Assembly (NCBI GenBank): GCA_964030785.1
Contig: OZ034969.1
Span: 58,501 to 122,500, forward strand
Direction of reading: 5' to 3'
Length of the DNA stretch: 64,000 nucleotides
Source of the DNA: Siderastrea siderea
Taxonomy: Eukaryota; Cnidaria; Anthozoa; Scleractinia; Rhizangiidae
Shown: piece after piece, positions 1 through 64,000 of the stretch
Numbering within the stretch: position 1 is the stretch's first letter
Layout: every line of letters begins with the position of its first letter
Made by a program: the position numbers and the translations under genes
The notes under the pieces: model-generated
Database searches by the model: none
What the model saw: only the letters and a program-made list of their open reading frames with translations
What the model was told of the DNA's origin: nothing

Positions 1-517
1 AATGTCGCCAACTTTGTCTTATCTCAGTGAATCTGGTAAGTCATTTATCAAAAAACATCACTCACAGGAACAGTTATTGAACTCTTCTCAACGTTAAATT
101 TCTCTGTGAAACAAGGAGGGAGTGCATCAACAACTGCTTGACAGCAAACATACTTTGCAAGCAATTTAGAACAAGGTGGTGGCAAGGTTCCTGCTCCATT
201 AGTTTTGAGAAAGGCAAAATTATGGAACGATTTGAAGGAACTGCTGGAGAAATGCTGGAGAGATCCTAGAGATGATCCTTGCTTGATGCACAAGCCCGCA
301 GAAAAGTACCCCGAATAAACGCTGGGGGTGTTTATTTTAAACTCCGCCCTGTAGACCCAGCATTTTTTAAAAAGGCATTTATTCCAGGTCCGGTGTTTAG
401 TCAAGAAAATATGGTATTTGCAAAAGTACAGAAAATAAAACCAGAGACCACAAACAAGTTGTCAGTGTTGGCATTATTCAGAACATTAGGCATGTATGTT
501 TGTTGCCATGCTCATAC
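1..517 (-). other. VPS4 last visible intron
   Basis: No exon is supported here. The final VPS4 exon pattern (the GAIEM..W segment and C-terminal helix) is not present in any frame, so this is read as intron. The open frames on both strands show no conserved motif. Confidence 0.6.
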
Positions 518-8948
<8,431 letters not shown>

Positions 8949-11183
8949 AGCTGCTATTGAAGCAAACTAGCCCAAGAAAACCCAGAAAAGACGATTGTAA
9001 TCCTGTGCGAGTTAGCAGGAACTAAAATGGCTGCCCAAACAAAATTTAGTTGGAAATCCGCTAGCCTTACTCCGTGGGCGCAAATCCGTCAACTTCCAAA
9101 AATACGCATTGCTTAGCAAATGACGTAGATGATGCCGCTGTCGATGACGTATTAATTATAAAGAGATGTAATGTTGGCTTCAGAGTAGCTTGAGTCAAGC
9201 GTATAGTAAATGAATAGGCCATAAAACGTTCTGTACTTTTCTTTGAGATTTCTTGTCGTGTTCCTTTACACTGGTATGGTTTCCTTCTAACTCTGGTGAA
9301 GACAATAAAAATTCTCTCATTGGGACTTTGTAAGAGGTGAGGTTTAATAGAGGCAGGAGCATATCGCGTAGGTGATAGGCTTCTGATAGAGGTGACCACT
9401 TTACAGTAAATAATAAGTGCAATTTTCGGCACTACAGTAAACACCCACATAAAGGAAACTCGGATAAAGAACCTCCAGGCTGAAAGTTGGCCGATAAAGT
9501 ACCTATAAAGACGGGGCCGCGCGGCGTATTTTAGGGGGGGGGGGGGGGGGGCTAACTCGATTGTTCAAGTGTGAAGGGAGGTAGGGACAGCCTCACACGA
9601 AAGCGTTCTCTTCTTAAGTAACTGGCAATACATCTAGAGCGGCCAAGTGTGATGAAAGCCAGTGTCAGTTTATACAGTCTCTACTCACAGTTTAAGACGA
9701 AGTCGGCAAGGTGTGAACCTCGTGTCCTAACTGCTTAATGCCTTAGGTGTCATCGTTAGAACTGAGGGAAAGAGATCTTTCGGCAGCTATCCAAGATGCA
9801 AAGTTTACATGTCCGTAATGCCCGGGCCAGACAAGAACGGGAGTTAACAAAAGTTCAAACTCTTTAGAGCAGAAAAGAATCAATGACAGTTCACGCAGAG
9901 TCAGAGGCCAAAAAAGAGCGAGAGTTTCAACTTCCGTCGATCCAAGTGAATTAAAAGCTGAGCAGGTTCAAACTCTTCGAGAGTCCTCTGGAGCGCACGT
10001 GAGTTTCAACTAATCAGGCCAAATAATTGCAAGGTGATTTGAAAACACTTGGAGCTAGAGTATTCCGTTCCTGTTTGGTCCATATGAAAATTAGAACAGA
10101 GGAGCAGAGGAAAACTGTAAACTGGTTAACCCTGAAACTAATGAATTTTCCAACTTTTGCATTTTTTTTTTGATGGTACCAAAAAGTAGGGGGGGGGGGG
10201 AAGCCCCTGAGCCCACCCCTCGTGCGGTCCCTGTAAGAACCAATTTAGCCTCACAAATGAAGCCGGTTCTTATACGAAAAATTACTAAAGATTAGACATC
10301 ACTGGGGCAGATCCAAGTATGTGAGCTGGACCATTACCAACACACAATGTGTATTTCAGAAAATATCAACACATGATTTCATTTATTGATTATACAGAAG
10401 TCAGTTGATTTATTATAGTGTTTAATGTGACAATTAGATCTGTCAGAGTCAATCATTCACTGATTAAAGCAAATTTTCAACAGATACTGTACAACATTTC
10501 CAGAAACAATTTTAAGAACCTCTTAAGAAATGCACACTTGAGGTATAGAAAAAACTACTGAATGCAATCGCGTTGCTCTTGTGCGTTCACCTCAATTGTG
10601 GGTTATGCATCTCAGACGATTTAATTTCTGAGTCCAGTTTGATTTTTTTTTATCTGCTCTTTAAGCTCCCGGATTGAGGTTGAAAATTTTTTCATACGAC
10701 ATTTTTAAAACCTTCCTAGTCTTCTTTCATTCTTGCACCTGTGCCTTTCAGAGAAAGGACTAACCGGAAGATCCTACTTACTGTGTCGGAGGTTTTTTTT
10801 CCCGAAATCACTAAAGCAAAACAAAAGAGCAATATAAAGCCACGAGTCGTGAGCAGCGTGAATCGAGATGAGTGATAGGAAGGATAATTATCCAGTGTAC
10901 CGATTGTGTTGTATCATTGATTGAGAAAAATGGGTCAGAAAATCAACTTTAATACGTCTGTTTTCAGAATTTCTACCTGAGTCAGTGCTTTCACGAAAGT
11001 GAAGAGCAAAACAAAGTTGTAGCAAGTATTCTAGTCTCTGGTTTGTTTATTAATTTATTAATTCCAACTTTTTCGAATCTCAGTTTAATCACCATTGATT
11101 TGCAACTTAATTTAATTACTAGCAAAAATTAACCGTTCATGGATTTAGTCTTCGTTGGACTAAACTCGAGGTCCACTGACAAA
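8949..11183. other. Intergenic, VPS4 upstream region
   Basis: This holds the VPS4 promoter side and unassigned sequence. Two long G runs (about 9534-9551 and 10189-10200) stand out; each may be a sequencing or assembly weak point. The 127-codon frame at 9067-9450 has no recognisable motif and overlaps another frame, so it is not called as a gene. No clear RNA gene or transposon end is visible. Confidence 0.5.
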
Positions 11184-12735
11184 TCATTGCACCAAGATGT
11201 ACCCCATGGCCTTAATGTGTTTGTCGCCATTATCTGATGTGGCCTCTGCTTCGTTTCCACACGTGTTGGAGTCATCAGGAGATCCTCCAGTACCAAACCC
11301 GATTCTAGAGTCTGGAGAGTTGCAATCCTTTTCATTGTTGCCGAGGATTCCGATTCTTGCTTTAACTTTGTAAGGGGAAACGCGGCCACCTTGAGCGTTG
11401 AACCCTTCCCTGTTACAATTGAGCTGCAAAGATGCCTGAGATCCGATCAGTATTTTTCAGGTGTTACGACCCAGTGAGGTGGCGCGGTATTTTCCATCAG
11501 CAATCAGCGAATACAAAGGGAAGGCGTGCTTGTGGATGACGATAGACTTAAACTGGTGTCCAATCTCCATAGCGAGACAGATCTTGTCGAAGGGCGTTTT
11601 CCAATAGGTCGGCAACTTAGTCTCGTGAGTGTCAAGTCCAGTCTTCCCTCCAGGTAGGTTGAAGTTAATCTTATTACTCCAGAGTTTGGAATTGTAGTGA
11701 AACGTCCTCTGGAAATGAATTAACACCTCTGTTAATTAAACAGCACAACAAACTACGCAGATTTTAAGTGTTCTTTTCCACTCTTTACACAAAAACAAGT
11801 AAAAATCACAAGCCAGCAACAAACAAAATATCTCGATAATTTTCCATTACATTCTCTGATGCACCCTTTGTTATGCATTTAACCTTTTGACTTCTGTGCC
11901 CGACAAAAAAGGTTAGTCGGTGTAGCCGGAGTTCAGACATCATTAGAGCGGCTACTGGTGCCTTCACGTCATTTATTAGAATTGCTACAAGTCGACCTTT
12001 ATAGTCCTTTTGGTAATGTTATAAACGACTTATAAAAAGTCTGATTGGTTCTCAATTATTTTAACTTTATTCAAACAGCGACAGGGGCATTATCGAGTCT
12101 AAGTGGTGTCACGTGTTCAGCATGGAATTTTCCGCCGTCATTTATCAGACGTTGTTTACTGGCGCCTTGAGGGTTTGAATAAAAGACCTAGCCTGCGTGC
12201 AGACGTCTCCTATTTCCTTCCACCCGCGGAAAAGAGACGTCTGCGAAACGGCGTCGCTAATCGTGTTGCAGTATCCAGTAGCCAGTATGAGGCAAACCGA
12301 GGCACTTGCCTCAGTCATTGTTTTCGTTTTCTCAGTCCGTGATTTTTTTTCGTTAAACACCCTAAATACCCAGGAAGAGAATTTAACCATGGACATTGCC
12401 TCAGTCATATTTTTTCTGGCTACGGCCCTGTTATTGTTTATACCTGAAAGGTTAGAAGGTTTTCCCTGCATCAGTTCTATCAAGGTGTCCAGCTTTTTGG
12501 ATAACTTGTCGACTTTTGCATCAAGTGTCTTAATAGCCTCATGAGTTTTAGCGTCTTGTCCAAGGTACTGCACGTTACAATGGTTACACACCACTGTGCC
12601 ATCCCCGTTTTTGGCAGGAGCTACAGCTGTGTTGTTTGGAATTTTCCCGCCACTCACCAAGCATGTTGCAAATAAGAGCGAAAAAGCGGCAAAAAACGAC
12701 ATGGTGACCGCAAAGCAGAACGGCATCGTGTGCAT
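11184..12735 (-). pseudogene. Secreted lectin-like protein resembling coral skeletal matrix USOMP5 family, probably broken
   Basis: Exon 1 (12444-12735) starts at the ATG reading MHTMPFCFAV and encodes a hydrophobic signal peptide, a Cys pair (CNHC) and a heptad-like helix. It ends at a good donor (TTTCAG/GTATAA). A second coding block (11184-11708) has an acceptor TTTCCAG and encodes the C-terminal half of a fibrinogen-related/lectin-like domain ending in HIKAMGYILVQ. From memory, this closely matches coral proteins called uncharacterized skeletal organic matrix protein 5. Two defects are visible. An in-frame TGA at 11457-11459 follows SLGRNT, where relatives have Trp. The exon phases (1 and 0) do not join, and no TDGGGW-type middle exon is found between the blocks. 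It may be a recent pseudogene; a sequence error at the TGA together with a missed exon is the alternative. Confidence 0.6.
12150..12330. repeat. Possible small inverted-repeat element in intron
   Basis: AGACGTCTC at about 12200 and GAGACGTCT at about 12233 are inverted copies within GC-rich sequence unlike its AT-rich surroundings. It explains the artificial C-terminal extension of the signal-peptide frame. The ends are not defined. Confidence 0.35.
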
Positions 12736-14103
12736 GAAACTACGCACTGTAAAACTGTATGAAAGCGGTTCAACAGCTGCGTCTTAAGTTCTTTGCATTT
12801 ATTGAATGTTGGCTTATGCTGAGGACTTATTTTAAAAAAATTTGTCTCAAGACAACTGAGTTGAACAATTGATAGGATCTTTAAGTCGATTTAAGGAAGT
12901 CGACCCAGTGCCGTTAGTGTCAGCTGGATGCTTGCATGTATACACGCACGACTCTGCAAATCTCGCGTGGTTTGTTCAAATGAAACTGCCAGCGCTTGCC
13001 ACCTCGTCGTTTAGTCTATCGAACAAATTGGCTTTTATTTTGGCAAGTTTAGCTGAAGAAAAATGCCTAAAAAATAGCTAGTCGTGTGCATGACTCTTGG
13101 TGCAGACAACAAGAGGCCTCTTCAGTATCGATATAGCTATGTACTTTATATACATTACAGTTAACTGCCTTACGATTAGTGAACAACATTCCTGCACGTA
13201 ACCCGTCTATTCTGCAGTGACTCTACATCAGCCTTTGAACTGGTTCCTTAGATAGTGGAAAAGGCGCAAAAGAAATCAGCGAGTGGTAAGAGTGGATCGA
13301 GACTTTGAAGGGATGAGCAGTGGATCGCTTGGCATGCCGATCAAGGACAGCTCACTCGACTTGCCGAGCAAGGGCGGCTCATAAAAATTGAAATAAAACT
13401 TTCTCTGGTTGAAATTTAAAAAAAAAATCTATGAGCCTTCGACAACCGTCCTGTTGTCTTCAACGGATAGAATAAAGCGACTATGTAAAATGAATATTTA
13501 AAAAGTAGAGAAATAATAAATGAGAAAGAATGTAAAGTAAGAATGCTAAAAGTGTAAAAGCTGATGTTTGCTTAAAAGAATGCGGTACTGATTGGGGAAC
13601 AGGCATGAGTTGTTGTCAGCGTCAACAGTTTTTGCAGTGTGCCAAGACTCAAGGGTCTTGTACCCTCATGTACATCAGTTCAGATCAGATTTTAAACTCC
13701 GATATAATGAAAAAAAAAAACAAAACAAAACAAAAAAACAAGAAAACTAAGAAACAAAATAGCAAAAATGAGTAAAATTAAATGGATAATAAAATTGCAG
13801 CACCAAATGAACATAGATAGTCTCCTTAGCCCCATCATTGCCGAGAACGCCAAAGTAGAAAGCCAAAAGGGCAAAATTTGCAAGAAAACATAATCGACAC
13901 TAGATCGCTACGAGACGTACGTGATATGCACGCAATCCTATACGTTTCCCAAAATGAGAGAACCGCAAAATTCTGTTAACGTGCTTTGAGTTTTGTTGCA
14001 AAACTTCGACCAGAACTAGTTTAACTTATAAATCGCTTAAATTGATGGTTTATTTGGATGAAAACCGAGTTGCACGAGCGCTACGATCGGCCGAATAAAA
14101 GGG
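12736..14103. other. Intergenic, no gene recognised
   Basis: AT-rich sequence with an A-rich tract near 13710-13770. No conserved frame, transposon end or RNA gene is apparent. Confidence 0.5.
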
Positions 14104-15230
14104 GTCCGTTCCTCTATTTTTGTTCCTTTGTTCCTATAATTGAATTAGGAACAAACCAGCTGTTCCTTTTCTGAAACAAAGGAACAGCTCTTAAACCGTA
14201 CAAAGGAACGAATTTTGCACTATTCGGAACAAAAAAATACTGATTAGGAACCAAAAGGCCCCTTGTAATAACAAAGGAACGCATTGTTCCTAATCTGGCA
14301 AATCAGTTGGGCCTTTCTTGAGTAATTAGGAACCTGAGTTCCTAATAATTTCATTCCTTTTCACATAAAGGGAACGTATTGTTCCCAATAATGAAATCTC
14401 ATCGGAACCATTGTTCCTATTAACAGGATTAAGGAACCAACAGTTCCTATATTACTTAGTTCCTATTTCCAGTTAAGTTCTCCTTTAAGGTAATTGGGAA
14501 CACCTGTTCCCATCTACTGAGCTTACATAGCTCAACAAGGAACTGTTTGTTCCTAATCGCATCCCGGTTAGGAACATTTCGTTCCCATGTCTTAATTGGA
14601 CCTAACAAAAGGGGAACGTGAAGTTCCTTTGTTTGGAAATTAGGAACGTGCAGTTCCCAAATAAAAAGGAATTAGGAACAAGGTGGCCCTAAATAAAAGG
14701 TCACGTTTTGTTCCTATATGAACAAATGGGATCATATTGTTCCTATAGTAATAGGAACATTTTGTTCCACTTCAACACAATTAAGAACAAAAAGTTCCTT
14801 TGGAACAAAACGGTCCTTTTCATTAAAGGAACGTTTTGTTCCTATATGAACAAATGGGATCATATTGTTCCTATAGTAATAGGAACATTTTGTTCCACTT
14901 CAACACAATTAAGAACAAAAAGTTCCTTTGGAACAAAACGGTCCTTTTCATTAAAGGAACGTTTTGTTCCTATATGAACAAATGGGATCATATTGTTCCT
15001 ATAGTAATGGGAACATTTTGTTCCACTTCAACACAATTAAGAACAAAAAGTTCCTTTCGAACAAAACGGTCCTTTTCATTAAAGGAACGTTTTGTTCCTA
15101 TATGAACAAATGGGATCATATTGTTCCTATAGTGATAGGAACATTTTGTTCCACTTCAACACAATTAAGAACAAAAAGTTCCTTTGGAACAAAACGGTCC
15201 TTTTCATTAAAGGAACATTAGGAACAAAGA
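14104..15230. repeat. Array of GTTCC / GGAAC inverted pairs
   Basis: Dozens of GTTCC words and their complement GGAAC alternate every 10-25 bp in AT-rich sequence, often as short palindromes such as GTTCC..(6-20)..GGAAC. The left part (14104-14703) is irregular and the right part is a regular 128-bp tandem. The density is far above background and stops just before the recombinase promoter. A protein-binding array (recombination, replication or promoter control) is the natural reading, but this is inference. Confidence 0.85.
14704..15215. repeat. Four tandem 128-bp units
   Basis: Near-identical units start at 14704, 14832, 14960 and 15088 (each CGTTTTGTTCCTATATGAAC). They differ by only a few bases, so amplification is recent or maintained. 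Open frames of 85-89 codons across them exist only because 128 is not a multiple of three and all frames lack stops; they are not genes. Confidence 0.95.
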
Positions 15231-15339
15231 AGTCCCATTTACTCGAAAGCAATTGGAGTGGGCACGTTTGAACAAGGTTAGTATATTTGCCTTGCTATTG
15301 GTCAATCGGGAGTTTCGTACTCTAGGGACACAAGGATCG

Positions 15340-15346
15340 TATAAAA
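15340..15346 (+). promoter_or_regulatory. TATA box of recombinase gene
   Basis: TATAAAA lies about 60 bp before the ATG at 15400, predicting a transcription start near 15370. It sits about 110 bp after the GTTCC array. It supports 15400 as the start because an out-of-frame ATG at 15365 would lie at or before the cap site. Confidence 0.6.
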
Positions 15347-15399
15347 CAACTGGCAGGTAAGTGTATGCTCATTTCTCACTGACTCTCCTCCCAAGAAAG

Positions 15400-17178
15400 A
15401 TGAGTAAAAAGTGCAAGCAAGTTGACTGGGCTAAAGTTGCAAATGCTTTGACCAAACCGAAAAGACTTCACTTGGAGAAAGATGAATCCGATGGTCTTTT
15501 TCACTGCCCAATACAGGCGTGCGATCACGATGGATTTGGGACTCAAAGAGGCTGCAGGAAACACGTAACTCGAAAACACCGTTGGTTCTTTTACTTTGAT
15601 CAGAAACCAAGCAATGCAGAAATTGAGGCTAGTCAAGTTAGCGACTGTAATGAAAGCCCAAAAAAATCCAAGCCCACCAGCGCGAGCAAACCGATTCCAA
15701 CCTTTGAACCATCGGGTGCAATCGCTAAAGAATTCCTTTCTTGGCTCACCGGGAGTGGCGGGGGCAAGAGCGATCGCAAAGCTCCGCAAATTGTCAGCAA
15801 AAGCCTTAAGTTTCTCAGATTTTGTTGTGAAGACGAAGACGAACTGACTTGGAAAAATGTCGACTATAGCTTATGCTCTCCTAACCTCCTCTTTAAATTT
15901 GCTGACATGATGCAGGACACGTGGAATCTTGGACATGCTGGACGTTTAGGATACCTGGACGCCATTGGGGAGCTAGTGCAATTCAGAAAAGTCAGCGAAG
16001 GATTGTCAGATACAGTGGCTAGGGGATTAACTGTTACCGAGACGTACTTGAAAAGAGTTCGGCGAACAGTGTCTAAGATGATGAGATTGCAGTGGACCAG
16101 CGATCTGGACATTGATGTTTTGGAATCCAAAGGTCACTGGGCATCACTCGACGAACTACTGGAAGTTGTGTCTCATTACCTGCCTCGATATGAAGAAGTG
16201 CTTAAGAAATGCAGGGACAATCCAGGTAGTGTTTGCTCGGGGGATTTGTCGTTTGCCACCAAATTTCTAGCCGTGTACTTGTTCATTAAGGTAAAGGGCT
16301 CCCGACCCATGACGTACCAGTACCTCACTGTTGACATGGTTCGTGCAGCGAAAACAAACGGGGGATTCATTGACCAGAAAATGTTTAAAACGGCAGGTAA
16401 ATACGGATTTGACTCCCTCCTTTTAACCGACACTTACATGAAAGTTTTGGATGGATATATACATCACATTCGCCCTCTGCAGAAACCAGTTTGCGACTAC
16501 GTACTCCTGACGAGAAACGGGGGACAGCACAACAAGCTTGGAGAGCTGATGAGTAAACTGGTTTTTGATGCCATTGGAAAATATGTTCACCCGACGCGCT
16601 ACCGCCAAATCGTCGAGACGGCAAGTTCCAACCAGCTCAGTGCAAAAGAACAAGACGCAGTTTCAGAGGATCAAAAACACAGCTCGGTCGTAGCAAGAGT
16701 GCATTATCAAAAGCAACGATCCAGAGAGGTCGCAACAAAGGCCCGCCAATGCTTGGATAAACTACATGGCGACAAGGGGACAAAGTTGGAAGAAGATGTA
16801 ATTTCAAGACTGTCAGACATCTCGTCCGCCTCCTCTCAAGAGCATGATGCGCACCATCTGTCCGGCGGTTCTACAGAAGAAGTCGAAAGTGCAGAGGAGG
16901 CGTTGCCACTAAAACGGGAATCCAATTTGGGTGAAATTCCAAGACTTACACGCCAGCGCGCTTTCAAAGTGGCGAACATCGGTCGTACATGCAATAGAAA
17001 AAAAGCCCTCTTGTTCACCCAGGACGAAGACAGGTATCTCAAGGCCGGTCTCAAAAGGTACGGCTATGGTCAGTGGACAGCCATTCTAAGGGATTCCGAA
17101 TTTCATTTCCAGAAAGGAAGGTCTTCTGACTCACTGAAGAAACGAGCGGCGGCCAAGTTTTGCAAAGACACGCGCTAG
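15400..17178 (+). CDS. Tyrosine recombinase with zinc finger and Myb-like domain
   Basis: Single-exon gene of 592 codons starting MSKKCKQVDW. Residues about 35-59 form a C2H2-like finger (C-x4-C-x13-H-x4-H). A Ser/Lys-rich linker follows, then an N-terminal core-binding-like helical region (about 105-285). The catalytic region has the tyrosine-recombinase signature: Arg302 in GSRPMTYQYLT, Lys330 or Lys334, HPTR (His397, Arg400), His427 in QKHSS and the candidate nucleophile Tyr436 in RVHYQK. Residues about 537-587 form a Myb/SANT-like domain (FTQDEDRYL..YGYGQW), with the spacing of telomere-factor-type Myb repeats. The family (Crypton-like) uses DNA strand exchange through a 3'-phosphotyrosine. 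All catalytic positions look present, so the enzyme may be active. The zinc finger and Myb domain suggest it binds specific sites, possibly the adjacent arrays. No polyadenylation signal is obvious before the next gene. Confidence 0.8.
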   Translation: MSKKCKQVDWAKVANALTKPKRLHLEKDESDGLFHCPIQACDHDGFGTQRGCRKHVTRKHRWFFYFDQKPSNAEIEASQVSDCNESPKKSKPTSASKPIPTFEPSGAIAKEFLSWLTGSGGGKSDRKAPQIVSKSLKFLRFCCEDEDELTWKNVDYSLCSPNLLFKFADMMQDTWNLGHAGRLGYLDAIGELVQFRKVSEGLSDTVARGLTVTETYLKRVRRTVSKMMRLQWTSDLDIDVLESKGHWASLDELLEVVSHYLPRYEEVLKKCRDNPGSVCSGDLSFATKFLAVYLFIKVKGSRPMTYQYLTVDMVRAAKTNGGFIDQKMFKTAGKYGFDSLLLTDTYMKVLDGYIHHIRPLQKPVCDYVLLTRNGGQHNKLGELMSKLVFDAIGKYVHPTRYRQIVETASSNQLSAKEQDAVSEDQKHSSVVARVHYQKQRSREVATKARQCLDKLHGDKGTKLEEDVISRLSDISSASSQEHDAHHLSGGSTEEVESAEEALPLKRESNLGEIPRLTRQRAFKVANIGRTCNRKKALLFTQDEDRYLKAGLKRYGYGQWTAILRDSEFHFQKGRSSDSLKKRAAAKFCKDTR

Positions 17179-17330
17179 CTAAAAACTTACTGCTACTATA
17201 GAACTGGAATTTCAAATGCCGCCCTGGGAACCGCGCCTGCTTGCTTATGTGCCAATCAAACAGGCCTTCTTTGCGTGTGTGTTTCCCAAAGCATTTCGGG
17301 ATGTTGCGTGTCACTATTTAGCGCGCAGAC

Positions 17331-17337
17331 TTTAAAA
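17331..17337 (+). promoter_or_regulatory. TATA-like box of cyclin-like gene
   Basis: TTTAAAA lies 42-48 bp before the ATG at 17379, predicting a start near 17362. It is weaker than the other two TATA boxes of the block. Confidence 0.4.
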
Positions 17338-17378
17338 GCCGGGCCTCTTTTCCTGCTGAACACACACCCGCTAAGATC

Positions 17379-17744
17379 ATGGAGACCATTGTAGATAAAC
17401 ATCCCGCTTTGTCGTTGCAAGACATCAAGTTTGCTGGAGAGTTTATTCATGGCATTTGCGAGCCATTTGGTTTTCCAAAATCGACGGCCATGTTGGCAGA
17501 AAGCCTTCTTTGGAGGCATTTAAACAGAACAACGCAAAGGCAAAGGGCTACTCTGAGGGAGCTCATCTTGGCATGCCTTTTCATAGCCATTAAACTAGAA
17601 AGCAGCGACATTGCAAGAAATTCCTTGTTTATGGACGTTATTGCAACACCGGTTTCGAGGGATGTCATCATAGAGGAAGAACTCCGTGTGCTAGAGTCAG
17701 TAAATTGGAGGCCATTAGAACACGCGGACATGATTGGTCTTTAG
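17379..17744 (+). CDS. Small cyclin-box protein
   Basis: This is a 121-residue single-exon frame with a genuine ATG. Its helical pattern matches one cyclin box: a helix-1-like region at about 14-30 (IKFAGEFIHGICEPFG), a helix with Leu-Trp-Arg (40-50), LILACLFIAIKLESSD with Lys72 at the conserved cyclin Lys position, and VIIEEELRVLESVNW with a Glu at 99-101 matching the conserved CDK-contact Glu. The length equals a single cyclin fold without the C-terminal second box or destruction sequences. In cyclins this surface binds and activates CDKs; whether this one does is inference. It lies 200 bp downstream of the recombinase gene on the same strand, and convergent with the helicase gene. A cyclin inside a mobile block suggests steering of the host cell cycle, or it could be a captured host exon. 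Confidence 0.65.
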   Translation: METIVDKHPALSLQDIKFAGEFIHGICEPFGFPKSTAMLAESLLWRHLNRTTQRQRATLRELILACLFIAIKLESSDIARNSLFMDVIATPVSRDVIIEEELRVLESVNWRPLEHADMIGL

Positions 17745-17836
17745 TGTAGGAACCCACATAGTGATGGACTACTAATGCCTATATTAGGGGCTTCGTGAAC
17801 AATTAAACGCAAGGCACAATTGAGCAAAACCTGTCA

Positions 17837-17842
17837 TTTATT
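17837..17842 (-). terminator. Polyadenylation signal for helicase gene
   Basis: AATAAA on the minus strand lies about 135 bp after the stop codon of the helicase gene. On the plus strand a variant AATTAAA sits near 17801 after the cyclin-like gene, so the convergent transcripts probably overlap slightly. Confidence 0.45.
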
Positions 17843-17977
17843 CATCAAATTAATTATATTGAATCACACTTAATTAATTTATACTTGCATCATGTATTTG
17901 GCTGCTTGACTGGATGTACATGTAATTGACATAGCAAATGTAGCAAATGTTAATACATGAATCGTCGTGGAACACGT

Positions 17978-20900
17978 TTACTTAGAAAAGAAAAACTTCT
18001 TAATAGAGGTTTGTCCTTTCTGCACTTCGGAACACCCTCTCTTTCGCTGGCCTTTGCTGGTGGAGGTAGGAACATGTACTTGCAGTCCACACCACATGCG
18101 CGATGACGAATAATCCTCGAGTGGTCCGCTGTTCGTGGTGGGCGACGATTCCCGTACAAGACCGTCAGCCGTCAGTATCGATGGACTTGACGGCCCTTTT
18201 AGCTCCTCGTCAACAAAGCCACTTGAGTTTGGCGACTCGCACATTCCTGTCAATCAAATGGCAACAAATGAAAATGATAGATTTAGGTAAGCTAAGCACA
18301 AAGGGTGACGAGGCGGGGTGTTCCTTAAAACAATTTAACAGAGAGGCTTTCCTACGAAAGGTGACATTAACGGGGCTCACCCATTTCTTTCTCGCTGCTC
18401 ATCATCGGACCGCCTTCATCCTTGGTGCTCGGCGCGTGTTCTGTATAATAGAAAAAAAACACGATTTGTTTAGACAAACAGCGCAGGCGAAAAGTAAAAC
18501 TTTCAACGCACTCACCTTCCTCTGTGCACCAGGGCACTGGGTCGCTAAGGTTGGTTATCAGGTGCGCAAACTTGTCGTCGATGAACCCCCACCTGACGCA
18601 CGCCCGCCGCCTCTCCGCCACCGCCGTCTCGCACATTTTCGTTCCAGTGTTTGCGTGGTGGGTCATCAGCTTGTGCGACAGGAGACCCATGTAATCATTG
18701 AACGCCGTCGTGTCGAGTGCCATGCCGGTGTTCAGTTTACGCACGCACTGGAATAGGTCGGTTTCGGTGCTTTTCACCCATGCGTTTTCGAATGCCTGTC
18801 GTGCTTTCGTTTCCCTCTCTTTCATCTCATCTTTTAGGCGCGCCAGCCTTACGCGGTGGATTTCCTCTTTCAACACTTGGGGCAGTTCGGTTTTTCCGTC
18901 CTTGGGAAGGAGCTCCGCCAATTCTTTCTGCACGCCCGAGTCGACAAGGGCCTTTTTTCGGCGCTCGTGTTGTTGGTCGCGTTGACGCCTGTACTCTTCC
19001 ATTGCTTCTGTCTCCGTCCCAAGCAAGTGTTGCAGCTGTCTGTAGCGCAGCGAGCCCTTTGCGCAGCTTCTGAGCTCTCTTCTAATGGACGCTATATACC
19101 CTTCCTCCTCGTCGGACTCCGCCTCTGCTGCAATGTCTCGGACTTCTCCCTATAAGACAGACAAACAAATGTCACACAAACGTGATTGTGAAGCAGTGGT
19201 GCCTATTGCAAGTATCAAAACGTAACAGCTCACCAACTCTCGACCGTCATTGACTTCAGAGTCTTCTAGGACGAGATGCCTCAAGGCCTCTTTTTCTTCC
19301 TCTTTTAAGATGCCATCTTCGCTCTCGCTGTCATTGTCGCTTTCACTTTCGCTCTCGCTTTCGTCAACTTCGTTTTCTAGAGGCGCTTTTGCGTTTATCG
19401 CGGCCCAGACGATGCAATCCATTGGATGCCTTTTAAGCCACTCGGCGGCCTTCTTTTTGGGTCTCGGCAGGCTCGTGAACTTGTATACTTGAAGACGTTT
19501 CTCCATGGCTCTCTTGTCTTTTTCAGAGAAGTCGAGCTCTTCTTGGGCCGTGATGATCATTGGGCATTTGTTGATGAATGGCTGGGCGGTCTTGTATTTC
19601 ACGTCGTATGCTGCGAATCCCCCCTGAGTTATCGTTTTCCAGTCGTCGATTTTGAGCAGTGACGTCGTGGCTTCGTCTAGAAAGATCACCTGCGTCTCGG
19701 GCGTTATCATTGCCTTGTTAAAGGCGCCTTGTTTCGTGATAGTTGCCACTCTGCTGTAGTGGATGACTCCCAGTATGGGTAAGAACAAGCTGGTCTTTCC
19801 ACTGTTTGAGTCGCCAACGAGGCATGGCACGCGATCTTTATGTTTCTTGCTGTGGTGCTCTAGTAACTTCAGGAAATAATGGCAAAACGACTGTATTTCC
19901 GGGCCCGACAAGCTGTTTTCCAGAATTTCTCGAAAATATCTTGGAATGGGCGGAGTACTGGGGTCGTATTTGCAGTATGCTCTAGGCGTGATTCGTCCTA
20001 CGTCAGATTCGCTGATGGCGTCTTCGATGAAAGTGCGCCTCTTTACAGACCAGCATTGGCCTTCATCCACTTCGATAAGGTCGTAATTTACTTGAATGGG
20101 CTTGATTACTTCACAGCAAGGTTCGGATATGATATCGATGACTCTCTTCATGTCGTTTAAAAGCCGTGATTTGAAGCTTTCGTTTGACGCTAGGGTGTTG
20201 ACAAATTCCCTTGGACTGCATTTGAGAGTATAAGTGTACCTTGCTCGATCTACCTTCTTAAAAATCTGCCCTCTGTGAAGCGCGTATCCCAGCTCCTTCA
20301 TCGCTATTCCTAGGTCGTTTATAAGCACCGTGGTTGTGTTGGACAGGTGATGCGGCCTTATTTCCTCTGAGGTTCCTTGGGACGCTGGCACTGTCGGTGC
20401 TTGGTCAAATCCCACTCTGTCCGTGACAAGCTTGGTCTCCATTTTGGACATGGCGTACTCTAAACTCTGCTGAAAGGACTTGTTTACAAGTACAACCCTG
20501 ACGACCTTCTCTGAGACACTAGGAAAACGTTCGTTCTGCGAGCTAATTTGACTGTCGGATTCCTCTTCCATTCCTGGCACGAAATTGCGAACCTCTTGTT
20601 TGTATAACCACGTGAAGCTGTCGTTAACGAGATCTTGCGTAAATGCATTCTTGTGATCTTTTATTGTATGGCAAAGAGCATCGATAGCTTGGAACTCCTT
20701 TCTTTCGACGCAAGGCACCTTTCAAAGGGAAAACGAGAAAACGCGTAAAAATGAAATCTTAATTGCCAAACAACTCCGTTGCGCTGAGCTATACATTTTG
20801 GGCTATTGTGTTTACTTGTGGAGCTTTCCTTGAAATGTTATTTTCCGCGTATAAGCTCCCGCTCCCCCCCCCCCCCCCCCTCGCACACACACAGGAGGCG

Positions 20901-21893
20901 GTACGCACCTATCGGAAGGCTTAACAGGATTGGCTGAGAAGACAAAAGAACAAACAATAAAACAATGACCCTAGCCCTTAAAACAATAGAGGTGCGTGAT
21001 ATAGGAAGCCAATAAAATTACAGGTTCCGAAGAGGTGCGTGGCTTATGACACACAGACGCACACTCAGTTGGAATAACAATGGTTAGATAGTTCCAAATA
21101 CCTGATTGGCCGTGGCTTCTACGCCACATTCGAGGAGCGCTCTTTGCACAATTAATGGATTCGCCGGTGCGCCATTGGGTGTGGTCATAGCTATCCAATA
21201 AGAAATGCCTGGGCGAAGTTTCTTGTCCACTAATAGTTTGTTTTCGCTAACCCATGTCGTTGTTGTGTTCGAAATTGCTTGACTTCCCTTCATTGCCCCA
21301 TCATCGCCACTCTCGTCGTCGCTCGCGCTTATTTCGAAATTAGCTTCGACTGAAGTTTTTGCCGGTTTCCTTCTTCTTCTTCCCGGCCCACTTGCGGAAA
21401 TAGCGCTGAAGTAGAACGCTGTGCATTTCGTTCCTGCAACAGTAAAACAATTTATTGTCAAACAGTCCATTCAATGTACGCTCGAATTGGTGGTCAACTA
21501 ATTGCAACAAAAGCTTTTTCGACGATTTCATACTACATTTAGTCCCAAAATGCAAATGATTCTAATAATTCCGAAGTATAACCGTAGATTGACTGGACTA
21601 AAAAAAAATGCACGCGGAATATCGACAGATTTGATGGTTTTTAAAAGCATAATTCGAAAGATTTAAGAAATCTAGCATTTCAACTTACCCGAAATTGCAT
21701 TGTCACAAATGTCCCTTGTGCGGCACACGTTCCTCCAAGCGTGTTCTAAGCCTTCGCTTATGTCCGCGTACGCTATTGCATGTATGATGTTGCACTTCCC
21801 TACCACAATCGGGGAAAGGTAGCACAGAGCAGCGTTTTTAATTTTAGTGCTGCCAAGTTGCCTTGCTGGCTGCGTAGCTTTGCTCGCTGACAT
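17978..21893 (-). CDS. SF3 helicase replication protein with C-terminal PIP box, six exons
   Basis: Exons in transcript order are 21689-21893, 21102-21433, 19234-20718, 18516-19149, 18381-18440 and 17978-18246. They have GT-AG borders and matching phases and give 994 codons. The N-terminal 430 residues are unrecognised. Residues about 481-489 are Walker A (GDSNSGKTS), 523-529 Walker B (VIFLDEA), and 563-573 the sensor-like CPMIIT segment, followed by a candidate Arg finger (KRAMEKRL). This is the compact superfamily 3 layout of parvovirus NS1, papillomavirus E1 and related replicases. An acidic Ser/Glu tract (about 631-650) and a coiled, charged region follow. The last 11 residues contain QTSIKKFF, a textbook PCNA-interacting PIP box (Q-x-x-I-x-x-F-F). 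The role inferred is origin melting and recruitment of host PCNA and polymerase. The start is the first ATG after a strong TATA box. No HUH nickase motif was convincingly found. Confidence 0.8.
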
Positions 21894-21933
21894 AACGCTA
21901 CGGGGAATGCGAGGCGCTATCCTAAAGGTCCAC

Positions 21934-21941
21934 CTTTTATA
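21934..21941 (-). promoter_or_regulatory. TATA box of helicase gene
   Basis: TATAAAAG on the minus strand lies about 45 bp before the ATG at 21893, predicting a start near 21910. No ATG intervenes, so it fixes the start reading MSASKATQPA. Confidence 0.65.
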
Positions 21942-22243
21942 GACAAACGGCGTGAAATCAAAACAGTTACCATATATGGGCATTGGTACCACCACACGTC
22001 ACAAAGAAGAGGTCGTTGTATCGCAGCTTGCTTGCTGGAATTTGTTAAATGAATTCTCTGGTAAAAACAGCTCGTTATTTCTCAATTGCAATAATTGGGT
22101 GTGCGTTTGCATTTGAATGCATGACAACGTGGGAAAATTACGGCACCAAGCAGCAAAATGAGAAATGTTTCCCCAAAGGGGTCATTAGAAGGTTCGGAAT
22201 TTTTTCACTTATTCCATTGTCAAACAAGTCATACAGCATAACA

Positions 22244-22530
22244 AAACGGAGGTTACATAACCCCGCCTCACCCATCAATCGCTTTTCTTACAATGCATTG
22301 TCAAGGAGCTGATTAGTGGATGAATCTGAAGAAACGCGCTAATAATTGCATATTTCTAAATTCAGTGACACAAAGGCGTGTTTGAAGACACCGTAAAACG
22401 GAGGTTACATAACCCCGCCCCACCCATCAATCGTTTTTCTTACAATGCATTGTCAAGGAATCCGAAAAAACGAGCTAATTACTGCATAATTCTAATTTCA
22501 GTGACACAAATGCGTGTTTGAAGACGACTT
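22244..22530. repeat. Two tandem copies of a ~150-bp unit
   Basis: The segment beginning AAAACGGAGGTTACATAACC is repeated at 22395 with about 90 percent identity, including GTGACACAAA..GCGTGTTTGAAGAC at the end of each copy. It lies between the helicase promoter and the large inverted repeat. No coding content is supported. Confidence 0.8.
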
Positions 22531-22559
22531 AAAGATTGTAACATTATTGATTTAAATCA

Positions 22560-25500
22560 TAGTCTCCTTAGATCCCTTCAAATCCTTATTATCTTCAGTT
22601 CTAGAAACAATCGTCTGCTTTCAGTATTGGATTTTGGTTCGTATAAAGGAGATAAATGCGAAAAATAAGAAATAAGGATTTGAAATGTTTCCTTGGAATC
22701 CTTATAATCCTTATTTTCCTTGTCTCTGGAAACAATCTTCTGATTTCAGGGTATTCTTTTTTATTCATGCAAAGAAGGGAAATACGGAAACTAAGAGAAC
22801 TAAGGTTATATGATACCCCCTTAGAATTTTGAAGTTTTATTCATGCAATGGAGGAAAATACGGAAACTAAGGAAACTAAGGATATATGATACCCTTCTTA
22901 GAATTTTGAAGTTTTATTCATGCAATGGAGGAAAATATGGAAACTAAGGAAACTAAGGATAATATGACCCTCCCCTTTTACAAGTTTGAATTTTTATTCA
23001 TGCAATGGAGGAAAATATGGAAACTAAGGAAACTAAAGATAATATGACCCTCCCCTTTTACAAGTTTGAATTTTTATTCATGCAATGGAGGGAAATATGG
23101 AAACTAAGGAAACTAAGGATAATATGACCCTCCCCTTTTACAAGTTTGAATTTTTATTCATGCAATGGAGGGAAATATGGAAACTAAGGAAACTAAAGAT
23201 AATATGACCCTCCCCTTTTACAAGTTTGAATTTTTATTCATGCAATGGAGGGAAATATGGAAACTAAGGAAAATAAGGATAATATGACCCTCCCCTTTAA
23301 CAAGTTTGAATTTTTATTCATGCAATGGAGGGAAATACGGAAACTAAGGAAAATAAGGATTGAAAATGTACTCTCCTTTGATTCCTTAAAATCCTTATTT
23401 TCCTTAGAAAATAATATTTTTAAATATATCCATGGGGCTATATGAAAGACCCCCCCTTTGAATTTTTATTCATGCAATGGAGGAAAATATGGAAACTAAG
23501 GAAACTAAGGATAGTATGACCCTCCCCTTTTACAAGTTTGAATTTTTATTCATGCAATGGAGGAAAATATGGAAACTGAGGAAAATAAGGATAATATGAC
23601 CCTCCCCTTTTACAAGTTTGAATTTTTATTCATGCAATGGAGGAAAATGTGGAAACTAAGGAAACTAAGGATAATATGACCCTCCCCTTTTACAAGTTTG
23701 AATTTTTATTCATGCAATGGAGGAAAATATGGAAACTGAGGAAAATAAGGATAATATGACCCTCCCCTTTTACAAGTTTGAATTTTTATTCATGCAATGG
23801 AGGAAAATGTGGAAACTAAGGAAACTAAGGATAATATGACCCTCCCCTTTTACAAGTTTGAATTTTTATTCATGCAATGGAGGGAAATACGGAAACTAAG
23901 GAAAATTAAAGGATTTAAAATATGCTCTCCTTTGATTCCTTAAAATCCTTATTTTCCTTAGAAAATAATATTTTTAAATATATCCATGGGGCTATATGAA
24001 AGACCCCCCTTTGAATTTTTATTCATGCAATGGAGGAAAATATGGAACTAAGGAAACTAAGGATAATATGACCCTCCCATTTTACAAGTTTGAATTTTTA
24101 TTCATGCAATGGAGGGAAATATGGAAACTAAGGAAAATAAGGATTCAAAATATACTTTCCTTTGATTCCTTAAAATCCTTATTTTCCTTAGAAAATAATA
24201 TTTTTAAATATATCCATGGGGCTATATGAAAGACCCCCCTTTGAATTTTTATTCATGCAATGGAGGAAAATATGGAAACTAAGGAAACTAAGGATAATAT
24301 GACCCTCCCTTTTAACAAGTTTGAATTTTTATTCATGCAATGGAGGGAAATACGGAAACTAAGGAAAATAAGGATTGAAAATGTACTCTCCTTTGATTCC
24401 TTAAAATCCTTATTTTCCTTAGAAAAAATAATAAAAATTATTATTAATATCATTATTATACATTAATATAATATATAAATATTTTAATATATTAATATAT
24501 TAATATATTAATATATTAAATTAAATAAATTTTAAATAAATTTTATTATTTTTTCTAAGGAAAATAAGGATTTTAAGGAATCAAAGGAAAGTATATTTTC
24601 CATCCTTATTTTCCTTAGTTTCCATATTTCCCTCCATTGTATGAATAAAAATTCAAACTTGTAAAAGGGGAGGGTCATATTATTCTAGTTTCCTTAGTTT
24701 CCATATTTTCCTCCATTGCATGAATAAAAATTCAAACTTGTAAAAGGGGAGGGTCATATTATCCTTAGTTTCCTTAGTTTCCATATTTTCCTCCATTGCA
24801 TGAATAAAAATTCAAACTTGTAAAAGGGGAGGGTCATATTATCCTTATTTTCCTTAGTTTCCATATTTTCCTCCATTGCATGAATAAAAATTCAAACTTG
24901 TAAAAGGGGAGGGTCATATTATCCTTAGTTTCCTTAGTTTCCATATTTTCCTCCATTGCATGAATAAAAATTCAAAGGGGGGTCTTTCATATAGCCCCAT
25001 GGATATATTTAAAAATATTATTTTCTAAGGAAAATAAGGATTTTAAGGAATCAAAGGAGAGCATATTTTCAATCCTTATTTTCCTTAGTTTCCGTATTTC
25101 CCTTCATTGCATGAATAAAAATTCAAACTTGTAAAAGGGGAGGGTCATATTATCCTTAGTTTCCTTAGTTTCCATATTTTCCTCCATTGCATGAATAAAA
25201 ATTCAAACTTGTAAAAGGGGAGGGTCATATTATCCTTATTTTCCCTAGTTTCCATATTTCCCTCCATTGCATGAATAAAAATTCAAACTTGTAAAAGGGG
25301 AGGGTCATATTATCCTTATTTTCCCTAGTTTCCATATTTTCCTCCATTGCATGAATAAAAATTCAAACTTGTAAAAGGGGAGGGTCATATTATCCTTAGT
25401 TTCCTTAGTTTCCATATTTCCCTCCATTGCATGAATAAAAATTCAAACTTGTAAAAGGGGAGGGTCATATTATCCTTATTTTCCTCAGTTTCCATATTTC

Positions 25501-26402
25501 CCTCCATTGCATGAATAAAAATTCAAACTTGTAAAAGGGGAGGGTCATATTATCCTTATTTTCCCTAGTTTCCATATTTTCCTCCATTGCATGAATAAAA
25601 ATTCAAACTTGTAAAAGGGGAGGGTCATATTATCCTTAGTTTCCTTAGTTTCCATATTTCCCTCCATTGCATGAATAAAAATTCAAACTTGTAAAAGGGG
25701 AGGGTCATATTATCCTTAGTTTCCTTAGTTTCCATATTTTCCTCCATTGCATGAATAAAAATTCAAAGGGGGGTCTTTCATATAGCCCCATGGATATATT
25801 TAAAAATATTATTTTCTAAGGAAAATAAGGATTTTAAGGAATCAAAGGAGAGCATATTTTCAATCCTTATTTTCCTTAGTTTCCGTATTTTCCTCCATTG
25901 CATGAATAAAAATTCAAAGTGGAGTATCATATTAGCCTTATTTTCCTCAATTTCCGCATTTCCCTTCTTTGCATGAATAAAAATTCAAAATGGAGGGGGG
26001 GGGTTATCATATTAGCCTTATTTTCCTCAGTTTCCGTATTTCCCTTCTTTGCATGAATAAAAATTCAAAATTCAAAATGGGGGGTATCATATTAGCCTTA
26101 TTTTCCTTACTTTCCGTATTTCCTTCCTTTGCATGAATAAAAATTCAAATTTGTTAAGGGGGTTGGATCATATTAGCCTTAATTTTTTAGTTTCCGTATT
26201 TCCCTCCTTTGCCTGAATGAAAATCCAACTCTGTTAACGAGAAATAAGGATTTTAAGGGTTGTAAGGATAAAACATTTGGGATTCTCATGTTACTTTTCT
26301 TCCGGATGTCTCTCCTTTGGCTGAATGAAAATCCAAGTCTGTAATTATTAGATTGTTCCTAGAAACACGGGAAATAAGGATTTGAAGGGTTCCAAGGAGA
26401 GC
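22560..26402. repeat. 3.8-kb inverted repeat of 80-bp tandem units
   Basis: The left arm (about 22560-24436) has tandem units of 80 bp starting near 22843, 22921, 23001, 23081, 23161, 23241 and 23321, each holding TGCAATGGAGG, GGAAACTAAGGAAA and GACCCTCCCC. Three copies of a second unit with TATATCCATGGGGCTATATG interrupt them. From about 24541 to 26402 the same units run in reverse complement, and the outermost words also mirror each other (TCAAATCCTTATT against AATAAGGATTTGA). The centre falls near 24,485. The arms could form a cruciform or, single-stranded, a huge hairpin. The frames seen across it are products of the repeat, not genes. Confidence 0.9.
24424..24552. repeat. AT-only core of the inverted repeat
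   Basis: About 120 bp of almost pure A and T with repeated TTAATATA words separate the two arms. The arms meet it with mirrored CCTTAGAAAAAATAATAAAA and its complement. It looks like a low-melting-point centre, as in replication origins; that role is inference. Confidence 0.8.
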
Positions 26403-26680
26403 ACACTTGGACTGCTCAAGTTCCTTACTACACATTGCTGATTTCTCATTCAGGGAACAAATGGTCCTCTTTGATAAGGAACACACACTTCTATAAAATG
26501 TCTCCGTTTCCGCGTTTTTCGATTCTGCGCTGCAAATAAATCTTGTCAGGGAGTAGAAATTTGATCATTCGCTTGAATTAAAGAACTCGATTTTCGGCCA
26601 GAAATTTGCTTCGCTTGTTCTGGGACGTGTTCGAGTGAAAAGGAACGGGAATTTTGGGAAACGATACGTACTGAGTACCT

Positions 26681-26877
26681 TCTTTCCTTCCTTCCTTCCT
26701 TCCTTCCTTCCTTCCTTCCTTCCCTCCCTCCCTCCTTCCTTCCTTCCTTCCTTCCTTCCTTCCTTCCTTCCCTCCCTCCCTCCTTCCTTCCTTCCTTCCT
26801 TCCCTCCTTCCTTCCCTCCCTCCCTGCTTCCTTCCTTCCTTCCTTCCTTCCTTCCTTCAGTTCCTTCCTTCCTTCCT
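26681..26877. repeat. (TTCC)n microsatellite
   Basis: TTCC/TCCC tetranucleotide run of almost 200 bp just outside the right array. The Pro/Ser/Phe-rich and Lys/Glu/Gly-rich frames across it are artefacts. Confidence 0.95.
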
Positions 26878-29505
26878 GACAGTCATCCCATTCTTCATCC
26901 ACAGACCAAGAAAGTGGCCACAATTACTTACTCTAGGTTTGACACTGGACGTGAAAGGAGTTACTATGCTGTCAATTGCATCGAAATTGTTAAATTCTTT
27001 AGAAAAAAAAAGGGAAACGTTACAATAGCCTGTGAACGGGTTCCTTAATAGGGCATCCATGTGATCCCGGTCCGCGCTCGGCTCGCGTAGACGTCCTATT
27101 CTTTGCTTAGGCGATTTGCTGTTCACGGGCTAACGTACCATGAACCTTGAACTATTCCTTCACCGTACGCTTGCTCTTTTTGGGATGTGGATGGAACAAG
27201 TGGCTATCTGGGGTCCGTTTCCAGGCAGGATCTTTTAATTAAAGCAGGTCAACTCGCTCACAATATTTTGGAGATGTTTGAAATTATTTTAAAATGCTAA
27301 TAATGGCTCGCTGCTGTTTTATTAAAACTTCATGTGATCCACTATTTGCCGGAGTGGGGGGGGGGGGGGGTTGGGCAGGGGAAGGGTCTTCTCTTGCCTC
27401 CAGTTTAAATGCCGGAAGACCCAAGAAGACCCTAGGCCTCCCCGACACAGCGGCAAAATGAGTGCGCGTGCGCTAACTCGTTCCCGCCATTTTCGCGGGC
27501 GGGCGCAAGCAGAGAGACTGGATTCAAGAGAAACCATTCGGGAGAAAATGGTGGCAATTCAAAAATTCCCGTCATATGTTTTCTTTTCGCGGAGATAAGG
27601 CCGTCGCGAAACAGATAAGGTTTTCACCATGAAGACACTTCCTAGAGAGACTCTTCTTCCACATATCTTTTTTAGCAAACTAATTGTCTTCGCCACCATA
27701 GTAAATTTTTCGCTCGAAGTCAATGGCTCGTAAGTGAAACATGAATTGTGTCAGATAACTTTATACTTTTGCCGTAGCAGTGCTAGCTTTCGCTTTTTCT
27801 AAAGGTAAATTACTTAGCTGTTGTTTGAGGGCTAAAACGCGGGATAAGTCCGTTTGCAAGAAAAAGATGATTGAAAAAGCTGGTAGTCAAAATTAAATCC
27901 ACAGAAAAACTGCCTGAAATTCAGGCTATAAAGCGAAAACAACATGCGGACCGCTGAGGAAACGACACTTTTGCTTGCTTTATTCATCACGAAGTATAAA
28001 ATTGATTCTGACTTATACGTCTTTCTGAGGTGCCTAATTAACTTGAATTGGCATGATAGCTGCAGGAATAAAATTCTGAAACCTTTAGGCAATTATTGGG
28101 AAGTCTTATTTTTTCCTAGGCTCAGTTTCCATGCTAAACAAGGTGTCCTTAGTCACAACTCAAACTTGCAATCAATCGACTTTTTACAGACAGAGAGCAA
28201 AGAGAGGAAAGTTTGTTATTTTAAGAAGTTTTTTAATAAAGCAATAAAAGCGAGAACTACTCTAGAATCACTGAACAGAAAAGGTTTATATAATTGGCGA
28301 AGTTGAAATTATTAAATAAATGTGCAAAATATAATCTTCGATCACGGCGTTCTGGCATCACACCGCACCACTGGAAGAGTTTATCCCCGGCTACAAATCT
28401 ATAAATTTAAATTTAAATGATTTTGGAAATAAATTCCTTGCAAAAAGAAAGAAACTATAATCGCTCATGATTCTAAGAGCTAAAGCATGCCGAAGGTTTA
28501 TTTCATACAAGCCGAAAATAAGGCGATTAAAAAAATTGTGATCCATGCAGCTGTTTATAACTGATGCGTGACAATCTTTCTTTCTTGGCAAGCGCTCGTA
28601 ACACAATCTACCTTGTATCGGTGCTAAAGTAACCTCAACTTGAATTTGCCAGATCATCCCAAAACGGCGAAAGGTCTTGGTGGAACTGGCTGTTTTCGCA
28701 GCACTCGTGATCGTAAACAAGTTTTAGGAAGACGAGCAACTGTTGTTGTTTTTCCGAATTTGATTTTAGTGCGGTCCATTGGAAGTTGAGCAGCCCGAGT
28801 GAACTCTTCTGATACATTAAAGGAATAATCTACGGAGACACAATAGAGTTTTAGTCTCGGTCTTCTCTCTCTTCATGCATTTTTATCAATGCGCTGCATC
28901 CAACACAAGCCACACAATAAGCTTAATCAAACACTCGCGGCTCCGAACTAATCGTGAACTAAACTTTTGTTGCAAGCACCAAACCCTTAATGCAAAGTAT
29001 AACAAGTTTCAAACCCTTTCAGCAAAACCAACCTCACCTCGCTGACTCTTGCTTTCTGGTTACGAACTACACAAAACTGGAGCCTTCATCTGTTATAACA
29101 GCTTTCTGATCATAACCGGAAACAAGAAAATGACCGGAAGCCCGCGAAAAAGCCGAGCATGCGCACTCATTTTGCCGCTGTGTTGGCCTCCCCTAGACCA
29201 GGTTGCAGCTGCGCGCTGCGCGCGTCGTGTGGGTTTTCCTTATGTTTTCTGACCAGCGGACAATGCCATCAGGCGCCATTTTGAAACAATCGAAAAATGG
29301 TACCAAGATGAACTCAGTTTTCATGAATTCGGTTGTTAAACGTCGCTTTTCAGCGCCAGTCTGTCTGAATGGTAGTTTACCGGAGTGGAATTTGAAGGTG
29401 GACCTCAGCAGAGATCACAAAACAAACATCTCCGATCGATATGGTCAAAATTGAGGGGAAATTTCCTCCGAGTTCACCCCGCCAAACTCGAATCAAATTT
29501 AAACC
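26878..29505. other. Intergenic with an inverted GC-rich repeat pair
   Basis: Copies of one repeat lie in opposite orientation at about 27427-27505 and 29105-29205, sharing CACAGCGGCAAAATGAGTGCG and its complement. A possible signal-peptide exon starts at 27629 (ATGAAGACACTTCC, about 33 codons, hydrophobic, ending near GTAAGT), but no following exon was found. A G run lies at 27356-27370. The last kilobase before 29,506 probably holds the LRRCC1 promoter, without a TATA box. Confidence 0.45.
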
Positions 29506-32500
29506 ATGGCAACTGACGACAATGAACGTAGCAGCTACGATGCCGTTTCTAATGCCTTCCCCAAAGAAATCTGCTATATAGACGCACAGATTAATAGTCT
29601 GTTTGACGTTCGTCTTCACCCTGGGTTAATTTCCGTAAATCTGCACTGCAATAATATTTCAGTGATAGAAAACCTCGAAAGGCTGAAGAGCCTTAAGCAT
29701 CTCGATCTGTCATCCAATCATATTACAAGAATGCAAGGACTTAGTGGTTTGAAGAGTCTCAAGACACTCAACTTATCCTGCAATGAGCTACAAATTGTCG
29801 AAGGACTCGAAAATATGAGGTACGGCTTGTTCTTGCTCGACATGCTATGGTTAAGTTTGGTGAGGGGAGGGTAAGTAGAAAGAGTGTACACCATCCCCGT
29901 TCTGTTACATCCTTCACAGAAATTCATTTATCATGACTTTTTAAAGTCATAAATAAAAAGAATCTAATCATTTATCTTTAATTTTTTTTTTAACATTTAG
30001 CGCAGTCCTTTATATTCAGCATTGAATTCGGACTTACACGGTGAATAAATAAATAAATAAATAAATTGATTGTCATTTCAAATAGTGTTGTAATGCGTAT
30101 GTACCTTATTCTCACTTAATTTCGCGATTTTTTTCATAATCATACCTATAACAAAATTCTCGAACCTGATTGGCTATCACCAGCCATGATTTGAGCATTA
30201 TTGGGACAGTGTAATTGGACAGTGTACGCGTCATGCCTAAGTAATTGGACAGTACGCATCAGAGCGCGTGCTCTAATGGATCAGTTACACTTGAATAAGT
30301 TCTTTTTTACGTAACTCGCAAACAAAACTGTTGTTTATTCCTTCTCCAGTACGTTTTTTTCCTTTTTCTTTCTCGAATTTTGTTATAGATATGATTAATT
30401 GGTAACAGGACTTCGTGTCCTCCAATTCGGTCTGTAATCATACTCGTGATTAAACAAATCGGACTCCCGCTACGCGGTCGTCCGATTTCGTTAATCACTC
30501 GTATGATTACAGACCGAATTGGACTCCACTCAGTCCTATTACCATTATAAATCGCAAAAATCGCAAAATTTAATACTCGCGAAATAAAGGACACGCGAAG
30601 ATTAAAATCGCGAAATTTAATACTTTATAATATCAATAAAATAATGAAATTCAAGCTGTTACTTTATTACAGTTATTACTGTTATTCCAGCATGTCTCAG
30701 CTTCATGTTTAGGAGTTTTTTGTTTGATTTTGTCCATCAGTTATCTTCCACTGCATCACTCTCGCTGTCTGAGGTTTCCTCTGCCACTATCTGTTACTTA
30801 GACTGTGGAATACCTTATGCTTTGTTATGTTTAGCTTGTTTGGTTTGCTATTGTTTATGATGACAATCATATTAAATATGTTGCTACAGCTCTGAGGTCA
30901 CAGCTACATATTGAAGAATAGAAAAAAAATCGCAAAATTTAATACACTCCAATTCTAATTTCCTCTCAAAATCGTCAAATTTAATACTCGCGAAATATGG
31001 CTCTTGATTTTTTGCAAAATTTAGTGAGAATAAGGTAATAATAATTACGTTCGCTATCTCAATTTCGATTGGCTACAAGCACATTGCTAATTCCAGGTGG
31101 CACTATTCTTAAATTTATTTTTGTTTCATTCTTACAGACAATAGTTTTTTATGAATATGGAAGTGATGCTATTTTTCAGACAACACAGTCAAAACTCTTG
31201 TAAGCGACCACCTCGGGAATTCAGAAAAGTGATCGCAAGTTGAGCTGGCCGCTTACACTCTCATAAGCAACCACATGATGAAACAATAGAGGGTGGCCGC
31301 TTACGAGAGCTTTTACCAGGCATAACTAATCGATGATCAATGACATCAATTGGTAATCAATGAGTAATCGATGGGTAATCAGTTGATTGGTCATTGATTA
31401 TTGGCAATGATCAATGAGGAATTGATGACTAATCGAAGCCCAAAAATTTTGTGGCCCATCGATTACTCATCGATGACATTGATTACTCATTGATGTAATT
31501 GATTACCTATTGATGTTATTGATTACTCATCGATGACAATTGTTTAAAACAATTTTTTAAATTTAAACTAGTGAGCAGCACTCTGCGAACTTGTAGTTGT
31601 AAGACTTGTTTATTCTCCTACGCGTTTCGTCTAACTATCGTAGACTTCTTCAGGGAGTTTTACAAACAAATGCTAAATGCCTGTAGGCGTGAGAGTTATT
31701 TGGGGGCCACGGTTTTAGCTAAAACCGTGACCCCCCAGGGTAGAGGATCGGAAATTCTCAACAAACCTAAGACGTTTGAACAATTGTCGGAGGAGGGAAG
31801 AGAGCCCTACTGAAGGATAAAGAACTGGCTACAGCAAGAAGATCCCATAGCAGATCTGAGAGGAAAGTTCAAAGGTACATGAATCACTTATGAATACGTG
31901 TAATTCATCAATTCGCAAGAACTATTTCCGTTGCACAATCCATATGCCCGACCGTCATTATTCAATTACGTCGTTCCTGGAAATGTTTTTTATGAGATGT
32001 TTATTCATCAGTCCTCTTCGCTTTACATATAAATAAATAAATACATGTTCAACTAAATTTATCTAGTTTTATTTTGTTTTTGCTTAGAGGGAAAAGGAAA
32101 CGAGCGGCTTCATCAACTACAAATACAAGAACCAAATTTTCCCATCTGCAAAAAATGGCCCTTGAGGCCCTGTTTAAAGAAAGCAGATACCCGTCTTCAA
32201 GGAGTAATAGAAGAATTTGCTAAGTTGAACAACCTTGACGGGGCAACCGTCAAGGTTTGGTTCAATAATAAAAGACAACGAGATACGGGGGAACAAAATA
32301 CAAATGAACATAGGCCTTCTGACACTTAACACATTGTAAGCTTAATTGTAAGCTTAAGCTGGATAAAATAAAGCTGGAAACATCTGTTTACATTTAATAA
32401 GTTGTTTTTATTTTGTTCTTATTCGCCAAATACGGTTTTCAGCCCCGAAATGATATCGATGAGTAATGAATGAAATCAATGACTAATCAATGCAATCAAT

Positions 32501-35500
32501 GACTAATCGATGCAATCGATGTCTAATTGGTGACCCAAAATTTTGTGGCCTATCGATTAGTCATCGATTACTCATTGATTATCGGCAATAATCAATGACT
32601 AATCAACTGATTACCTATCGATTACCTATTGAATACTCATTGATTTCATTGATGGCATTGATGTCATCGATTAGTTATGCCTGGCTTTTAGTATAAAAGC
32701 TTGGGATATGTTAATGGTTACTAATAGTGTTGTAGTAATAATTTTAAATAGTTTATTTTTGCGTATCACAGAATATGTTTGCAAATGTACAGGTCAATGA
32801 ACCATTAGCGCTTATGTTATGTATGACTCAAAGAAGTCCATGCTTTTATCAAAGTGATTACTGAGTGGTCACTTATGAGAACATGAAAAACAAGGGTAAA
32901 CTCCAGTTGGAAATCCACAAAAGTGGTTGTGGCCACTTATGGGAGTGTTCGCTTATGAGGGTTTTTAATTACAGATTTAAGTGACAATTCAAACGGGGTT
33001 TCACAATGCTGGTCATTACTAGGGCTGGTTGCTTATGACCATGGTCAAAAGAAGAGCTGCGACTGTAGTTCTTTATACATGCAATGAAAAGACTCACTTT
33101 TTATGCAAGCTTTTCGAAGAACTTTTTTAAAAGAAGTTTGAGCAAAAATGGAATTATATATAGTCAAAAGTAAAATGTTAAGTTCTGAAAAACAACTGTT
33201 TAGATTAGGTTTTGTAAAATTTTACTGGAAACTTTTAGGGTGAGCAAAAGGTTATAAGCATAAAAGTTGTTTAAAAGTTGGTCGTTGGGTGTTTCATTTC
33301 CTGTGTGCATTGTTGTCTTTACAAATGCTCAAGTAAGTGGACTTGGCTTTCACATGATAGCAAGAATTATCAAGGCCTTGGTTTGTGTTATCTGCCAAAG
33401 CAGAGGTTTCAGTGGATAATACAAACTGAGGCCTTGATAGTTGTTGCTATCATGCTCAACCTCATCCAATAGTTGTCAATTATTACATGAAATAGATGGT
33501 AGTGATATGTGCAAAAAACTAAAATCCCATCCATGCAGAACAGTAATACTGCTTAACTGTCACAGTACAACTATTATGAATTAGGATATTCGGAACCTTG
33601 AAATTGGACTATGATCTAAGGATTGAGCAGTATGACTTTATATCTCAAACCAGTGATGTCTCTAGAACCCTTACTTTCATGTTTTTTGTTAGTAGAGAAG
33701 GAAGCTCCAGAAGAAAGATTGGTACTTAAGTTTTCTTGTAACATACATGGCATGAAACTAACCTAAGTTTTGACACACAACTGCATGCTCATTATATTGA
33801 TGTTGTGTTGTAGTCTGTGGTGGCGGTTGGAATTTTTCAGGATACATAACCATTTTTTTGCATTTACTAAAACTATTTTAATAAATGCAAAAAAGGTTGT
33901 TTTTCTCTTTTTATTGTTCTTGCAGGAATCTAATTAAGCTTGACTTGTCCTATAATGTGATTAAGAATCTCTCAGGTTTAAAGAAGCTTCATGGACCTGG
34001 ATTTAGCTTGCACACCCTTCGTCTCCATGGAAATCAACTCAGCTCCCTAGATCATGTGATCAACTCTATTGCTGGGTGTAGAATGCTTATACATTTAACA
34101 TTGTCACAGTATGGAGAAGCTAATCCTGTGTGTGAGATACCACATTACAGATCTAGTATACTCACAGCATTGAAAATGCTTGAAATATTAGATGGACTTG
34201 ACCGGAATGGGCAGCCAGCAGCAACAAAAGACAATGTGTTCAGTATTCCAGGTAAAATACTCGTAATACACTCTTGCTAAGACACTGGATTTATAGATGA
34301 TTTTGGCATTTTTTGTTTGTTTTATCTTAACAATGTCAATGCCATGTTGTTATTTTGAAGAAATGGACGACTATTTAGAGTACCTGAGATCAGAAAGTTC
34401 TTGTGAGAGCCCTGTGGTAAGTAAAACAGCACTGAGAAAGTAACGTATACCCAGGTTGGCTTTTACTGGAGTAGTAGCAAGTGGTATAGTAGTACTGACC
34501 TAATGGTTAGGGTCCTCCTTCCACTCGCTTTATTCGTGTTTTGTGGTCCTAAGTTCATTCCTCTCTTGGTAGAAATCCTACACAGGATCTTTCTATGATC
34601 CTAACTAGGATTTATAGTATCCTCACCTATCTGGGTTCCTCTTTTAAGGTGGCTCCATACAGTTTCTCATCAGTTTCAACAGACAAATATACATAACTTT
34701 TTTGATGATTTTCAGGACATCGATTTACATTTCACTAGAGAAAAGCTACAAAAGCAACTAGCCTAGCCTTTATACTTTTCAAAAAAGTCACAATTTCTGG
34801 GCCTGGCCCGTTTCCATGGCAACCACTGATATAGTTGTTTGGCTCAGTTTTTAAGCTTACCCAGTTTCTTTATGTCATTTCTTGGTTTTTACACGGTGAA
34901 TTTTCGCTATTTTTGTCGTAAAGATGTTGTCGTTTGAGAAGTCTTAGCTGGCAAAGCTGTGAGAAATTTTGTACATAAGTTTTGCCAGAATAGTAAATTT
35001 CCGTTTTCGACGATTAATGCAGAAGTGTATGTATAAAAATTACTCTTACTTTAATATGACTGAAAAACACAAAAATCCTACAAATGTTCCAATTTTAAAA
35101 AAATTTCACCGAGTGGAACACACGCAATTAGCGTTTAAAAATGTCTCAAAACCCACCTTTTTTCTTCACGTTACCAAAATAAGAATTGTCCAAGTTACGG
35201 GGTTGCGCATGCTCATGATTCCTTTTGCGTGGACGAGCGTGGACAGCACGCCGGTAAGCGGTAGAAAAGCTTTTCTAGAGCTTTTCTTTCAAAAGAACAA
35301 CATTTTTCTAGACAACTGCTTTCCTTTACTGTAAAGGATCCATGTGACCAAAAAATTCGCAAAAATAAAGAAAGAAACGAACAAACAAAAAAGAAGAAAA
35401 TTTGTACCGATTCGCGATATTAAAACTCGAACGAAGCCGCCACTTTATTGCCAGCAGCAAAAAATTTCCTTTAAAGTTTCCAGAACGCGGCAATCATTAA

Positions 35501-38500
35501 ACCACTTTCAGTTTCATTTTTACCATTAACTGATTACAACCGTTCTTCAAGAAAAAATCTAAAGCGGTCATGTTTGCTCTTAGAACATCTTTTGGTATGC
35601 TACCCGACAAAAGCAGGGAAGCTCGTTTATTTTATTTTGTAAGCTCAATATTTTGTCTGCCGAGACCCGCGTTGTTTCTTAGCGGCTACTTGGGTGTTTG
35701 TTAACTGCATGGAATAGCAAATAGTATATAAATACGCTATCAATTTATATTTAAAGGCAGACGTTGGATAAAAGGGTACAAAAATGTCGACAAGAAATTA
35801 CATGTTTTGAAAAAGACCACGTTATTTTTCTGCAAGGTTCAACAAGTCAACAGAACGCCTGCGAAACGCCGACTGTTTTGGAACCGGCCGTCAACTCGAT
35901 ACTCATCCTTTATTCGTTCACTGAATGCCCATGAATGCCGTCATTCTAGGCATAATTTTTCGTAAAAATAAAAATTGTATTTGAGCTGAGGTACAATTGA
36001 ACTTTTTTCAATTTTCGGTTTTATTTTAGACCACCGAAGTTTTTGAAGTCGCACCATGTCAACACAAGTGAAACTTAGATCAAAAGCTACTGGTGACTGA
36101 TAAATGGACACTGAAATATAAATGTCCTTTTGAGTTTCAACTTCTCTCAAAATTCAATGGCAACTGGTACCTCGTTACAAGTGTGTAATCTATTCATCGC
36201 TCAATAAAATTCACAAGTCAGCTGTATTTTGCTGAAACCGTATGAGAACGGCCGTAGAGACAACTTACCCGACCAAAAATACACGGCTTGTTAGAAAGGC
36301 AAAAACTAAAGCACTTTTCCAAAAAAATTACTTACACTAAGGCTCGATCCAAACAAACTTAAGCTTCTCATCCCAGAGATTCTCGACAGCTGACCTGGAC
36401 AGCACTGATATTTCAAGTTGAGAACGGAGAGAAGTTCTTCACGCATAATTCTTGAAGGCGCGTAATAATTCGTGCAACGTATTCAGTCCTCTCTGTGTTG
36501 CTTGAACTTAAAGATCGCAATCAATCCAGTCCTATAATCGTAGAACAATCGTAGGACTGCAACTGTCAGCTACAAAAGCGATGTAACTGAAGGCTTTTCA
36601 TAATTTCACTGCTATGTGCTCGATAGGTTTTGAAAAGGTAAGCCATAAAGATGCCTCAATCAGACTTTGGAAAAGTTCGCCTGGGAGGTTGATTGGCACA
36701 TGTCATCTGACTTGGACTGTCACGTTCCTCGCGCGCGCGCTTGTGCCAATTTAGTTCCCATTCCTCGCGTGCTGAAAAACTATATGGAGCCACCTTACGG
36801 TCCTATAGGATCCTCCAGGAACTATTTAGAATATAATGGGACACTACATAATCTTAAAATAATAATTAAAATAAGCATTTCTATTGCACAAATTCCAAGC
36901 TAGGGCTTGTTCAAATACATATTACAAGAAAGTGTTATTTAAAATAAACCAAACTTACAAATGTAACAGTTTCGTACAAAGTGATATTACTACAACTACT
37001 ACCACAACTACTACAACTACAATTCATTAAAAACTAATTTTTAAATTTTTTTAAAAAACTAATTTTAAAGATGAGATGTGCAAAGCTAATACTCATGTAC
37101 ATATTATTAAACAGATAAAATCAATTGAATTAAACCTAATTTAAATCTGATTAAAAGCTAATTTTAAAAGGTAAATGTTAAGTGATTCTTAAACTTGTCA
37201 AAAGAGTCACATAACCTAATGGATGTTGGTAATGTATTTTGGTGCTGCTACAGTGTACTGCAAAATGATCAATCACTGAAAATTCTTGTGCAGGCTGATC
37301 CTGAGTAGGGTGCTGTAGTGTCTTGTAAATCATGGTTAGGGTTAATGCGACTTCAGATCCTCGATAGGATAAAGTAGTACTACACTCAATCCACCTTAGA
37401 TATAAATTTTTATTTGTAATTTTAATGCACATTTGATCATATTTATGTGTTATAATGTGCAATATAAATATTAAACATTATCATTATTTCTAAACATTAA
37501 AAAATACCACAAATTTACAGTATTTAAAAAAATTCGCACGATATACAATGAAATATAACAGATAAAAATTATTAATAAATCAATATATTAAAAAGATCCT
37601 ATGCAGCGTGTGCCTACAGGGTCGTGTAGAATTTTGCATGATCTAACAGAATCTACAAACTCTTGTAGGATCCTGTGTATGATTTCTACAAGGACCCATA
37701 CCCAGCCTCCTGGAAGTTGGGATTCTGAAGTATATTAGGTTTGCTGAACACCTCTTCTGTAGATTGGCTGGTGCCATACCAATTAAATTAACCAGTTGGT
37801 AGCTTGTGAAATACAAAGACTTGCCTGATTGTACTCTTTTTTACAGAAAGATTCCAAGTATGAGCTTGTGACTCCAAAAATTGACTCTGTGCTGGACAGA
37901 TTCCGACAGCGAGGGGCACTGTCATCAGAAACAGACGCAGCTGAGGAAAGAAGAACAGAGGAACCTGTAATGATATTAATAATAGTTTTAGTATTAATTT
38001 TAGCTTTTAAAAACATACCTATTTCAGGAACTGGTTCAAGAAAATCTACAGAGTCTTGTTGGGTTGGCATAAAAACATAACTTGAATTAATTATCAAGAA
38101 CAACTGTCAGAAAGTCACTACAATATGATCTGGGCTCGAGAGTAACATTTTAGCTTAGTAGCCAAGTGGCTAGTGAGAGATTTGATCTCACCAGCCAAAA
38201 TAAATTTTCACTAGCCAGCCTTTTTTGCATAATCTCATACTGTGTTCAATATGTCTAATTTTTAGCCGAGTTAAGTACTGTAAACATGCCTCTCTGTAAT
38301 CTCAAGAGTGAAGAACTTGAATGTTGACTATTCTTTCCAAAGGTTAAAGATCCTCACACGCGGAATACAAAGTACTATGTGCCTTCAGGGCAAATTCCCA
38401 GGCACGATGTAGTTCACGCCTCTCTTTTCCGTTTCGGTCAGATCATGACGAATAACTCGAACAGTTAACCTTATATGAGTATGTCATCGTACGGAGAAAC

Positions 38501-41500
38501 GTTGGGAAGACAAGACTAACATTGTACGAGCGTTGTAAGTACGGAGAAACGTCAAAAAGACAAGACTGATACAGTACTCAACTCACTTGCGGAAAAACGT
38601 CTACGAGGGAAGGCTAGTAAATTATAAGCGTATTTAAGTGCGGAGAAACATTGAGCAGAAAAAACTAATAAGGTTCGAACTTACTAACGTAAGGAAAAAC
38701 GTTGAGAAGTCATATCAAACACGTTGGTTGCAAATACACTACAGTAGGGAGAAACGCTGCCAAAGTACCAAGCTTAAGATACAGAGACTAATAAAATACG
38801 CAACTACTAACTTACGGAGAAACGTTATTAGACAAAACTAATTCCGTAAGAACGTGTGTGACGTATGGAAGAACGCCGAACGGACAAACTGAACTATTAC
38901 AGTGGGACAATAAATTACGGAGAAACGTTAATGAGACAACTAAAATCGCACTAATGTACGGGTAAACGTTGAGAAGACAAGACTGATACTGTGTGGATAT
39001 ACTAACGTACAGAGAGACGCTAAGCAGTGTCAACTTATCGCACGAATGTACTAACACACTGAAAACCTCAGGAAGAGCAGAACAATGTTGTGCGAGCGTG
39101 CTAACATACAAAGAAACATCGCAGTGAAGGTGTTTCAACTTAAGCAGTTGAAAAGAAGAAACCTGAAAAAATTCAGGCTTGAACGGGAATCGAACCCATG
39201 ACCTCTGCGATACCGGTGCAGCGCTCCGCAGTTCAAATATATGATTATTTCATATATTCATATTCGATTCATATTCATACAAAGAAACGTTGAGAAGGCT
39301 AGACTAATAAATCGATGAACCTACTTACGTATGGAGAAACGTTGTGAAGACGTTACCTAGAGAGAAACGCTGCCGGGAAGAGAAACTATTGTACGAACGT
39401 TACAATTAATGGAAAAAAGTCGATAACAGAAGACTAAGGAATTGTGTGAACCTACTGACGTGTAGACAAATGTCATATGAACGCACGAATGCCTGTGTAA
39501 TGGACCTTTCAAGGAAACGTATGGTGAAACGTTCTGAAGATGGCTAATTTCGTTCGAACGTAGAAATGACGGAGAAAACGTTGCCATCTGAGACAAGAAT
39601 TAGTAGGGAAAAACGTTGAGAGGACAAAACATGTATCATACGAACATTATGATATCCTTCTATGGAATAAGTTTTAGTTTCTGCTCGCTCAATTTGCTTT
39701 TGGGATCCGATCATCAGAAGCAATATTTAGTTTGGTTACCATCCGGTGCTTTAGTGCTTTGAAATTTTCACTAGCCAAAATGGCTACTGAAAGCGCAAAA
39801 CTTACTAGCCAAAAACGGAATTTCTACTAGTCTGTGACTAGTTGGCTACCGTTAGTCTCGAGCCCTGAATGACATCAAATTGACTTCAGTGCGTGTTCCT
39901 TTTTGATCATTCATCTCTTTTATTGGACAAATACAGAATTGCACTAACATTTGGATAAATAGAGAATTATATAATACCCCCTCCCCCTCAACAATGAAGC
40001 CCCAAAAACGTATTAAATTAAAAATATATATATTCTGTGGGTTTAAATTGCTTTTGGTTTGAAATTTACAAACCACTCTTAATGTTATGTTTCTTATTTT
40101 CAGATTACGATAATCAATCTGAGACAAAGAAGTGAAACTGGTTTGAAAATGTTTAAACCCAAAGCAAAAATAAACCACAGCATACCTATATTTGATATGT
40201 ACATGTAAATGTTGATACCCAAGAGACAGAAAAATCGTTTCATCATGCCAACTTTTCCACCATTTTTTTCCAATTTTTCTTTTGTAGAGGCAGCCTTCTG
40301 GTGGAGTAAGCCTGTCTGCTGATCATGAAGTTCGTTTGGAGACACTTGAACATCAACTAACTCGACTGATTCATGTGAGTTAAGTGGGGTGTTAGGGCTG
40401 GGGTATTTCTAGCGATGGGAGGAACCTATCTTGGTGCACAGGAGTCCACTTTCTGAATGTGCCCTGAGGCTCCTTAATCCACCATGGGACATGCTAGTCT
40501 GAAATATGTCTGTTCTTCCCCCTTTTCAGGAAAGGACCCATGCTCCAAAGCAAGCTCAAACAAAGGTGGACAGAGTGGGTAGGTTTACTACTCTCCAGTG
40601 ACTCTCATGTGTTTTGGGAATAATTCAATGCATCAAGCGGTTGAAGTTGTAATCTGTGAAAAAAGAACTGCATGACAAAGTCTCTGACCTTGAACCAGTG
40701 ATAAATTATCTCAAGAAAATCCGCCAAAACCTAGCACACTGTTTCCAGACAAACATTACAGTTGGACTCAAATGGTCTCGTATGTCATTAAAGGAGGGAA
40801 ACAAGTGTCAAACGTTGCTTCAATAGGCTCAACAGCAGATTTTGGCTAGATATAATACTTAGATACATTAATTCTGTTTTGTTAGAAAACAGCAATTCAG
40901 ATGATTCTGAATCTAATGAACCTCAGGATAAAAGAATAAAGAAAATTCAGCGATCACCCAAATCTAAAAGAATGTCACGTACAGCAGCGTCCAAGAAAGG
41001 TCAAACCAAGAATCAAACCAAGCCCTCTGTTCACGTCACTGTTGAATCAACAAGCTCTACATCACCCACAGATGAACAAGCAAGAAATCTGACAGTAAAA
41101 GGCAAGGCAGTGAAAGGGCGTGTTGTCAGAGACCCACACGATGATGAGACATTCCTGGTTAGTGTCATCTTTATTTAACATCTCTAAATAACGAACGTAG
41201 ATTCTAGACTGCGAGTAGTCTCTAATTTTGGCGATGGCGATCGTGGGGCGGGCGAAATACGCAAACGCGCGTGCGCGCGAAATTTCGAGGCGACGCGACG
41301 CGAAGGGAGCGCCGAAAAAATGCCTCGAAATTTCGCGCGCGCGCGCGTGTGTGTATTTCGAAATGTACTGTGGCCAAGCTACCGGTAACATACGTAGAAC
41401 CTTAAAGTAAATTTTGTTTCAACTCAGGTTTTACAATTCAGTTTGGATGGGGGATATTTTGCGACACTGAAGTTTCATGAATTAGAGAATTTACAACAAC

Positions 41501-44500
41501 AACAATGTAATAGGCTTTATTTACCTATTATTAACCGAGCAGGAGGTCTGTATGGGAGAATCTTGACCGAGGTCGTGAGTACAGACCGAACGCAGTGAGG
41601 TCTGGACACACGACCGAGGTCAAGCTTCTCCCATACAGACCGACTAAGCTCGGTTAGTAAGATGTTTATTATATGGCCAAACAAGAAACCTTTAATTCGC
41701 TTAATGTAAATGGTTCGTACTAGCTGACATTTTGCTTGCAAAAGTCGATGAGCTGAACTTAAATCTGCCAAAGTTTGCTCGTCCTCTACCTTTTTTCTCG
41801 TCAGGCTTGTTGGCGCTTCATTTTAGTATTTTTAGAAGGAAATAGTCAATATTTTTGCAGTTTAGTTTGTTCCTTTGTCACCGCAAAGTGTAACCGGTCA
41901 AGATGCCGGTCAAGATGGGAAAATCTAGACCGCGGTCAATATCGATTCCAGCCAATCAAATTCGTGAATTCGGTAGTTCCCAGTCCTTGTGAGACACCGC
42001 CATATAATAATATTTTTTCTGAAGTATCTCAGCGGTCCGGAATCCTGAATCCTTGAATCTGATTGGCTAATGACGCGCGCTCCAGCGGTCCGGATTTTCG
42101 GATTTTCCCATCCGGACCCCGCGTACGGACCGCTCTAATCCGCGGGAAAACCTTGAAGTGAAATCATTTTACTCCAGCACAGCGAAACGTTGGATTTTTC
42201 TTCTTAAAAATGGAACTTTTCTCTCACTAACCGTTGTACAGTAAAAGGAAATATCAGCAATGGAATAAAAGGCCTGGTTATTCTCCGAAAAAGGCGAGTA
42301 TTCCTGTGGTTTTGTTGAGAAAATTTTGCTGGCTTGCTTTTTTCGAGCTGTAGTTTTCTTATTGACACTGCAAGTTAGTCTTTTGACCTCCGTTTCTCGT
42401 TTGAAATTTCGTTATTTTCCTTGGAGATCTCTTTTCTAATCGTGTCCCATTTAGCTTCATTCAAGACAATATATGATTATTATTGATTGTTAGCTAAAAT
42501 AGTCAAACAAAAAACCTCGCATCGCTGTGTCTTCGACAAGAGCTGCTTCATGTCAACAGTTTTTACAGTCGATTTGCGAAAATCTTGACCAAGAACGAAC
42601 AAAAATGTTTAAAATACTAAGATATGTAGCAGAGTTCGCGGAGCGTATGCCTTAGTTTTCACTAAAAGTCTTGCTTGTTAAATAAAGATCTTTCGGTACT
42701 GAAAACCAAATTTAAACGTGTGATTTCATTTTGAACAAGACAAAGCTTATTTCTTTATTCTTGCTATGAGACGTTGGGGTTTGTTCCAGTAACGCTTATT
42801 GTTTTATGATATAATTATTTTCAGTTCTATTTTATTGTTAGTCTATCCTTTTTCCCTACGGTTTGCTAGCGGCTCTTTCGCAGAAGCTTAATAATTTTAA
42901 ATAGCTTTGAGCATAGGAACTAGCGCACGTAGAAGGACTGTTTACAAACAGTTCTCAAACCAATTCGCCTCGTTCCACCTCCAAAATTGCAGAAAAAACG
43001 AACACGTTATTCACCGGCCTAGGTCGGTCCGTATAGGGAAAAACTGTGCCCTCGGTCTTGAGTACGGCCCTCGGCCTGCGGCCTTGGGCCGTACTCAAGA
43101 CCTCGGGCACAGTTTTTCCCTATACAGACCTCCCGGCCGGTGAATAACATATATATAGAAAACAAAACATAACTGTACTGTGCTCTTATAACGGGATTTT
43201 CCAAGATCGAAATCGTTTTCAAAATTCGACGTTTCGACGTTTTATGTGAATATGAGAGGCAAACGTTTTAGGAAAAGTATTGTTAAAACTTTGTTTTAAG
43301 AGATGAGAGAAATTTTTAAGACTAAACTTTTGCTATTTTGAAAAGCAAAAATGCGAAAGTTTCATTACTTTATTAAGGTACTGAAACTTTGTAAGGAGCA
43401 GATTATGTTGGGGAGTGGACCCACTATTGTCTACTGTTAGTTTTTACCTGCCCCCTCCCCCCCCCCCCCCCCATTACAGGCTTCATGATGTGATATTTGT
43501 GATTTTTATCTTTAGTCACTAATTCAAGAGTTAGATTCTGAGCGTGAGCGGAGGTGGAAAGCTGAACAGGCTGCAAGAAAAATGGTGGATGTGGTTAAAG
43601 AGCTGCAACTCAAAGGTTTAGTGGACAACTTATACTCTACTTGGCTAAATAATAAAGCTCCACTGCGTGACAAGCTCTAAGTCTGAAGCAAACGTTTGAT
43701 ATTTTCGACACAGCAAAAGTGTAAAAAAACTTGAACAGATAGCCATACAGATGTTGTCAACTTTTGGTTTAGGAATATCAGTTATCATCATGCAGGGCTG
43801 CAAATAATTTTTCTTTCTTGAAAGGGCATACGTGCGACCAAGTCTCTATTTTGGTCGGACAAAACAGAAATGTGGTCGGACGTTTTTTTAATTATTATTT
43901 TTAAGTGGAAGTCTTTTTGAAATAATTATTTCTTATCATTATTTGTCCGGACGTAATGTCCGACCGAAGTTAAGTTTTCGTCGGACGTGGGCCGATTTTA
44001 GTCGGACATTGTCCGTTGACCGACAGTTATTTGCAGCTCTGTCATGGTAAATTGTTCACGGGTTGACTAATGAAAGCTCCCTAAACTGATTCGGTTTTCC
44101 ATCACAGCTGGTTCTTTTAAGAACCATTACTTTTACCCTGTTCTCTTCCGTTTTCCTCTTCAGACAACTTCAGTTTAGCTTGGTTTCGTAATGATCATTT
44201 GAGTTCAATAGTGATAAATGATAAAAACGGTGTTTATGTTAAAAGCAAAATAGATGTCTTACTAAAGCTTTGGTCAATACTTGCTTCTAACAGTGTTCCA
44301 ATCCTGTTAGTTTGTAAGGTTGTTCATGTACGCAAACAGATTTTGTCCATTAGATTCAAATTCATCTAACAATCAGTTCAAGCCGTTAGTGCTGACGATC
44401 ATCTTTATTTTTCTGGAACAGAAGCTGAAGAAAAGAAACTAAGAGAAGCGTCACTTGCGGCCAGCAGTCGGTTAAAACGTGCTTTGCTTAAAGAGAAGGA

Positions 44501-45834
44501 AACCAAAGAGACACTTCAGAAGGCTTTACATGAAGTACAGGTAACCATTGTAATGTTTTATCCTGCTGATCAACTTTTGATGATATATTCTGTTTCTCTT
44601 TCGTGAATAAAACCAGTATAAACACAAGAATTGCTTGCAATGTGTACAGAGACGCATTGTGCACAGAGACGCAACAGTGAAAAAGATTTCGGATACAGAA
44701 GATTAGCGAATTTTAAACTCATCTAAGCGAAACTTGAAAACTAGATCATTGCATTTTCGATTTGTTTTTGTAGTGTAATTTGTCGTAATTAGTTATGTTA
44801 GGGCTAGCTGTTATTTCATTTTCAAACTTTCGTAGTTGGAATTTTTTACGATCTTATAGATATACTTTTGAGATTCTTGAAATCAATTCATGCTTAACCG
44901 CCAAGTTCTGTTTAGTCAAGAGAAGTTTATTTCTTGGAAATCTGCCATGCAGAAAGATATCACCCACACTCAACTGAGTGTTCGCAACGTGTCCAATATT
45001 AGTACTGAAAACACAATTCCGGTTACTTTTCGATTGATCCTATTGTTGGCGATGGAGCTACGGCCTGTAAGTGATCAGTTACATTTTGCAGGGACAAAAT
45101 GTCGAGCTGAACGAAGAAGTAAAAAGGTTAAAAGAGAGCGAAGAGGATCAACAGAGTGCTCTGCGCGCCTTGGAGCAGGCAACTACAAAGATGGAGACAG
45201 ATAAGATCAAACAACAGGCTGAAGCTGTAAGTTAGTTTTCTCTAATCTCACAATTATGCAGTAACGGATTTTTAGACAACCACGAGGTCCCTTTTCTTTT
45301 ATCTCTCAAAATATATGTTCGGTCTCACGCAACTGTACCTTGTTTATGGTTGAATGTGTATAGGCAGTGTTTAACAAGTAAAGGCAGTACTTAGTGAATT
45401 TAAAGTGATTGAAAGTCTGCTGACTTGGTCAACGTGCTCTGTATTTAAAAAGCCAGACTCTGCTCATTTCCCGTTGTTGTTGTTGTTGTTGTTTATTACT
45501 GAGATAACGGCTATGCGCCCGGCAAGTGAGATTTAAACACGGATGCATGCCATGCCATGGATTGCTCTTTAGCAGCTGTAGTCAGTCTTAACTCTGTAGG
45601 AATATGCGCTGGAGTGCCAGTTGAGACAAACTGTCCTGTCCTGTCTTTTTCGGCGGTTTTTAAAGCTCTGGTTACAAGAACGATTTTTTTGCTTGTGTAG
45701 GGTGACGTTAAAAGTTTGTTTAAAGTTTGTAGCATCACCAGCGCGCGGTGGAATCTTGCGAGTGGTCAGCTTTCCACAGAAGTTGTGTGGCCTGTGCTTG
45801 TGTATCTGCGGCAGTTGCGTGGTCAGTTGATTAG

Positions 45835-45913
<79 letters not shown>

Positions 45914-45951
45914 ATCGATCGATCGATCAATCAAACAATCAATCAATCAAC

Positions 45952-45986
<35 letters not shown>

Positions 45987-48900
45987 CCAATCAATCAATC
46001 TAGCATAGTAGTAACAACCACTTGGCCCCAATAGATAAAATTTAAAACTTCTAACAATACTAATTATTGTGTTGACATCTGTTTAAAGTAACGTCGGGTC
46101 TGTGCTCGTGTAACCGTGGCCTTGTCAACTGCGTTGTTACAGGTTTCCCAGCTACAACAGGAGCAGATAAAAGTGGGCGCCTTAAGAAAGGAGTCAGAAC
46201 TGTTAAAACACTCGGTTAAACAACTCAAGGGCCAAGTTCATCAACTACAGGAACTGCTTGCTAACAGAGAGCAGGAACACAGGTATAACACTGTTTAGTT
46301 ACCAAACTCGACAATCATTGTACTAAATTGACACGCGATTGATGCTTGTTCGCAGGAAAGCTGTGGAAGGCCTGGTGCGAGTTGATAGCCAGGATGTACG
46401 GGTGATAGTGGATCGGGAGGTCGCTAAGCAGGAGAGTGTTCATCAGCAGATCATCAAAGAATATCAAGACAAGTAAGAAGCGCGGCGCTGGGAGGTTATT
46501 CCTACGATACAAGAAAACTCTATATTTTGTGATGAGCTTCTGATTTCTTGTGTTGTTTCTACTTGGACGAAGAGTAGAGCATTTCAACGGGGATCTGCTT
46601 CCCAGCTCAAACTATACCAGTGCTTTTTTCTGCTGTATTGCATCACTCATGCCGTCTCAACAAAGACGACATCTGTGCTATTACCTACAGTAGCTGCTGA
46701 AATGCAAAAAATTGGTCAAACATTCGTTTTGTTGTTGTCCTGATTCCAATTTGATCTTGATTAGAAGGGCAAACCAGATTTATTAGACTCGCTCTCAATT
46801 CGAGCGCTTTGTAATAGGGAATAAAAAAAAAGGTCGATTTGAAAAATTTCTGGACAAATTTCGTTGCTCTGTCAGTTTCTCCTACAAGCTGACTTGGCTG
46901 TTTTGTATGTATCGTAACAGGTTAAACAAGCGAGACCTGGAATATGCTGCACTTGAAGATGAATTTAGAATGGGTCTTCAGATCGAGGCTAATCGCTTCA
47001 GAGAGGTTGGTACGGCTAATATAGTATTGATTTTCAGGCGGCTCAGTAATTAAACATCTGTTTACAGTTATTTGGTTAAGTTCCGAATTAATTCGTATAC
47101 TGTATTCTTTTTAATATTAGCCTCTCCTTGCGGAAGTGCCACACACCCCTAGTTTCTTGAAATATGCGATTAAAAACGAACTTTTCCTCAGTCCTAAAAA
47201 AGTTGACTAGTACTCTATTTTTCCTTCCAAGTAGATTGCGCACACTGCAAACAGGTTTGTTGAGGGTACAAAGAAAACAAGGGATATCTGTTTAAGGAAA
47301 TAGAGTGGTGTGTTCTCTTTATTTATTGTGAATTTTTTCTGATTACACTTTTCTTTCCTTTCCGAGCAGTTACAAGAAGCGTTTGAGCGAACGAGTGATG
47401 AGTGCGCACAACAGAAAGAAGCTCTACACACTGTTAAACAAAAAGAAAGTAAAGCAACTAACATGGTCAACGAACTCACAGCGGTAGGAGTCCCTTTGTT
47501 GTACCTTGTAATATCGGTGTTCGCCAGTCTTTCAGCCCGGGTTCAAATACCTTCTTTGTCGGAGTCTTTATATCTCCGAGGATTAATTGTACCCGCAATT
47601 CTCGTAACATACATTGCCAAGTAACATCAGATATCCTTATGCGTCATCCTGACTTGCAACTTTCAAAGGACTCGTGATTACTCGCGAGTGTTTTTATTGA
47701 GCAATAAGAATCACAAACCCCAATTAACATTCTTTTTTCTCCTGTCTTGTCTTATACTTAGATGGTAAAAGAGCAGCGTGCAAGAATCACTGAGCTATCA
47801 CGAGGAAGACAAGAAATAATCGGGGATTACAAGGTAAGGCGGAGACAGTCACTTTTTCCTCGTAGATACATCATGTTATCAACCTAAAGTCACCATCTAG
47901 CATGGAAATCTAAGTATGACACAAGACATCACCAAGAGCAATTGCGTCATCATTGGGGTAACCATTACTCCAGGGGTAAACACAATCATACCTACCTTAC
48001 CATCTTTCTGCTGCTAATTTGTTTTCGCAGGAACGAATCCAGAGCTTAGAGAAACGACTGAGTGAAGCCAATAAACAGCTGTCGAGACTGGAAGTATTAG
48101 AACAGGTCAGCTGAGCTTAAACAGTTACTAAACCGCCATAATTTCCAATGCTAAGGATGTTTTTCTTGTGGTTTGATTGATTTTTGTTATAACTTGTGTT
48201 ATCGTGTTTCACTTTTAATTTTTTCAGGACAAAGCCAAGTTGTCGGCTCAGATACGAGCTCAAGGCTCCGTGATTGAAGGCTTGAGAAGTGAGCGAAAAT
48301 TGTGGAGCGAGGAGCTCGCACAACAAGGTACCGTAAAACAACAAAACGATATCTTCTCTAAAGCGAAGCTAGGAATGTAAAGATTCACTTGAAAAGTCCT
48401 TTAAAAATGCCCTTTTTTGTAATTCCTCTCAGGAGCATTGATAGACCTTCTTTCGTGACCTTGTTGCTCTAAGAAGTCGACTTGTGCAAATCTAGAACAG
48501 TGGAGGTGTTTGCGAGTGCATGCACGTAGACTACGACCGAGTACGTCCGGTTTTCTACCAACTGATGAAGATAAGAGAAACAGCGAGTCGATTTTCCGCG
48601 CGCTGGTGTCGGCTTTGATGCATGCTCACTTGTTTTGCTTTTTACTTGTCTTTTACTGATGGAAAAGAGTAAGCGCTCGCAGTTTTCTTGCACGCGCTTT
48701 GTTTTTGTTACTGAATTGTAACAAGAGTGTGAAATTCTTCTTTCGTTTCTTTGCCCGGTGACATTTTTTGATGAAGGCTCCTGTCAAGAAACTACCTCCG
48801 AGACATGTACTGACTATTTGTTGTTAATAGGAGCATCTCTGGCCCAGGATCGCGGACGAATGGAGGCGCGCATTGAAGCTCTAACGGCTGAGGTCAGCGA

Positions 48901-51900
48901 ACTCAAGAAAGAATGCCAGGTTAGTATAACTACTGTTACAGCATCCGAAAACACGCCCCCATTTCTATCACATGAAAGTCGGTCTCCGCCCTATAAAAAG
49001 AAAAAAAAAAGAAGCGTTTAGTCTTCCAACTGCTCAGCCCATACAGGGCGTGTTGATAGTTCACGTCGGAAGTTCTGGAGAATGAGCCAAGGTTATTGCA
49101 TACTCTCATTACCACACTATATATTACCTAATTTACAAATAGCTAAATGAAAATCAGCCTTCGGCAGTACCAAATCAATTATTTTTACAACACTGATAAA
49201 TCCTAGCCACTCAATTATTTCAGTGGTCAGTGGTTTTCCAAAAAGTTTATTTGATATTTATGTTTTAATCACTGTTTCAGAGTGCTAATGAAACGATCAG
49301 TATCAAGTCCAAAGTGATCGAGGATCAGACAGACTCCATAAGAAAACTTAAACAGGTCAGTTTACTTAAGAATGCGTGGAATCAGTTAGACGCCTTAAGG
49401 AAAACACACAGCAAAGAAAGACTCACGGTTTATTCAGTTCACCCCTACATCCTTGTTTTTATTGCTGTCCAGCTGAGTAGGAGGGTATGGTATTAAAGCA
49501 GAAGATAAAGTCTTGCTTTATCTTATGTAGAAACTGGCGGATCAAGACTCTGACTTGCGTCAGAAGAAAGAGGACAGCATGGCACGTGAGAGAAACCTTG
49601 AACAGCAGTTAGCTGCCGAGACTGCCAACAATCAGGAACTACAGGTCAGATCTGAGATCCTTACATTGTAACACATGCTGTAAGACGCAAGAGTTTGAAA
49701 TATAGGTCTAAAATTGCGGGACTCGAGAGCCTTTTCTCAAAGAAAGAGCTCGAACAAAACACACTGTCATCGTTTAGCTGAAAAGAGTCCATGTGTAACA
49801 TAGGCTACACATAGGCGGTCATTCCTCTTGTGGTAGTTCATAACCTAATCCTATCCAATCAATTCAGACATGTCTCGGAGACACGGAGAAAGTTCCTGAA
49901 AAAGGCAGTTAAACCGGCTCCGGCTTATTCGCGGTAGAAACAGTTAGATAAAGTAATTTATTGTATTACATTATATTGTGTCTCTTGTTTGTTTCTTAAA
50001 TTTTGAATCAAAATTAAATAGGAGCAAGTGGACGCACTTATAGATCGCAAAGAATCACTCAAACAAGAACTTAAGACAACCCAAGAGGATCTTGAAACAA
50101 GCAAAGAAAACCACAGGTTTGTTGACATTCTGGTTTTAGGAACAGGGTTGGTGCTTTTGGATGCACTAAGGCGTTAAGCTAGGGTTTACTAACCGTTACG
50201 GTGCCTTCTCTGTTACATTGCACTCGAGTTAGCACCAGATGTCCCTTACCTTGTTTTATATTTTGATTTCTTCAATAAAAGAAATATTTACTTCCAAATT
50301 AATGTGAGGAAGGAGTCTGTAGTTTCCCAGCTGTTTTGTGAGTCCGGTCTTCATCTTCCTTGCAGAAGAAGGCGAGCGCACAAAATGGCTGCAATGTTTA
50401 TGTTCCATTTCCATTTTTGATCCTCTTTTCTCAAGGTGAGGCGTTGTGCTCAAGCATTCACACGAAACAAAATTAAAAAAAAAAAATGGCCGGTGGACAG
50501 TCTACTTAACATACGTTTTTCTGACATCGTAGGACACTGAAGATAAAGTGGCAAGAAAAGAGTGAACTCATTGGCAAGTTGGAGAAGGAAGTTGTCGAAA
50601 TGCGAAACAACTTTAAAGAAAAAGAGAAAACACTCACTGAAGAGAGAGACAAAGCAATTAAGGCAGCAGAGTAAGACACAAAGATAATAACAAAAACGAC
50701 AACAACTAACAGCAAACAAACTATAAAGGACCTTTACTATCAGTAGGAACCAGCACCCTTGGTGCTTGGAATCCGTTTGAGCGGCCAATGGACCGAGGAA
50801 ATGGAGGCTTTTGCTTTGCAAACAAATTAAGTGAAACTAAATAAATTAATTGTTAGTTAAGCGCAATCTTTATAGTCATTTTATGTGGTAATAATGATCA
50901 CAAACCTTTGTGGTTTAGTTCTGCTGTGGAAAGACTAAAAGCGTGTGATGACGCATTCCGCAAACAACTGGAGCAGGAGAGGAGGACACATGAACAACAC
51001 ATTCAAACGCTGAACAATGAGAAACAGAAGGAGATAGAACAGGCCAACGCCAAGGTAAGCTACAGACCTTGAAATGCACTTTGAATACACTTTACACATT
51101 CAAACCTGAAACAACGAGAAACACAAGGAAATAGAACAGGTCAACGCCAGGGTAAGCTACAGACCTTGAAATTGTAAGTGAACACACTTTACACATCCAC
51201 ACATTCAACAACAAGAAACAGAAGCAGATAGAACAGACCAACGCCAGGGTAAGCTACAGACCTTGAAATTCACTTTGAATACACTTTACACATTCAAACA
51301 TGAAACAACGAGAAACACAAGGAAATAGAGCAGGCCAACGCCAAGGTAAGCTACAGACCTTGAAATTTTAAGTGAACACACTTTACACATCCACACATTC
51401 AACAACAAGAAACAGGAGGAGATAGAACACGCCAACACAAGGGTGCGTTACAGAACGTGACATTCACTTTGAACACACTTTACACAAACAAAAACAAAAT
51501 CAGTCGAACGATGAGATACAGCAGGAGACACAACATGCCAACAAAAGGGTGAGCCGCAAACCTAGACATTGACTTAATTTTCTAGGAGAGCCGAAAATTG
51601 TTTCTTAAAACGTCCACTTGGGAAAAATTTCAAGACGAACAGTACTCTATTAGTGCTTAGTGGCCATCATTGATTTCATTCGGAGACTTAAAGAATGCTC
51701 TTTGTTTCCAGGCAATTATAACTCACAAGACCGATTTTTCTCAAAAGAGGAGTTAGTGTCTCGTCGACAGCGGCAGAATTAGTAATTTAGAGTTGATCCT
51801 GGATTCACTAAAAATTGAGACGGATGCGAAGCAAATCAGTTAGCATTCGCTTCGTTTCCATGCCAGTAACCGCTGGAATCTAAGCCTATTTTTCTTTTTC

Positions 51901-52034
51901 AGGTATTGGAAGTAGAGGACGAAATGCGGATACTTTTACAAGAGAATGCACTGACCAAGAAGACTTTAGAACAGCGGCTCAAGAAACTTACATCGGCTTT
52001 TACAGAAATTCAACAGGACTTAGCTGGAACGTGA
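29506..52034 (+). CDS. LRRCC1: LRRCC1-type centrosomal LRR and coiled-coil protein, complete
   Basis: Exons: 29506-29819, 33926-34251, 34361-34416, 37847-37966, 40288-40374, 40530-40578, 40886-41157, 43516-43615, 44422-44540, 45092-45226, 46143-46282, 46356-46472, 46921-47005, 47370-47483, 47762-47833, 48031-48105, 48228-48327, 48831-48919, 49281-49355, 49531-49644, 50022-50116, 50533-50670, 50919-51054 and 51903-52034. All phases fit, giving 1,019 codons (human about 1,032). Residues about 35-215 carry SDS22-like leucine-rich repeats (VNLHCNNIS, HLDLSSNHI, TLNLSCNEL, KLDLSYNVI). A Ser/Lys-rich linker follows to about 408, then near-continuous coiled coil to the end. Segments such as SERERRWKAEQAA, SERKLWSEELAQQG and the final FTEIQQDL match vertebrate LRRCC1 as I recall it. 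The protein is centrosomal/centriolar, with a role in centriole and spindle-pole structure. Its introns are heavily loaded with transposons. Confidence 0.93.
30102..31037. mobile_element. TIR element with TA target, LRRCC1 intron 1
   Basis: The left end TACCTTATTCTCACTTAATT mirrors the right end AATTTAGTGAGAATAAGGTA. TA at both outer edges fits a TA duplication. Inside, 30411-30545 is a further palindrome (CCAATTCGGTCTGTAATCAT and its complement). No transposase frame is present, so this is a non-autonomous element, about 0.94 kb. Confidence 0.75.
31706..31742. repeat. Perfect hairpin inside homeodomain element
   Basis: GGGGGCCACGGTTTTAGC is followed directly by its complement GCTAAAACCGTGACCCCCC with one mismatch. 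It lies in the 5' part of the homeodomain gene region. Confidence 0.7.
31736..32329 (+). pseudogene. Homeodomain gene of the TIR element, frameshifted
   Basis: Exon 1 ends at the donor CAAAG/GTACAT (31874) and exon 2 starts after TGCTTAG at 32088; the joined phase is good. Exon 2 opens with a basic stretch (RGKRKRAAS), then helix 1 (SHLQKMALEALFKES), a frame change near 32193-32199, helix 2 (GVIEEFAKLNNL) and the recognition helix (TVKVWFNNKRQR) with the invariant Trp, Phe, Asn and Arg of homeodomains. It stops at TAA 32329. A second frame change lies near 31800. The upstream boundary is uncertain. With two indels this copy is probably dead, but the homeodomain fold is unmistakable. It is not similar to any specific homeobox class I can name. 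Confidence 0.7.
34648..36794. mobile_element. TTAA-flanked TIR element in LRRCC1 intron 3
   Basis: The left end TTAA/GGTGGCTCCATACAGTTT mirrors the right end AAACTATATGGAGCCACC/TTAC. The TTAA on the left and TTAC on the right suggest a TTAA target, as in piggyBac or Kolobok elements. It is about 2.1 kb long and no transposase motif is seen in the 121- and 131-codon frames, so it is probably non-autonomous. Confidence 0.65.
36795..37846 (+). other. LRRCC1 intron 3 remainder
   Basis: AT-rich sequence with a short ACTACAACT-type repeat near 36990-37022 and AATTTTTAAA-rich stretches. No gene or clear element was recognised. Confidence 0.5.
38480..39640. repeat. Diverged minisatellite, ACGGAGAAACGTT units
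   Basis: Twenty or more irregular units of roughly 45-60 bp each start with TACGGAGAAACGTTGAGAAG or a variant, followed by ACAAGACTAAT. It fills the core of the hAT-like element and is interrupted by a SINE fragment at about 39118-39227. Confidence 0.8.
39118..39227 (-). mobile_element. tRNA-derived SINE fragment
   Basis: About 109 bp matches the SINE copy at 63719-63827 with one base difference, including the B-box region GGTTCGATTCC. It stops abruptly inside the tRNA-like part before the A box, so it is truncated. Confidence 0.8.
41253..41360. repeat. GC-rich palindrome, LRRCC1 intron 7
   Basis: CGCGCGAAATTTCGAGGC and its complement face each other over about 108 bp, with CGAAATACGC and TATTTCG at the outer edges. 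It is a small fold-back element without coding content. Confidence 0.75.
41527..41661. repeat. Palindromic fold-back element
   Basis: TTAACCGAGC..GGTCTGTATGGGAGAA on the left is mirrored by TTCTCCCATACAGACC..GCTCGGTTAGTAA on the right. It lies in the 2.4-kb intron before the 43516 exon; the rest of that intron shows no gene. Confidence 0.8.
43006..43148. repeat. Palindromic fold-back element
   Basis: GTTATTCACCGGCC..GTATAGGGAAAAACTGTG is mirrored by CACAGTTTTTCCCTATAC..GGCCGGTGAATAAC. The 143-bp near-perfect inverted repeat is GC-rich at the centre. A C run lies nearby at 43457-43473. Confidence 0.85.
43794..44040. mobile_element. Small MITE, GGGCTGCAAATAA ends
   Basis: AGGGCTGCAAATAA on the left is mirrored by TTATTTGCAGCTCT on the right. 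GTCGGAC words occur repeatedly inside. It is about 247 bp, in an LRRCC1 intron. Confidence 0.75.
45832..45998. repeat. (TCAA)n microsatellite
   Basis: More than 35 TCAA tetranucleotides with a GATC-rich interruption at about 45910-45928, in an LRRCC1 intron. The Ser/Ile/Asn/Gln-repeat frame here is an artefact. Confidence 0.95.
51010..51560 (+). repeat. ~97-bp tandem repeat copying an exon end and its splice donor
   Basis: The last bases of LRRCC1 exon 23 and its donor (GAACAGGCCAACGCCAAG/GTAAGC) recur with donor-type GT at 51055, 51152, 51249, 51345 and about 51442, with a more diverged copy near 51550. Only the first is used in the frame that joins to the last exon. The copies carry A/G-rich coding-like sequence with degraded frames. 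Confidence 0.85.
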
Positions 52035-52563
52035 ATAATGCCAAAAATTCGCTTAGATCTGTTTCAAAGAAGATGTAAAATATTTATTTGTACATAGTCT
52101 GATAGATAATTAAACAAAACAGAAAATAAAACGAATTTTTCTCTTGTTAGTATTTGTGTTTGATTAGCATGGAAATTACCGTGAGCAGTTTTATGTACAC
52201 GCAAAATAAATAAAAAGAAGTGTTTCGTAGGTTGATGCGGATCATAAAGCCCCATGCACACGAGCAAATTTTCTATGACAAATGTTATTTGCTCGTGTAG
52301 CGCATTTTTTGGAGCTTTAATCGGGCCTAACCAAGCGAGGTAGCCGTTTCAGGCAATTTCTCTTCTTTAAGAAGCATTTTAACACTACGAGCCTCCATTT
52401 TCATAGTCCATGTGAACTCGCTATCTTTATCTGCTCCGCATTTTTAGCTGCATGTCGCAATGAAAGTGTTGCTACCGAGCCACAAGATTTTCTTAAAAAA
52501 CGAACCTTTTATTTTTAGATAAAAAATTTCACTTACTTCGTGCAACTTTCCGGCTTTTCTTTA
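52035..52563. other. LRRCC1 3' UTR and intergenic
   Basis: An AATAAA lies near 52125, about 90 bp after the stop, and another lies near 52205; either could serve as polyadenylation signal. Nothing else is recognised. Confidence 0.5.
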
Positions 52564-53905
52564 ACCTGCGATCAGGCTCTATTTTTGTTTCGCTCGGTAA
52601 AACATTCAGGCGGACGGGCGAAACGAAAAATAGAGCCTGATACAATTCTTCTACGGAACGTCTGCCGCCCACCTTTTTTGATTGATTGACATTCAGCAAA
52701 ACAGCCAATCAAAATTTCTTCCGCTTGCACGATCCTCAGTATGCAAATTTCCCATAACGGCAATTCGCAGAAAGTCACGTAAATGTCGGCAAAATAAGAA
52801 AATCATAGGCTACGACATATCTTCTAGGCACAAGTACTCAAATTTACACGATTGCTAACTTGAAGGTTCCGGTGCTGTACATGGTTGCTCTGTCTGAGCT
52901 GAAACTGAATGGAAATTCAAAGCACGACGAGGTTGTCCTGTACCAAAATATGCTTGCACGCTTGAATCATTTCCCATTTCAGGTGGTATCCAGAAATATT
53001 CTCTTCCCATTTGTCACCGATTTTCTGCGTAAAAAACCTTGGGCAATTAAGAGAAATACCTTCAGTTTCATTCTTTAGAATAAAGATATAAATAAAACCG
53101 TTTATAAACAAAGGAGTATTTTGTAATTTAATTCGAGAAGTGATAAATATTTGAAATTAGCAGCGAATTTTATCTCTAAGCGCAAGCAGCAGCGAATTTT
53201 AAAACGAAGATCATTTATTATAAAACTAGTCAGATCCTTTGATGTCAATGTCAGAGATCAATAAAACGACATAAATATTAAACAATGAATGAATAAACTG
53301 AAAATCGTTATTGCGACTTGATTGCGGTTCTCGCCAAACATCAGTTTACCGTTAAGTTTACCGAATTATCGGTTGACTTGTTGATCATTCTTGGCGAAAG
53401 ATACTTGCTCGTCTGCTGTTCGTTTTGTTTCGTAAAACGCAGAAACAGCCACTACTCTGTTCATGTTATCAATACTAGTTGAAAGCCGTCAAATGAAAAT
53501 TCCGCGACATGATGCGATAAAACGGAATACATACTTCACTGTTGCTGTACTTCTCTGCTCCAGGTGAGAGACAGCTTGCGTCAAACCGAACGCCATTCTC
53601 AGGAGAGAAAGAAATTGTGACAATTCTCCTAGAACGACGAGAATTTATTAGAGCAACACGTTTTACTTCGGCAGACTTGTTCCTTGGTTGTTCCTTTTCC
53701 GATGGCGGTCGGATCGAGTCTCGTTGACAATTTACTTCCGTTGACAGCTCTATTGTTAAAGGGCCAATCAGATTGCGAGATTCCCGCGGCCAAAATTTGG
53801 CCGCCGACACGAACTCTTGTGAGAGATTGTATCAGGCCCTATTTTAGCGAGCGACCAACATAAGAGAATATGAGAGCGATGCTAAAATTCGGCCTGATCG
53901 CAGGT
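52564..53905. mobile_element. TA-flanked TIR element
   Basis: ACCTGCGATCAGGC on the left is mirrored by GCCTGATCGCAGGT on the right, with TA immediately outside both (52562-52563 and 53906-53907). A second mirrored motif, AGAGCCTGATACAAT and its relative ATTGTATCAGGCCCT, lies inside each end. It is 1.34 kb and lacks a transposase frame. TA target and length fit a non-autonomous Tc1/mariner-like or similar element. Confidence 0.75.
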
Positions 53906-54194
53906 TAGCTTTTCTTCCTTGGGCGCCTTCTGCTCCGCTCTTCAGAAGTCATTGCCGGCAAACAGACAACGGCATTTGTCAAAGAAAATTTGTTCACCCA
54001 TGCATACGGCAAATTCTTTAATTTTGTTCATATCCTCAATATTTGTTCAACTAAAATAGTACACAGTGCAAGATTAATGTCTGTTTTTTTTAACTGCTCC
54101 AATATTTCAATACAAGCAATGACTTTTTAAAGAAATTATAGCTCTCATTTCTTATTACTAGGGTTTCTCAGGAAAACCTTGCGGGTCGTTTAGT

Positions 54195-54344
54195 TGCTAT
54201 CAATGGCTATCCATGTTGTGCCAAAAAACAAGCTTGGTGACCCCTATTTTTTATTGCATTTTTTGAAATTTTCTTTACATAATTACCAATTTGACCAAGC
54301 CTTTGAAAATTTTAAATGTTCCTTCTGTTTCGATGGAATCACCT
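54195..54344. mobile_element. Truncated TTAA element copy
   Basis: It ends in TCGATGGAATCACC followed by TTAA and shares GGTGACCCC..TTTTTTATT with the intact element at 60418-61021. The left end is missing. Confidence 0.55.
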
Positions 54345-56215
54345 TAAGTTCCCTAAATACCGTTGTGCACAGTCACAGACTGTAACTATATGTCCTGTAA
54401 CTATAACTTTTATTATTATTAAAGAGACAAGGTATAACGTTTCACCAGTTGCCTGTATGAAATCCAAACCTAGCAAAGCAGTGGCTCGACCAGCTTCGCC
54501 GTGAGAAGCGATTTGGCTTTACCGAAAAACTGGAAAATGTCTACGTCTTTAAAGAGCATTTTAACGCTGACTGCTTTGAAACTAGCTCCTGGGTGGAAAT
54601 ACCCGAAGAAGGATTTAAGCACACAAGAGAGAAGTCCTCGTATTCTGTGACGCAAGAAATACCTGCATATTTCACCGCAAGAAGTAAATTAATATAAACA
54701 CAGACAATTCAGATTAAGACCACAAACCTACTGCGGCTCGATTTAAGTCACATTTTAATTTTTAAAACAATGTACAAGTGAAATCAAATTTCTTCTCGAC
54801 AGCAAACACATTCTCTCGGAGTCGGCATCACTTCACATCTTTCACAAGTGCACCAAAACGTACCTTCTAATCGTTCCTTTCATTTAATCATCACCACTTT
54901 CATCGTCCTCGGAAATACCGGCACGTTCTGGTTCGAAACAATACGGTTTGAGCGCAGCCATCGTATCGGAATACAAACAAACATCTTGGAACTGACAAGT
55001 TGGGCAAAATGACGTCACGAATATGCGGCCAGGCTCCTAAGCGCCATCCAAAATGGCGGCGCCCGATGATGAATATTTTGCTTCTGTGGAGAGGAATTTT
55101 ACTGGGATCGGATCGCACTATGGAAGCTAACGGTCAGTATTAAACTTAACTCAGTGTGGTCTATTTATTGGTGAGTACAAAGAAATATACGGTTTCTGGA
55201 GTGACCTCCTTTAAAGCACATTCTAGGAAAATGTCCTGAATGAATCAAATGAAAAAAAAAGTTAGCTATAATTTTCGTCTTCTTTTTACGACGTATCTGA
55301 GGGGGTAAAACAAAAGGCATAAGAATGATAAAACACGATTGCTAATGGTGTTATAGTAACTATCATTGCAAAACGTTTAAAGCACATTCCAGGAAAATGT
55401 CCTGAATGAATGGATTGAAGAAGAAAAGCATATAAAGAGCCATTTGCATAGTCTTTATTTTCCTTTTCGTACACTAACCGTACGTTCGGACACTTCTGAG
55501 GGCGAGGATGAACTTCAATTCGGAGATCGTAAACAGTACGTTAAGACATCGCAATGTGAGAAGCTAAGAGAAGACTGTTGTTTAAGTGTCGCTCTGATTA
55601 TACTTGAGGACAGGATTCCGAATTCGGTGAGGGCAAAATGATAGGAATTAACGTAGCGGAGATTAACGCTCCACTTAAATGAACGCGAAGTTTACCTATT
55701 TGAAACTCCCGTTTATTTGCTATGATAAGGTAGCCACCATGAGCAAAAGGTGACAGAAGACTGGGATCAGAAACCCATCGGGGGCCAGATAGGGCCTGGG
55801 GCCAGATTGATTTCTCCATAGAAGTATGGTCTATGACGTTCTACTGAACAACAGGCAAATCCTTGTAAAACTCCTTCGCAGAGGCTTCTGGAAGTTCCTC
55901 ATCCACTCTCTTTCTAAACTCGCGAAAAGCGCAATTTAGACAAAATTTATAAGAGTAACAAGGGCACTATTTTATACAGTAACTTTATTTTTTATTTATT
56001 GTTTTTTGCGGAGCAAGTAGCACAGTAAAACACATCAATCTTTATATTATATTTAGAATTGTTTAAAATTGATTAAAAGTGTCTTATTAAATGTGTACAG
56101 TCTAATTTGTTCTATAAACTTTCGTTTATACACAGACTTTTTTCGCTCGAATGCAAAAGGAGTGCCAAGGGCAGAATGATTTCGAGTGACAATTATTTTC
56201 CTTCCTTTTTCAGGG

Positions 56216-56410
56216 TCCCAAAGGGGTTTAGGGCTCCAGGGCTCCGGGCTAAAAAATGCAGGGCTCCAAGACAGAAGAATTGGGGCTCTAGGGCTCAATG
56301 GTTGTTCTCAAGAGCTCCATTAAGCCAGAATCATTATTTTTGTCCGGGATCAGAGTACAAAAAGGCTTTGGGCTCCGGGCTCCACAACAAAAATTTGGGG
56401 GCTCCAAGGC
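56216..56410. repeat. GGGCTCC-rich short repeat
   Basis: GGGCTCCAGGGCTCCGGGCT-like words recur about ten times in two clusters. No coding role is seen. Confidence 0.7.
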
Positions 56411-56879
56411 TTCAAGGACCCCCCTTTGAGATCCTGCTTTTTACTATCAAGTTAGCAGCTTCTATTGATTTAAATTGATTGAAATAATCTACGAGATAAA
56501 CTCAACATTGTGTTCACGTAGGAGACACTTCGAAAGCTACTGTTTAAAAATCACGTCTCCAATATTCTACAGTTACTTCTCACATAAATGCAAATTGTAA
56601 TTAATAGACCCACCCTACAACAAGGGGAATTAAACACAAAAATGCCACTCACGAGAAAGTTGGGGATAAAACACGGACAACCATTTCTTTGAACTCAAAG
56701 CCGACTGTCAACGTTAATGACTTGTTTTTGCAAGAGGCTTATGGAACAGCTCACCGGCTCAGTTGATACTCGCAGACATGAGATCAACCCAGTGTAAGCT
56801 TCTTTTCATACATTGTGTAGTGACGTGACTTGACGTCGTGCCACCTGAATCTCATTGAAAAATATCCTAGCTACCAGCA

Positions 56880-59800
56880 TCATACTAAAAAGTGGACATC
56901 TTTTGGATGGTCCTTTCGTTTTGAAAGAGTCCTTATGACTAATTTCCGGGTTTCATCCACAAGAAACACGGAAGACGCGACGCACATTAATAATAAAATG
57001 TCTGTAAAATGCAGGGCTTCAGTCTGAAACACAGCTTGAAGAGGAGGAAAGTAAATAACTAACATCTGACCCATCAGAGATCCACCAACAGCATACAGGA
57101 ACATACGGTTTGTGAAGAAACCCACTTGGAAGATAGACTTCACCTGTACAACAACAAGAAAGGAAATGAAACATCATACAATCTTAGTGAACAGTTTGCC
57201 AAATTCCTTGCCACCGACGCCCTGGGGATAAAATCAGTTAACCAAGCTTCTGTTGTCGTGAAGCATTTCTGTAAAATGTACTATCTAAAGACACGAGAAG
57301 ATATTTTTGAAAACAAGATGGATAATTTCGCATTCGTATATACCATATTCGACTAAACCAGCGGTAAACGCAATTTTGGATTACTGTTGTTGCAATGTTT
57401 TTTTTTCGTCTCCTGTTACAGCACAAGCTATTAGTGATACGAGTTCGATCAAATGCTATTCATTATTGAACAAAGGTAGTGGATTAGTGGACACTACATC
57501 TAACAGTAGAAAGAGGTTGACTGACCTGTGAACGGCAGCTGAGCGCGTTAAACATGTCAAAGAACACAAAACATGTGAACGTCATGGTAGTGTCACGTGG
57601 TGTGATAATGTTGTCTCTCATCTGCAAGGGAAAGTTGACATCACAGAATCAGTGACGTCATGACGGAAGAACAGAAAACAACTCTAACAGTGGGCACTTC
57701 TGCTTTACTCAGTAGAATCAGAAACTCATAAGGACTTGAAACGTGTAACCCCCCTTTTTAAGTTTTGAACGATGCTCGTAATTATTCATTTTCGCAAGTA
57801 CCATATTTGTAACATGAAGAGAGAGAGAACTGACCAATCAATCTTCGTGAACGAGGTGACGCAATTTTACACCAAGTTCGCGCACTTGTTCATAGATTAA
57901 TGGCCGACAAACTGGGAAAAATGAAGCCGAAAAACTTTCAAACGTAGGAACGACAAAGCGAAAAGAAATACCGGTTTCGAAGACCGAGCAGGAAATTTTT
58001 GAGGCAAAAAAAATTAGTAATTGAAACAACCTTGAGCAAAGCGCTGGGGTAAGAACTAAATCAGACTGTGAAACCAAACCAAAATAGTCTAGCGTTGTTT
58101 TTTATGATTTCAGTCCCGCTTCTTTCACCGTCGCACTATCAACAAATGTTCACAAAAGGTAGATTTTATACGGAAAACTTTTGACACCGAAATATCAAGA
58201 CATGATACAAAAACAAAACACAGTAAACTTGAAAAGAACCGTTTAATAATATTGAAGTGTCATACGTTTTCAGTGACTCGCTACCAAAATCAAGATAAAT
58301 AAGCTGAATAATAAAGGACGACTTTTTCTTCGGCTATATAACTTACTACAAAAACAACATCGTTTTACCTGCAGTCGATGTAGCTCTGAGTTCAAGCAGC
58401 TCCAAATGTTCAAATAAAGAGAACGTAATGCAAAATAAGTTGAATGATCGCTTTCCCAGTTGTTTGATTCATTGTTAACATGTTTTTTGCCACATCCCGT
58501 CCGCGGCCTCTGAACCTGGAACCACTACGTTTTGTGTTCGTTTCAACTCTCCATCTACAATGTTAACAGTCGGGGGAACAAGTGCCATTTGATGACGCGA
58601 AATCTTTTCTCCGAGAAAAGACTGAGCCCGCGATTTTCGGGATTTGGCCAGTGGGCTACTCAGGGCCTCGATCACCTCGAGTGAAATCGAGTGAAATACC
58701 AAAAAGGGTTCCATTTCTAAAACTATTTAACGTGAGGACCAGTTTATTCTGTTGCTTCGAAAAGCGGCTACTCTCAACTTGGAAGAAAAAGTACAGACCG
58801 TTAAAATATATTTATCAGGACAAACTACGTGCTCGCTATTAAATTTGGGTGACATCTATTTTAAGAATTGTTTGTGACGGGTCGCCGAGTACAGGTAAGG
58901 GCCAATATTATAAGTCGGCTGGACGAGTGGTCTCTGAAATATCGTGAGCATGGAAGGGATGGGGAAACTGACTAGCTCTCAGCAAACACGACAACGACAA
59001 CGATTTGGCCGTCGTACTATTACTAAATCCGTGCGTAATCCGTTGTTTAGACCCGACTGATTGATATGCTCATGGATTCAGATTTGTATTCTTATTCTTT
59101 TCAATTTTCCACTTTATCACCATTTCAGTCTTAATAATGATGTCAGCGATATCAAAACGCTGTCTCATCTTGCTTTAATTTCTGTATTTATGGCAAAATG
59201 CTTGACCAAATGAGCAGTAGTTTGTCTTGAAACCAAGAATTATGAACGCTAGAACCGTATAATAATACTTCAGTTTCAAGTCAGAATTTGTGGGTTTCTC
59301 AGTCGGTTCTTCAATGTTAATTCCTTCTGAGCTTGAATAATAAAGAATTACAGATGTGTTTGTCTTGGAAGGCGTTTCTCAGTGGGTCATAAACGAAGTC
59401 AGCAATGCTAACAAACAGTTGAGAATTATTGACGAGAAGAATCAATACAACATGCGGACCGCTGAGGAAACAGCAAATTTAGCTCTTGTTTTTGGTTCAA
59501 ATAAAAAAGCGCGTTGTTTCAGCAGTTTTTTCTAGTAGAAAATTAACCTGGATCAGAATAGTGGTCATTGGGAATAACACAGACTAAATAAGGCTTTTAA
59601 AGCTTTGAAAATGGAGAATTGCTTTGTTCTCCGCCCGGCAAGTGCAAGAAGACTTTCATGCACTCAGCTGTTTTCCGCTCCGTGAGTCAACTTTTTCTTC
59701 AGATTTTGCATGAATGTGAATAAGGACGGGGAAAATATTTAACCAGTGCAGGATACTCTCTTATCTTTCGTGAAGAATACTCGCTTCACCACAGTAATCA

Positions 59801-62800
59801 GCGAGGTGTAAATACAGTTCGAAGCACTTTTAATATAAGCTTAAGCTGAATTATTTCTTTTCTCGCGCCTTCGTGGCAAGCTGTCTTGACTCATGTCAAA
59901 ACCACGGGTGAACCGCGTTTCACCCGAGCTTAACTGCCTTTCCTAAGATCAGGTAACCCTCTTTTCTATCGGATCTTTTAACGTGCTTTGAACAACGCTA
60001 TATTTCAGCCTTGGAAAGCCGTAAAAGCAAAATATAATTTGGCAATTCAGTGTTGCACCCTGGCGAGATTAATGAAGAACAATCTAAATATGTGACAAAT
60101 TAAGCTTCAACAGACTACCTTTAACCATTATTCAACAGTAACGCATAAATTTCAGAACTTCCAACAGCCAAACTTCTCGCTGATACTGCCAAAGCATGTC
60201 TGGAAGTAAGTTTATGGCCTGAAGATTCCTCCGTGCTAGGGACGCCATGTTTAAAACGTGAAAACATTCCGTTTCATTTTTCTGCGCGAGTTCGTAGTTC
60301 TCTCTGATTGGACAATATAAATCGGAGCTTCTTCGGACCCCTTCGGGCTTCTTCGGGCATAGATACGAAAACTGACCAAAACAAGTACTTGTTCCCCCGA
60401 CTGTTAAGGTGATTCCATTCAATTGCATTGCGCATCCTTTCGGCGCATCATTTTTTGCGTGATTAGCGCGCGCACGAGCGCGCGCGCGTTCGGAACTTGA
60501 TAGGTTTTCTATGGAAGTTGAGCTGTTCAGAGAAATAAATGGTCGTTTTCTCCTAAACGAACTCGGTGACCCCACTTTTTTATTCCATTTATTTAAGCAA
60601 AATACGACTTTACATGATATATTCAAATTTGAAAAGCTTTTCATTATTCAATTTTGAAATATTCCGGTTGATTCACTATTACAGCCAGATTTTAGGCGTT
60701 TCACTGGAACCGTGCGGACGCTCCATTTGCCTATTATTTCAAATTAGTTTCATTGTTACGGCAATTTTAAGTCGTTTTACTGTAACATTGTACTTCTATC
60801 ATAAGAATAATGCTTATATTTCATTGCTAGTTATAACTTTGTTGAAGTAATGGTTGTCTCTAGTACAAGGATAGGTTTTTTTAATATTGCTGTCTAAAGA
60901 TAGCAAAGTACCAATATACTACAGCCCCGTAGCGTGAAATCTAGGTGTAATTAGTAACTGTGCAAAGTTTTAACAAATTCTCATTACAACTTCTTTTTCG
61001 ATGGAATCACCTTAAAATCATACAGCTTCAATCCGCTTTGGGCGATGAATACAACAATTTTTTCAGGAAACATCAAACCTGTACCACATTTTAGAGCCAA
61101 TAATTGTACGACTTTTGCGAAAAAAACTTATTCCCGGACGTTCACTTCGGAGCAGTTTCATTGATCCATTCAGGTTTGCAAAGAAACGCTGCAACACTTC
61201 GCAAGGTTTTGGCGCCTTAAACTCGTGCGTGGACTGGAGCGAGGGGTTTACAAATATGGTACTTAGAAAAAATGAATATTTACGAGCATCGAACGCGAGT
61301 TACACGTTTCAACTCCTTATGAGTTTCTGGTAGAATATAATTGAACCCCAAGAGCGTGGGGAAAATTTTAGTCCGCGGCGGGAGTCAAACTCATAACCTT
61401 CTGCACACCGGTTGAATTCCCTAGCAAGTAACCACTAAAAAAGCTAAGTCATTTACTAGGTCCACATGTGATATGTGATCTCTGTTGCCTACAGTAGAAC
61501 TTACCTCCCTCCAGAAGACCCATAGTGTACCAGTCACTATAAGGCTAGCGGCCAGGAGAACGTTCAGAATAAGGGCCCTAGTTATCATGGGGTTCTTCAC
61601 GTTTCGCGGGGGTTTATTCATGACGTCACGATCCACAGGTTCAACACCAAGACTGTAAAATAGAGAGATGGTCACAGTAAGTCAATCGACTATTTTTAAG
61701 TGTGAAGCAAATACGTAGAGAGTTTTAAAGGACTGGCAGAACACCTTTTGGACAGCGAACACGGAAGAGAAGGAACATCATGTAGCGAACAAATAGCAAT
61801 GCAGGAAACTAAAGGAAATTTGAAGGACAAAACGTTTTGCATCTTGACTAACTCACCTCTGAGCAGGTGGTCCATCCATTATGATGTTGATCCATAAAAT
61901 CTGCATAGCGTTCAGTGGATTAGGAAGCTTTAAAAACGTCGATATGGTAATAAGTGAAATTGCTGCAATACTCCTACACAGCAAAAACAAAACATTAGTC
62001 AACATTTCATGTCCACGTCAACAAAGTAAAATGAAGAATGTCACACAGTGATCACAAAATGTCTCAGTCGGGACTTGTTGACCGAGAAACGTGACTCACG
62101 TGCTTAACTGGAAGCGGACAAAGTTGCGTATGTTGTAAAAGATTCCTTTTCCTTCCTCAATAGCGGCTAAGATAGTTGAGAAGTCATCATTGACCAGCAC
62201 CATGTCAGCGGCTTCCTTACTCACATCAGTCCCCGCTCGACCCATAGCCACACCTATATCAGCTCGGCGCAGAGCGACCGCATCATTTACACCATCACCA
62301 GTCATAGCTACCACGTGATTACGCTGCTGTAGAGCCTGCAAAGCAACATGGGACATGAATGCATTGCAGAGAAAAACAGCAACATGTTAAAGTTGGCAGT
62401 TGCAGCAACAGTATTTCATAGTAAAAATTCTCTTGGTCTTCTTAGTTAAGTCTATAAACACACAGTTGAGATAACAGACAACCACGTACCTTAACGATGG
62501 CTACTTTGTGTTTTGGACTGACTCGATAAAATACTGAGGCCTGTTGAGAAAATGCAAAACTAATTTGTTTCAACGATGATTAACGCCTCGTACTGTGTTC
62601 TGCCTCAATCAATGGTCACTAAATACGGGTCAACAGCTCTCATTGCTGTAGAAGGGGTTTATTCTACACTAAAACAGTCACATGCCCCGCGAGATGTCAT
62701 AAACACAGCTTTTCCTTAAAGCTCAAATTCATCGAAGCAAAGTGGACAACAACACGCCGAAGAATACCACTGTTCCATTCAATTCATCATCAAATAGACG

Positions 62801-63247
62801 TGACTTGTGACCTGCTAATTACAAAAAAAAAGCAAAAAGCAACGTCACATTGAATGTCGTATTGAATGTCATGGTTGGAGTCTTGGTTTCTGCTGTACTG
62901 TCCTCTCCGTAAGACAAGTCTTGCCATGTTAAAAGATAAGGATTTTCAATATCCTTTAACAGACTTAACATTTGATTTACTCCAGGTTTTGTTTTGCCGC
63001 ATGTGCACGTTACCTAGGTGATTGGGTGCCAATTTTCCTTTCATATTACCACGGACACCCAAAAAGTCATTAAAGGAAACCTCGTGAATAGCTTTTAATA
63101 CTGAGTGTGATTCGGAAACAACTGCTACTCAGCAAACCAACCGCCTCACCTGATCAATGGTGTCTCCTAATTGAAAGCTATCCAGTGCCTCTAATTCTTC
63201 TCCCGAAATGGTTAGACTTTCGTTGATCGGAAGGCCTAGGATTTCCG
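56880..63247 (-). CDS. ATP2C1: Secretory-pathway Ca2+/Mn2+ ATPase, C-terminal part (5' end beyond window)
   Basis: This is a P-type (P2A) pump that loads Ca2+ and Mn2+ into the Golgi. Exons in transcript order: 63150-63247, 62490-62540, 62100-62335, 61857-61973, 61505-61652, 57526-57621 and 56880-57143, with matching phases. The third visible exon carries the hinge motif [12 protein letters not shown] that coordinates Mg2+. After it come transmembrane segments of the C-terminal half, including [21 protein letters not shown], a Ca2+/Mn2+ site segment of SPCA pumps, and VEPVDRD..PPR. The last exon ends in a basic tail (stop TGA 56880-56882). About 336 codons are seen of an expected 900 or so; the actuator, phosphorylation and nucleotide-binding parts lie right of 64,000. 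ATP2C1 and ATP2C2 cannot be separated here. Confidence 0.93.
57622..61504 (-). other. Large ATP2C1 intron
   Basis: A 3.9-kb intron without a recognisable gene. It holds the TTAA element at 60418-61021 and a 25-bp word (ACAACATGCGGACCGCTGAG onward, about 59450) also present at about 27937. A tRNA-like degenerate stretch near 61375-61420 might be an old SINE. Confidence 0.6.
60418..61021. mobile_element. TTAA-flanked MITE
   Basis: GGTGATTCCAT at the left and ATGGAATCACC at the right are mirror ends, with TTAA on both sides (60414-60417 and 61022-61025). It is 604 bp with no transposase. TTAA insertion fits piggyBac or Kolobok-type mobilisation in trans. Confidence 0.8.
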
Positions 63248-63660
63248 CTGCAAATAGCAGAGAAACAAGGAGTGTTACAAGGAAGAGACCCTTGCTTGCA
63301 TCCTGATGAACCTGTAATTCCAACCACAAGCTAGGGAAGACTACGAGATGTGACAGTTTGGCCCATTCAAATACTTATTTCTTAAAAGCCTTCCTAATTA
63401 CAACCGTGGTGAATTAGTAAAACGGTACTCAAATTAATGGAGCTTCAAAACTTTGTTACTCAACTGTCCTTTTCACCTTACCAAAATTAACTCTCATGGT
63501 ACTAGACATGTTACCTTTTTAAAATGGCGTTTAACTTGTAAATACATTTTTAATGTTTAGCTTTTATAGATAGTTGCCGTTTTTAACCTTTTTATTTTAT
63601 ATATAATATAATTAACTTTTTATTGTGGAGCGCCATGAGCAAGTAGTGATAATGGCGCTA

Positions 63661-63665
63661 TATTA

Positions 63666-63697
<32 letters not shown>
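63661..63697. repeat. (ATT)n microsatellite
   Basis: About 12 ATT triplets directly upstream of a SINE copy, possibly its tail. Confidence 0.9.
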
Positions 63698-63718
63698 GGT
63701 AGAATTATCATGAAGATC

Positions 63719-63927
63719 ATCGCAGTGAAGGTGTTTCAACTTAAGCAGTTGAAAAGAAGAAACCTGAAAAAATTCAGGCTTGAACGGGAATCGAACCCAT
63801 GACCTCTGTGATACCGGTGCAGCGCTCTAACCAACTGAGCTATCAAGCCAACTGGGAGCTGGACAACTGTGAGTTCGTATTTTATCCCGTAGATGGGGAA
63901 ATGAATATGAATATATGAAATACCGTG
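63719..63927 (-). mobile_element. tRNA-derived SINE
   Basis: On the minus strand a 73-bp tRNA-like head (63777-63849) has an A box (TAGCTCAGTTGG), B box (GGTTCGATTCC) and acceptor-like ends GGCTTGA/TCAAGCC. The anticodon stem is imperfect and the loop lacks U33, so it is not a working tRNA. The head is followed by TGAATTTTTTCAGG and a 3' body. It lies in an ATP2C1 intron. Confidence 0.8.
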
Positions 63928-64000
63928 TAACACTAAATTTTTGCGGGAGTTCAATTTTGCAGATTGGAGATTTTTTGTGTTTCGCGGGAACTAATTTTTG

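What the first reader, a model, noticed from the sequence alone, without database searches (positions are those of the whole stretch)
14104..26480. Apparent new class of large mobile or virus-like element: tyrosine recombinase + cyclin + SF3 helicase between two repeat arrays
Three intact genes with unrelated but complementary roles (strand exchange, cell-cycle box, replicative helicase) are arranged convergently, each end guarded by a long, structurally distinct repeat array. The element genes have TATA boxes and clean frames while other elements nearby are decayed. Cryptons carry only a recombinase; parvovirus-like elements carry only a helicase replicase. I know of no described family that joins these three. 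The unity of the block and its ends are inference.
Basis: partly seen in the sequence, partly recalled or inferred. Interest (0 to 1): 0.92.

Follow-up and report, generated by a model that had tools for sequence, protein, structure and literature searches.

The report
Coral integrating replicon with three genes
The stretch is a mobile DNA element that recurs in this coral-like genome, often in head-to-tail arrays; it joins a cut-and-join enzyme, a cyclin and a virus-type DNA helicase, a combination I did not find described, and it appears to copy and insert itself without being a virus.

Summary
A block at 13936-26665 carries a tyrosine recombinase (+), a cyclin-box gene (+) and a five-exon SF3 helicase gene (-). 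It recurs, whole or in part, at four other loci examined; four of five copies keep the left end and four of five the right end, at the same base.

The ends carry 13-bp inverted arms. Where elements lie head to tail the arms meet as 13 bp - 8 bp - 13 bp, the layout of loxP/FRT-type sites. The genome has 51 perfect sites of this pattern (12-base arms searched) and none of the reversed control; 49 of 50 listed have an 8-bp spacer. One array holds seven recombinase copies 9.0-9.3 kb apart.

Of 74 recombinase places, 53 have a convergent helicase within 6 kb; 43 have a cyclin within 3 kb downstream, including 37 of 38 in the window's family. Helicases end in a PCNA-binding-like motif (62 of 70). 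No capsid, polymerase or reverse transcriptase was recognised.

Most likely this is an integrating replicon: a circle copied by host machinery, favouring S phase through its cyclin, inserted by the recombinase, sometimes in microsatellites or beside another element. Recurrence and shared gene content are shown; circle, replication and cyclin function are inferred.

The parts
13936..13955 (+). Left end: part of the 8-bp spacer (TCCTATA) and the 13-bp recombination arm CGTTTCCCAAAAT
   Evidence: Homology among copies begins here; 40 genomic places, 37 from base 1; meets the right arm in head-to-tail junctions
14104..15225 (.). Left repeat array of GGAAC/GTTCC motifs, including four 128-bp tandem copies; probable protein-binding array
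   Evidence: 59 motifs in 13936-15260, shuffle mean 1.6; 44.5 per kb against about 1.5 per kb in the window outside the element; motif also dense upstream of the recombinase in the 58% family, 18 in 888 bp
15400..17178 (+). Tyrosine recombinase, 592 aa: N-terminal C2H2-like finger (by eye), core with R302, K330, H397xxR400, H427, Y436, C-terminal Myb/TRF-like domain; TATAAAA at 15340
   Evidence: conserved residues; Xer/Cre/lambda-type fold, low-confidence model; TRF Myb
17379..17744 (+). Single-box cyclin, 121 aa; nearest solved relatives cyclin E1, then viral cyclins; TTTAAAA at 17331
   Evidence: lies 200-207 bp after the recombinase match in most copies of the window's family; dN/dS 0.10 between window and L041
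17978..21893 (-). SF3 helicase gene, exons 21893-21689, 21433-21102, 20718-19234, 19149-18516, 18246-17978; 974 aa; C-terminal QTSIKKFF (PIP-box-like); TATAAAA at 21941
20895..21048 (.). About 155 bp in intron 2 present here but absent from the C1, C7 and C14 copies
   Evidence: Alignment breaks; the C3 copy lacks the whole region
22563..26400 (.). Right-hand palindrome made of 80-bp repeats in two opposed arms around an AT-rich centre (24442-24545); candidate replication origin (inferred)
   Evidence: palindromes of other sequence lie near the right end in L041 (7456-8448) and in the second element at C1 (29845-30429 of the 40-kb stretch)
26649..26665 (+). Right end: 13-bp arm ATTTTGGGAAACG plus two spacer bases
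   Evidence: 9 genomic places, 8 to the last base
26666..26877 (+). Flanking DNA: 12 bp, then a (CCTT)n microsatellite

Best explanation
A capsid-free, self-mobilising integrative replicon of an anthozoan genome. SHOWN: a discrete 12.7-kb element with fixed ends, three genes in convergent order, several genomic copies in different flanks, FRT/loxP-like 13-8-13 sites at head-to-tail junctions, arrays of near-identical units, and exchange of the left module (end, array, recombinase) between elements with very different helicases. INFERRED: the recombinase joins the two ends into a circle with a 13-8-13 site; the helicase loads on that circle (perhaps at the right palindrome), and host polymerases recruited through a PCNA-binding tail copy it; the cyclin E-like protein biases the cell towards S phase; the recombinase then inserts the circle at DNA matching part of its 8-bp spacer, sometimes a microsatellite or the end of a resident element, which builds the arrays.
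For: Common ends in copies with different flanks; 40 left and 9 right ends. 51 perfect junction sites, control 0; 49 of the 50 listed have exactly 8 bp between arms though 6-10 was allowed. Arrays: seven recombinase copies 9.0-9.3 kb apart on C11, three units 8.0-8.5 kb apart on C7. Recombinase residues R302, K330, H397xxR400, H427, Y436 conserved in at least 90% of 24 aligned sequences, with Xer/integron/Cre-type folds leading the structural lists. Co-occurrence. Helicase fold of D5/SaPI5/giant-virus type. PIP-like tail in 62 of 70 homologues of 730 aa or more among the 120 listed, against 6 of 1721 background 30-mers. Cyclin profile hits cyclin E1 at 8.5e-7 and viral cyclin at 3.4e-4; cyclin dN/dS 0.10 for one pair. 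Six left ends run in phase out of (TCC)n, (CCTT)n or (CCCT)n, control 0, and the C7 array of the 58% family sits in ACC/ATC repeats that match its spacer GCCACCAG.
Against: No circle, expression or replication data. 21 of 74 recombinase places lack a detected convergent helicase within 6 kb, so many copies are deleted, non-autonomous or carry a helicase missed by the two queries. No palindrome arm of 40 bp or more was found in the two 58%-family units tested, so the palindrome cannot be a universal origin; one of three control stretches of the window also gave short inverted matches (up to 147 bp). Helicase dN/dS among close window-type copies is 0.65-2.3 on few changes, which does not show selection to keep it. 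Only 6 of the 24 left ends that are not at a listed junction have ten pyrimidines in front, and the window's own left flank is not such a repeat, so microsatellite targeting is a tendency at most. Microsatellite junctions could also arise by expansion of the spacer. The recombinase model is of low confidence (pLDDT 62.6, pTM 0.35), no Foldseek match reached E 0.001, and no Pfam recombinase family matched. 22 of 50 listed junctions are not within 6 kb of a listed gene. Arrays might also be enlarged by unequal crossing-over.
Confidence: 0.75

Rival explanations
1. Crypton-like cut-and-paste transposon: the recombinase alone moves it, and the helicase and cyclin are captured passengers without a role in copying.
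For: A 5.1-kb relative next to the C1 copy shares the end site and shows only a (frame-broken) recombinase among ORFs of 80 aa or more; 21 of 74 recombinase places lack a detected helicase.
Against: The helicase gene keeps the same order and orientation beside recombinases 61-100% identical to the window's, and its C-terminal motif is kept in 62 of 70 homologues; the cyclin has dN/dS 0.10 between window and L041. Passengers should decay.
Confidence: 0.13
2. Remnant or reduced form of a DNA virus (Polinton-like virus, virophage or E1-type virus) that has lost its capsid genes.
For: Helicase fold is D5-like and matches giant-virus and virophage helicases; some Polinton-like viruses carry a tyrosine recombinase, and some a primase-SF3 helicase (PMC4642659, passages read); herpesvirus cyclins are among the cyclin's solved relatives.
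Against: In whole 9.3-kb and 8.5-kb units, ORFs of 100 or 110 aa or more are these genes, ORFs overlapping them, or repeat ORFs; no relative confirmed in four IMG/VR scans, which depend on short patterns.
Confidence: 0.08
3. Arrays are ordinary segmental or tandem duplications of host genes, not a mobile element.
For: Several arrays have nearly constant unit length.
Against: Single copies on different contigs with the same ends and different flanks; a perfect site precedes each of the seven C11 units.
Confidence: 0.02

Closest known systems
Crypton DNA transposons (Kojima and Jurka 2011, PMC3212892; passages read)
   Same: Moved by a tyrosine recombinase; circular intermediate proposed; recorded from Nematostella. 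The C7 copy shows TCCT at both ends, like the short direct repeats of Cryptons.
   Different: That paper describes animal Cryptons as having no C-terminal domain and no terminal repeats, and Cryptons as encoding a recombinase, some with a C48 peptidase. Here there are a Myb domain, 13-bp inverted arms, an SF3 helicase, a cyclin and arrays.
Polinton-like viruses and virophages (PMC4642659; passages read)
   Same: Some encode a tyrosine recombinase, some a primase-SF3 helicase; some are integrated in eukaryotic genomes.
   Different: They share a capsid and packaging-ATPase module; none recognised here, and 8.0-9.3 kb units leave little room for one.
Yeast 2-micron-type plasmids with Flp/FRT, and Cre/loxP (recalled)
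   Same: 13-8-13 recombinase site, circular replicon using host polymerases, inverted repeats.
   Different: Those are not normally chromosomal; different recombinase sequence; no SF3 helicase or cyclin.
Bacterial integrative elements and SaPI/PICI phage satellites (recalled; SaPI5 helicase matched)
   Same: Integrase plus D5-like replicative helicase in a small integrating element.
   Different: Prokaryotic; packaged or conjugated; no cyclin, no PCNA tail.
Fungal Starships (recalled; PMC12506042 seen only in a search listing)
   Same: Tyrosine recombinase-driven eukaryotic element.
   Different: Usually much larger cargo elements; captain domain DUF3435 not matched here.

Membership tests
Crypton | Tyrosine recombinase as the only mobility enzyme | tested here: met
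   Conserved R, K, HxxR, H and Y; Xer/Cre fold, low-confidence model; no transposase or integrase family matched among the six proteins scanned
Crypton | No terminal inverted repeats; short 4-6 bp terminal direct repeats instead (none found in animal members) | tested here: not met
   13-bp inverted arms at the ends. In favour of Crypton: TCCT at both ends of the C7 copy; the window copy shows no such repeat
Crypton | Animal members: recombinase only, without C-terminal domain | tested here: not met
   Myb/TRF-like C-terminal domain; linked helicase and cyclin
Crypton | Recombinase groups with known Cryptons in a tree | not tested
   No named Crypton sequences were at hand
Polinton-like virus or virophage | Capsid proteins and packaging ATPase | tested here: not met
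   ORFs of 90 aa or more in the window element, 100 in L041 and 110 in L038 are recombinase, cyclin, helicase, overlapping or repeat ORFs, apart from a few short unassigned ones; Pfam and PHROGs give no capsid for the six window proteins scanned
Papillomavirus/parvovirus-like endogenous virus | SF3 helicase with origin-binding or HUH nickase domain, and a capsid gene | tested here: inconclusive
   Helicase part matches PPV_E1_C weakly; no HUH or E1 DNA-binding domain matched, but exons 1, 2 and 4 gave no Pfam match at all and exon 5 was not scanned; no capsid recognised
FRT/loxP-type site | Two inverted arms of 11-13 bp around a 6-8 bp spacer | tested here: met
   49 of 50 listed sites have an 8-bp spacer; the size rule is quoted in PMC3212892
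FRT/loxP-type site | Recombination at the site by the linked enzyme | not testable with these tools
   Needs biochemistry
Starship | DUF3435 captain recombinase | tested here: not met
   No DUF3435 match at E 1 or below; that this defines Starships is recalled
DIRS-type retroelement | Reverse transcriptase with the recombinase | tested here: not met
   No Pfam match of that kind in the proteins scanned and no unassigned ORF of fitting size in the ORF lists

The most novel reading that the evidence does not exclude
A separate class of animal mobile DNA: a chromosomally integrating plasmid that encodes its own replicative helicase tied to host PCNA and its own G1/S cyclin to push the host cell into S phase, and that swaps recombinase-plus-end modules between lineages. 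It would be a non-viral parasite that manipulates the animal cell cycle to copy itself.
Probability: 0.45. Interest if true: 0.95.

Novelty: new variant of a known kind. Interest (0 to 1): 0.87.

Why it matters
Tyrosine-recombinase DNA elements of animals are known mainly as recombinase-only Cryptons, and how they multiply is, to my knowledge, unsettled. Here the recombination site, the enzyme, a replicative-type helicase with a PCNA-type tail and a cyclin are all readable in one element that also forms near-identical arrays, so circle formation, replication and cell-cycle control by a non-viral animal element become directly testable. Named database hits in Porites and Nematostella (recombinase) and in Acropora, Montipora, Oculina and Desmophyllum (helicase) suggest wide occurrence in hexacorals.

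Tried and rejected
IMG/VR scans with recombinase and helicase, single and as alignments: no confirmed relative. PHROGs and NCBIfam: nothing useful beyond a weak cyclin match. PDB sequence search with the helicase and its alignment: no meaningful match, so fold comparison was used. Literature: nine searches, no paper found that joins the three genes; the library lacks most subscription papers and all bioRxiv preprints. Contig-length coincidence between the recombinase and helicase hit lists (two exact matches, 81,048 and 831,635 bp, among 120 by 120 listed) is only weak support from other assemblies. Empty-site test and genome-contig scan not run. A first BLAST run used the wrong record and gave nothing. 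A first splice model had wrong exon edges and was replaced. A telomere link through the TRF-like Myb domain was considered; no telomere repeats were sought.

Rows dropped before counts: 17 of 91 rows (second, C-terminal pieces) were left out, giving 74 places. From all 84 rows were kept, some being pieces of one gene. From, 49 of 106 rows were added; the rest overlapped rows or were second pieces. Of 73 cyclin rows, only the 55 of 300 bp or more enter the cyclin-helicase count. All genome lists are lower bounds by the tool's own statement.
Full report
WHAT IS THERE. The window lies in an 831-Mb genome of 402 contigs (G000:C4:58501-122500). Named database hits come from stony corals and a sea anemone (Porites and Nematostella for the recombinase; Acropora, Montipora, Oculina and Desmophyllum for the helicase), so the host is very probably an anthozoan; its species is not known to me. 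Three genes stand as described: recombinase and cyclin on the plus strand, helicase on the minus strand. The helicase is a five-exon gene of 974 codons with GT-AG introns, supported by homologues of 730-912 aa.

ENDS AND MOBILITY. Four other places with the same helicase (96-97% identity) were fetched with about 20 kb on either side. The homologous block covers window 13936 to 26665 or parts of it. Left ends are present in the window, C1, C3 and C7; all four begin TCCTATACGTTTCCCAAAAT or one change from it, and their left flanks are not homologous beyond pyrimidine repeats in C1 and C3. Right ends in the window, C1, C7 and C14 finish GGGAAACGAT, with one change in C14; C3 is cut short there. 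The left 175 bp were found at 40 places, 37 of them from the first base; the right 166 bp at 9 places, 8 of them to the last base. The C3 copy has lost most of the recombinase, and the C14 copy carries a foreign recombinase side.

RECOMBINATION SITE. In the C11 array (L041) one unit ends and the next begins as ATTTTGGGAAACG-ATCCTATA-CGTTTCCCAAAAT. The C1 copy is followed by two related elements through junctions of the same form, the second with one arm changed at a single base. A genome scan for 12-base arms with 6-10 free bases between them gave 51 sites and none for the reversed control; of the 50 listed, 49 have 8 bp and one has 9. 28 of those 50 lie within 6 kb of a listed gene of these families; the other 22 I did not examine. 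The 58% family has a related junction in the same register with less perfect arms, TATTTGAGAAATG-GCCACCAG-TATTTCACAAAAC; a second junction of that array is lengthened by ACC repeats.

TARGETS. Six left ends have ten pyrimidines in front (control 0), and all six run in phase out of (TCC)n, (CCTT)n or (CCCT)n into the TCCT of the spacer. By my count 24 of the 40 left ends are not at a listed junction, so this is 6 of 24; the window's own left flank is not such a repeat, though a CCTT repeat lies 12 bp beyond its right end. The C7 array of the 58% family lies in an ACC/ATC repeat. This suggests that spacer-target homology helps choose the site; it is a tendency, not a rule.

GENE LINKAGE. Recombinase: 74 places (91 rows, 17 second pieces dropped); helicase: 84 rows with the window's protein and 106 with the L041 protein; cyclin: 73 rows, some of them fragments. 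All are lower bounds. With the window's helicase alone, 35 of 74 recombinases have a helicase within 13 kb (about 0.2 expected), 31 of them convergent. With both helicase queries, 53 of 74 have a convergent helicase within 6 kb downstream: 24 of 38 in the family at least 93% identical, 25 of 29 at 66-71%, 4 of 7 below. Cyclin within 3 kb downstream: 37 of 38, 6 of 29, 0 of 7. Of 55 cyclin matches of 300 bp or more, 37 have a convergent helicase within 6 kb.

MODULE EXCHANGE. Against the window, the C11 unit is 98-100% identical in 100-base steps from 15261 to 17460 (recombinase and the start of the cyclin), then falls to 94, 90, 74 and 49%; the left end and array match at 95-99%. Its helicase is only about 29-49% identical. 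Recombinase dS is 0.02 while cyclin dS is 0.43 between the two. So the left module appears to have been exchanged recently between old helicase lineages.

REPEATS. GGAAC/GTTCC is packed upstream of the recombinase in both families examined, which suggests a binding site for an element protein. A right-hand palindrome is present in the window type, in L041 and in the C1 neighbour, with different sequences; none was found in the two 58%-family units tested.

JUDGEMENT. That this is a mobile element with these genes I hold at about 0.95; the full replicative circle model at 0.75. By mobility enzyme it stands nearest to Cryptons, but it does not meet features that the Crypton paper gives for animal members (recombinase only, no C-terminal domain, no terminal repeats). 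I file it as a new variant of tyrosine-recombinase DNA elements; if helicase and cyclin are shown to act as inferred, it deserves a class of its own. The statement that I found no description rests on nine searches of an open-access library.

Noticed in passing
C1:31829780-31834905 (in L023 and L024): Relative of about 5.1 kb with a frame-broken recombinase and no other recognised gene, joined to the window-type copy by a perfect 13-8-13 junction; it has its own 586-bp palindrome.
   Followed up: partly
G000 C2:17850591-17867605 and C10:40027330-40038165: Further arrays of junction sites 5.67 kb and 5.42 kb apart, each ending about 2.5 kb from a divergent helicase; no listed recombinase lies nearby.
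   Followed up: no
G000 C12:22676947-22685003 and C14:21811998-21819873: Recombinase-cyclin units about 6.1-6.3 kb apart without a detected helicase: possible non-autonomous arrays.
   Followed up: no
window 50997-51486: Five tandem copies of a 97-bp unit, 81-91% alike.
   Followed up: no
window 30143-32686: Dispersed repeat; parts of it are 80-92% identical to C1:31841769-31842718.
   Followed up: no
window 60404-61016: Repeat with an 88% copy at about C1:31810355-31811009.
   Followed up: no
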